From the IMG/VR virus record IMGVR_UViG_3300021964_009322, positions 1-39,542 of that record: a stretch of DNA of 39,542 bases. One strand, 5' to 3'. This document shows positions 1 through 39,542 of this stretch, one piece after another; position 1 is the stretch's first letter; each line of letters starts with the position of its first letter. The notes beneath the pieces are model-generated. The model was not told the DNA's origin. It did not search any database and saw only the letters and a program-made list of their open reading frames with translations. The translations under genes were made by a program, and so were the position numbers. Source of the DNA: a virus.

Positions 1-292
1 TTGTTGTTGGTGTATTTGTAGGGGTTGGAGTTGTAGTACCTCCCGGCGTTTGTGTCACTGTAGGTGTAACCGAAGTCGTTACCGATGGTGTCGGTGTAAC
101 GGAAGATGATGGTGTTATAGTAATAGTTATAGTCGGTGTTGGTGTAGAGGTACCTACCGGTGTTGACGCCGGTGTACTCGTCAAAGTCACAGTAGGGGTT
201 ACCGTAGAAGTTGGTGTTATCGTAGGAGTGACTGATGATGTAACCGATGGGGTCGGTGTTTGTGTTGTAGTGACCGTTGGGGTTGGTGTTGG
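1..292 (-). repeat. Thr/Pro-coding low-complexity tract (left-edge gene)
   Basis: This degenerate tract codes for alternating Thr and Pro with Val, Ile, Ser and Gln in between. On the plus strand it appears as GGTGTNGGNGT-like DNA. Codon third positions vary from unit to unit, so the protein pattern is better conserved than the DNA. The tract continues past the window edge. Confidence 0.85.
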
Positions 293-493
293 GGCAATGA
301 TTGTGTAGTAATAGGTACCCCCATAAGTTTGTGGTGATATGGCATATGTACCGTAGAAATAATTAGTCTCCAAATCGGCGGGCATAGTAACAAGACCAAA
401 GTCCACAACTGTGGACCCTGTATTTGCAGTAAAAACAATATGAACCGTTTCCCCACTTAAATTATTACTGATTATTCTAATACCGTCTGCCAT
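1..493 (-). CDS. Thr/Pro-repeat virion fibre protein, N-terminal part (runs off left edge)
   Basis: The reading frame starts with ATG at 493 and stays open to base 1, giving about 164 visible residues (MADGIRIISNNLSGETVHIV...). Residues 1-67 look like a small beta-rich domain, with a Tyr-rich end around residues 57-63. From residue 68 the chain is a Thr/Pro tract of the form TPTPTVT, with a few Ser, Gly and Gln. This is the same low-complexity style as the 1436-residue protein encoded at 1026-5336, so two different gene products in this cluster carry it. The role is inferred: a tail fibre, whisker or capsid decoration protein whose tract is an extended, possibly glycosylated stalk. A TATTTAT box lies 5 bases before the ATG, with another 35 bases before it. 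The product length and C-terminal domain are unknown because the gene is cut by the window. Confidence 0.75.
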   Translation of the reverse strand, partial: MADGIRIISNNLSGETVHIVFTANTGSTVVDFGLVTMPADLETNYFYGTYAISPQTYGGTYYYTIIAPTPTPTVTTTQTPTPSVTSSVTPTITPTSTVTPTVTLTSTPASTPVGTSTPTPTITITITPSSSVTPTPSVTTSVTPTVTQTPGGTTTPTPTNTPTT

Positions 494-498
494 CTCTA

Positions 499-505
499 AT
501 AAATA
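499..505 (-). promoter_or_regulatory. TATTTAT box before the left-edge fibre gene
   Basis: In gene sense this reads TATTTATTAGAG followed by the ATG at 493, so the box ends 5 bases before the start codon. A second copy (529-535, minus strand) lies 35 bases upstream of the ATG. If the box is a -10 element, the nearer copy would give an essentially leaderless transcript, so the farther copy may be the working one. Only partial agreement with the TATTTATNNTAA form seen elsewhere in the window. Confidence 0.4.
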
Positions 506-541
506 CCACTATATATTACTTCATGAAAATAAATAATAAAC

Positions 542-994
542 TTACCAAGCCGATTCAATACTAAATCTTTTCCATGTATTTTCTGACACACATACATACA
601 TCATATCATCACCATATCTAATTTCACCTTTCCTACCTATATCGTTTGGTGTGGAGGGTATTGCTGACGATGAAAGGTATGCTGTATCTAACCAAGAAGA
701 CTCCGAAATGTTAGTACTTCCCAAGTATAGAGAGTTACTACCTAAGTATAAATCCCTGAATTTATATTCTGCACTTCCTAAGTCAAAAGTGTCATTAGTG
801 GTTGGGATAATACTACCTGTGAGGTTGAATCTGGTTCCATCCGCCTGTAATGATGTTGAACCTGAAAATATTTTATTAAATAATTCGGCGTATGTTATTT
901 TTTTGGCGTTAGTACCATCATGAATAATAATCAAATCAGTATTCTGTGGTGTACCAGTAAATGATACTAATTGTTCTATCGTTAAATTTGCCAT
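542..994 (-). CDS. Short tail fibre-like protein (150 aa)
   Basis: The sequence contains DLGSAEYKFRDLYLGSNSL at about residues 72-90. This kind of segment recurs in tail fibre proteins of marine and freshwater T4-like phages, where short beta-strand repeats build trimeric fibres. The N-terminus (NLTIEQLVSFTGTPQNTDLI, residues 3-22) and the C-terminal part (RKGEIRYGDDMMYVCV, then W and F) also fit small phage fibre or tip proteins. It lies between the two Thr/Pro-repeat genes on the same strand and has its own upstream TATTTAT box. I infer that it is a virion fibre component in the same adhesion complex. No enzymatic motif, signal peptide or membrane segment is visible. An antisense open frame at 651-923 is a shadow. 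Confidence 0.7.
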   Translation of the reverse strand: MANLTIEQLVSFTGTPQNTDLIIIHDGTNAKKITYAELFNKIFSGSTSLQADGTRFNLTGSIIPTTNDTFDLGSAEYKFRDLYLGSNSLYLGSTNISESSWLDTAYLSSSAIPSTPNDIGRKGEIRYGDDMMYVCVSENTWKRFSIESAW

Positions 995-1008
995 TTCTTT
1001 TTTGTTTT

Positions 1009-1015
1009 ATAAATA
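1009..1015 (-). promoter_or_regulatory. TATTTAT box before the 150-aa fibre gene
   Basis: In gene sense the sequence is CTATTTATAAAACAAAAAAG, followed shortly by the ATG at 994, a gap of 14 bases after the box. The leader is A-rich and has no Shine-Dalgarno sequence. The TATTTAT core and the spacing match other boxes in the window, but the downstream TAA is replaced by AAC. Confidence 0.5.
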
Positions 1016-1025
1016 GTTTTGTTTA

Positions 1026-4000
1026 TTAGTATGTACTCGATGTAATATTATAGTTATTCAAAATCTGAGTGGATGTTAACGCTGTGTTGTATAACCTTAT
1101 AACACCATATTCGCCTCTGAAATTACCTGTGTTGTCGGCGCCAGGATTCTCTTGACCGAAGAATATGTAATTATCTTGACCACTTGATTCATAAAAAATA
1201 CTTGTTTGAGAATCGTTCAATACCCCATCAACATATAGGCTTTGTGTTTGGTTTGTATTATTCCAAACCAATACCACTTGATACCACTGTCCTTGTACAA
1301 ACGGATTTGTTGAGTATAAGTAATTATTCTGCCATATCTTACCTCTGAATCTACCTGACTCAGCGGCTATTGGTGGCATATTCCACCCTGTCTGAGGATT
1401 TGCCTCTGACATTGACATAATATTACCATCAGAACTAGTTGGGTTAACCCATATTTCATAAGTAAATGATTGTGTTGCAGTACCCGTACCAGCAACTCTG
1501 CTAAGTAATATATAATCATCTATACCGTCAGTAACGATAGATTTGTTTGAGGAATTATATGTTGGACCATTAACTAAAGTACCATTGTAGTTACCTTGTA
1601 AATCTGTCCATACCGTACCAGTACCTGGGTATGAACTTGAATTACTCACATCTAAATTAACTAATAAATTAGTAGGGAACGGTGACGATGGTGATGGAGT
1701 TATACTACTTGTAGGTGTTGGAGACTTGGTTACTGATGGTGTTACTGAGATTGTCGGTGTGACTGTTGGTGTTGATGATGGTGTTACTGAATTAGTCGGT
1801 GTTAATGTAGGTGTAGCCGTTGGGGTTGGTGTAGGCGTTATACAATCATCCGCAAAATAACCTGAAACCCCACCGTGGTTATCTTGGAAAATGTTTCTCA
1901 TTGTTACAAAACTTGGTTTACTTAAAACTGGTGCGAAATAAGAATTAAATAAATTATAACCTAAAATATTATTTGTTTGAATACCCGATGGAGTTCTCAT
2001 ATTATCATTCCACTCAGGAGATAAAGAACCTCCCGCCCAAAACTCAGACATCTCCCACATACCCCAGTTAAGTAAATACATATACTCTTTATATGCTAAT
2101 TGAGCCTGTTCTGTATCACCTGACCAATTAGGTGCGTATTCACTAGGGTCAAACATACTATTGTCAATAGCTTGTTTCATAGCCAAATGTAAGTCAGTTG
2201 TTTGCCAATTCGGATTTTGTTCTGCCATCCAGTTTACCGCGGTTGACGAACCAGGAACCGCACCCATTATACCAAATAAGTGAACCGTATGGAAAATATG
2301 TTCAAACACTTCTTCAATCACAGTATCTCCACTTGTGGAACCACTATTGTACCATACCATGTCATTAGTTGCGTGAGTATCTAAGAATTCTTGGTATCCT
2401 GTATACCCTGTTATACCTTCATCGGTCAACCAATTAGGGTTATAGTCGTCTCCACTACCATAACCAACTCTTTGGGCTGTAGGTATTCCTTCATGTATTG
2501 TACCTACATCACCTCTTAAAGTGGCTACTAAATTATTTTGATATGACAAAGTAATCCCTGTTGCTGACGGGTCCATTATTAATTGGAACGAACGAGCCAC
2601 TTTTTTAGAGAATTCATCAGGTACCGCAACATTACCACCAACCGCACCGGCTATAACTTCTAATACACCACTAACATTTATACTTCTATCGAATACTGCA
2701 CCATTACTAGTATCGGCAGTTAAAGGTCCTGCGACATAACAACTAAGAAGAGCAGCGGCGGATGTTGTCGGTGTTGGTGTAGCCGTTTGAGTCGGAGTAA
2801 CCGAAGGTGTGATTGATGGGGTTAAACTATTAGTCGGTGTTGGAGTTGGAACAATACCTGTAGACATCACTAATAAATCGTCGTTATCTGTGACAATGTA
2901 ATTACCCAAATCATCAACCAATACATTATAAGTCACAGGACTTGATGTTGGTGTTAATGTTGGGGTCGGTGTCGGTGTTGAACTCAAATTAATCGGTGTG
3001 GCAGTAAAGTCAGGTGAAGGGGCTGGTGTATCTGTAGGTGTCTTAGTCGGTGTTAATGTAGGAGTTGTTGTTAAAGTATTGGTTGGAGTTATTGTTGGTG
3101 TAGGTGTTGGACTACCATCCGGAGTATTTGTCGGTGTAACTGTAGACGTTACTGTTTGAGTATTTGTTGGTGTAGATGTAGAAGTGACTGTTGTAGTTAC
3201 TGTAGGTGTCACACCTGGTGTTTGGGTCGGTGTTGAAGTTTGAGTTGGTGTTTGTGTTATTGTAACCGATGGTGTTAATGATGGGGTGACTGATGGAGTT
3301 ACCGATTGAGTAGGGGTATTTGTAGGACTTATAGTGTTTGTAATACTTGGAGTGACGGTTTGAGTAGGTGTTACCGCCTGTGTAGATGTTGGTGTGACAG
3401 TTTGAGTGTTTGTTGGAGTTACAGTATTTGTTGGAGTAACAGTCTGAGTATTTGTAGGAGTAATTGTCGCAGTTACTGTTGGTGTTACCGAAGCACCTGG
3501 CGTTTGTGATGGTGTTGGAGTATTTGTTTGAGTAGGTGTCTGAGTTATAGTTACACTTACCGTAGGCGTAATCGTCTGTGTGGGGGTAATAGTAACCGTT
3601 TGTGTCGGAGTGGCTGTTGGTGTTGAAGTTACACAAATCGCTTGTGATTGTGCAAGGGCATCTCCCGAACCGTTATCAACGATAGTAAATACATTACCAC
3701 CCGCAACCTCTCTAACATAGAACGTAGTCGCCGCCGTTGATAATAAAGTCTGCAATTCTGAAATTGTATACGGGTCTGTAGCAGCACTATCCTGATACAA
3801 TACCTGACCAACATTCAATCCGTTCTGACCGTAAATCACATCTTGAGGTACTGTTTCATAACAAACCGCATAACTATCAGTTGATATGAAGTAATAAGCT
3901 CCGTCAAGAGGGTTTGATAATGAAGGTGTTAATGTTGGAGTTACTGTCTGAGTCGTTGTCGGGGTAATTGTTACTGTTTGTGTAGGTGTTTGTGTATTTG

Positions 4001-5336
4001 TTGGGGTAAGTGTTACTGTCTGTGTTTGAGTTGGAGTATTAGTCGGTGTGGCCGTTACTGTCTGTGTAGGAGTATTAGTTGGTGTACTGGTTGGTGTGTT
4101 GGTTACTGTCTGTGTTTGTGTTGGACTATTTGTTGGTGTTATGGTCACTGTTTGCGTTGGGGTTATAGTAACAGTTTGAGTTGGAGTGTTGGTTACCGTC
4201 TGAGTTGGTGTAACCGTTTGTGTATTTGTCGGTGTAATCGTAGAAGTTATAGTCGGAGTTAATGTAACCGTTAACGTTGGGGTATTAGTTAAAGTTGGAG
4301 TTACCGTTTGTGTTGGTGTACTACTAACTGTCTGTGTCGGAGTTACAGTTGATGTCTGAGATACTGTCGGAGTGATTGTAGATGTGACTGTTTGAGTCAA
4401 CGTAGGAGTTACAGTATTCGTTGGTGTCACCGTTTGTGTAGGTGTCACTGTTTCAGTAATAGTTGGTGTCAATGTCTGAGTAGGAGTCACAGAACTTGTT
4501 ACACTAACTGACGGCGTCACCGTTTGTGTCGGGGTAGTGGTCGGTGTTTTTGTTAATGCTGGTGTTTTTGATACGGATGGAGTTACCGTCATTGTTGGTG
4601 TTACTGTAGGTGTTGGGGTCGGGGTTGGTGTAAATGGTGTATCAAAACTAAATTTAGGTTCAACAATGTAACGATAATTTGATGATACCGTTGGTGTATT
4701 TACATCTATGTCACGGTAGTAACTCTTACCTGAAACTAAGTTATAATTTACAGGTTTTTTAATTGTGAAAGTATTTGTCTTTTGACCCTTACCAATGATT
4801 AATAATACATCATTTTCCACCTCAGTACCATCCGTCAATAATAAAACATTCTTGAACGTTATCCTAACCTCAGTATCAACAGGGTAATTAGCAGTTGCCG
4901 TATATTCAGAAATGACCGAACCTTTGGTGTATGTTGCGGTAAGACTTATTTCGTTTGTCGTCTTATTTCTTCTACAACACATTTCAGAATCGGCAAACGA
5001 CTCGGCAATGGTAATGAAAATCTGACTTTCTAACGGTACCTTGTAAACACCTTCATTATTTGTGATAGTAAAGTATCCACTAAATCTACCTATTTTTTTT
5101 GTGAACTTTTTAGTGAATTGATATGAAACTATATAACCCGAACCATCACCTTTCTCTTTTACTGTGGCAGCTGAATTGGCAATTCTATAAATCCCCGTCT
5201 CAATATCATACATTGAAAAGGTTACTGTTGAGGCAGAAATAAGAGAATCAAGTTGGTTATACCCATTTCTTGATTCTTTTATTACTTCAACTTGAAGTTT
5301 AGGTAACGTACTATTTTTCTTTATATAAAATTCCAT
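1026..5336 (-). CDS. Giant mosaic adhesin/fibre: BppU-like N-terminus, Thr/Pro stalks, His-rich domain, LamG-like C-terminus (1436 aa)
   Basis: Several globular modules are strung on Thr/Pro-rich stalks. Residues 1-118 (MEFYIKKNSTLPKLQVEVIK...) resemble the N-terminal domain of BppU-type baseplate proteins, which attaches receptor-binding parts to the virion. Residues about 119-230 are a second beta-rich part with a Cys pair (120-121). Stalks cover about 235-470, 570-800, 826-860 and 1166-1218. Between them lie a small domain (471-569), a short insert (800-825) and a roughly 300-residue domain (861-1165) that includes a cluster EHIFHTVHLFG near residue 1012. Residues 1219-1436 have the pattern of a LamG/concanavalin-like lectin (DGIDDYILL, FTYEIWVNP, LYVDGVL, GVIRLYN). 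The gene begins 3 bases after the stop of the Cys-rich gene, so the two are probably co-transcribed. Role inferred: receptor-binding fibre. Domain edges are approximate. Confidence 0.75.
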   Translation of the reverse strand: MEFYIKKNSTLPKLQVEVIKESRNGYNQLDSLISASTVTFSMYDIETGIYRIANSAATVKEKGDGSGYIVSYQFTKKFTKKIGRFSGYFTITNNEGVYKVPLESQIFITIAESFADSEMCCRRNKTTNEISLTATYTKGSVISEYTATANYPVDTEVRITFKNVLLLTDGTEVENDVLLIIGKGQKTNTFTIKKPVNYNLVSGKSYYRDIDVNTPTVSSNYRYIVEPKFSFDTPFTPTPTPTPTVTPTMTVTPSVSKTPALTKTPTTTPTQTVTPSVSVTSSVTPTQTLTPTITETVTPTQTVTPTNTVTPTLTQTVTSTITPTVSQTSTVTPTQTVSSTPTQTVTPTLTNTPTLTVTLTPTITSTITPTNTQTVTPTQTVTNTPTQTVTITPTQTVTITPTNSPTQTQTVTNTPTSTPTNTPTQTVTATPTNTPTQTQTVTLTPTNTQTPTQTVTITPTTTQTVTPTLTPSLSNPLDGAYYFISTDSYAVCYETVPQDVIYGQNGLNVGQVLYQDSAATDPYTISELQTLLSTAATTFYVREVAGGNVFTIVDNGSGDALAQSQAICVTSTPTATPTQTVTITPTQTITPTVSVTITQTPTQTNTPTPSQTPGASVTPTVTATITPTNTQTVTPTNTVTPTNTQTVTPTSTQAVTPTQTVTPSITNTISPTNTPTQSVTPSVTPSLTPSVTITQTPTQTSTPTQTPGVTPTVTTTVTSTSTPTNTQTVTSTVTPTNTPDGSPTPTPTITPTNTLTTTPTLTPTKTPTDTPAPSPDFTATPINLSSTPTPTPTLTPTSSPVTYNVLVDDLGNYIVTDNDDLLVMSTGIVPTPTPTNSLTPSITPSVTPTQTATPTPTTSAAALLSCYVAGPLTADTSNGAVFDRSINVSGVLEVIAGAVGGNVAVPDEFSKKVARSFQLIMDPSATGITLSYQNNLVATLRGDVGTIHEGIPTAQRVGYGSGDDYNPNWLTDEGITGYTGYQEFLDTHATNDMVWYNSGSTSGDTVIEEVFEHIFHTVHLFGIMGAVPGSSTAVNWMAEQNPNWQTTDLHLAMKQAIDNSMFDPSEYAPNWSGDTEQAQLAYKEYMYLLNWGMWEMSEFWAGGSLSPEWNDNMRTPSGIQTNNILGYNLFNSYFAPVLSKPSFVTMRNIFQDNHGGVSGYFADDCITPTPTPTATPTLTPTNSVTPSSTPTVTPTISVTPSVTKSPTPTSSITPSPSSPFPTNLLVNLDVSNSSSYPGTGTVWTDLQGNYNGTLVNGPTYNSSNKSIVTDGIDDYILLSRVAGTGTATQSFTYEIWVNPTSSDGNIMSMSEANPQTGWNMPPIAAESGRFRGKIWQNNYLYSTNPFVQGQWYQVVLVWNNTNQTQSLYVDGVLNDSQTSIFYESSGQDNYIFFGQENPGADNTGNFRGEYGVIRLYNTALTSTQILNNYNITSSTY
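1680..1840 (-). repeat. Thr/Pro stalk 4 of the 1436-aa fibre protein
   Basis: A low-complexity coding tract of about 50 residues (TPTPTPTATPTLTPTNSVTP style). It separates the His-cluster domain from the C-terminal lectin-like domain. Confidence 0.8.
2755..2860 (-). repeat. Thr/Pro stalk 3 of the 1436-aa fibre protein
   Basis: A short low-complexity coding tract of about 35 residues before the 300-residue domain. It shows the same Thr at every second position as the longer stalks. Confidence 0.75.
2936..3629 (-). repeat. Thr/Pro stalk 2 of the 1436-aa fibre protein
   Basis: About 230 residues of Thr/Pro-rich sequence with recurring units such as TPTNTQTVTPT and PTQTVTP. Codons differ between units, so this is not a recent exact tandem duplication. 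Open frames on both strands inside this stretch (for example 3112-3636 and 3306-3509) come from the low-complexity composition. Confidence 0.85.
3926..4634 (-). repeat. Thr/Pro stalk 1 of the 1436-aa fibre protein
   Basis: About 235 residues in which nearly every second residue is Thr and Pro recurs every few residues (units such as TPTQTVT, TNTPTQTVTIT). It is the longest stalk and follows the N-terminal virion-attachment part. Such chains are expected to be extended and rich in potential O-glycosylation sites. Confidence 0.85.
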
Positions 5337-5339
5337 CTA

Positions 5340-7364
5340 TTACTGAACACAATTAACATCAAAGGCACACGCCACATCATTAGCAATAAAGTCAAAGTCA
5401 CAAGAGGCCAAATCAATATTGAAATTAAAGTAACACTGAGCAAGTATTTCCAAACAGTTTGGACACCAAAAATCAAACAAATTATAAGTATCTCTCTCAA
5501 TTCTGAAATTGTGTTGCACTTGAGGAGAACTTAACGGTTCAGTGTAGAATCTCATCTTTGAAATACCACCCATAAATGTCCCACCGAACGCAGGTTCCAT
5601 TTCTATATTTGTCTGTAACTCATTCAATGAAGTTGCGGATAGTGTCTCATTTGGCATACATTCAGGGTCTTGAATATACGGACCATCAAATGCCGTACAC
5701 CCTGAAGGAATTAAACTTTCCCTCAAACCTTGTGTACCACCACCCCATGAGATTGTGTAAGGAACACCGATTTGTTTTTCCTTTTCTGTGTTTAATTCGT
5801 GAGGTATAATTTCTTCAAAATCTTCAATGACCATGAAAAGATAACCGTTTACGTAAATTCTTAATACTCCTCTACGGTCATCAATTTGATTCAACCACTT
5901 CTGTGTCCATTGAATCTCTGATACTTTCAAATCGTTCAAACCACCTGGTTGTATAAGGTTTGTGGAAACTCCATAAGTAGTGGCAGTATAAACCTCCTTA
6001 CGTATATCTCCTAACCCACCGACATTCAATAAATCACAATCCTCAAGATATTTGTATCTTTCAAATACTGCGGATAACATTACCCATCTTTCCAAGGTTC
6101 TTTTAGACTCACTGATAGGGTATCCACAAACATCATAGATACCAGCAGTTGAACATATCTCGTTGATACAATACCCTGATGAGTAAGTCAAACCTGTCGT
6201 TTCACATGTTCCTGTTGTCACACAATCACCAGTGTACTTAATGTACTTGACACAAAGTTTAGGGTTTTTAGGGTCACCACTTAATCTCAATGACATCCCA
6301 TTAGACAGAATATCAAAACGAGGGTCTTCAGTTTCACCTGTCCATTTCACATCACAACCCCTACATTGTAACCCATTATTACGACTAATCGTGGTTGCAG
6401 TTGTTGGATAAATTTTGAAACAACTGGATGATGTTACACCCGTATCTGCACATGCACAAGTCTTAAAACAATTGGTTAGACCACTGGTTACTCTTTTATA
6501 CTCTTCAACCGTAGCACCACTAATACTCACACCGAAGTTACATGAAAAATCATTGTAGGTTTCAACTGAACCACTGGCAGGGTGATAGAATTTGTTTTCC
6601 GCTCTTGTACCAAAAAAGAAGAACGTACCAGCATTGTCAGGATAAACATCATTTAGATACTGTTGGTTGTCCATCAAAGTATACTCATCAACCTGACGTG
6701 GTTTGATTAGAGTTTCCATCGTCCAACCCTTATTTACCCTTTCAGGGAAAATTTCATAATCGTAACCGTGAAGTTTGTAGAAACCTTGGAAGAAACCACC
6801 ATATAATTCTTGGTGATATCCAACCGCGCTATCTATCTTGTCTACTATATTATATACTGTTTCACCTGTGTTACCTGAAAATCTATGGTTAGGTTGGTTT
6901 GTGAATGACCCCACAGGGTGTAGTTTCATCCTTCTATCGTGGTATAGTGGGTCGTGTGTTTTTCCTGTGAAAACACCCATTGAATAGTATAGGGTATTAC
7001 CTGTAATTTTGTCAAACATACCCACATCAATCATGGTAAGTCCAGCGTCACATAAACCTGTGAATCCTGTGTAACAACTCAAGTCTTCATTATTGGGGTT
7101 GTAGTAGTTTGTAGAGGTAAAAGTATTACCTGTATTAGGTAATCCCCAATACAAATTTGGCTGTGTTGTGGTACCTGTATTTGTTAGGTCAAAATTGATT
7201 GGGAGACGGTTACCATCGTCAATTCCAATAACCTTTTTTGAAAAGATTACTTCGTCGTCATAATCACGTTCGTCAGATGCCAAAGTAATATCAAAATACT
7301 CACTCGTATCTAATCTCACCTTGAACCTTTTGAAATTATAATTATTGATGTTCTGACCTGCCAT
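5340..7364 (-). CDS. Cysteine-rich virion surface protein with lectin-like C-terminal part (674 aa)
   Basis: I chose the ATG at 7364 (MAGQNINNYNFKRFKVRLD). A longer frame to 7433 would start inside the promoter region and add a hydrophobic stretch encoded by promoter DNA. The protein has about two dozen cysteines, several in pairs (NCFKTCACADTG, LQCRGCDVK, FWCPNCLEI), which is unusual for a phage tail protein. Around residues 500-630 the pattern RIYVNGYLFMVIEDFEE ... WGGGTQGLRES ... GGISKMRFYTEPLSSPQVQ resembles concanavalin/LamG-like proteins found beside fibre genes of uncultured T4-like phages. The gene is followed after 3 bases by the giant fibre gene, suggesting shared transcription and one structure. 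Function unproven: virion fibre or baseplate-periphery protein. Confidence 0.65.
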   Translation of the reverse strand: MAGQNINNYNFKRFKVRLDTSEYFDITLASDERDYDDEVIFSKKVIGIDDGNRLPINFDLTNTGTTTQPNLYWGLPNTGNTFTSTNYYNPNNEDLSCYTGFTGLCDAGLTMIDVGMFDKITGNTLYYSMGVFTGKTHDPLYHDRRMKLHPVGSFTNQPNHRFSGNTGETVYNIVDKIDSAVGYHQELYGGFFQGFYKLHGYDYEIFPERVNKGWTMETLIKPRQVDEYTLMDNQQYLNDVYPDNAGTFFFFGTRAENKFYHPASGSVETYNDFSCNFGVSISGATVEEYKRVTSGLTNCFKTCACADTGVTSSSCFKIYPTTATTISRNNGLQCRGCDVKWTGETEDPRFDILSNGMSLRLSGDPKNPKLCVKYIKYTGDCVTTGTCETTGLTYSSGYCINEICSTAGIYDVCGYPISESKRTLERWVMLSAVFERYKYLEDCDLLNVGGLGDIRKEVYTATTYGVSTNLIQPGGLNDLKVSEIQWTQKWLNQIDDRRGVLRIYVNGYLFMVIEDFEEIIPHELNTEKEKQIGVPYTISWGGGTQGLRESLIPSGCTAFDGPYIQDPECMPNETLSATSLNELQTNIEMEPAFGGTFMGGISKMRFYTEPLSSPQVQHNFRIERDTYNLFDFWCPNCLEILAQCYFNFNIDLASCDFDFIANDVACAFDVNCVQ

Positions 7365-7372
7365 TCCCTTTT

Positions 7373-7384
7373 TTATGATAAATA
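7373..7384 (-). promoter_or_regulatory. Candidate late promoter TATTTATCATAA (minus)
   Basis: In gene sense the sequence is AAGTATTTATCATAA, and the ATG of the Cys-rich protein gene (7364) follows 8 bases after the motif. It is an exact match to the TATTTATNNTAA form. It lies back to back with the plus-strand copy at 7397-7408. Confidence 0.6.
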
Positions 7385-7396
7385 CTTTCTTTGTTG

Positions 7397-7408
7397 TATT
7401 TATAGTAA
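7397..7408 (+). promoter_or_regulatory. Candidate late promoter TATTTATAGTAA (plus)
   Basis: An exact TATTTATNNTAA match, 8 bases before the ATG at 7417. The same 12 bases stand before the gene at 29788. The spacing supports choosing 7417 rather than 7375 or 7411 as the start of the downstream gene. The reverse complement contains TATAAATA, the T4 late -10 sequence, but that orientation is not kept at the other sites. Confidence 0.6.
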
Positions 7409-7416
7409 AAATGAAT

Positions 7417-8115
7417 ATGATTAAGTCTAACATCTTCAGAAAAGAATCCGCAGCTTTATCTAAGGCTGAAGAATTGGGTTGTGAGGGTACTCACAAACAC
7501 GATGGTGGTTTTATGCCTTGTAAATCTCACAAAGAGTGGGAAGAACTAACGTCAAAACCTGAAGGGGAAATTGACGAATTGGTAGATTTTGATGGAACCA
7601 TGAATAGTTCTAAAATTCCAATTATTGACCCTCACGTTTCACCAAGAAAAACTACAGACCAAACAGTTGCAGCTACGAGAACGGCACAAGACCCATATGC
7701 CTTAGGTTTCAGAAGATATGTTGGTGAAGAAGATATGTCAGGTGCTTTCGGTTGGGAAGAGACTGAAAATATGGGATTTGAAGACACCATCAAATATTTG
7801 GAAGATAAGTTAGGTGTAGACAATGCTGAAGAAAGAGCAGAAGAAATGGGTAAGGACCCTAAACTTGAAAAGAAAAAAACTGATGGGGCATTTACAAGAA
7901 TGAGACTTCAAGAAAAAGAAAGAGTTTTTACCAAAGAACAAATCATGAAGATGAAAGAAGACTTATTGGTAGATAAGGACGTAGATAACGATATTAGACC
8001 TTCAGATGAATCGGTATCAAGTATTATACTGAGAAACATCAAAGCACTGAAAAAACTTGCAGGTAAAGAAGGTATCAGTATGAAACAACTACAAAGACTA
8101 TTAAAAGATGAATAA
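7417..8115 (+). CDS. Conserved phage protein, acidic, C-terminal helical (232 aa)
   Basis: I chose the ATG at 7417 (MIKSNIFRKESAALSKAEEL) because it lies 8 bases after the promoter-like motif. An ATG at 7411 is possible, and the frame's first ATG at 7375 lies upstream of the motif. A Cys/His-containing segment (residues 18-38, EELGCEGTHKHDGGFMPC...) could bind a metal. The middle is acidic and the C-terminus (SSIILRNIKALKKLAGKEG) looks like a paired helix. Similar Cys-His segments occur in small proteins of uncultured aquatic phages, as far as I recall, but I know no function. It is the first gene of a five-gene string to 9845 and overlaps the next gene by 8 bases, which suggests translational coupling. 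Confidence 0.6.
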   Translation: MIKSNIFRKESAALSKAEELGCEGTHKHDGGFMPCKSHKEWEELTSKPEGEIDELVDFDGTMNSSKIPIIDPHVSPRKTTDQTVAATRTAQDPYALGFRRYVGEEDMSGAFGWEETENMGFEDTIKYLEDKLGVDNAEERAEEMGKDPKLEKKKTDGAFTRMRLQEKERVFTKEQIMKMKEDLLVDKDVDNDIRPSDESVSSIILRNIKALKKLAGKEGISMKQLQRLLKDE

Positions 8116-8563
8116 AAATCTTTACGATAGAAAAGCCAAATTGCCAAAATCATTACTAAAACATTTGGAAGAATGTGGTGGGATGGTAGAAGGAGACTCT
8201 AATACTGAAGGTTTCAACAGAAACAAAGAATTAAGAGAATCAGGTATGGCAACTTACCAACAAATAAAAAGAATTAAAAATTGGTTTGATTCTTATGGTG
8301 GTAAAAAAGAAGACACACCTTACGTGTTAAACGGTGGAGATAGAATGAAAAACTGGTGTAACCATGTTTTGGACCACTGGAGAGCCGTAGACCACGGAGG
8401 TAAGAAAAGAAAAATGGATGGTGGTATGGAAAACCAATTCATTGACAACCATGAAAAAAATGGTATGAATATAAACCCTCACGATAAACACGAAAGGGGT
8501 ATAAATAAATTTGATACTTCAATACAAGAAAGTATCACAAAAAGATTTAAAAGGTTAATTTAA
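8108..8563 (+). CDS. Conserved phage protein of unknown function (151 aa)
   Basis: It starts with ATG inside the end of the previous gene (junction ATGAATAA). The product is basic and rich in Gly, Lys and His, with segments YQQIKRIKNWFDSYGG (residues 51-66) and NWCNHVLDHWRAVDHGGKK (81-99). The regularly placed Trp and His suggest a small folded, possibly nucleic-acid-associated domain. The C-terminus (FDTSIQESITKRFKRLI) is an amphipathic basic helix. No enzyme signature was recognised. Its operon position next to other small conserved proteins suggests a virion-associated or head-related role, but this is inference. Confidence 0.55.
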   Translation: MNKNLYDRKAKLPKSLLKHLEECGGMVEGDSNTEGFNRNKELRESGMATYQQIKRIKNWFDSYGGKKEDTPYVLNGGDRMKNWCNHVLDHWRAVDHGGKKRKMDGGMENQFIDNHEKNGMNINPHDKHERGINKFDTSIQESITKRFKRLI

Positions 8564-8564
8564 A

Positions 8565-8861
8565 ATGGCTGAACAGAATGACAAATTAGACTTCTCACAA
8601 CCTAAAAATAAGTTGTCTGAAATCGCAGAACAGGAAAGAGCAAGACTTTTTCCTCGTAATGACTATTCTCCACTTTCTGACAAATATTCTGCAGAGCATC
8701 CAAACGCTATCGCAGATGGAGATGCTGAAGGTAGAGGAACAGGGGCATTTTTAGACGTTCACAATTTTGATGCAGGAACTATTACCGACATCAACGAAAG
8801 AACGGAAGATATCAAAGTAAATAAGTATAACTACAAAAACCAGTACAAAGTAGGAGAATAA
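8565..8861 (+). CDS. Hypothetical phage protein (98 aa)
   Basis: The gene starts 1 base after the preceding stop and overlaps the next ATG in a TAATG junction. The product is hydrophilic and probably partly disordered, with no membrane segment: a Lys/Glu-rich N-terminus (KLSEIAEQERARLFPRNDYS), a Gly/Asp-rich middle and a Tyr/Asn/Lys-rich tail (VNKYNYKNQYKVGE). I recognise no family. Its even spacing and codon use like its neighbours support it as a real gene. Confidence 0.5.
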   Translation: MAEQNDKLDFSQPKNKLSEIAEQERARLFPRNDYSPLSDKYSAEHPNAIADGDAEGRGTGAFLDVHNFDAGTITDINERTEDIKVNKYNYKNQYKVGE

Positions 8862-9256
8862 TGAAACTACAAGAAACCCTTAGAAGTGTTCTTTTGGAAG
8901 TCGCATCAATGGATGATGTCCAAAGAGCAATCAAACAAAAACAGGTTGTTACCGTATTCTATGACGGTGATGAACCAGGTGGTCGTGGTATTAGAACGAT
9001 TGAACCTGTGTGTTTGGGTTTCTCAAAGGCTGGAAACAGAGTATTAAGAGCGTGGGACATGGAAGGTGCTTCCCACACCGCCACAACAGGGGAACAACCC
9101 TTACCAGGATGGAGATTATTTAGGTTAGATAAGGTAATGACCTTCAAACCTACAGGTGATAACTTTACAACTCCACGACCTGGCTATAACTTTAATGGTG
9201 ATAAGAGCATGACAAGAGTCATAATCAACGCACAATTTAACGACAACAATGAATAA
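8861..9256 (+). CDS. WYL-like domain protein with possible head-targeting N-terminus (131 aa)
   Basis: Residues about 18-110 follow the WYL domain pattern: DVQRAIKQKQVVTVFYDG, then RGIRTIEPVCLGFSKAG, then RVLRAWDMEG and RLFRLDKVMTF. WYL domains are small SH3-like modules that sense ligands or nucleic acids in bacterial regulators. Here there is no helix-turn-helix, so the domain stands alone. The first 15 residues (MKLQETLRSVLLEVA) form an amphipathic helix with a Glu near its end. This resembles the N-termini of the proteins encoded at 31251 and 38181 and, more distantly, the T4 capsid-targeting peptide. I infer that it could be packaged in the head. It overlaps the next gene by 8 bases (ATGAATAA). 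Confidence 0.55.
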   Translation: MKLQETLRSVLLEVASMDDVQRAIKQKQVVTVFYDGDEPGGRGIRTIEPVCLGFSKAGNRVLRAWDMEGASHTATTGEQPLPGWRLFRLDKVMTFKPTGDNFTTPRPGYNFNGDKSMTRVIINAQFNDNNE

Positions 9257-9845
9257 CGATTTAATACAAAAATTAGCGATGTCCAAAAAGATTATGGACG
9301 CGTCAGATAGAATTAAACCAGGACAAACTCAAGGTGGTCTACCGATGAGTGAGAATATTGACGCCAATTACAATATCCCTCAGGATATGTTACAACCAGT
9401 CCCTCAACAACCAACACAACAAATGGCACAGGCACAACAGATGTCTCAACCACAACCCGTGACTGAGGATAGAATTCAGAATTCTAAATTACCTGATGAG
9501 ATTAAACAACTTATGATGGAACACCCAATCCAACAACCTAACTTTGGTGGTGGTGGAACTGTTCTTTCTGATGATGTAATTGAAGGTGCACAGAGACTAA
9601 TGGGTAGAACTCCACAACAAACAGTAACAGAGAACGTAACTGTACCTTCATCATCTAACGACTCAGACCTAAAACAAATGATTAGAGACGTTGTTAGAGA
9701 TACTGTTAGAGATGTGGTTAGAGAAGAACTACAAAACGCAGGTATGTTGACTGAAGGAAACACAAAAACAAATGAATCTTTACAATTAAGAGTTGGTAAA
9801 CATGTGTTTGAAGGTCGTGTAACAAAAATTAAGAAAGTTAAGTAA
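9249..9845 (+). CDS. Gln/Pro-rich protein with C-terminal helix, unknown function (198 aa)
   Basis: Residues about 40-75 are Gln/Pro-rich (QPVPQQPTQQMAQAQQMSQ), suggesting a disordered linker. Residues about 135-163 form a strongly amphipathic helix (MIRDVVRDTVRDVVREELQ) that is probably a coiled coil. The basic C-terminus (LQLRVGKHVFEGRVTKIKKVK) looks like two short beta strands. This layout resembles small head or scaffold-associated proteins in uncultured T4-like phages, but I cannot name a family. It is the last gene of the 7417-9845 string. The 55 bases after it are AT-rich and contain a weak promoter-like TATACTTTT but no hairpin. Confidence 0.5.
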   Translation: MNNDLIQKLAMSKKIMDASDRIKPGQTQGGLPMSENIDANYNIPQDMLQPVPQQPTQQMAQAQQMSQPQPVTEDRIQNSKLPDEIKQLMMEHPIQQPNFGGGGTVLSDDVIEGAQRLMGRTPQQTVTENVTVPSSSNDSDLKQMIRDVVRDTVRDVVREELQNAGMLTEGNTKTNESLQLRVGKHVFEGRVTKIKKVK

Positions 9846-9900
9846 CCACCCCCTTTTCTTATTACTGATTTTATCTTATACTTTTAACAAAATTGAAAGT

Positions 9901-11115
9901 ATGTCAAAGATAAAAGTATTAGTACTACCCTCTGATAGAACAGGGGTGGGTAAATTCCGTTCTGTAGAACCTCACATTTTCTTACAACAATCTTTTCCTG
10001 AAGATTTCCACGTAGATATAGATTATGAACCAAAAGTTAATGACCTTAACTATTGGAAACAATATGATATGGTTTGTTACCACAGGTCTATCGGGAAAGA
10101 CCCTGTTGCTTCGGTTCAAATAGTTCAGATGTTAAACCAAATGGGTATCGTAACGGTAATGGATTTAGATGACTATTGGTTACCAACAAAGGAACACCCA
10201 GCACATAATCTTGTTGTTAAAAATGAATTACATAAAAAGATTATAGACAACTTGAGAGTTGCACAATATGTGACAACCACCACTACTATTTTTGCTGAAG
10301 AGATTAAGAAAATCAATAAGAATATTTTTATCTTACCAAACGCGATTAACCCAAAAGAACCTCAGTTTATGGCTGAGACAAAACCATCGGACAAATTAAG
10401 ATTCGGATGGTTGGGTGGTTCATCTCACTTACACGACTTAAAAATTCTTAAAGATGCTTTTGGAAAATTAAATTCACAAAAAGACAACTTCAATGTTTAT
10501 TTATGTGGATTTGATACTCGTGGAACAATTACTGAGATTAACCCTCAGACGGGGGAACAAAAACAAAGACCTATTCAACCTCACGAAACAGTATGGGCAC
10601 AATATGAACAAATATTTACCAATAACTACAATTTGGTAACTCCTGAACATAAGGAATTCCTAACAAAATATGTTCAAGAACCATATACCTTAGAAGAAAA
10701 TCCATTCTATACTCGTGTGTGGACAGAACCTGTAACATCATACGCTAAGAATTATGCGAACTTTGATGTGTCATTAGCACCACTTAAAAATCATATCTTT
10801 AACCGAGTAAAATCTCAGTTGAAAGTGATTGAGGCTGGTTTTTACAAGAAGGCACTTATTGCCTCTAACATTGGTCCGTATACTATCGACTTGAAACATT
10901 CACTTCAAAATGGTAACTTTGTTGATGGTAACGCACTATTAGTCGAGGAAAGAAGAAATCACTCTGATTGGGCAAAGTGGATGAAGAAACTTATTGACAA
11001 CCCATCATGGGCTGAGGATTTGGGTGAAAGACTTTATGAGACGGTATCAAAGACATATGACTTAAATATAGTAACAGAAACAAGAGCACAAATTTATAAG
11101 GAGATTGCAAAATGA
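9901..11115 (+). CDS. Glycosyltransferase, GT4-like (GT-B fold) (404 aa)
   Basis: The N-terminus (KIKVLVLPSDRTGVGKFRSVEPH) has the early glycine and Arg region of a GT-B glycosyltransferase. It is followed by VTVMDLDDYW (residues 79-88) and, at the domain boundary, IFILPNAINPKEPQF. The second domain has LRFGWLGGSSHLHDLKIL and ends with KSQLKVIEAGFYKKALIASNIGPY, the usual E-x(n)-A donor-binding region of GT4 enzymes. Donor and acceptor are unknown. Similar enzymes with the same FGWLGGSSH motif occur in marine T4-like phages beside structural genes, as far as I recall. It overlaps the next gene by 4 bases (ATGA). This start of the glycan region may be expressed from sequence in 9846-9900. Confidence 0.75.
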   Translation: MSKIKVLVLPSDRTGVGKFRSVEPHIFLQQSFPEDFHVDIDYEPKVNDLNYWKQYDMVCYHRSIGKDPVASVQIVQMLNQMGIVTVMDLDDYWLPTKEHPAHNLVVKNELHKKIIDNLRVAQYVTTTTTIFAEEIKKINKNIFILPNAINPKEPQFMAETKPSDKLRFGWLGGSSHLHDLKILKDAFGKLNSQKDNFNVYLCGFDTRGTITEINPQTGEQKQRPIQPHETVWAQYEQIFTNNYNLVTPEHKEFLTKYVQEPYTLEENPFYTRVWTEPVTSYAKNYANFDVSLAPLKNHIFNRVKSQLKVIEAGFYKKALIASNIGPYTIDLKHSLQNGNFVDGNALLVEERRNHSDWAKWMKKLIDNPSWAEDLGERLYETVSKTYDLNIVTETRAQIYKEIAK

Positions 11116-11813
11116 TAAATGTACCAAAGACAAAACTATTATTTTTTGACTTAGAAACTGTTGGGATTGAGCAGGACTACAAGACATTGAAAAATAACAA
11201 ACCCGAACTTGCAAAATTGTTTGAGTCTTATCAAAACTGGATTGTAAAACGATACCCTGAAGAGGAAGGTAATTCTGTTGAAGAGATGTTTTACAATAAG
11301 GCCGCACTCATTCCTGAGTTTGCAAAAATAATAGTGGCGTCTTTTGCCTTTTATGCCCCTGACGGTAATATACACAAACAGACATTCTCTTCAGACCAAG
11401 AGATTGAAGTGTTACAAGAAATCAAAAACTTACTCACCAAAGTTGGTAAGTTAGATTTTTACCTTTGTGGACATAATATTAAAAACTTTGACATTCCAAT
11501 GATTGGTAAACGCATGGTTATCAATGGAATGAAACCACCGTCAATTCTTCCTCAATACGACACAAAACCGTGGGAGATGAAAGCGGTGGACACCATGGAG
11601 ATTTGGAAGTTTGGTAACAACTTCTCAATGGCATCATTAGAATTGATGTGTGTATCCATGGGTGTTTCCTCACCTAAAGATGGTGAGGTAACAGGAAACA
11701 TAGTACATCAAACCTATTGGGAAACGGAAGCATTAGACCCAATTGCAACTTACTGTGAAGAGGATGTGGATGTATTAGCAAAATTAATGGATAAACTTTA
11801 TAACTTAGTATAA
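11112..11813 (+). CDS. 3'-5' exonuclease, DEDDy type, DNA polymerase B exonuclease-like (233 aa)
   Basis: All three exonuclease motifs can be read: Exo I FFDLET (D13, E15), Exo II GHNIKNFDIP (D127) and Exo III YCEED (Y214, D218). Tyr in the third motif makes it a DEDDy enzyme, which removes nucleotides with two metal ions. It is a stand-alone nuclease without a polymerase domain. Length and motif spacing fit the predicted exonucleases related to family B polymerase proofreading domains. Likely roles are DNA repair, end processing or degradation during phage replication. It is placed between a glycosyltransferase and dUTPase with overlapping junctions (ATGA before, TAATG after), so it is probably co-expressed with them. 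Confidence 0.8.
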   Translation: MINVPKTKLLFFDLETVGIEQDYKTLKNNKPELAKLFESYQNWIVKRYPEEEGNSVEEMFYNKAALIPEFAKIIVASFAFYAPDGNIHKQTFSSDQEIEVLQEIKNLLTKVGKLDFYLCGHNIKNFDIPMIGKRMVINGMKPPSILPQYDTKPWEMKAVDTMEIWKFGNNFSMASLELMCVSMGVSSPKDGEVTGNIVHQTYWETEALDPIATYCEEDVDVLAKLMDKLYNLV

Positions 11814-12409
11814 TGGGAAAACTTGGAGAAATGAGAGATGCTATGAGAGCGTTGAAAGATTTACAAAAAACTATGGGAGGTATGGACCTAAACGACCCTC
11901 AGAAGCTTTTGGATAGTATGAACTTGGATATGGATAAACTTAATGAGATGTTTGTACAACAAACAACACCACAAACAACTTTGAAGTATTCGTTCAAATC
12001 CATTAATAAAGAACCCATATACGAATACCCAACTGATTCTGGTTTTGACCTAAGAGCAAATAAAAAGGTAACTCTTGGTCCATTAGAAAGAATGTTAGTA
12101 CCAACAGGTCTATTTTTAGAAATTCCTGAGGGATATGAAGTTCAAGTAAGACCTAAAAGCGGATTAGCAATCAACAAAGGTTTATCAGTCGTGAACACAC
12201 CAGGAACTGTAGATGAGGGTTACACTGGTGAAGTTCAGGTTATTCTTATCAACTTAAGTAACGAAACACACACCATTGAAATTGGTGACAAGATTGCACA
12301 AGCCGTATTAACACCAGTGATGTCAGGAAAGTTTGTTAACTTACAAAGAGTCCTTAATGTTGACGATAAAGAACGTGGAGACAACGGATTTGGTTCAACA
12401 GGAAATTAA
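11813..12409 (+). CDS. dut: dUTP pyrophosphatase with N-terminal extension (198 aa)
   Basis: All five motifs of trimeric dUTPase are present: I DSGFDLRA (75-82), II RPKSGLAI (113-120), III NTPGTVDEGYTGEV (128-141), IV GDKIAQAVL (158-166) and V RGDNGFGSTG (188-197). The enzyme hydrolyses dUTP to dUMP and PPi, keeping uracil out of phage DNA and feeding thymidylate synthesis. Ordinary trimeric dUTPases are about 140-155 residues. This one has roughly 55 extra N-terminal residues, Met/Leu/Asp-rich and helical (GKLGEMRDAMRALKDLQKTM), of unknown purpose. The start overlaps the preceding stop (TAATG), so a later start is not favoured, although no ATG-dependent evidence excludes one. Confidence 0.92.
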   Translation: MGKLGEMRDAMRALKDLQKTMGGMDLNDPQKLLDSMNLDMDKLNEMFVQQTTPQTTLKYSFKSINKEPIYEYPTDSGFDLRANKKVTLGPLERMLVPTGLFLEIPEGYEVQVRPKSGLAINKGLSVVNTPGTVDEGYTGEVQVILINLSNETHTIEIGDKIAQAVLTPVMSGKFVNLQRVLNVDDKERGDNGFGSTGN

Positions 12410-12411
12410 TT

Positions 12412-14055
12412 ATGTTAACAATAGGATACAGTACAAAAAAGATAGACCCTGAATTTAGAGAATATATTGAGAAATCATGTGGGTTGAAAGGTGTTGAAGT
12501 AATACCTTTTGAAAACCCTGGTACCCATTCCCTTACAGAAGTATATAATATCATTCTTGAGCAATCAACGAATGATATTGTCGTGCTTTGTCACGACGAC
12601 ATTTATTTTGAAAAAAGGAATTGGGGTAATAAGTTATTGAAACATTTTAAGCGAAATCCTGAATATGGAATCTTAGGTGTTGCAGGTTCAACCAAATTAC
12701 CATCATCTGCAAAGTGGTGGGAAGACCCCACTCGTATGAGAGGTATAGTAAACCACGAACACGAAGGTAAAAAGTGGGAGTCAAAATACTCACCGAGCTT
12801 GGGTAATAACATTGACCCAGTGGTATTGGTTGACGGATTGTTTATGGTATTAGACAAAACTAAAATCAAACAAACCTTTGGTGAAGAGATTGAAGGGTTT
12901 CACCTTTATGATGTAGACTTTTGTGTTAAGAACTTTGTTGAAGAGGTGAACATCGGGGTTATCTATGATATCAGAATTACTCACAAATCTATCGGTCAGA
13001 CCAACCAACAATGGGAAGACAACCGAGAGAAGTTCGCACAAAGACACAGTGACAAATTACCATTAAGAATTGTTCCTAACTTAGACATCAACTCACCCAT
13101 TAAAGTATTACTTTCTTGTTTGTTCTTTAAGAACTACACAGGGTCAGAAATGTACGTTTATGAGTTAGCTAAAGAATTAGTTAAACTTAATTGTGATGTC
13201 ACGGTATTGTCAGACACTAATGGACCACTATCAAAACAAGCCAAAAGTTATGGAATCAAATCCATATCATTACCTGAATATCCAGGTTTTAAAGTTGGTG
13301 ATGGTCGTTGGGGTTTCAACACTCCTAATGGTTTCCAACCTTCACAACCAAATATGTTGTATAAGGTGGGTAACGCTGATTTTGATATCATCCATACACA
13401 ACACAAACCCATCACAGAAAAGATGGTGGAATTATACCCAAACATCCCAAAACTCGCAACCATTCATTCTGAGGTCATCAGTTTGGAAGACCCAATAATC
13501 AACGACACAATTCGTGAGTATATAGCAATCCGACCTGAAATTAAGGATAAAATGGTGAATGTTGATGGTGTTGACGAATCAAAGATTTCTGTGGTATACA
13601 ACCCAATTGACTCTTCTCGATTCAACACTGAAAAGACTAAAGACGATGGATATATCTTATTTGTTGGTACGATTGATTACTTAAGAGAACAATCCATTCG
13701 TGACATTGCAAACTACGCAAAAGAACAAGGTAAAGAATTATGGTTGGTCGGACATAATAGTTCTAACTACCTACCTGAGTTATTAACTCAATCACACATT
13801 AAACATTTTGAGGCAACCAATCAGGTTGAAAAATATGTTAAGAACTGTAGTGAGACTGCAGGTATCCTATTAGGTCGTACCACTATTGAGGGTTGGATGT
13901 GTGGAAAACCTGGTTGGATTTATAATGTGGATGAGGTGGGGAATATTAAAAGTAAAGAAAGGTTTGACATTCCTTCAGATATAGATAAGTTTAATTCTAA
14001 GGAAGTTGCAAAAATAATTAAACAATTATACATTAAAATATTAAAAGAATGGTAG
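12412..14055 (+). CDS. Fused glycosyltransferase: GT-A (GT2-like) N-terminus plus GT-B (GT4-like) C-terminus (547 aa)
   Basis: Residues 1-220 follow the GT2_5-type pattern: LTIGYSTKKIDPEFREYIE, then IVVLCHDDIYF with the acidic DD pair (62-63), then VVLVDGLFMVLDK and GFHLYDVDFC. Residues 222-547 form a second enzyme: IKVLLSCLFFKNYTGSEMYV, then VYNPIDSSRF at the interdomain hinge, then GYILFVGTIDYLREQSI and GRTTIEGWMCGKPGW. The chain is therefore a two-domain transferase that may add two sugars in sequence or work on one product. Donors and acceptor are unknown. The next gene's ATG overlaps its stop (ATGGTAG), suggesting translational coupling. Confidence 0.75.
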   Translation: MLTIGYSTKKIDPEFREYIEKSCGLKGVEVIPFENPGTHSLTEVYNIILEQSTNDIVVLCHDDIYFEKRNWGNKLLKHFKRNPEYGILGVAGSTKLPSSAKWWEDPTRMRGIVNHEHEGKKWESKYSPSLGNNIDPVVLVDGLFMVLDKTKIKQTFGEEIEGFHLYDVDFCVKNFVEEVNIGVIYDIRITHKSIGQTNQQWEDNREKFAQRHSDKLPLRIVPNLDINSPIKVLLSCLFFKNYTGSEMYVYELAKELVKLNCDVTVLSDTNGPLSKQAKSYGIKSISLPEYPGFKVGDGRWGFNTPNGFQPSQPNMLYKVGNADFDIIHTQHKPITEKMVELYPNIPKLATIHSEVISLEDPIINDTIREYIAIRPEIKDKMVNVDGVDESKISVVYNPIDSSRFNTEKTKDDGYILFVGTIDYLREQSIRDIANYAKEQGKELWLVGHNSSNYLPELLTQSHIKHFEATNQVEKYVKNCSETAGILLGRTTIEGWMCGKPGWIYNVDEVGNIKSKERFDIPSDIDKFNSKEVAKIIKQLYIKILKEW

Positions 14056-14786
14056 ATAGAATTACCCAGTGGATTAAAAATTACGCCGAAGAAAACAGAA
14101 TTAGTTCATTAGTTGTCGGTGTTTCAGGTGGAATTGATTCGGCCTTAGTATCAACACTTTGTGCAAGAACTGGTATTCCGACACTATGTGTTTTAATGCC
14201 AATACATCAAGACCCATCACACACTGAAAGAGGATTAAATCACGTTAAGTGGTTACAGAAAGACCACTACTTAGTGGGATTACATGAATTTGATTTAACT
14301 GAGGTTTATGACAAATTTGTAGAAATAATGGATTATACCAAATCTGATTTGGGTTTTGCTAACTCTCGTTCTCGTCTTCGCATGATTACCCTTTATCAAT
14401 TGGCCACATCCACTAATGGTATTGTCGTTGGTACGGGTAATAAAGTAGAAGATTTCGGTGTTGGTTTCTACACAAAATATGGTGATGGCGGTGTGGATAT
14501 CTCACCAATTGCTGACCTTACAAAAACTGAGGTTTACGAGTTGGCTCGTGAGTTAGGTATCAATCAAGAAATTTTAGATGCTCAACCGACCGATGGTTTA
14601 TGGGGTGATAATAGAAACGATGAAGACCAAATTGGTGCAACATACCCCGAACTTGAATGGGCGATGGAATATGAAGGTGATGGTTCTGATTTAAATAATA
14701 GACAACAACTGGTTTTAGACATCTACTTAAGCTTCCACAATAAAAATAAACATAAAATGAATCCGATTCCGGTGTTTAAAAAATGA
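14049..14786 (+). CDS. nadE: NH3-dependent NAD+ synthetase (245 aa)
   Basis: The ATP-pyrophosphatase loop GVSGGIDSALV is at residues 24-34. The family segments SRSRLRM, GTGNKVEDFGVGFYTKYGDGG, SPIADLTKTEVYELAREL and AQPTDGLW are all clear. The enzyme converts deamido-NAD (NaAD) to NAD+ using ATP and ammonia. Length matches the single-domain ammonia-dependent form without a glutaminase domain. It is unusual that it sits alone, without other NAD genes, inside the glycan gene string. It directly precedes a UDP-sugar dehydrogenase that consumes NAD+ (ATGA overlap). A second possibility is that it restores NAD+ depleted by host defence systems. Both are inference. It is very unlikely to be anything else. 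Confidence 0.9.
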   Translation: MVDRITQWIKNYAEENRISSLVVGVSGGIDSALVSTLCARTGIPTLCVLMPIHQDPSHTERGLNHVKWLQKDHYLVGLHEFDLTEVYDKFVEIMDYTKSDLGFANSRSRLRMITLYQLATSTNGIVVGTGNKVEDFGVGFYTKYGDGGVDISPIADLTKTEVYELARELGINQEILDAQPTDGLWGDNRNDEDQIGATYPELEWAMEYEGDGSDLNNRQQLVLDIYLSFHNKNKHKMNPIPVFKK

Positions 14787-15946
14787 AAAGATTAGGAGTA
14801 ATTGGTGTTGGAAAGTTAGGGTTATCTTTCGCACTATTAGCAGAACATACAGGTTATGAAGTTATTGGTTCAGACATATCTAAAGATTATGTTGACCAAT
14901 TAAATAACAAAACATTAAAAAGTAATGAACCATTCATTGAAGAATATTTACAATCATCTACAAAATTTACGGCAACAACAGATAATATTGATGTGATTCA
15001 AAATTGTGATATTATTTTTACTTTTGTACCGACACCATCATTACCAACAGGAGAATACAATCACGAATATGTTGAAGAAGTTATCGACGCATTTGAAGCA
15101 TTACATTACACAGGTAATGATTTAACAGGTAAATTATTTGTGATTGGCTGTACAACCAACCCAGGGTACACAGACACTGTAACAGAAAGACTTCAGCCGA
15201 TGGGTATGGAAGTTTGTTATAACCCTGAATTTATAGCTCAAGGTGATATTATAAATGGTTTAAAATACGCAGATATGATTCTTATTGGCACATCATCAAA
15301 AACTGAGGTTAGAAGAATTAAAGAGGTTTACTACACTTTTATGGTTGACGAACCAAAATTTAATATCATGTCTAATACTGCCGCCGAGATTACTAAGATT
15401 TCAATCAACTGTTACCTCACCACAAAAATTTCATTTGCTAATATGATTGGTGAAATTTGTAATAATAGTGGTATTGGTGATGAAATCTCTACTGTCTTAT
15501 CTGCAATTGGTGATGACACCCGAGTTGGTAAAAAATATTTAAACTACGGATTTGGTTTTGGTGGTCCTTGTCTACCGAGAGACAACAGAGCACTTGGGGT
15601 ACATGCGGAAAAAGTTGGTTTGGAACTTAACTTACCATTAGCAATCGACCAATTCAATATTGAGCACCACAAATATTTGGTAAATAAATTTGTTATGGAA
15701 AACCCTGACCGTAACACAACTTTTGTGTTTAACTCAGTAACCTACAAAAAAGGAACAGACATATTAACAGAATCTCAACAGTTAAATCTTTTACTTTCAT
15801 TATTGGCCGAAGGATATAGTTGTGTTGTAATTGATATTGATGAAGTTATTGAAAAACTTGAGGGTCCTTTAACAAACACATACGGAGATAAAATTAAATT
15901 TCAACTAATTGGAACAATTGCAGAAGGAGTAAAAATTATTATTTAA
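14783..15946 (+). CDS. UDP-sugar dehydrogenase (UDP-glucose / UDP-ManNAc dehydrogenase family) (387 aa)
   Basis: The N-terminal Rossmann motif is GVIGVGKLG (residues 5-13). The family segments FVPTPSLPTG, NPEFIAQGD and EITKISINC (K205 being the usual active-site Lys) and the catalytic Cys in FGFGGPCLPRD (C263) are all present. These enzymes oxidise the C6 alcohol of a UDP-sugar to a uronic acid in two NAD+-dependent steps. The next gene is a UDP-GlcNAc 2-epimerase, so a WecC-type UDP-ManNAc dehydrogenase is a reasonable guess, giving UDP-ManNAcA. UDP-glucose dehydrogenase cannot be excluded from motifs alone. It overlaps nadE by 4 bases. Confidence 0.85.
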   Translation: MKRLGVIGVGKLGLSFALLAEHTGYEVIGSDISKDYVDQLNNKTLKSNEPFIEEYLQSSTKFTATTDNIDVIQNCDIIFTFVPTPSLPTGEYNHEYVEEVIDAFEALHYTGNDLTGKLFVIGCTTNPGYTDTVTERLQPMGMEVCYNPEFIAQGDIINGLKYADMILIGTSSKTEVRRIKEVYYTFMVDEPKFNIMSNTAAEITKISINCYLTTKISFANMIGEICNNSGIGDEISTVLSAIGDDTRVGKKYLNYGFGFGGPCLPRDNRALGVHAEKVGLELNLPLAIDQFNIEHHKYLVNKFVMENPDRNTTFVFNSVTYKKGTDILTESQQLNLLLSLLAEGYSCVVIDIDEVIEKLEGPLTNTYGDKIKFQLIGTIAEGVKIII

Positions 15947-15950
15947 AATT

Positions 15951-16934
15951 ATGATTTTATATTGTTACGGAACTAGACCAGAATACATTAAAGTAAAAAA
16001 ATTAATCTCACTATCTAAAGATTTACCACATAAAGTTCTTTACACAGAACAACATAAAGATTTAGTACTTGGTGATTTTGATTACAAATTAACTATTGGA
16101 GATGGTAGTAATAGATTAGATTCTATAATTTCATCAATATTATCAAATAATCTTGATGAGTGTTTTTTAGGTGTAAAATATGTCTTAGTACAAGGTGACA
16201 CTGCATCTGCATTTGCATTATCATTGGCAGCATTTCACAGAAATATTAAAGTAATACATTTAGAAGCAGGTCTAAGAACATATGATAAAGAAAATCCATA
16301 CCCTGAAGAATCATATAGACAATTCATTAGTAGAATAACAGATATTCATTTGTGTCCTACAGAAAATAATAAAAATAATCTATTAATGGAAAAAGTGGGT
16401 GGTGAAATTTATGTCGTTGGTAATACTGTTTTGGACAACTTAGAAAAAGGTAATACAGAATATGGTAATAATGTATTAGTAACTTTACACAGAAGAGAAA
16501 ACCACGAAGAAATGGATAAGTGGTTTTATGAAGTTGAGAATCTATCTATAAAACATCCCGAATTAAATTTTATCTTACCAATCCATCCTAACCCAAATGT
16601 AAAAAAACATCAACATATTTTAAAAAATGTAATCGTTGTAGACCCACTATCTCATGATGAATTCATTAGTGAAATGAAAAAATGTAGATTATTGATATCT
16701 GACAGCGGTGGAGTCCAAGAAGAGGCGTCATTTTTTAATAAAAGAGTAATAGTTTGTCGTAAAGTAACAGAAAGAACGGAATCTATAGGTACCCATTCAT
16801 TTTTATGTGATAAACCAAGTAGTTTAAATTCATTATTTGAAGAATTAGTTTATGATTATGAAATAAACAAACCATGTCCATATGGTGATGGTAATTCATC
16901 TGAAAAAATTATAGAAATATTAAAAAAGTTATGA
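15951..16934 (+). CDS. wecB: UDP-N-acetylglucosamine 2-epimerase (327 aa)
   Basis: The N-terminal CYGTRPEYIK (residues 5-14), then VQGDTASAFA (80-89), HLEAGLRTYD (103-112), NPYPEE (115-120), VTLHRREN (177-184) and SDSGGVQEEA near residue 248 are the usual signature of non-hydrolysing UDP-GlcNAc 2-epimerases. The enzyme interconverts UDP-GlcNAc and UDP-ManNAc by elimination and re-addition of UDP. It is shorter than typical bacterial WecB (about 370-380 residues) but the active-site elements are kept. With the dehydrogenase before it, the pair could make UDP-ManNAcA. From here to about 20318 the DNA looks more AT-rich than the genes on either side, suggesting later acquisition. Confidence 0.85.
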   Translation: MILYCYGTRPEYIKVKKLISLSKDLPHKVLYTEQHKDLVLGDFDYKLTIGDGSNRLDSIISSILSNNLDECFLGVKYVLVQGDTASAFALSLAAFHRNIKVIHLEAGLRTYDKENPYPEESYRQFISRITDIHLCPTENNKNNLLMEKVGGEIYVVGNTVLDNLEKGNTEYGNNVLVTLHRRENHEEMDKWFYEVENLSIKHPELNFILPIHPNPNVKKHQHILKNVIVVDPLSHDEFISEMKKCRLLISDSGGVQEEASFFNKRVIVCRKVTERTESIGTHSFLCDKPSSLNSLFEELVYDYEINKPCPYGDGNSSEKIIEILKKL

Positions 16935-17659
16935 GTGTTACAGTAGTATTAAACGGTTACAAACGAAGTGCATATTTTAAAGACCAATTAGATGCAATAA
17001 AACGTCAAACAGTTGTCCCAACAGAGATTTTATTGTGGCAAAACGCTGGAGAAGAATTTAATCCCGAATTAACTAAAGATACTGTACACGCATCGTGCAA
17101 TAAAAATTTAGGAGTATGGGCTCGTTTTGCATTTGCATTAAACGCAAAAACAGAATATGTTTGTGTTTTTGATGATGATACAATACCAGGTAATCGATGG
17201 TTAGAAAATTGTTTGGAAACAATAAAAACACACGATGGTTTGTTAGGAACAATCGGTGTTAGATTTAATACAGAACAAGGTTATTCCCCCCATAGTAGGG
17301 TTGGATGGGCAAATCCAAATGAGAAAACAGAAGAGGTAGATATTGTTGGACATGCATGGTTTTTTAGAAGAGAGTGGTTATCCACATTTTGGAGAGAGTT
17401 GCCAGATATGAATCATTCTCCTTTAGTTGGAGAGGACATGCATTTTTCATATACGTTACAAAAGTATCTTAATAAGAAGACATTCGTACCGCCTCACCCC
17501 AAAGATGATTTATCATTATGGGGAAGTTTCCCAATGACTGCATGGCAAATAGGTCAAGACAAAGCGGCCATTTCAATGAATATGAATAATTTAAGTATCA
17601 TGTCAAATGCCTATGTCTCTTACATAAATAAAGGGTTTAAAATAATGAGTAAAAAATGA
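16931..17659 (+). CDS. Glycosyltransferase family 2-like (GT-A fold) (242 aa)
   Basis: It has the GT2 start VTVVLNGYKRSAYFKDQLDA and IKRQTVVPTEILLWQN, then the nucleotide- and metal-binding acidic triple FDDDTIPG (D81-D83), which closes the first half. The second half contains EVDIVGHAWFFRREWL and VGEDMHFSYTLQKYL, where the ED pair is probably the catalytic base region. Metal-dependent transfer from a nucleotide sugar is expected, with donor and acceptor unknown. No membrane segment is present, so it is a soluble or peripheral enzyme. It overlaps both neighbours by 4 bases (ATGA). Confidence 0.8.
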   Translation: MSVTVVLNGYKRSAYFKDQLDAIKRQTVVPTEILLWQNAGEEFNPELTKDTVHASCNKNLGVWARFAFALNAKTEYVCVFDDDTIPGNRWLENCLETIKTHDGLLGTIGVRFNTEQGYSPHSRVGWANPNEKTEEVDIVGHAWFFRREWLSTFWRELPDMNHSPLVGEDMHFSYTLQKYLNKKTFVPPHPKDDLSLWGSFPMTAWQIGQDKAAISMNMNNLSIMSNAYVSYINKGFKIMSKK

Positions 17660-18441
17660 AAACTTTTGAATCACATTTTAACTTATTAAGAGATAAACTA
17701 TTAAACAATGAACATTTCGCATTTGCTAGATTCTCAGATGGTGAATTGTTTATTCTACAAAATAAAAGATTAGAACTTAATGAAAATCACTACATCATTG
17801 GGAACCAAAGAGGGGGTGGAATGTATAATAAAGAGGAACAAAAAAAATTCTTACCTGAAGTACATTCTGAAAATAGACAGATGTTAGTTGATTCATTACA
17901 ACATAAACAAAAAAATTATTATAAAGGAATTTCATGTAGATGTTGTGTAAGTCATTCAGATTTTAATTTTCAAATAGAAATGGCGGGTGGAGACGATGAT
18001 TATCTCACATGGTCTAATCTTTTTATTAATGGAAACTACGAAAGATATTTAAACGAAATTTTTCCATTATTTAAAACAAAAAAAGTAATAATGGTTGTGA
18101 ATGAAAATGCTGACCTATCTGATTTAGGATTTAATATCGTTAAAGATTTTAGAGTAGGAACCAATTGTTTTATTAATGATGTTAATATTGTTGATTCGAT
18201 TAAACACTACATATCTGAAAATAATATTGAAGACCATATTGTGTTAGTGTCTGCCGCTAGTTTATCAAACATTATTATTCATAAATTATTTAAAGAATAC
18301 CCAAATAACACTTATTTTGATATTGGTAGTACTCTAAATCCAATTATGAAAATGGAAGGTTGGAAAGGCAGTAGGGTGTACTTAAGAGAACGATGGTTAG
18401 GACAGGGTAGAAACTATCTTAATAAAGTGTGCATATGGTAG
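17656..18441 (+). CDS. GT-D fold glycosyltransferase-like protein (DUF1792-like) (261 aa)
   Basis: The segment FAFARFSDGELFIL (residues 22-35) corresponds to the FxRFGDGE motif of GT-D glycosyltransferases, first described in streptococcal serine-rich-repeat protein glycosylation. Later parts (KKVIMVVNENADLSD, DHIVLVSAASLSNIII, YFDIGSTLNPIM) fit the alternating strands of this fold and its C-terminal DxGS region. The founding family adds a sugar to a glycoprotein stalk rich in Ser, which is interesting beside Thr-rich phage fibres, but no direct link can be shown. The next gene starts inside its end (ATGGTAG). Confidence 0.7.
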   Translation: MKTFESHFNLLRDKLLNNEHFAFARFSDGELFILQNKRLELNENHYIIGNQRGGGMYNKEEQKKFLPEVHSENRQMLVDSLQHKQKNYYKGISCRCCVSHSDFNFQIEMAGGDDDYLTWSNLFINGNYERYLNEIFPLFKTKKVIMVVNENADLSDLGFNIVKDFRVGTNCFINDVNIVDSIKHYISENNIEDHIVLVSAASLSNIIIHKLFKEYPNNTYFDIGSTLNPIMKMEGWKGSRVYLRERWLGQGRNYLNKVCIW

Positions 18442-18839
18442 ATTTAAAAATGATATCAAATTCTCCCGAATATTATGAATTTATTCGTGAATTAAGAACG
18501 GACCCAAAAAATATTGGTGGTTTTGTTGAACAAGTTAGTATTACAACTGAGCAACAAAAAAAATATATGGAAAAATATTCAGAGTGCTACCAAATTTGTT
18601 TATTAAATGATGAACCAGTTGGTTTTATAGGTGTGGTGGATAAGGACATTAGATTCGCAGTAAAACCAAATCATCACGGCCAAGGAATTGGAAAATTTAT
18701 GATGAAAGAATTAATTAAAACCAATAGTGATGTATTAGCAAAAGTTATGATTAATAACGTTGCTAGTTCAAAAGTGTTTGAGTCGTGTAATTTCAAACTA
18801 TACAAAAAGGATGAACAATTTTTATACTATAAATTATGA
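18435..18839 (+). CDS. GNAT family N-acetyltransferase (134 aa)
   Basis: I chose the ATG at 18435, which overlaps the preceding stop (ATGGTAG), rather than the GTG at 18429. The acetyl-CoA binding segment is PNHHGQGIGKFMMKELI, matching the Q/RxxGxG/A motif. Before it come PVGFIGVVDKDIRFAVK, the central strands, and after it VASSKVFESCNFKLYKKD, the typical end of the fold. It probably acetylates an amino sugar produced by the next gene's aminotransferase, as in WecD/VioB-like steps. That assignment rests on adjacency only. Confidence 0.8.
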   Translation: MVDLKMISNSPEYYEFIRELRTDPKNIGGFVEQVSITTEQQKKYMEKYSECYQICLLNDEPVGFIGVVDKDIRFAVKPNHHGQGIGKFMMKELIKTNSDVLAKVMINNVASSKVFESCNFKLYKKDEQFLYYKL

Positions 18840-19474
18840 ACTTAAGAAAACCAAAAACCAATCCTTATAAAATAGTTAAGGATTTTGAAGATGAAGTAGC
18901 CGATTATACAGGTTCAAAATATGCAGTATCTGTCGATAGTTGCACAAACGCCCTGTTTTTAATTTGTAAGTACCTCGAAGTTACTCAGGTAACGATACCA
19001 TCAAAAACTTATTTATCCGTTCCACAATCAATTATACATTCAGGAGGGGAAGTAATTTTTGATAAATCAGAAGAAACAAATAATTGGAAAGGAATCTATC
19101 AATTAAAACCATACCCAATTTATGACGCTGCTAAAAGATTCACATCAAATATGTATATCCCAAACACATATATGGCTTTATCTTTTCACATCAAAAAACA
19201 TTTAAAAATAGGAAAAGGTGGAATGATTTTAACTGACAATGAAGATGCCGTTAAATGGTTCAAACAAGCCAGATATGAAGGACGTAATGAAGTGTTGTAT
19301 CACGAAGATGATATAAAAATGTTAGGGTGGAATATGTATATGACCCCACAACAAGCGTCTCATGGTTTATCCCTAATGCAAAATTATCCTTTAAATGTTC
19401 CAGATTTAGATGAAAACAATGGTTATCGAGATTTAACTGAGTTTACGGTTTTTAAAAACTGTAAAGTAAAATAA
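18836..19474 (+). CDS. Short DegT/DnrJ/EryC1-type sugar aminotransferase, lacks C-terminal domain (212 aa)
   Basis: This matches the PLP-binding large domain of nucleotide-sugar aminotransferases: YTGSKYAVSVDSCTNALFL (residues 24-42), then YDAAKRF (96-102, cofactor-binding Asp), then SFHIKKHLKIGKGG, in which K121 is at the position of the PLP Lys, and LGWNMYMTPQQASHGL (163-178). Full-length members have about 360-400 residues. Here the protein stops after the large domain and lacks the small C-terminal domain of roughly 150 residues. It may be a minimal active form, work with another subunit, or be a truncated relic. The frame is intact and spacing to the next gene is short (13 bases), so it is not obviously decaying. 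Confidence 0.75.
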   Translation: MNLRKPKTNPYKIVKDFEDEVADYTGSKYAVSVDSCTNALFLICKYLEVTQVTIPSKTYLSVPQSIIHSGGEVIFDKSEETNNWKGIYQLKPYPIYDAAKRFTSNMYIPNTYMALSFHIKKHLKIGKGGMILTDNEDAVKWFKQARYEGRNEVLYHEDDIKMLGWNMYMTPQQASHGLSLMQNYPLNVPDLDENNGYRDLTEFTVFKNCKVK

Positions 19475-19487
19475 GTCTTAAAATATT

Positions 19488-20318
19488 ATGATAACTTTTT
19501 CACAATTAGGTTCATATGGAAGATTAGGCAATCAAATATTTCAATATGCCTTGTTAAAATCTGTTAACATTAAAACGGGCTATGATATTGTTTTACCACA
19601 CAATTTATACAATAGAACGCACCATGGACAAAAATGTTTATTAAACAATTTTAAATTACCATCCTGTAATTACGGTAAGATTTCATTTGAACATATGTTT
19701 ACTGAAAAACAAAACAGATTATACGATGAAGAAGTTTATACCATAAAAGATAATACTAATTTTAGTGGGTTTTTTCAAAACCCAAATTATTATACAAACA
19801 TAAGGGAAGAGTTAATCAATGAATTTGAAATGATTGACCCAATACAAGAAAAAATTAATAATTATCTAAATTCTAAAGGTACAACCGTATCATTACACGT
19901 TAGGCGTGGTGACATTAGTGATGGTACAAATCCCATTGATACTTCATGGTCTAATGACTTTTCTATTGGTTCGGTCCAATATGAATATTATAAAAAATCA
20001 ATCGATTCTATACCTGAAAATAGTACAATATTACTATTTACTGGTGGGTCACGAAAAAACACCACAGATGATGATATTAAATGGTGTAAAGAACACTTCA
20101 AAGATGAAAGAATAGTTTTTGTTGATGGATTTAATGATATTGAAACTTTTGGTTTAATGAAATCGTGTGATTATAATATAACATCATTTGCATCAACATT
20201 TTCTTGGTGGGCATCGTTTTTAAATAAAAATAATAATGTAATTGCCCCTAAAAAATACTACCCTTCGGAAAATATTGAACCATCAACTATCTATCCTAAA
20301 AATTGGAAATTATTATGA
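19488..20318 (+). CDS. Glycosyltransferase family 11 (alpha-1,2-fucosyltransferase-like) (276 aa)
   Basis: GT11 motifs are clear: GRLGNQIFQYA near the N-terminus (residues 11-21), VSLHVRRGD (134-142), which binds the GDP-sugar, and FASTFSWWASFL near the C-terminus. These inverting enzymes normally transfer L-fucose from GDP-L-fucose to the 2-OH of galactose. No GDP-fucose synthesis genes (GMD, FCL) are in the window. The following gene makes GDP-L-galactose instead, which suggests an alternative donor. It overlaps the next gene by 4 bases (ATGA). Confidence 0.85.
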   Translation: MITFSQLGSYGRLGNQIFQYALLKSVNIKTGYDIVLPHNLYNRTHHGQKCLLNNFKLPSCNYGKISFEHMFTEKQNRLYDEEVYTIKDNTNFSGFFQNPNYYTNIREELINEFEMIDPIQEKINNYLNSKGTTVSLHVRRGDISDGTNPIDTSWSNDFSIGSVQYEYYKKSIDSIPENSTILLFTGGSRKNTTDDDIKWCKEHFKDERIVFVDGFNDIETFGLMKSCDYNITSFASTFSWWASFLNKNNNVIAPKKYYPSENIEPSTIYPKNWKLL

Positions 20319-21403
20319 AAAATATAGTAGTACTTGGAGGTGGAGGATTTATTGGAGGCCACCTATCTAAAAGACTAAAAGATGAAGGTAACAATGTTAC
20401 CATTTGTGATATTAAAACACATGAATATTGGCCATTACATGAAATATGTCATGAATTTATTATTGGAGATTTAAGAGACCCTAACGTGGTTTCTAAAGTC
20501 ATTAAAGAAGGAACTGACGAAGTATATCAATTAGCTGCGGATATGGGTGGTGCTGGTTATATCTTTACAGGAGATAACGACGCTAACGTAATGCACAATT
20601 CAGCACTAATCAATTTGAATGTGGTTCACGAGTGTGTGAAGAAAGGCGTGAGTAAAGTATTTTATTCATCATCGGCATGTATGTACCCCGAACACAATCA
20701 GTTAGACCCTGACAACCCTAACTGTGAGGAATCATCAGCATATCCTGCAAATCCTGACTCTGAGTATGGTTGGGAAAAACTATTCTCTGAGAGGTTGTTT
20801 TTAGCATTTAATCGTAACTACGGATTGGATGTAAGAATCGCTCGTTTCCACAACATTTTTGGACCTATGGGTACATGGACGGGTGGAAAGGAAAAGGCAC
20901 CTGCTGCGATGTGTAGAAAGGTCGCCGAAGGTGAAACCGAGATTGAAGTATGGGGTGATGGACAACAAACACGTTCGTTCCTATATGTTGATGAATGTGT
21001 AGAAGCAGTATTAAAACTAATGGAGTCCGACTTCTTAGGACCTGTTAATATTGGTTCAGAAGAGATGGTCACCATCAATGAGCTTGCACAGATGTCTATT
21101 GATATCTCAGGAAAAGATATTAAGATTAAGAATATAGGAGGACAAGATTTCATTGACAAATATGGGTTCAGTTGTCCCGTGGGTGTTAGAGGAAGAAACT
21201 CCGATAATAAACTTTATAAAGAAAAAGTTGGTTGGGAAGTATCCCAACCCTTAAGAGTAGGTATGGAAAAGACGTATAATTGGATTAATGAACAAGTAGA
21301 AAAAAGTGATAAAACTTATATCTATGAAAGCCCTGATAAGGGAAAAACCGTGTACAGAAGAGAATTTGGTGCAGACCACAACACAAGAGAACTTGTTAAA
21401 TAA
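20315..21403 (+). CDS. GDP-mannose 3,5-epimerase-like NDP-sugar epimerase (362 aa)
   Basis: I chose the ATG at 20315, overlapping the previous stop. The NAD+ site is GGGGFIGGHL (residues 8-17). It has SSSACMYPE (118-125, with C122 at the position of the catalytic Cys of plant GME), Y151/K155 of the YxxxK dyad, RFHNIFGPMGTWTGG (177-191), EKAPAAMCRK and GVRGRNSDN. The segments between follow plant GDP-mannose 3,5-epimerase closely. The reaction converts GDP-D-mannose to GDP-L-galactose (and GDP-L-gulose). The C-terminal extension of about 35 residues is unusual. In plants the product feeds vitamin C and cell-wall synthesis; here it probably feeds a glycosyltransferase. Confidence 0.85.
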   Translation: MKNIVVLGGGGFIGGHLSKRLKDEGNNVTICDIKTHEYWPLHEICHEFIIGDLRDPNVVSKVIKEGTDEVYQLAADMGGAGYIFTGDNDANVMHNSALINLNVVHECVKKGVSKVFYSSSACMYPEHNQLDPDNPNCEESSAYPANPDSEYGWEKLFSERLFLAFNRNYGLDVRIARFHNIFGPMGTWTGGKEKAPAAMCRKVAEGETEIEVWGDGQQTRSFLYVDECVEAVLKLMESDFLGPVNIGSEEMVTINELAQMSIDISGKDIKIKNIGGQDFIDKYGFSCPVGVRGRNSDNKLYKEKVGWEVSQPLRVGMEKTYNWINEQVEKSDKTYIYESPDKGKTVYRREFGADHNTRELVK

Positions 21404-21418
21404 TTAATCATATAATTA

Positions 21419-22129
21419 ATGGCTACTAAAGGTAGAAGAAGTGAACATAACCCTAAGAAATCACGCAAAGAGATTATCAGGGAAATTATAGGGAAGACCC
21501 CAAGAAAGAAGTTTCTTTCTGAAAGTCAAAAAATATATTACCAAACACTTTGTGATAGTGAAATTACAATTTGTACAGGACCTGCCGGTGTCGGTAAATC
21601 ATACGTAGCGATGAGTGCGGCAGTTCAACTACTATTAGACGAGAGTAACTCTTATGAGAAAATCATCATCGTTAGACCAGCAGTTGAGGCGGAAGAAAAA
21701 CTCGGAGCTTTACCAGGTAACTTAGAGGAAAAATTAGACCCATATATTTTTCCATCATATTACCTACTGAATAAAATTATAGGTAAAGAGGCAAGAGAAA
21801 AACTAAAAGAACATGACATCATTGAAGTGTTCGCTTTGGCATACATGAGGGGTATGAATATTGATAACTCGATTTTAATTTTTGAGGAAGCTCAAAACTC
21901 TACACCCTCACAGATGAAACTATTATTGACAAGAATCGGGTTCAATAGTAAGTTTTTCATATCGGGAGATATTGACCAGACTGACCGATATAAAGATAAA
22001 ACACACTCGGGTCTATATGATGCGATGAGTAAGTTCACCGATTTAGATGAGGTGGGTACTTTTGATTTCGGTACTGAAGATATTATCAGAAACCCAATCA
22101 TCAGTAAAATATTGAAAAAATACGAATGA
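21419..22129 (+). CDS. phoH: PhoH-like ATPase (236 aa)
   Basis: Walker A is GPAGVGKS (residues 54-61). Downstream come IIIVRPAVEAEEKLGALPG, the Walker B-like ILIFEEAQNSTPSQMK and a sensor region FFISGDIDQTD. PhoH proteins are P-loop ATPases, some with RNA helicase/nuclease partners in bacteria. They are very frequent in marine and other T4-like phages, where their role is not settled. The second acidic residue is kept in Walker B, so ATP hydrolysis is expected. A basic N-terminus (MATKGRRSEHNPKKSRKE) may bind nucleic acid. It overlaps the next gene by 4 bases. Confidence 0.9.
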   Translation: MATKGRRSEHNPKKSRKEIIREIIGKTPRKKFLSESQKIYYQTLCDSEITICTGPAGVGKSYVAMSAAVQLLLDESNSYEKIIIVRPAVEAEEKLGALPGNLEEKLDPYIFPSYYLLNKIIGKEAREKLKEHDIIEVFALAYMRGMNIDNSILIFEEAQNSTPSQMKLLLTRIGFNSKFFISGDIDQTDRYKDKTHSGLYDAMSKFTDLDEVGTFDFGTEDIIRNPIISKILKKYE

Positions 22130-22725
22130 AAATAGCGTTTGAAGTTAATGGTGTATTAAGAAATACTTTTGGTAAGGCCGAAGAGGTTTATCAAAAGTTT
22201 TTCATTGACGATTATGTTGGGGAAGAAGGTGAAGAGGAATTTGAGTATAAATTAAATCTACCTATTACCTCAACAACTCTGAGTAGTCACTTCGTATTTC
22301 AAGATGAAGAAAGACTTATGGAATTCTTTTATGTGGATTTCCCTATGAATATCTTTGGACACTCACAATCAACAGAAAATTCAACATTTCACGACTTGAA
22401 TGACATTTACAAAGACTTAAGAGATGACCACGAATTGGTTATTATCTCTAATGAAATTGAGAAGTCTAAACCAGCAACTTTGTTCTTCTTATCTAAGTTT
22501 GGGTGTATGTTTGAGAAGATAGTTTTCTATAACCAATACACTGAGGATGAAGTATTATCTGAGTTTGATTTAGTCATATCCGCACAACCACAGATTTTAG
22601 AAAAAGATTTAGGATATAAGACTGTTAAATATAAAACCACGTATAATGAAGAAATTCCTTCTGATTACGATATAGAAATTTTGAAGGATTTTAAAGATTT
22701 ATACGAAAAACTTAATTTAAAATGA
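22126..22725 (+). CDS. HAD-like protein with altered motif I (199 aa)
   Basis: The start KIAFEVNGVLRNT has the shape of HAD phosphatase motif I (DxDG), but the two aspartates are replaced (E6 and N8). HAD relatives in other T4-like phages, as I recall them, start similarly with Asp. A later segment HELVIISNEIEKSKPATLFFL resembles HAD motif II and the following helix. The second half ends with ILEKDLGYKTVKYKTTYNE. I infer that it is a HAD-derived protein, probably without normal phosphatase activity, which may bind rather than cleave a phosphate. The assignment is moderate. It is co-located with PhoH, with which it overlaps. Confidence 0.5.
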   Translation: MKIAFEVNGVLRNTFGKAEEVYQKFFIDDYVGEEGEEEFEYKLNLPITSTTLSSHFVFQDEERLMEFFYVDFPMNIFGHSQSTENSTFHDLNDIYKDLRDDHELVIISNEIEKSKPATLFFLSKFGCMFEKIVFYNQYTEDEVLSEFDLVISAQPQILEKDLGYKTVKYKTTYNEEIPSDYDIEILKDFKDLYEKLNLK

Positions 22726-23006
22726 TAGAAATTTTAGGACACACCTACTACATTGACATGGATGTATTAGAAAACTTTGTTGAGCTGAAAGACTTCAAAC
22801 CAACAGAAGAAGAAGATAAGGACCACCAACATTTCTCAATCATTAAGTTTGAACTAATCAAAATGATGATTGAAGTTGTCCTAACCGAAAGGGTGGATGA
22901 AATGGATGAAAATTTGGGAATGCATAACGCAAGAAGTACAAGTATTCCCTTTCGTATTGCATTTAATACATTATTAAGACATAACATTATTAAATATATT
23001 GACTAA
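22722..23006 (+). CDS. Conserved small phage protein (94 aa)
   Basis: The product is an acidic, mainly helical protein: a beta-like start (IEILGHTYYIDMDVLENFVEL), a central run KFELIKMMIEVVL, and IPFRIAFNTLLRHNIIKYID at the end. Proteins with a similar RIAFNTLL ending occur in T4-like phages of aquatic bacteria, as far as I recall, but the function is unknown. Overlaps on both sides (ATGA and TAATG) tie it to the PhoH string. Confidence 0.55.
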   Translation: MIEILGHTYYIDMDVLENFVELKDFKPTEEEDKDHQHFSIIKFELIKMMIEVVLTERVDEMDENLGMHNARSTSIPFRIAFNTLLRHNIIKYID

Positions 23007-24073
23007 TGGACCAAGATACTATTAAAAAAGTAGAACTCTCAATTGAGAAGTTGAAAGAAAAAACATCAAGAATTTACCTTATGGTTCAAGATACTAAAGG
23101 TAACGCAAAGGCAGGTATTCGTCATACTTACCAAATCGCATTAACATTGAAAGATAACGGTTTCAATCCAATCATTTTACATGAGTCTACTGATTATACT
23201 GGAGTAGGAGAATGGTTAGGTGAAGAATACATGGAAATCCCCCATCAGGCAATTGAAGGTCAAAACCTACAAATCTCTCCTGAAGATTTTGTTGTTGTAC
23301 CTGAATTATATGGTCACGTAATGGAACAGATTAAAAATTTACCATGTGGTAAAATTGTACTTTGTCAATCGTATGATTATATGTTAGAGACAATTCAACC
23401 AGGTATGAATTGGTCTATGAATGGATTCCTAAAAGGGATTACTACAAGTGAACCTCAAAAGGTTTATATCAATGGTATCATGAAAAATACTACAGTTGAT
23501 ATCATCAAACCTCTAATCCCTGAGATATTCACAAAAAAACCTATCCCACCGAAACCAATCATTGCAATCCACACTCGTGACCAAAGAGATACCATGAAGA
23601 TTATTAAGTCATTTTACTTAAAATATCCTCAATTTAGATGGGTCACTTTCCGTGACATGAGAGGTCTTTCACAAGAAGAATTTGTAACAAATCTACAGGA
23701 ATCATTTGTTTCTGTTTGGGTTGATGATATTAGTGGTTTTGGAACATTCCCATTAGAAAGTATGGCTTGTGGTACACCAGTAGTCGGTAAAGTTCCAAAT
23801 ATGAAACCTGAATGGATGACAGACACTAACGGTGTATGGTCATATGAAACCAATAATATGGTTGATATTATCGCTGAATACACTCAGAATTGGTTGGAAG
23901 ATAATATCTCTGAACAACTTTACACAACGGGTATTGAGACAGCATCTTCGTATCAAAATAAAACTGAATTTGACTCTGAAGTAGTTTCAATATTCTCCAC
24001 TTACTTAGATGTGAGACTCCAGAATTTCCAATCACAATTAGATAAACTTACAGTAACAGAAGAAACAGAATAA
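23006..24073 (+). CDS. Glycosyltransferase, GT4-like (355 aa)
   Basis: Residues about 20-50 (SRIYLMVQDTKGNAKAGIRH ... QIALTLKDNGFNPIILHES) form a GT-B N-terminal domain. The C-terminal domain carries GFGTFPLESMACGTPVVG, the E-x7-type donor site typical of GT4 enzymes, preceded by VSVWVDDISG. Between them, PIIAIHTRDQRDTMKIIKSF replaces the usual FVGR strand. Donor and acceptor are unknown. The gene is followed by a GT2-like gene after 2 bases, so the two probably act in one pathway. Confidence 0.8.
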   Translation: MDQDTIKKVELSIEKLKEKTSRIYLMVQDTKGNAKAGIRHTYQIALTLKDNGFNPIILHESTDYTGVGEWLGEEYMEIPHQAIEGQNLQISPEDFVVVPELYGHVMEQIKNLPCGKIVLCQSYDYMLETIQPGMNWSMNGFLKGITTSEPQKVYINGIMKNTTVDIIKPLIPEIFTKKPIPPKPIIAIHTRDQRDTMKIIKSFYLKYPQFRWVTFRDMRGLSQEEFVTNLQESFVSVWVDDISGFGTFPLESMACGTPVVGKVPNMKPEWMTDTNGVWSYETNNMVDIIAEYTQNWLEDNISEQLYTTGIETASSYQNKTEFDSEVVSIFSTYLDVRLQNFQSQLDKLTVTEETE

Positions 24074-24075
24074 CT

Positions 24076-24873
24076 ATGAAAGATATATCAGTAATCCTAC
24101 CTGTTGAGAGTTCAAAACATAAGAACTTCTCAGATTTGTTTACAAACGCAATCGTTTCAGTAATAAATCAATCCGTACAACCAAAAGAGTTGGTTTTAGT
24201 ACACACAAATGAAGAATCATTAGTCAACTATCTGAATGATTTTGACTTCAGTGGTTTAACAGTAAACATGGTTGAAAATAAAGGTAATTCGGACTTTGCT
24301 TCTCAAATGAACTTAGGCGTTGAAAATGCAACATCAGAATGGGTTTCATTTTTAGAGTTTGATGATGAGTATTCATCAATTTGGTTCAAGAATGTCCAAG
24401 ACTATATCACCGCACACCCCGATGTTAAAGCATTCCTTTCATTAGTGGTTGACGTAGATGAAAGAGGTACTTTCGCTGGATTCACTAACGAAGCAACATT
24501 CGCAGCATCTATGAATAGTGAGATTGGATATTTAACCAATGAAGTATTATTAGATTATCAAAATTTCCAATCTGCGGGTATGGTGATTCAAAAAGAAACA
24601 TACCAAACATTAGGTGGTTTCAAACCATCAATGAGGTTAACCTTTGTTTATGAATTCTTATTACGATTAACATATAATTCTACAAGAATTATGACTATCC
24701 CAAGAATTGGATACAAACACCTTAATATGAGAGAGGGTTCAATTTTTTGGAATTACAAAAATGGTAGTAAAAAAGTGACTGAAGATGAAGTTAAATTTTG
24801 GTTAGAGTCAGCAAAGAAAGAACATTTCTTTACCGAAGATAGAAACATAAAATACGAACCTGAAAATGTTTAA
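24076..24873 (+). CDS. Glycosyltransferase family 2-like (265 aa)
   Basis: It has the GT2 pattern SVILPVESSKHKNFSDLFT, then VISVINQSVQPKELVLVH-type strand-helix-strand and SDFASQMNLGVENATSEWVS, with LEFDDEYSS as the metal-binding acidic site. Later come AGMVIQKETYQTLGGF and MRLTFVYEFLLRLTYNS, matching the acceptor half of GT2 enzymes. The motif is EFDDE rather than the common DDD, but it is acceptable for the family. No membrane segment is visible. It overlaps the late sigma gene start by 1 base (TAATG), so the last glycan gene and the sigma factor are coupled. Confidence 0.75.
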   Translation: MKDISVILPVESSKHKNFSDLFTNAIVSVINQSVQPKELVLVHTNEESLVNYLNDFDFSGLTVNMVENKGNSDFASQMNLGVENATSEWVSFLEFDDEYSSIWFKNVQDYITAHPDVKAFLSLVVDVDERGTFAGFTNEATFAASMNSEIGYLTNEVLLDYQNFQSAGMVIQKETYQTLGGFKPSMRLTFVYEFLLRLTYNSTRIMTIPRIGYKHLNMREGSIFWNYKNGSKKVTEDEVKFWLESAKKEHFFTEDRNIKYEPENV

Positions 24874-25628
24874 TGCTTTTATCAGGAAATACAAATTCTC
24901 CGGAACCTACCCCAACTAAAAAAAGGGGTAGGAAGCCGAAGACTACGACAAATTATTTTGACGTTAGAGAGGAACGAGCAGTCATAAGGTTCCTTTCCGC
25001 CTCTACCTATCAGGAGAAGAATGAGATATATAACGAATACCTCAGAGCACCCCTTGACAAGATGATTGAATCTATTATTAGACGTTACAAACTTTACCGT
25101 AAAGGTATGGAATTTCAAGACATCCATGTAGATACCCACTCATTCTTGATTACTAAAGTAGACAAATTTAAACCAGCAAAAGGTAAGAAGGCTTATTCTT
25201 ATTTTGGTACCATATGTAAAAATTATTTGATGGGTCAAATCATCAAAGACCAAAAAGACCAAAACAGAAAAATATCTTACGAAGACATCTCAACATCTTT
25301 AGAAAACAGACCTGATTTAATTTATCACTTAGAACACGATAAGATTGAACCTAGTCAAGTCATAAAACATTTCTTAAAAGAAATGGAAGACTTTATGGAA
25401 GAAACCAACCTTAACAAAAATGAGGTTAAACTAGGATATGCATTGTTAGAGCTTTTTGAAAACTATGAAACCATTTTTATTGGGACTGACAACAACAAGT
25501 TCAATAAAAATATCATCCTTCTTTCATTAAGAGAGATGACAAATATGTCAACCAAAGAGATTAGAACCTCAATGAAAAAATACAAGACATTGTATTACGA
25601 ATTAGTGAAAAAAATCAATAATTTATAA
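24873..25628 (+). CDS. Late transcription sigma factor, T4 gp55-like (251 aa)
   Basis: The middle of the protein (residues about 70-150) has the reduced sigma region 2 pattern: IIRRYKLYRKGMEFQDIHVD, then TKVDKFKPAKGKKAYSYFGT and ICKNYLMGQIIKDQKDQNRK. This fits T4 gp55, which binds host RNA polymerase core and reads the late -10 element. The N-terminus adds a basic Pro-rich tail (PTPTKKRGRKPKTTT) with an AT-hook-like GRKP core, probably for DNA contact. The rest is helical. I infer control of the late genes here, probably through the TATTTATNNTAA boxes. The gp33 and sliding-clamp genes that assist gp55 in T4 are not in the window. Confidence 0.7.
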   Translation: MLLSGNTNSPEPTPTKKRGRKPKTTTNYFDVREERAVIRFLSASTYQEKNEIYNEYLRAPLDKMIESIIRRYKLYRKGMEFQDIHVDTHSFLITKVDKFKPAKGKKAYSYFGTICKNYLMGQIIKDQKDQNRKISYEDISTSLENRPDLIYHLEHDKIEPSQVIKHFLKEMEDFMEETNLNKNEVKLGYALLELFENYETIFIGTDNNKFNKNIILLSLREMTNMSTKEIRTSMKKYKTLYYELVKKINNL

Positions 25629-25643
25629 AATTTGTTCCAAAGA

Positions 25644-25650
25644 TATTTAT
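25644..25650 (+). promoter_or_regulatory. TATTTAT box before the 25656 gene
   Basis: The sequence is TATTTATAAGTA, directly followed by ATG at 25656, so the box ends only 5 bases before the start codon. It is a near match to the TATTTATNNTAA form with one extra base. It lies at the boundary between the early-looking string and the tail module. Confidence 0.5.
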
Positions 25651-25655
25651 AAGTA

Positions 25656-26033
25656 ATGGGACGACCAAAGAAAAAAGAAATATCGTTAAATAAAGACTCT
25701 GTTTTAAGTCTTATGCAAGAAATCTACAATGAACTTGTAGAACAAAGGTCTACTGCAGTAAGAATACAAAACAAAATGTTGGCAATGCTCAAAGACCCGA
25801 AAGACATGACTGTAATCGGTCCAGTAATCAAAGAACAACAAAAGATTATTAACGATACTATTGAGAAGAAACTATCATTATCAAAACTACAATCTTCTAT
25901 TTGGGGGAAATCCGAAAACACCTCAGATGAAAACTTCAGTATTTCTGATATGGATGATGATGTTCTTTCAGCATTAATTCAAAAAGATTCCGATACAAGT
26001 AAAGATAACTCTGAAGGGTATAAATTAGAATAA
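25656..26033 (+). CDS. Small basic-start protein of unknown function (125 aa)
   Basis: The N-terminus MGRPKKKEISL has an AT-hook core (GRP followed by lysines). The rest is helical: SVLSLMQEIYNELVEQRSTA, then IINDTIEKKLSLSKLQSSIW, then an acidic, Ser/Asp-rich tail (SDMDDDVLSALIQKDS). A DNA-binding N-terminus and a long helical middle could fit a small terminase-like or transcription-associated protein. No family is recognised and I do not assign either. It follows the sigma factor and precedes a large structural gene. Confidence 0.5.
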   Translation: MGRPKKKEISLNKDSVLSLMQEIYNELVEQRSTAVRIQNKMLAMLKDPKDMTVIGPVIKEQQKIINDTIEKKLSLSKLQSSIWGKSENTSDENFSISDMDDDVLSALIQKDSDTSKDNSEGYKLE

Positions 26034-26045
26034 AATTACACTCCA

Positions 26046-28001
26046 ATGGGTACTGACTTAAACAAAGATTATAAAGATATAAAGTCTAAGATTCAGGCGT
26101 ATCAAACTACTAATGAATCAAAAAAAGATTTATCTCAAATCATCAAAGATAATTTAGGGGATAACTTTGAGGAATCAAAAAAGAATCACTTTAGTAGTTT
26201 AAACGAGTGGGGCGACACTGTTGATGGAATGACTCAACAGAAGAAAAAGCAAATGCAAGACATTGCTAAAACTCAGTTAGACCAACTCACAGAAATTTTT
26301 ATGGTATCCGTTAAAAGTGCAGATGGAACTATTGGTTCTTTGAAATCTGTGGATAAATTAATTGATATCTACAATGACACAATCCTGAACACCAAAGACA
26401 GGATTCGTGAAATCTTTATTAAGGAAACTATATCATCTTTAGGTTGTTCCGAAGAACAGACGTTTAGTACGTCGCCAATCTACCTAAGAGTACAATCAGT
26501 GGACCTATACAAAAAATTACTGAATAACCCTGATGGTGATACTGAGTCTTTATTATTTGAATCTCAAACAACACCTAACGGAACCGTACCATATTCAATG
26601 AATAAAGAGTTATACAATCGCACACAAAATTTGGGTATTTCATTCTCACAGGAGTACGGTAACCAATACCAAGGAGCGTCCAAAAATGGTATTATGAATA
26701 TCACCTATGTTGACCAAGATAATAACGGTAACTTGGGTGATTATTTAAAGATTGATTTACAGAACAATCCTAATAACGTTAACAGTGTTACTCAATTCCT
26801 AACAGACTATTACACATCAATCAATATGGTTGATATTGATGAGTTAATCACTGTTATAATGGATAACTTAACCAATGCAGTTTCATTTGATTTAGGTGTG
26901 GATATCAATTTCAAAGAACAAGAGAGTAAATTAATGAGATTATTACAAAGAATCTTAGGTCTATGTTTTGATACTACTAAAGAGATTGATGTTTCAGGTA
27001 TAGCCAAAGTATCGGCATTAGATAATGTTGATGAAAGTTTCTTTGATTTTACAAATACAGAATTAAGAAATATTGAAAGTGAACTTGAAGATTACGTTAA
27101 AGGTGTTGTTGAATTTACTGACTGTGATAACGTTAAATTACCGATGGATAATCAAGCGGTTATTAATTACATCAAAGATGCCAGAGGAGAAACTACGGAA
27201 AAAAATAAGTTAAATAAAATGGTAGAGGCTTTAGATAAGTTGTCTGAAAACGAAGAGTGGAAGTTACAAATTCCAAGTATCAACATCAATGCGGCCATCA
27301 AGTTTGACTTATTGGGTATCATCCCTAAGAGTATTATGCAAGTTCTTTTATCACCTAAAAACCTATTAGGGTTTATGACTATGTTTAAAGCAATTCAAAA
27401 CAACATAGTAGACCTTATAGAAGATTTGGAAGATTTCTTCTTAACATTCAAATCTTTCTTAATTGAAGTGATGAGTAAAATTGGGTCCATATTTGTTGAA
27501 GAACTTTTTAAGAATATCAAAAATAACTTAGCACAGTTAGTAAGACTTATTATTACAGATATTGCTAAGGAATCAAGAGATGCAAGAGCCAAAATGATTT
27601 TTACAGTACTTGAAACTGTAATTATTCTCGCGGATGGATTCTTAGACTGGCGACAATGTAAGTCAGTGGTTGATGAACTATTTAAACTACTACAGATTGC
27701 AGGTAGAAATTTAGATTTAGGTCTACCATCATTTGCACTGTCATTATCAAGATTCCTACCAGGGATGTCAGAGACAAGAGTATATACTAACTTTATAGAG
27801 GAGATGCAAAAAAGTGGAGTTCCAACTGGTGACTTACCAGACGGTTCACCTAATATTGCATTACAAGCCAACTTTTCTCTTATCAAAGGTCAATTCAAAG
27901 AAATGCACGAAAACGGTAAGACAGAAGTCAGTTTAGACCCTATAAGTATTATCGGTGGTAGCACAACAGGGGTTGTTAAAGCATATGGAAAATCATATTA
28001 A
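26046..28001 (+). CDS. Large helical structural protein, probably tail/baseplate (651 aa)
   Basis: The product is long and mostly helical, with an acidic Lys-rich N-terminus (NKDYKDIKSKIQAYQTTNESK) and a C-terminal half of amphipathic helices (PKSIMQVLLSPKNLLGFM, IVDLIEDLEDFFLTFKSF, VRLIITDIAKESRDARAK). The hydrophobic helices are short and interspersed with charged residues, so they look amphipathic rather than transmembrane. It stands two genes upstream of the gp5-like hub gene, and its size is in the range of T4 baseplate wedge proteins. Similar large proteins sit beside gp5-like genes in aquatic T4-like phages, but I cannot match a specific T4 protein. The next ATG follows after 1 base. 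Confidence 0.55.
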   Translation: MGTDLNKDYKDIKSKIQAYQTTNESKKDLSQIIKDNLGDNFEESKKNHFSSLNEWGDTVDGMTQQKKKQMQDIAKTQLDQLTEIFMVSVKSADGTIGSLKSVDKLIDIYNDTILNTKDRIREIFIKETISSLGCSEEQTFSTSPIYLRVQSVDLYKKLLNNPDGDTESLLFESQTTPNGTVPYSMNKELYNRTQNLGISFSQEYGNQYQGASKNGIMNITYVDQDNNGNLGDYLKIDLQNNPNNVNSVTQFLTDYYTSINMVDIDELITVIMDNLTNAVSFDLGVDINFKEQESKLMRLLQRILGLCFDTTKEIDVSGIAKVSALDNVDESFFDFTNTELRNIESELEDYVKGVVEFTDCDNVKLPMDNQAVINYIKDARGETTEKNKLNKMVEALDKLSENEEWKLQIPSININAAIKFDLLGIIPKSIMQVLLSPKNLLGFMTMFKAIQNNIVDLIEDLEDFFLTFKSFLIEVMSKIGSIFVEELFKNIKNNLAQLVRLIITDIAKESRDARAKMIFTVLETVIILADGFLDWRQCKSVVDELFKLLQIAGRNLDLGLPSFALSLSRFLPGMSETRVYTNFIEEMQKSGVPTGDLPDGSPNIALQANFSLIKGQFKEMHENGKTEVSLDPISIIGGSTTGVVKAYGKSY

Positions 28002-28002
28002 T

Positions 28003-28206
28003 ATGGAGAATCAAGAAAAAATACAAACCATTATTTCAGATTACAAAAATAGAAGTAATTCTGACTTGAAATATGCATTGACTGAACTTAGCCAAGATTT
28101 TGAGGAAACAAAGTCATTACTCATAAAACTTTCAACACACTTAGATTCCACAGAAAAAATCTATAACGATATCTTGAAAGAATATAAAAACAGAGGTAAT
28201 AAGTAA
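28003..28206 (+). CDS. Small coiled-coil protein (67 aa)
   Basis: I chose the ATG at 28003 (MENQEKIQTIISDYKNRSNS) because it begins 1 base after the preceding stop. The ATG at 27985 and GTG at 27955 would overlap the upstream gene. The product is almost wholly helical with heptad-like hydrophobics (ALTELSQDFEETKSLLIKL). It is probably a small partner or chaperone of the baseplate proteins. It overlaps the next ATG in a TAATG junction. Confidence 0.5.
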   Translation: MENQEKIQTIISDYKNRSNSDLKYALTELSQDFEETKSLLIKLSTHLDSTEKIYNDILKEYKNRGNK

Positions 28207-29765
28207 TGGCGATAACACCATCACAACAAAGTTTTAATTCAGGTCTCAATCTACCCTTGAATTTTAGACAAATTATCTTCCAAGGTACTGTGGTAGATAA
28301 TCAGGACCCTTTCATGCTTGGTAGAATACGTGTTTATCCTGAAGACCAAAATATTTCTAATCGTTTGGGTTCTATACCAAATTGGGACGAAACTAAAGAT
28401 AAATGGACAGATAAAGACCCTTTTGTGTTCCTTCCTCTTCTTCCATACTTTGTGTATCAGGTACCCAAGGTTAACGAATATGTACATATTTTATACACTA
28501 ACCCACAGATAAAGACCCTTAAAAACCAATATTACGTTCAAGGACCATTCTCATCACCAACGAGTATTTTCTTTGAAGATTCTGACTCAGCAAAAACATT
28601 CCTTAATGCTGGTGCACAAAATAAAAAATACCAACCGTTAAAGAATAAGTCAGGAGAACTATATGAACCGAAAACTAAAGGTGTTTTCCCTGAACCTGGT
28701 GATGTTGCAATTATGGGTAGAAACAATACTGACGTGGTATTGAAAGATGGTGAGATTTTAATTCGTGCAGGTAAACACAACAGGTTCAATCGTAAACAAC
28801 TACCAACTGCAAAAACAGACAGAGCATTTATTCAGTTAACACAATATAACACAAAAGAACAATATGCAGGTGTTAAGACACGATATAAGATTAATCAAGA
28901 AGATACCAACATAAAAAAATTAATAGAGTACGAAATTTTTAATCCTGAAAATATTTTCAGTGCGTTTACAGGACAAATTATATTATACTCAATTGAACCT
29001 GATGAATCTTCTGGTTCCACAAGGGTATCTAGCGTTACTGTGGCATCAAACCTTGAAAGTTTTAAAAGGATTCAGTACATCAAGCAATTTAATAGTCTGT
29101 CTTTGTTTCAAGTAGCCAAACTTGTTAATTCATTCATTAACGATGTCATGAAGGGTAGAATGGAGAGTGGTTTAACTATTAATAACCAATACCCTTTGTA
29201 TTTCCGTCCAAATCCGCAAAACACAAAAGTGGTTAGAGAAATCAACTCAAATACTGATTTTGAATCATACGCCAATTTAACAATGTTATTTCCCTTAATT
29301 AAACCGACAGAATTCTCAAGTAACATCATGGGTGGAGGATTAGTCTACGATAAAAAAGGAAAATCAACAAGACCTACAAAAATTGAAAAGGAGAAGTTTA
29401 GACCCAAACAGATTCTTAATCAGGATAACACTGTGGGTATTATGGGTGCCAACCAACTTTATTTATTAGCACACGATAGTGTGAATCCAAGTAAATCTAA
29501 GATTAACTTAGCAGATACCATCTACGGTATTGACCAAACAAAATTAGTCAATGAAATACAACCAAAAACTTCATCGGTAGTGAGAGGTGAAGAATTGTTA
29601 CAACTTATAGAACTCATTGTAAGATTCTTAGCCACTCACGTACATCCATACCCCGGTATGCCACCTGTACCTGTAACTACTGACGGTACAAGAGTTGAAG
29701 ACTTATTGAAAGAGCTATTAGAATCAAGTACTAAAATATTAAATAAAAATATTCGTATAAACTAA
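28206..29765 (+). CDS. Baseplate hub protein, T4 gp5-like OB-fold, no lysozyme domain (519 aa)
   Basis: Residues about 25-115 match the gp5/VgrG-type OB-fold: IIFQGTVVDNQDPFMLGRIR, VYPEDQN, FLPLLPYF and NEYVHILYT. A second beta-rich part includes PEPGDVAIMGRNNTDVVLKD and ILIRAGKHNRFN. The C-terminus has FLATHVHPYPGMPPVP, a pattern common in such hub/spike proteins, then a helical tail. T4 gp5 carries a lysozyme domain between OB-fold and needle. No lysozyme catalytic region is visible here, as in many non-enteric T4-like phages. It probably forms the base of the tail spike. Confidence 0.75.
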   Translation: MAITPSQQSFNSGLNLPLNFRQIIFQGTVVDNQDPFMLGRIRVYPEDQNISNRLGSIPNWDETKDKWTDKDPFVFLPLLPYFVYQVPKVNEYVHILYTNPQIKTLKNQYYVQGPFSSPTSIFFEDSDSAKTFLNAGAQNKKYQPLKNKSGELYEPKTKGVFPEPGDVAIMGRNNTDVVLKDGEILIRAGKHNRFNRKQLPTAKTDRAFIQLTQYNTKEQYAGVKTRYKINQEDTNIKKLIEYEIFNPENIFSAFTGQIILYSIEPDESSGSTRVSSVTVASNLESFKRIQYIKQFNSLSLFQVAKLVNSFINDVMKGRMESGLTINNQYPLYFRPNPQNTKVVREINSNTDFESYANLTMLFPLIKPTEFSSNIMGGGLVYDKKGKSTRPTKIEKEKFRPKQILNQDNTVGIMGANQLYLLAHDSVNPSKSKINLADTIYGIDQTKLVNEIQPKTSSVVRGEELLQLIELIVRFLATHVHPYPGMPPVPVTTDGTRVEDLLKELLESSTKILNKNIRIN

Positions 29766-29766
29766 G

Positions 29767-29778
29767 TATTTATAGTAA
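29767..29778 (+). promoter_or_regulatory. Candidate late promoter TATTTATAGTAA
   Basis: An exact match to TATTTATNNTAA, beginning 1 base after the stop codon of the hub gene and ending 9 bases before the ATG at 29788. The first 17 bases (TATTTATAGTAAAAAYG) are nearly identical to those at 7397. Confidence 0.6.
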
Positions 29779-29787
29779 AAACGAATA

Positions 29788-31254
29788 ATGTCAATTTACA
29801 AGTCATATTTCAAACGTAACGATACGTTAATCTTTAATTCTTATACCAACACAGGTAGAAACCCTGTTGTTGAACTTTTCTTTGGTAGAGTAGATAATCT
29901 AAACTCACCTAAAGGTTATTCACGTTTTATTTTTGACATTGACTTAACTGAACTTCAGACAAAACTTTCTAATGGTGAAATCTCAACAGGTTGTACTGCA
30001 GATATGACACACACTCTTCGTATGACGAATACATCGTCTTTTGATATGGAGTTGTTGAACTCTACATGGTCCAACGGTAGAAGAAGAGCAACATCATTTG
30101 ATTTAGTATTGTTCCGTATCCCTAAAGTTTCAGGTGCAACTGGTAACCCACAAACATGGGACGAGGGTGTAGGTGAAGATTATTACAATGTAAATGACGT
30201 GTTTGAAGGTAATAAGTCTTTCTCTGATAGACCAGTAAATTGGTATCAAAGAAGTACAGTAAAGAATTGGTCTCTTCCCGGCATCTATGACAATTCAAAC
30301 GGAAACTCAAACTCAGGTTTAAACTATTCAGGTCTTACCATTGTAGATACTCAACATTTTGAGTTTGGTAATGAGGATATTGAGTTTGACATGACCAACG
30401 AAATTAATAACATACTTACAGGTGCAACCACAGGTGTGACTGGTTGGGGTGTAGCATTTGTACCTGAAGTTGAAAACATCACAGGTATGACTGAGAATTA
30501 TTCTGTTGGGTTCTTCTCTCGTCACACACAAACATTCTACGAGCCTTATTTGGAAACAAATTACGACGACTTGATTCAAGATGATAGATATACTTTCTAT
30601 CAAGGAAAATCAAATAAACTTTACTTATACGCTTACGTTAACGGTAATCCAATTAACTTAGACAACGACCCCGTTGTTGATATTATAGACGACAATGACG
30701 ATATCATATATACACTAACAGGGTGTAGTAGAACTAAAGGGGTTTACGAAATTACTGTACCACCAATTACAGGTGTGACTTCAGTACCTTGTATGTTCTA
30801 TGATAATTGGAGAGAGTTATCTTACAACGGTGATTCAATATCTGCGATTGAAAACGAATTTGTACTTCTTAAAAGTGGAGATTACTTCACGTTAGGAACG
30901 AGAACAGAGGAACCATCTTTATATGGTTTTGACTTCAACGGTATCCTACAAAATGAGAAAATCCTCAATACTGACATTAGAAAAGTCAATGTAACCCTTA
31001 AAAAGGCTTACACCGCCAAAGAAGTACTTAAACATGTAGATTGTTACTACAGAGTTTACGTGAAAGAAGGTAGTACAGAGGTTCAGGTTCAAGATTGGAC
31101 ACAAATCAACCGAACCGCAGACGGATACTACTTCGTATTTGATACGACAGACAAGATACCAAATGAATATTTTATAGATATTAAGGTGAACACCGACCGC
31201 GAAGTGAATACTTATAAAAGAGAACTACAATTCCAAATCGTTAACAAGAAATGA
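29788..31254 (+). CDS. Beta-rich virion protein with DNRLRE-like region (488 aa)
   Basis: Residues 1-265 have the pattern of DNRLRE-like beta-sandwich domains: TLIFNSYTNTGRNPVVELFFG, SRFIFDIDLTELQ, then WGVAFVPEVEN and FFSRHTQTFYEPYLE, with the Arg and C-terminal Tyr-Leu-Glu seen in that family. After residue about 270 come further Ig-like beta segments (NKLYLYAYVNGNPINLD; VNVTLKKAYTAKE; EYFIDIKVNT). It is transcribed from its own TATTTATNNTAA box and followed by a small basic protein (ATGA overlap). I infer that it is a tail or fibre-associated structural protein. No catalytic motif is seen. Confidence 0.6.
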   Translation: MSIYKSYFKRNDTLIFNSYTNTGRNPVVELFFGRVDNLNSPKGYSRFIFDIDLTELQTKLSNGEISTGCTADMTHTLRMTNTSSFDMELLNSTWSNGRRRATSFDLVLFRIPKVSGATGNPQTWDEGVGEDYYNVNDVFEGNKSFSDRPVNWYQRSTVKNWSLPGIYDNSNGNSNSGLNYSGLTIVDTQHFEFGNEDIEFDMTNEINNILTGATTGVTGWGVAFVPEVENITGMTENYSVGFFSRHTQTFYEPYLETNYDDLIQDDRYTFYQGKSNKLYLYAYVNGNPINLDNDPVVDIIDDNDDIIYTLTGCSRTKGVYEITVPPITGVTSVPCMFYDNWRELSYNGDSISAIENEFVLLKSGDYFTLGTRTEEPSLYGFDFNGILQNEKILNTDIRKVNVTLKKAYTAKEVLKHVDCYYRVYVKEGSTEVQVQDWTQINRTADGYYFVFDTTDKIPNEYFIDIKVNTDREVNTYKRELQFQIVNKK

Positions 31255-31505
31255 GAAAAGTAAAAATTACAGAGGCACAGTTAGAAGAAATCGTCAGAAG
31301 AGTTATTGACGAAAAGAAAAAGTCTAAGAAGAAAAAGAAAGATACGACGTTATGTTCTCGTGGTAAAAACGCTGCAAAAGCAAAATATGATGTTTACCCA
31401 TCCGCATATGCCAATGGTTATGCGGTCCAAGTCTGTAAAGGCAAGATGCCTGGATTGGACGGGAAAAAAAGATGTTCAGGAAAGTATTGTTCAGGTAAGA
31501 AATAA
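31251..31505 (+). CDS. Small, very basic, Cys-containing protein with head-targeting-like N-terminus (84 aa)
   Basis: Residues 1-21 (MRKVKITEAQLEEIVRRVIDE) form an amphipathic helix that shares KITE(A/S)QL and the VI(D/S)E end with the protein encoded at 38181. Next is a run of lysines (KKKSKKKKK), then a conserved small-phage-protein pattern CSRGKNAAKAKYDVYPSAYA and CKGKMPGLDGKKRCSGKYC, with four Cys. I recall the YPSAYAN pattern from many aquatic phage proteins of unknown function. The strong positive charge and the N-terminal peptide suggest a DNA-associated protein packed in the head, with the peptide possibly removed by the prohead protease. This is inference. Confidence 0.65.
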   Translation: MRKVKITEAQLEEIVRRVIDEKKKSKKKKKDTTLCSRGKNAAKAKYDVYPSAYANGYAVQVCKGKMPGLDGKKRCSGKYCSGKK

Positions 31506-31517
31506 TTCTTATCTTTG
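31487..31517 (+). promoter_or_regulatory. Bacteroidota-type promoter (TTG-N20-TATCTTTG)
   Basis: TTG at 31487-31489 and TATCTTTG at 31510-31517 are 20 bases apart. This fits the Bacteroidota housekeeping consensus of TTG/TTTG at -33 and TANNTTTG at -7. The box is followed by the ATG at 31540. It lies partly in the end of the preceding gene. Confidence 0.55.
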
Positions 31518-31539
31518 TGTTTGTAAAAAAAATTGTGTC

Positions 31540-31737
31540 ATGTCGTATATCTGTACAACCTATCAGTTGAAGAATAAGAAGGATGATAAAGTCCTAATGG
31601 AAGTAAGTGCAAGTTCCGTAGAAAGAGCTATGGATTATATTTATGAATCTATGCCTGAAGCATATAGTCCTGACTATATGATTACACCGAAACCGTTAAG
31701 TACTACACCTTCTATAATTAACGAACTAACGAGTTGA
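31540..31737 (+). CDS. Small hypothetical protein (65 aa)
   Basis: I chose the ATG at 31540 (MSYICTTYQLKNKKDDKVLM), since the upstream part of the same frame overlaps the basic-protein gene and only reaches a TTG. The start is 23 bases after the TATCTTTG box. The product looks like a small alpha/beta protein (VSASSVERAMDYIYESMPEA). I recognise no family. It ends 20 bases inside the convergent gene at 31718-32251. A host-type promoter suggests early expression, unlike its neighbours. Confidence 0.5.
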   Translation: MSYICTTYQLKNKKDDKVLMEVSASSVERAMDYIYESMPEAYSPDYMITPKPLSTTPSIINELTS

Positions 31738-32251
31738 TAACCCACTCGTAACCTTTAAGACCCCCATAAGATAGATAAGTCATATTGTCCTTATCATTTT
31801 GGGGGTTTCTGCTTTCTGTAATATAAGACTTATCACAAAAAGATTTGATTTTCTCTAATACCTCTCTTGAAACATACTGACTTTCCAAAAGTGTATTGGC
31901 TATTTTCATGTCAACACCTGACTTTTTAATTCTATATAAGTTCTTCTTAACAGACTCTCTAACTACTTTTGGAACTCTGAACTTATCAAACCCCTCATCA
32001 ATGGTAATTTTAAGGTCACCAGTACCTTTAATTACCCTATGATATACCATCTTAGGTATGAAGTATGTTTGTCCTTCCTGCAAGACCTGAGGTAGTTCCT
32101 CGTCCATCTGTAACATCCAACCATTACTCTCCTCAACAAAAACCTCACGGTCACATCTGTCTCTGTGCCATACCAATTCCTCAGTGTCCACATTTTCAGT
32201 GAATACTCTTTTGAACTTATACTTACTGATATTTTCTTGACTATATACCAT
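31718..32251 (-). CDS. Cupin-like phage protein (177 aa)
   Basis: I chose the ATG at 32251, which overlaps the stop of the upstream gene (TAATG), rather than a TTG at 32257. Residues about 25-95 show a cupin-like beta-barrel pattern: EELVWHRDRCDREVFVEE, GWMLQMDEELP, GQTYFIPKMVYHRVIKGTG and LKITIDEG. His27 and His77 could be metal ligands of the barrel. The last 80 residues are helical. Proteins with this WHRD...YHRVIKG pattern occur in T4-like phages of aquatic bacteria, as I recall, with unknown function. It is probably co-transcribed with the gene at 32251-33135. Confidence 0.6.
   Translation of the reverse strand: MVYSQENISKYKFKRVFTENVDTEELVWHRDRCDREVFVEESNGWMLQMDEELPQVLQEGQTYFIPKMVYHRVIKGTGDLKITIDEGFDKFRVPKVVRESVKKNLYRIKKSGVDMKIANTLLESQYVSREVLEKIKSFCDKSYITESRNPQNDKDNMTYLSYGGLKGYEWVINSLVR
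31761..31805 (+). terminator. Possible hairpin at convergent gene ends
   Basis: The outer arms CCCCC (31761-31765) and GGGGG (31801-31805) enclose GATAAG (31774-31779) and CTTATC (31790-31795), with unpaired bases between the two helices. A TTTCTGCTTT stretch follows on the plus strand. It could end transcripts from 31540-31737, but it lies in coding sequence of the opposite gene and the T-run is poor. Confidence 0.3.
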
Positions 32252-33135
32252 TACCAAAATCTTCCTGGTACATTCTTACCAAAGTCTTTATGTGCTCTAC
32301 ACGCCCAATACCCTGCTTTAGTCTTATCTTTCTTCTTCTCACACTGATGTCTCGCAGCGAATGATTTACGAGCTTCAGGGTCATTCCACTTGGCAGTCAT
32401 AACAGGGGAACCGTAACTAACCTTTTTAATCTTACCCGTCTTTGGGTTACGAACATAAACATACCATTTCTTAGAACCACCTGATTTTGGTTTACCTAAT
32501 TCAACCTTTTTACCCTTATACTCGGCCTCATTCACCATAGGGAAATCTAATGGTAATCTTTCACCTTCGTAGATAAAGAACTTACCTCTATCCGATTCTA
32601 ATAATTCAATATCTTCCTCAGACCACTCACCAAACCCTTTGTTATATAATTCACGAGCTTCATTGATTACTTCAAAATACTTTGGACTACCGTGTCTAAA
32701 CGCATTTTCAGTCAAACTAATGTCATTATCAATATGGTATTGCAAGTTTTCAGATATCGTCTGTTTTACTTGAATATACTCTTGTAGAATATTCTGAATC
32801 ATATTCGTATCAATAGACTCTTTTTTGTAGTTCTTAACTTTGATACGTGTCGGCTTTTGACCTTTACCCGTTTGAGGGTCTTTCTTTTCCTTTTCTCTCT
32901 TTCTTCTACAAGCAGAATCTTTTTCAGATTGGGACATTTTACCCGCAACACCTGCTCCTCTACATACAGGATACCCACCTTCATCCGCATCCTTACGACC
33001 ACAAGGAGGATGTCCTCCACCTTTTTTCTTTTTACAAATGTTTACCCAAGGACCCTTTGGTTGTGAAGAACCTTTCTTTTTCTTCTTTTTACCAAACCAA
33101 ACCGCTAAATCTTCACTTAGAATATATTTACTCAT
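32251..33135 (-). CDS. Two-module phage protein: DUF5872-like Cys/Lys-rich N-terminus, conserved basic C-terminus (294 aa)
   Basis: The N-terminal part (residues about 10-80) has WFGKKKKKKGSSQPKGPW, then GGGHPPCGRKDADEGGYPVC and KMSQSEKDSACRRKREKEK. This resembles the small Cys/Lys-rich domain called DUF5872, found in phages and giant viruses. The C-terminal part (residues about 200-294) has KKWYVYVRNPKTGKIKKVSY, PEARKSFAARHQCEKKKDKT and AGYWACRAHKDFG. I recall the ARHxC...YWxCR pattern from structural or head-associated proteins of aquatic T4-like phages. The middle is helical and acidic. Strong basic charge at both ends suggests DNA binding, perhaps inside the head. It is transcribed from a TATTTAT box, and the next gene overlaps its stop. 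Confidence 0.6.
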   Translation of the reverse strand: MSKYILSEDLAVWFGKKKKKKGSSQPKGPWVNICKKKKGGGHPPCGRKDADEGGYPVCRGAGVAGKMSQSEKDSACRRKREKEKKDPQTGKGQKPTRIKVKNYKKESIDTNMIQNILQEYIQVKQTISENLQYHIDNDISLTENAFRHGSPKYFEVINEARELYNKGFGEWSEEDIELLESDRGKFFIYEGERLPLDFPMVNEAEYKGKKVELGKPKSGGSKKWYVYVRNPKTGKIKKVSYGSPVMTAKWNDPEARKSFAARHQCEKKKDKTKAGYWACRAHKDFGKNVPGRFW

Positions 33136-33169
33136 AACTTGACAATCGTATATTAATGTTATACACTTA

Positions 33170-33176
33170 ATAAATA
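33170..33176 (-). promoter_or_regulatory. TATTTAT box before the 33135 gene
   Basis: In gene sense GAGTATTTATTAAGTG stands 34 bases upstream of the ATG at 33135. This leaves room for a short leader that begins after the box. It is a partial match to the longer TATTTATNNTAA form. Confidence 0.45.
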
Positions 33177-33211
33177 CTCAGAAAAAGATAAACAAAACAA
33201 TATTTCACAAA

Positions 33212-33553
33212 ATGGCAAAAAGTAAAAAAACTAAAACTACCGAAGAAATGGTAGAACAGGTATTAGAAGAAACTACACAAGAAAGTACTGAACAATCAGG
33301 TCCTCAACCTATTGGTCAATTATTCAACACCATCAATTATAACAACATGGATGACTTGAATAACTTTATTACTAATATGACACCTGACCAAGGTTTATAC
33401 ATTTTAGTTCAAGCAACACGAGCAGCACAATCAAGAGGAGCTTACGGAATGGAAGAAACTGAAACCATCTCAAAAGCTATCAGAGTATTGACCAATCCTT
33501 CGGGTCAGCCTCAGGAAGTCTCAGGACAACCTGAAGTAAAAGTGGAGGAATAA
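33212..33553 (+). CDS. Conserved small phage protein (113 aa)
   Basis: The product has a Lys/Thr/Glu-rich N-terminal tail (AKSKKTKTTEEMVEQVLEE), then a helical domain with DQGLYILVQATRAAQSRGAY and ETETISKAIRVLTN (residues about 60-95), and a Gly/Gln/Pro/Glu-rich end. The middle pattern recurs in small proteins of T4-like phages from water, as far as I recall, but I know no role. Its leader is A-rich with no clear promoter box. It ends in a strong hairpin terminator, so it is probably a single-gene unit. Confidence 0.55.
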   Translation: MAKSKKTKTTEEMVEQVLEETTQESTEQSGPQPIGQLFNTINYNNMDDLNNFITNMTPDQGLYILVQATRAAQSRGAYGMEETETISKAIRVLTNPSGQPQEVSGQPEVKVEE

Positions 33554-33571
33554 TTTTTAGTTTAGTTGAAG

Positions 33572-33596
33572 ATGGGGAGTTTTACTCCCCATTTTT
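33572..33596 (+). terminator. Rho-independent terminator after the 33212-33553 gene
   Basis: Perfect stem ATGGGGAGT (33572-33580) and ACTCCCCAT (33584-33592) with a TTT loop and a T-run (33592-33596). This is strong evidence that the small gene before it is a separate transcription unit. Confidence 0.85.
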
Positions 33597-33628
33597 ATGC
33601 TAAAAAATTTTGCATAATAATTTTTACT

Positions 33629-33814
33629 ATGACTAAAAATGAAATATCAAACAAAATCGTAGAAAATGAAATGGTAATGTTGCGTGCCATTTGGGACGGT
33701 CATAAACCTAACACGTCGGACCAATTTCAGTCACTTAGAGTTGAAAATGAAATATTAAGATGTCTTTATCACGGAGAAGATTCTTCACATTGTAAAAGAC
33801 AGTATAGAAAATAA
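33629..33814 (+). CDS. Small hypothetical protein (61 aa)
   Basis: I chose the ATG at 33629 (MTKNEISNKIVENEMVMLRA) because the longer frame would begin in the upstream hairpin. The product is helical and charged, with a His/Cys-containing tail (CLYHGEDSSHCKRQYRK). The upstream 30 bases are very AT-rich. No family is recognised. The bidirectional terminator at 33816 follows its stop. Confidence 0.45.
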   Translation: MTKNEISNKIVENEMVMLRAIWDGHKPNTSDQFQSLRVENEILRCLYHGEDSSHCKRQYRK

Positions 33815-33815
33815 A

Positions 33816-33839
33816 AAAGGGGACCTAATGGTCCCCTTT
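33816..33839. terminator. Bidirectional terminator between convergent units
   Basis: A perfect 10-bp stem, AAAGGGGACC (33816-33825) and GGTCCCCTTT (33830-33839), with a TAAT loop and A/T runs on both sides. It serves the small plus-strand gene ending at 33814 and the capsid gene ending at 33860. Confidence 0.85.
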
Positions 33840-33859
33840 ATTATTGATATTAAGATATA

Positions 33860-35638
33860 TTATCTTAAAGAGTTCAAATCGAACGTTCTAACACCATCAA
33901 CAGTGATTACACCATAGAAACGGTTATTAACCATTTTCTTAGCGTATCTAGTCATGATACCTTTGATTGGTGTGAAGTTGAATGGGTTGTACATAGTTGG
34001 TGTCAACTGTAGTGGTACGTATGGTGCGTACACATAACCAGTATCCAACAATGAAGAACCTTTGTGACCCATCAATACAGTGTTTGGTGGGAAGTAAGGG
34101 TCACGGTAAACTTGATATCTACCTGATAACGTACCTACTCTCTCAATACCCATGTTGTATTGGTCTTGGTCTGGTGCCGCGTTAGATACGTGGAAGTATT
34201 CTAAGTCGTCAAAGATTGCTGAAATTTCAGAAGAAACTACAATCCAGTTAGCACCACCTCTTAATGTTGATTTGTGAATTTGAGCTGAGATTTGGTTAAT
34301 CGCAGTAATCAATGTTTGGTTCCAATCCTTCTGGTTGTAGTTAACAGAACCGTTGTTAACTCTCTTCCATCCGTTGTAGTCCCATCTTAATGACCATGCA
34401 GCACCTTTTCTCAAGTCTCTTAAGATTTCACGGTCAATCTCTGCCGCCACTTGCTCAGACAATAAAGCTGTCAATTCAGCTTCAGCGTCAATGTTGTGGA
34501 ATGCAGAAACGTCTTGTGCAAGTTCTGGAGACCATTGTGCTCTTAATTTTCTTTCTGTTACAGAAACAGTAACTGCTTCCAAATCAAAAGAAACCTCACC
34601 AATTGCATCTTCGAATTCTAATGTTTCGTAGATTCTGTAAGTTGCTTCAAATGCAGGTGCAGTAGCACTCAATGCAGCACCAAATGTAGTTCCTGAGTAA
34701 CCGTCAGTCGAAGTTGTTGTACCAATAGCAACTGGAGTTGATGTGTCAATATCTAAGTAAATTTTACCTTCAGCGTCACAGATGTTATCATATGAACCAC
34801 CAGGACCTGTACTTGGGAAAGATGTAGATTGCTTAGAACCATACTGTACGATACCTTTACCGTACTTCTGAGTTACAACATTAAAGTTGTAGTATGGAGT
34901 ATCACCACTACTTCTTACTTCTAATGAAGATAAGAATTCTTCAGTGTCCATTGCGTTACCATCAGGACCAATTAGTTTACCAGCTCCATCAGAAGAGAAA
35001 CCCGATAATACTACAATGATACTTCTTTGTTCACCTGAGTAATAAGTATCAGCTGAAGTATTAGCCGCTTGTACTAATTGAGAACCGTCCCATCTGTAAT
35101 TAACCAATGCCTTAGTTACTTCTGAATAACGACCTTTTGAATAATCGAAAAGACCTGCTGGGTCAGAATTTGGTGTTGCTCCTTCATAGAAACGGTCATA
35201 CAAGTTTTTGTCAGTTGACGAGTAACCTGTAGTGCTAGAAGAAGGACCTCCTGGTGCACCGAATGGTTTATAGTGCTCACCTGCGTTACCGTTAGCATTT
35301 GCACTTTGGATTTTAGGTACAAAGTAGAACAATTTACCGATTGGTAAGTTCATAGCTTGTACAGATACGATATCGTTAGCTAATAATTTAGAGAATACTC
35401 TTCTAACGATAGGAAAGACTACAGTTTCAAATGAACCTGAGTCAGAAGCGTTTGCTGCTTCGTTGATTAAGTGAGACGCTTGGTTTTCGTACAATTGTGC
35501 CACGTTTTCTTTTAAGTGACCTTTCAATCCGTCCAAGAAACCTAATTTGTCCCATTTGTTGATTGTGTCTTCTTTGATAACTTTCAAGTGCTTAAGACCG
35601 ATGTTACCAACAAGACCTGATTCTAATAATGCTCCCAT
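33860..35638 (-). CDS. Major capsid protein, T4 gp23-like (592 aa)
   Basis: N-terminal segments LYENQASHLINEAANASDSG (residues 49-68) and FETVVFPIVRRVFSKLLAND, then IVSVQAMNLPIGKLFYFVPK, are characteristic of T4 gp23 and its relatives. In the late part come EINRE-like and capsid-floor segments (VAAEIDREILRDLRKGA; ISAQIHKSTLRGGANWIVVS), then a typical C-terminus with YAKKMVNNRFYGVITVDGV. The capsid hexamers are built from this protein after cleavage of an N-terminal piece. LINE before A61 (E60) is a candidate cut site, near the position of the T4 cut after E65. Leader is A-rich without Shine-Dalgarno sequence. No separate promoter was seen, so it is probably read from upstream of the core protein gene. 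Confidence 0.9.
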   Translation of the reverse strand: MGALLESGLVGNIGLKHLKVIKEDTINKWDKLGFLDGLKGHLKENVAQLYENQASHLINEAANASDSGSFETVVFPIVRRVFSKLLANDIVSVQAMNLPIGKLFYFVPKIQSANANGNAGEHYKPFGAPGGPSSSTTGYSSTDKNLYDRFYEGATPNSDPAGLFDYSKGRYSEVTKALVNYRWDGSQLVQAANTSADTYYSGEQRSIIVVLSGFSSDGAGKLIGPDGNAMDTEEFLSSLEVRSSGDTPYYNFNVVTQKYGKGIVQYGSKQSTSFPSTGPGGSYDNICDAEGKIYLDIDTSTPVAIGTTTSTDGYSGTTFGAALSATAPAFEATYRIYETLEFEDAIGEVSFDLEAVTVSVTERKLRAQWSPELAQDVSAFHNIDAEAELTALLSEQVAAEIDREILRDLRKGAAWSLRWDYNGWKRVNNGSVNYNQKDWNQTLITAINQISAQIHKSTLRGGANWIVVSSEISAIFDDLEYFHVSNAAPDQDQYNMGIERVGTLSGRYQVYRDPYFPPNTVLMGHKGSSLLDTGYVYAPYVPLQLTPTMYNPFNFTPIKGIMTRYAKKMVNNRFYGVITVDGVRTFDLNSLR

Positions 35639-35663
35639 TTTTAATAATATTTAAGGAATATGT

Positions 35664-37058
35664 TTATTTAATTATTTTCGTCATCAAATCCTTCATTCTC
35701 ATGAACTGAGGATTTTCATACGTTTTGTTTTCAATAAGATTTGCAGATGAACCTTTAACAGGAGTCTTAGATACTTTCTCAGAAACTGATTCTGAAATTG
35801 TATTAGCCTCCTTGCTATCAAACTCTTCTTTCAAAGTCTTATATAAACTTTTTGATTCTTTCAATGTTTCTACTGAATCGAATCTTCTAAGGATGTTGAT
35901 TTTCTCTTGCTTCGTTGTCGTATTTTCTGTGAATAAACGAGTTGCGTAAGCCAAGTTAGAATTGAAGACAGCAACTTCGTTCAACTTCTCTTTGAAGATG
36001 TTAAGTGCCTTACGGTACTCTTCATTCTTTTCTCTAAGTTGTTGAATTTCTTTTTGTGCTTCTTCACCTAAACGTGCTTTGTTAGGTACTGAGTGTGGTT
36101 TTGGTAAACCTTTAGATTTGTCAGATGATGCATCCTGTCCAGCAGCGTGACTTCTCATCATACCTTCAACAGCTTCACCTTCCACTTCTTCTTCGTCCAT
36201 ACTCTTATCACCAGAGTACTTTCTTTCATCGTCTGCTTTTTCCATTCCTTCGCTTTCTTTTCTTCTGTCAGCTAAAGATTGTTTTTTGTCAGACTCTTTA
36301 CCATTTTTCATACCCAAAGAATCGTCTAAGTCGTCGTTATAACCTTCTTCCATCTCTTCTTTTTGATATCCTTCTTTATACTCTTCATCCATATCATCCT
36401 CTTCAGACATTTCAATTTCGTAAACAACTTCGTCCATTTCTTCGTCCATGTCACCTCCGTGCATTTCTTCTTCAACTTCCTCACCCATTTCTTTCATCTT
36501 TTCTTCAGATTCCATTTGGATTTTGTATTCAACGTCAGCTTCGTTATCTTTAAGTGAAATTTCGTCATCATCTTGAGAGATAATGATTCCATCTTCTTCA
36601 CCCATAGCCTTGAAAACCTTTAAGATTTCCTCGTCAGATGCTCCCGTCAAATCAAGAGGCAAGAGAACCTCTTCTTCATCATCAACTTCCAACTCATCAC
36701 CAGGTAAGTCCATACCCAACATATCTTCTACGTCTTCCATGTCCATTTCCCCGTCTTCGTCTTCCATTTCTGAATCATCAGACTCCATGTCACCCATTTC
36801 GTCTTCTAAGTCTTCAATGTCAAGTTCCATTTCTTGTTCAGCCATTTCTAGCTCTTTTCCATCTTCTGAACCTTCTTCCATCTCAACTTCTTCAATCATA
36901 TCATCCTCTTCAGATAATGATTCTTTTACTAATTCACTGATTTCTTCCTTCATAGTAGAAGCAAGTATTCCTTTTGCGTTTTCCGTTACGGCTTCCTCCA
37001 AATTTTTCATTTGTAGTAGTGCCTCTTCAACTAATGATTTTTTAGTTTCGTTTGCCAT
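35664..37058 (-). CDS. Prohead core (scaffold) protein, gp22-like (464 aa)
   Basis: The N-terminal half is extremely acidic, dominated by Glu, Asp and Met (for example MEMEDEDGEMDMEDVE-like runs). The second half has a predicted coiled coil (QKEIQQLREKNEEYRKALNI, then FKEKLNEVAVFNSNLAYATR) and a C-terminus ENPQFMRMKDLMTKIIK. It lies between the protease and capsid genes, as T4 gene 22 does, and such acidic, Met-rich proteins form the inner scaffold around which the shell assembles. Much of it is expected to be digested by the protease; several L/I-x-E sites are visible. It is preceded by a TATTTAT box and an A-rich leader. Confidence 0.8.
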   Translation of the reverse strand: MANETKKSLVEEALLQMKNLEEAVTENAKGILASTMKEEISELVKESLSEEDDMIEEVEMEEGSEDGKELEMAEQEMELDIEDLEDEMGDMESDDSEMEDEDGEMDMEDVEDMLGMDLPGDELEVDDEEEVLLPLDLTGASDEEILKVFKAMGEEDGIIISQDDDEISLKDNEADVEYKIQMESEEKMKEMGEEVEEEMHGGDMDEEMDEVVYEIEMSEEDDMDEEYKEGYQKEEMEEGYNDDLDDSLGMKNGKESDKKQSLADRRKESEGMEKADDERKYSGDKSMDEEEVEGEAVEGMMRSHAAGQDASSDKSKGLPKPHSVPNKARLGEEAQKEIQQLREKNEEYRKALNIFKEKLNEVAVFNSNLAYATRLFTENTTTKQEKINILRRFDSVETLKESKSLYKTLKEEFDSKEANTISESVSEKVSKTPVKGSSANLIENKTYENPQFMRMKDLMTKIIK

Positions 37059-37097
37059 TTTTTACTTTTTGCGCAAATGTTTATTAATTCTTATAAT

Positions 37098-37104
37098 ATA
37101 AATA
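37098..37104 (-). promoter_or_regulatory. TATTTAT box before the core protein and capsid genes
   Basis: In gene sense GACTATTTATATTATAAG stands 39 bases before the ATG at 37058. It has one difference from TATTTATNNTAA (TAT instead of TAA). It lies just downstream of a terminator, so it probably starts the scaffold-capsid transcript. Confidence 0.5.
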
Positions 37105-37147
37105 GTCTAAAATGTTAAAAAATATCACATCTGAAATATACGGGCAT

Positions 37148-37174
37148 AAAAAAATCGGAAGTCACCCTCCGATT
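37148..37174 (-). terminator. Rho-independent terminator after the DUF4494-like gene
   Basis: The stem arms are AATCGGA (37153-37159) and TCCGATT (37168-37174), with a T-run in the minus-strand sense (37148-37153 is A-rich on plus). It separates the protease unit from the scaffold-capsid unit. Confidence 0.8.
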
Positions 37175-37199
37175 CTTAAATTTTTTGGTTTGGTTTTTG

Positions 37200-37409
37200 T
37201 TATTCGTAAACCTCGTCAATTTTGCTTTCAGCACATGCGGTGATTCTCCAATCATGTGGGAAACCTTCAAATTTCTTGGTTACCTTTGATTCAACTTCTG
37301 TGACGTTGTAACCTCTTACAAGTTTCTCTTCTCTGATTTTTTTAATCTTTCCTGAGTTCTCATCAGGTAGGTCGTACTGAATTTTTGCTACGAAATATTT
37401 CTCATCCAT
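37200..37409 (-). CDS. DUF4494-like small protein (69 aa)
   Basis: The sequence KYFVAKIQYDLPDENSGKIK, then KIREEKLVRGYNVTEVESKV, matches the DUF4494 pattern: a Tyr strand, then a Glu-x-x-Leu-Val strand, then a TEA/TEV-type helix start. DUF4494 proteins are common in Bacteroidota and their phages, with unknown role. It lies 13 bases after the protease gene, so it is probably its partner in expression. Its presence adds to the case for a Bacteroidota host. Confidence 0.6.
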   Translation of the reverse strand: MDEKYFVAKIQYDLPDENSGKIKKIREEKLVRGYNVTEVESKVTKKFEGFPHDWRITACAESKIDEVYE

Positions 37410-37422
37410 GGTTATAAAGTTT

Positions 37423-38142
37423 TTAATTACCTAAATAATCGGATAATCTTCTCATTAAGTCAATAGACGCACCCATTCCTCCGTCTAATCTTGCTTCAGG
37501 TTCAGGTCTTCTTTCCTCTTCCAAGTTCTCTTCATACTTGTTTTTGTCGTCTTTGTTAAGGAATAGATAGGCACCTGGTGTAGATGGTGATGATACAAGG
37601 TCAAAACAGATAAGTTCAAAATCTTCCTGAACTTCATTTCTTTCACCCTTACGAGCTAATGACCCAACACCACGAGAGGATACACCCATAGTAACTCCTT
37701 GTCTCATTAAGTTTGCCGCTTGGTCACCAGGACACGAAACAACACCACTATTGTGAAAACCTGGTGAAGTTAATAGTTTCAACTTACCCATAAGAGTATT
37801 ACCCTCCCACCACATATCTGTGATTAGGTGTGATACACGGTCCAAATCAATTAGAGACGATTCAGGATGGTTAAGTTCGGAAATGGATAAACCTTTATTA
37901 ATTGCACCTTCATATCTTTCAGCTTCTCTACGTAAAATCTTTTCAGGGTATACACGACCGTTTCTATTTGGTGTGTCGTATTTTTGTAATACGGCGTAGA
38001 ACTCAAAAGGTTTTGAGTGGTCTAATTGACCGTAGGATTCTTTGATAACTTCTGCGTTACGGCTGTCGTTAGGATTTACATATCCAGCATCCCATTCAAT
38101 CAATATTCCTTTACCTGTATCGTTTGGACCTAATATTTTCAT
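37423..38142 (-). CDS. Prohead maturation protease, T4 gp21-like (239 aa)
   Basis: The conserved AVLQKYDTPNRNGRVYPEKI (residues 50-69) and LSISELNHPESS (85-96, with H92) are followed by MGVSSRGVGSLA (152-163, Ser at 155 or 156) and FDLVSSPSTPGAYL (180-193, D181). The His/Ser/Asp arrangement fits the gp21 serine protease family, related in fold to herpesvirus assemblin. The enzyme cuts the scaffold, capsid protein and internal proteins at L/I-x-E sites during head maturation. The C-terminal tail is acidic and may be removed by autocleavage. It has an exact TATTTATNNTAA box upstream. Confidence 0.9.
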   Translation of the reverse strand: MKILGPNDTGKGILIEWDAGYVNPNDSRNAEVIKESYGQLDHSKPFEFYAVLQKYDTPNRNGRVYPEKILRREAERYEGAINKGLSISELNHPESSLIDLDRVSHLITDMWWEGNTLMGKLKLLTSPGFHNSGVVSCPGDQAANLMRQGVTMGVSSRGVGSLARKGERNEVQEDFELICFDLVSSPSTPGAYLFLNKDDKNKYEENLEEERRPEPEARLDGGMGASIDLMRRLSDYLGN

Positions 38143-38154
38143 TGTAATAAATCT

Positions 38155-38166
38155 TTATTATAAATA
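38155..38166 (-). promoter_or_regulatory. Candidate late promoter TATTTATAATAA
   Basis: An exact match to TATTTATNNTAA in gene sense, preceded by CAAG. TATTTAT ends 17 bases before the ATG at 38142 of the protease gene. Confidence 0.6.
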
Positions 38167-38180
38167 CTTGAGAATAGAGA

Positions 38181-38579
38181 TTATTCTATGATGATGTCAT
38201 ATTCACTTACCTCAACACCTATATATTTGGAATATTTGGCATTCATTACTTGGGAAACGGCATTATTTATAACATACCCTAATGATAAATCTTCTCCTGA
38301 ATAAACGTCTTTGATTGCCCACGTTAATGCGAAACCTGTCACGTCTTGTTCACCACCATAAGTGTATAGAACTCTATCAATTACGACTCTAACAGAGATA
38401 TCATTATCCACCATATCTCCTTCTAACATAACATTTCTAAAAGTTACCACAGTAAAATCCTCATTAATAGTAAAATCAGATGGGTCAATAATATTGTTGA
38501 GGTCATCAATGGCGGTGTTACCCTCACTGATGACCTTCTTCAAATTCTTTAATTGTGATTCTGTAATTTTGATTTTCAC
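38181..38579 (-). CDS. Head-associated protein with targeting-like N-terminus (132 aa)
   Basis: The start codon is GTG at 38579 (MKIKITESQLKNLKKVISEG). The first 19 residues form an amphipathic helix ending in VISE, nearly the same as the start of the 31251 protein. In T4, packaged internal proteins have a similar short leader cut by gp21 at an x-x-E site. The rest is a beta-rich domain (DFTVVTFRNVMLEGDMVDND; DISVRVVIDRVLYTYGGEQD) with an acidic C-terminus. It lies immediately upstream of the protease gene, where T4 has the core genes 67 and 68. I infer an internal head protein; no family is recognised. Confidence 0.6.
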   Translation of the reverse strand: MKIKITESQLKNLKKVISEGNTAIDDLNNIIDPSDFTINEDFTVVTFRNVMLEGDMVDNDISVRVVIDRVLYTYGGEQDVTGFALTWAIKDVYSGEDLSLGYVINNAVSQVMNAKYSKYIGVEVSEYDIIIE

Positions 38580-38590
38580 GAAAAAGGTGT

Positions 38591-38602
38591 TTAAGATAAA
38601 TA
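38591..38602 (-). promoter_or_regulatory. Candidate late promoter TATTTATCTTAA
   Basis: An exact match to TATTTATNNTAA in gene sense, overlapping the stop codon of the 38591-39040 gene. TATTTAT ends 16 bases before the GTG at 38579. Confidence 0.55.
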
Positions 38603-39040
38603 TTCCTTCTTTTTCGTTTTGGTTTTTGAAAGAGTAAAATAATCGGACGACATCAACTCGTCGTTGTATACAGATTTACAAATTTGTTTTACTCTATCTC
38701 TTAGGATGATTGATTTGAAATCCATATGTTCTTTTAAGAACAATGTAATCTCCAAATTCATGAATGACTTTTTACCCAATTGTATACCACTTGTTCTTAG
38801 GTCCAAGTCTACGATATTGTGTAGTTCAAAAATTAAGTTATCCACACATTCTAATAAGTTATGTTTTATATTACGATTTAGGTTACCGTTTATTCTATTC
38901 CAGTTGTCACTATCTATTGTGGGTTCTACCCACGATTGTATGGAAATGTAAATTGATTTTAAGTTTTGTGCGTCTACAGTTCCATAACTACACTTTGCAT
39001 TTTCAAAGATGTTTAACTTTGAACTTTTACCTTTTTTCAT
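38591..39040 (-). CDS. Hypothetical phage protein (149 aa)
   Basis: The start is ATG at 39040 (MKKGKSSKLNIFENAKCSYG). The middle alternates strands and helices (LKSIYISIQSWVEPTIDSD; FMNLEITLFLKEHMDFKSI; RVKQICKSVYNDELM) and the C-terminus is basic (SKTKTKKKEYLS). No motif is recognised. It is located at the position of T4 prohead core genes between portal and protease, but no similarity is claimed. Its upstream region (39041-39146) has no exact promoter box in its sense. Confidence 0.5.
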   Translation of the reverse strand: MKKGKSSKLNIFENAKCSYGTVDAQNLKSIYISIQSWVEPTIDSDNWNRINGNLNRNIKHNLLECVDNLIFELHNIVDLDLRTSGIQLGKKSFMNLEITLFLKEHMDFKSIILRDRVKQICKSVYNDELMSSDYFTLSKTKTKKKEYLS

Positions 39041-39101
39041 ATATGTTTCATATATCTTCTCGTTTATTTGTTGATAAAAGTATAATAAACTTTTTCCCTT
39101 C

Positions 39102-39116
39102 AGTCAAAATTTGACT
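39102..39116. other. 15-base perfect palindrome upstream of bS21
   Basis: AGTCAAA-A-TTTGACT (39102-39116) is a perfect inverted repeat with a one-base centre. It lies 9 bases before the TATTTATTATAA box of the bS21 gene and about 60 bases upstream of the divergent gene starting at 39040. The loop is too short for a hairpin, so a protein-binding operator is a better guess. Confidence 0.35.
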
Positions 39117-39125
39117 TAAAAAAAC

Positions 39126-39137
39126 TATTTATTATAA
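39126..39137 (+). promoter_or_regulatory. Candidate late promoter TATTTATTATAA before bS21
   Basis: An exact TATTTATNNTAA match. TATTTAT ends 14 bases before the ATG at 39147. It is the only gene in the head region on the plus strand. Confidence 0.6.
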
Positions 39138-39146
39138 TAGTCAAGT

Positions 39147-39338
39147 ATGTTAGTAGTAAAAGTAGACAAAAAAGGTGGTATTGAGAGAGCTCTCAAAAAT
39201 TATAAGTATAAGGTGATAAAAACCAAACAACTTAATAATTTACGAGACGGACGATATCATGAGAAAGACACCACCAAAAAAAGGAAGCAACTCCAAAAAG
39301 CCAAATATGTAGAAAAAAGAAAGGGTTTAGAAGACTAA
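39147..39338 (+). CDS. rpsU: Ribosomal protein bS21 (63 aa)
   Basis: The sequence (MLVVKVDKKGGIERALKNYK, then KTKQLNNLRDGRYHEKDTTK, then KRKQLQKAKYVEKRK) follows bS21 with the ERALK-YK start and the KR-QLQKA-Y end of the Bacteroidota type. bS21 is a small basic protein of the 30S platform near the 3' end of 16S rRNA. In Bacteroidota it helps mask the anti-Shine-Dalgarno sequence. Phage-encoded bS21 genes are known from environmental phages and may exchange into host ribosomes to favour phage mRNA. The gene is a single-gene unit with its own promoter box and terminator, and its stop codon lies in the terminator stem. Confidence 0.8.
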   Translation: MLVVKVDKKGGIERALKNYKYKVIKTKQLNNLRDGRYHEKDTTKKRKQLQKAKYVEKRKGLED

Positions 39339-39348
39339 ACCCTTTTTT
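39320..39348. terminator. Bidirectional terminator after bS21
   Basis: An 11-bp perfect stem, AAAGGGTTTAG (39320-39330) and CTAAACCCTTT (39335-39345), with an AAGA loop and T-run to 39348. A-rich sequence on the other side makes it work for the convergent gene as well. The bS21 stop (39336-39338) is inside the right arm. Confidence 0.85.
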
Positions 39349-39350
39349 AA

Positions 39351-39542
39351 TTATAACCCCTCGTGTAGTTGTCGTAACTTATATAACGAAACCAAATCGT
39401 TTTTACTTTCGTTAATCTTTTCAATGGTTTTACCAATTTTTTCTTGAAGTTCTTTGTCTTCACTCTCATTGATACTACCTTGTAGTTTAGAAACCACAGA
39501 TTCTTTTAGAGTATTCATCTCTTCTGAGATTTGTTCTTTTGT
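39351..39542 (-). CDS. C-terminal part of a coiled-coil protein (runs off right edge)
   Basis: The frame is open from the right edge (39542) to a TAA at 39351-39353, giving 63 visible residues (TKEQISEEMNTLKESVVSKL ... LVSLYKLRQLHEGL). It is highly charged and helical with heptad-like Leu/Ile/Val, so it is probably a coiled coil. An internal Met at the ninth residue could be a start of a 55-residue protein, but the frame continues past it. It lies upstream of the head module on the same strand. No family is recognised. Confidence 0.5.
   Translation of the reverse strand, partial: TKEQISEEMNTLKESVVSKLQGSINESEDKELQEKIGKTIEKINESKNDLVSLYKLRQLHEGL

Follow-up and report, generated by a model that had tools for sequence, protein, structure and literature searches.

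Why does a phage carry a single gene for an NAD+ synthetase in the midst of glycan genes? The window, the whole stretch of 39,542 nt that was analysed, is a 39.5-kb fragment of a T4-like phage. The first-pass annotation of this DNA had described a full NadE that stands alone and is directly coupled to an NAD+-using UDP-sugar dehydrogenase (UGD). As a rule, nadE in phages is classed with the auxiliary NAD genes, and here its location tracks one sugar enzyme. Either glycan synthesis makes a local NAD+ need, or a cofactor enzyme was borrowed for sugar chemistry, and either outcome would alter the reading of such auxiliary metabolic genes.

The nadE gene and the surrounding glycan island

The gene at positions 14049–14786 (+ strand) encodes a complete ammonia-dependent phage NadE of 245 aa, which comprises a single synthetase fold without a glutaminase domain. 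The protein matched PF02540 (NAD_synthase; E 2.3e-47; 161.6 bits vs. a cut-off of 21), TIGR00552 (nadE; 170.9 bits, above the curated cut-off of 63.65) and PHROG 11189 ("NAD synthetase"; E 1.7e-79). It stayed under the cut-off of the narrow NCBIfam equivalog NF010587 (PRK13980; 167.1 vs. 255 bits) and was therefore filed under the broader TIGR00552 only. No match to PF00733 (Asn_synthase, the WbpS-type family) was found at E 0.001. Alignment to solved NadEs placed the PP-loop VSGGIDS (SGGxDS motif) at residues 25–31. The AlphaFold model (mean pLDDT 88.3) was matched by NadE chains across residues 1–239, and its top solved fold matches were NadE-family chains with Z values of up to 30.0. The strong family match and the model together argue against a chance resemblance. 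The call of a full NadE was confirmed by these data, and the protein is probably a working NAD synthetase, as predicted from its sequence. Fold, PP-loop, active-site columns and single-domain length are common to the window NadE and the enzymes of Helicobacter pylori and Bacillus subtilis. Unlike these, it is phage-borne and overlapped by UGD, and no NAD partner gene was found. In the alignments, its EDFGVGF stretch was also longer by one residue, a feature common to its relatives from Flavobacteriia and marine archaea.

All genes of the island are on the + strand. Upstream of nadE lie genes for a glycosyltransferase of 404 aa (9901–11115; PHROG 7162) and a two-domain glycosyltransferase of 547 aa (12412–14055; PF13712 and PF13439), and the start of nadE is located within the latter. 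The nadE stop codon TGA (14784–14786) overlaps the ATG of UGD (at 14783) by 4 bp, in agreement with the direct coupling described before. UGD (14783–15946; 387 aa) has the domains PF03721 (E 1.6e-25) and PF00984 (E 4.4e-23) and matched PHROG 9148. It is followed by a UDP-N-acetylglucosamine 2-epimerase gene (15951–16934; 327 aa; PF02350, E 3.7e-67), and the two enzymes suggest a putative UDP-ManNAcA-type route. Further downstream we found genes for a family 2 glycosyltransferase (16931–17659; 242 aa; PF00535), a 261-aa island protein with no Pfam or PHROG match (17656–18441), a GNAT acetyltransferase (18429–18839; 136 aa; PF00583), a DegT/StrS-type sugar aminotransferase homologue with two matched stretches (18836–19474; 212 aa; PF01041), a family 11 glycosyltransferase (19488–20318; 276 aa; PF01531) and an NAD-dependent nucleotide-sugar epimerase of the SDR type (20303–21403; 366 aa; PF01370).

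The description of NadE as lone held within the 39,542-base fragment: PF02540 was found at one place only, no PF04095 (NAPRT/Nampt-type) gene was matched, and none of the genes next to nadE was recognised as a supplier of NaAD. Beyond this fragment, PF04095 was also absent from all six complete phage genomes carrying the NadE–UGD pair. PF01467 matched whole relatives at 17 places in 10 of 13 records. None of the five places that were read was annotated as NadD/NadM; the label was either cytidyltransferase or heptose-phosphate adenyltransferase.

Linkage of NadE and UGD in phages

Phage nadE itself is already known; the recurrent NadE–UGD pairing is the real finding of this analysis. A UGD gene was present within six ORFs of 78 of the 99 distinct phage NadEs that have at least five ORFs on either side, vs. 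a NAPRT gene for 4 of the 99. With the three NAPRT sequences used as queries, none of the 78 UGD-linked NadEs had a NAPRT gene within this distance.

We also analysed 80 islands that were selected by the epimerase gene (PF01370) and not by NadE or UGD. NadE was present in 12 of them, and all 12 contained UGD. The 68 islands without NadE comprised 17 with UGD and 51 with neither gene, although at least three of these 51 (L376, L377, L387) have both genes elsewhere on the contig (the contigs of L019, L020 and L077). The share of UGD islands lacking NadE in the fetched stretch (17/29) is an upper bound, with a NadE farther along the contig for at least two of them (L380 and L389, on the contigs of L040 and L034). 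The association of NadE with UGD was strong (p 7e-6; 54 loci of at least 19 kb). It exceeded the association with each of ten other island families (GT11, p 0.01; the other nine, p ≥ 0.18). These p values assume independence, yet some contigs are related, and the 12 NadE loci represent 10 NadEs at <80% identity.

Loci seeded by UGD harbored NadE in 71 of 80 cases, a number biased by a profile that was built from UGDs chosen for nearness to NadE. The nine cases without NadE in the fetched stretch are again an upper bound, as one of them (L213) has NadE elsewhere on the same contig. UGD does not require NadE, since it occurs without it in both data sets. The lists of the best 80 matches are biased toward close relatives of the query.

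The NadE partners belonged to two UGD subfamilies with about 28% mutual identity, and gene orders varied. Similarities of NadE and UGD were correlated (Mantel r 0.43), so joint inheritance explains part of the linkage. All 15 phage records with a NadE at least 49% identical to that of the window (49–57%; GenBank/RefSeq duplicates included) showed the pairing. The PHROG 11189 NadEs of HTVC008M, S-SSM7, P-TIM68, Bellamy, S-SCSM2R and Sf-FS3 are 49–56% identical to the window NadE. In five of these six records nadE lies directly upstream of UGD, and in Bellamy the two are one gene apart; the annotations seen in these records make no mention of the pairing. Our literature searches found no paper on a NadE–UGD module. 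Since the coupling recurs across phages, it is not peculiar to the window. Many phages keep NadE beside UGD in sugar-coat gene clusters, and these stem chiefly from water samples.

Three UGD-linked NadEs carried extra sequence: a GT2-like N-terminal part in L072, an N-terminally fused, unassigned island protein in L069/L267 (one contig) and a C-terminal extension in L248. As ORFs were called mechanically, these apparent fusions may be due to single-base assembly errors.

Active-site positions, NadE tree and cellular relatives

A set of 31 conserved positions, including R111, T129, E134, F140, K143, D150, K159, H235 and K236, was unchanged in all 107 UGD-linked phage NadEs except for one N-terminally partial row. 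The 41 phage NadEs without UGD kept the same positions apart from P51 (40), T181 (39) and W185 (40). The 79 cellular homologues (80 loci minus L105, which has no called NadE ORF) showed few exceptions, the largest at W185 (72/79). The positions were selected for conservation, and the agreement is therefore partly by choice. UGD-linked and other NadEs differed, for example, at positions 46–49 and 117–118, and at none of the 31. We take individual residues of the set to be NaAD ligands. Presumably F140 corresponds to human Tyr525 and H235 to the C-terminal His, as judged from our own alignment. The unchanged positions in the 107 UGD-linked NadEs give no sign of a new substrate. Residue roles in the NadE active site, including human Tyr525, are treated in the accessible part of PMC6946656.

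A dedicated clade of glycan-associated NadEs was not seen: UGD-linked NadEs were interspersed with NAPRT-linked and cellular ones. The UGD label needs 9 changes on the tree, at least three of them forced by starred branches, vs. a mean of 24.2 after shuffling, and is thus still clustered; the tree was built by a quick method without bootstrap and has a weak backbone (15 of 80 inner branches starred). The label changes may be losses. One UGD-linked phage NadE (L022) was sister to L092 (SH-aLRT 98, starred), and L092 is the only full-length NadE in the TMED198 assembly. Judged by eye, L092 is flanked by asparaginyl-tRNA synthetase-like and DNA polymerase I-like genes.

Matches were obtained in 55 cellular genomes, 52 from Bacteroidota (seed genome included) and three from Pseudomonadota (one the seed genome, one a weak match of 159 bits); phylum names were taken from the record titles of the seed genomes. 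In none of the 55 was a second NadE copy seen. In all 22 genomes checked (of 80 loci), the NadE relative was the sole full-length NAD synthase detected. UGD was near cellular NadE in 0 of 79 loci within the fetched stretch.

Possible roles of the NadE–UGD pair

The explanation that we favour, at slightly better than even probability on the basis of sequence comparison, is that the window NadE is an active ammonia-dependent NAD+ synthetase and one half of a NadE–UGD module in a surface-glycan island. NadE would use ATP to adenylate the carboxylate of host-made NaAD, and ammonia would then displace AMP to yield NAD+. UGD, from the overlapping gene, would spend two NAD+ to oxidise a UDP-sugar to a UDP-uronate, which adjacent glycosyltransferases would incorporate into glycan. 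Its substrate is probably UDP-ManNAc or a similar sugar, since a 2-epimerase gene follows UGD. We infer that the pairing was selected because UGD is the sole island enzyme known to reduce NAD+ in bulk. Cofactor supply by NadE during infection, as suggested in the first-pass annotation, is plausible. NadE can convert NaAD only, which is normally scarce, and with no supply gene found beside it NadE alone would lift NAD+ only a little. Since UGD reduces NAD+ without destroying it, the need for a dedicated synthase is not evident, and the three fused NadEs are a feature that cofactor supply does not predict.

Such features would suit a less probable role, for which we see perhaps a chance of one in several: NadE may amidate the sugar acid made by UGD (CH2OH to COOH to CONH2), and a rare amidated sugar would decorate the glycan. 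The NadE site might accommodate UDP-uronates as well as NaAD, since each consists of a carboxylate-bearing ring linked to a nucleotide diphosphate. The pair could even be a portable amidated-sugar module for phage-encoded glycans in which NadE may keep both activities, a proposal that we hold a little more doubtful still. The asymmetry of the control, with NadE only together with UGD and UGD also alone, fits a step after UGD. The pairing with two distant UGD subfamilies in varied orders and the lack of nearby NAPRT genes at the 78 UGD-linked loci are also consistent with amidation. However, all conserved positions are kept, among them those that we take to bind NaAD, UGD-linked NadEs are mixed with NAPRT-linked and cellular ones on the tree, and no second NadE copy was observed in the matched cellular genomes. 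Sugars of this kind are real, as the accessible parts of reports on WbpS in P. gingivalis and H. pullorum describe (PMC7468200, PMC6025236). The WbpO/WbpS and WbpA/WbpS pathways likewise combine a UDP-sugar dehydrogenase with amidation, but the known amidating enzymes, WbpS included, are AsnB-like according to the part of PMC7468200 available to us, and the window enzyme is a NadE. No AsnB-like gene above the cut-off was found on 22 UGD contigs chosen for the lack of a nearby NadE, three of which do carry NadE farther away. Replacement of NadE by a WbpS-like enzyme was rejected: PF00733 matched 5 of 50 contigs at E 0.001, the only one above the cut-off (G044, locus L043) has NadE and UGD, and in the other four the match falls in NadE itself. 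QueC was also rejected for loci where NadE follows a QueE-like gene, as the weak PF06508 hits, present in 3 of 21 contigs, all lay inside the NadE match.

It is very unlikely that the enzyme is an NMN synthetase, which would amidate NaMN to NMN like the Francisella NadE relative. The Francisella NMN synthetase 3fiu was the best solved match in sequence and fold, and the Francisella homologue has marginal NAD synthetase activity according to the accessible part of PMC3376133. The fold score was, however, tied with that of the H. pylori NAD synthetase (Z 30.0 vs. 29.3), so the fold match gives no information on the substrate. Judged by copy number, each cellular relative that was checked is the sole NAD synthase of its genome, but copy number alone cannot separate NaAD from NaMN.

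We regard it as improbable, to a lesser degree, that NadE is a general NAD+ booster or anti-defence gene with UGD incidentally adjacent in a cargo region holding both. The association in the control argues against this, as it exceeded that with ten other island families, even if the loci are not fully independent; the Mantel correlation points the other way, to linkage partly by joint inheritance. To our knowledge, NadE does not use the NAD+ cleavage products ADP-ribose or nicotinamide, nor does it recycle them. The proposed action against NAD+-destroying defences found no support: the partner type searched (PF04095) was absent from the window and the six complete phages, and NadE lies near UGD much more frequently than near NAPRT. 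NARP1 (Adps and Namat) also concerns NAD+ in phage infection, but its enzymes and substrates differ, and Namat has a Nampt-like core according to the available part of PMC12774641, a gene type (PF04095) that the window lacks. The literature has put forward metabolic or counter-defence roles for phage NAD genes, and for phage X1, which has several NAD genes, the accessible text of PMC13384950 suggests that nadE may help against NAD depletion. The four phage NadEs near NAPRT had no UGD there, which suits a booster. A NAPRT gene was present on 5 of 50 NadE contigs, two of which (L056, L064) also hold UGD-family genes; in L060 the gene order is pncB, Nudix, small ORF, nadE.

NadE and the glycan island of the window

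The window, a record of 39,542 bases, harbors a T4-type major capsid gene (gp23-like) at 33860-35638 (PF07068, E 5.1e-73) and a glycan island on a single strand at 9.9-21.4 kb. The nadE gene (14049-14786, plus strand) encodes a protein of 245 aa that matched PF02540 (E 2.3e-47), TIGR00552 (170.9 bits, cut-off 63.65) and PHROG 11189 (E 1.7e-79), which bore out the full NadE gene proposed by the first-pass annotation. The narrower NCBIfam equivalog NF010587 was not reached (167.1 bits versus a cut-off of 255). The start of nadE lies inside the glycosyltransferase gene upstream, and its stop shares an ATGA with the start of the gene for the UDP-sugar dehydrogenase (UGD; 14783-15946, plus strand), confirming the direct coupling of the two genes proposed in the same annotation. 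A UDP-GlcNAc 2-epimerase gene follows UGD. An AlphaFold model of NadE (25 alignment rows) had a pLDDT of 88.3 and matched solved NadE-family chains across residues 1-239, with tied Z scores of 30.0 for Francisella NMN synthetase and 29.3 for H. pylori NAD synthetase. The window NadE is real and intact and, as a protein, ordinary.

Outside the island, an ORF of 1436 aa with long Thr/Pro-rich repeats (1026-5336, minus strand) perhaps encodes a virion surface or fibre protein.

Conservation of the NadE-UGD module

The pairing of NadE and UGD is strongly conserved. NadE-seeded viral contigs yielded 148 distinct NadEs, 99 of them flanked on each side by five or more ORFs. UGD was present within six ORFs of NadE in 78 of these 99; a search with three NAPRT sequences found such a gene nearby in 4, while 17 had neither gene and none had both. 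When cut contexts were included, UGD was on the same strand as NadE in all 107 linked cases and directly downstream in 73. Thinning to less than 70% NadE identity (n=46) left 30 NadEs with UGD, 4 with NAPRT and 12 with neither. In a scan of 50 whole NadE contigs, UGD was above cut-off in 37 and a NAPRT gene was present in 5, two of which (L056 and L064) contained both. In UGD-seeded contigs, NadE was found within six ORFs in 71 of 80, a sample biased by a UGD profile built from NadE-linked UGDs. All 15 phage records with a NadE of at least 49% identity (duplicates included) had UGD adjoining, with at most one gene between, and none of the 30 records with a NadE of 36% identity or less was among the 37 records matching the window UGD.

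As a control we sampled 80 islands through the window epimerase (20303-21403). NadE was present in 12, all of which contained UGD, versus 17 of 68 islands without NadE (Fisher p 9e-7); these loci are not fully independent, the 12 NadE loci holding 10 NadEs below 80% identity, and in some truncated loci genes lie just beyond the fetched stretch. Among loci of at least 19 kb (n=54), NadE was associated with UGD (p 7e-6) and GT11 (p 0.01), with p ≥0.18 for nine other island families. We also compared 64 NadE-UGD pairs, thinned to less than 75% NadE identity. The UGDs fell into two subfamilies (13 and 51 pairs) of about 28% mutual identity and occurred in several gene orders, and NadEs paired with different subfamilies were up to 71% identical across the groups. 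NadE and UGD identities were correlated (Mantel r 0.43, none of 2000 permutations as high), and the linkage is therefore partly due to joint inheritance.

Phage nadE is known and already annotated in public genomes. The available portion of a snow-virus study counts nadE among the abundant viral genes, and UDP-glucose 6-dehydrogenase as well, with no link drawn between the two (PMC11097641). A description of the conserved module was not found in the accessible literature on phage NAD synthetase or nadE, a coverage outside which most subscription journals fall.

Other neighborhoods were also seen. In ten viral loci (L026, L027, L029, L032, L036, L052, L062, L068, L074, L076) NadE directly follows a QueE-like gene of one cluster, with no UGD within six ORFs. 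This gene matched PHROG 2076 on L052, and QueE models stayed below cut-off on L052 and L027. QueE, like UGD, makes a carboxylate; PF06508 (QueC) matched only inside NadE across 17 contigs of this group. A nicotinate phosphoribosyltransferase-type gene was present in the contigs of L060 (and L061), L047, L064 and L056. The order pncB, Nudix, small ORF, nadE on L060 (3888-6765), with no UGD, is likely an NAD salvage operon.

Cellular relatives and other NAD genes

The 80 closest of 589 cellular relatives were 52-62% identical to the window NadE and came mostly from Flavobacteriia, but also from marine Thermoplasmatota. Recurrent neighbors of Flavobacteriia nadE were genes for proteins of about 111 and 320 aa, which we take to be gldC and gldB; no UGD was present in the fetched stretch of 79 cellular nadE loci. 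A single full-length NAD synthase was found in all 22 cellular genomes checked, many of them draft or MAG assemblies, and further PF02540 matches there were partial. NadE matches occurred in 52 of 395 Bacteroidota genomes (E 1e-60) and 3 of 299 Pseudomonadota genomes (E 1e-40, one of them weak), always as one copy. The one further copy examined (G189) had neighbors that looked housekeeping-like by eye.

Thirty-one positions, selected for conservation, were unchanged in UGD-linked phage NadEs and showed few changes in the other groups. Tyr525 of human NadE is described, in the text accessible to us, as the aromatic residue stacking on nicotinate (PMC6946656). By our alignment its counterpart in the window NadE would be F140, which was kept in all 107 UGD-linked and 41 other phage NadEs. 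In the NadE tree the UGD label required 9 changes, at least 3 of them forced, and the UGD-linked NadE of L022 had as its sister the only full-length NadE in the TMED198 assembly. Copy number, conserved positions, the intermixed tree and this sisterhood favor the view that phage NadE retains NAD synthase activity.

The window record has a single NAD_synthase place and no PF04095 (NAPRT/Nampt-type) gene. Each of six complete phage genomes with the pair had one NadE above cut-off, with a further place below it in S-SCSM2R; a PF04095 gene was absent from all six. PF01467 matched at 17 places in 10 of 13 phage records, and the five places read were annotated as cytidyltransferase or heptose-phosphate adenyltransferase. 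The claim that NadE has no partner NAD genes thus holds as far as tested (PF02540 and PF04095 in the window, PF01467 in addition in the relatives' genomes). A role against defenses that destroy NAD+, also raised in the first-pass annotation, found no support: NARP1, in the part of the report available, acts via other enzymes, Adps and Namat (PMC12774641), and PF04095 was absent from the window. The other suggestion of that annotation, cofactor supply, is plausible.

In phage P-TIM68 (NC_028955) only the gp179 place matched NAD_synthase; the NAD synthetase label of the 144-aa gp170 (152334-152768), which had no match, is probably a mis-annotation.

Cofactor supply or uronamide formation

Two explanations fit the pairing. 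NadE would provide NAD+ for UGD, the island enzyme that reduces two NAD+ per turn. Alternatively, the NadE mechanism, conversion of a carboxylate to an amide, would be applied to the carboxylate made by UGD, yielding a uronamide. Both NaAD and UDP-uronates are built, in order, of nucleotide, diphosphate, ring and COOH, and amidation would also suit the asymmetry in the control, where NadE never occurred without UGD but UGD sometimes without NadE, as well as the lack of an NaAD-supplying gene found with NadE. Supply of NAD+ is suited instead by the retention of conserved NadE residues, the intermixed phylogeny and the absence of a UGD-linked copy among the 79 cellular loci. Known uronamide synthesis, as far as the accessible text of the reports goes, uses the AsnB-like WbpS (PMC7468200, PMC6025236), whereas the phage candidate would be NadE. 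An AsnB-like gene was above cut-off in one of 50 UGD contigs; this contig also holds NadE, so replacement of NadE by WbpS was not seen among them.

Amidation would also be suited by NadE fusions. Added sequence is present in three of the UGD-linked NadE ORFs: an N-terminal GT2-like domain in L072 (PF00535, E 5.3e-5; PHROG 14945, E 2.8e-32), an N-terminal protein of about 330 aa with no firm family in L069/L267 (one contig), which is 47-48% identical to stand-alone proteins of L016 and L059, and a C-terminal extension with no Pfam match in L248. Such fusions hint that NadE may act in the glycan pathway, but they could also have arisen by chance or in assembly.

Some islands had UGD without NadE nearby. 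In L174 (4824-6817) and L175 (5144-7119) a pair of UGD-like genes lies in tandem (276/272 and 388/386 aa; family search on L174), and NadE was absent from the fetched stretch; within the UGD-seeded sample these are the nearest relatives of the window UGD. A methyltransferase lies beside or near UGD in L241 (PHROG 22502) and, as look-alikes by eye, in L213, L235, L239 and L243; in Bellamy, NadE and UGD are separated by a methyltransferase gene. Such an adjoining methyltransferase may modify the same sugar.
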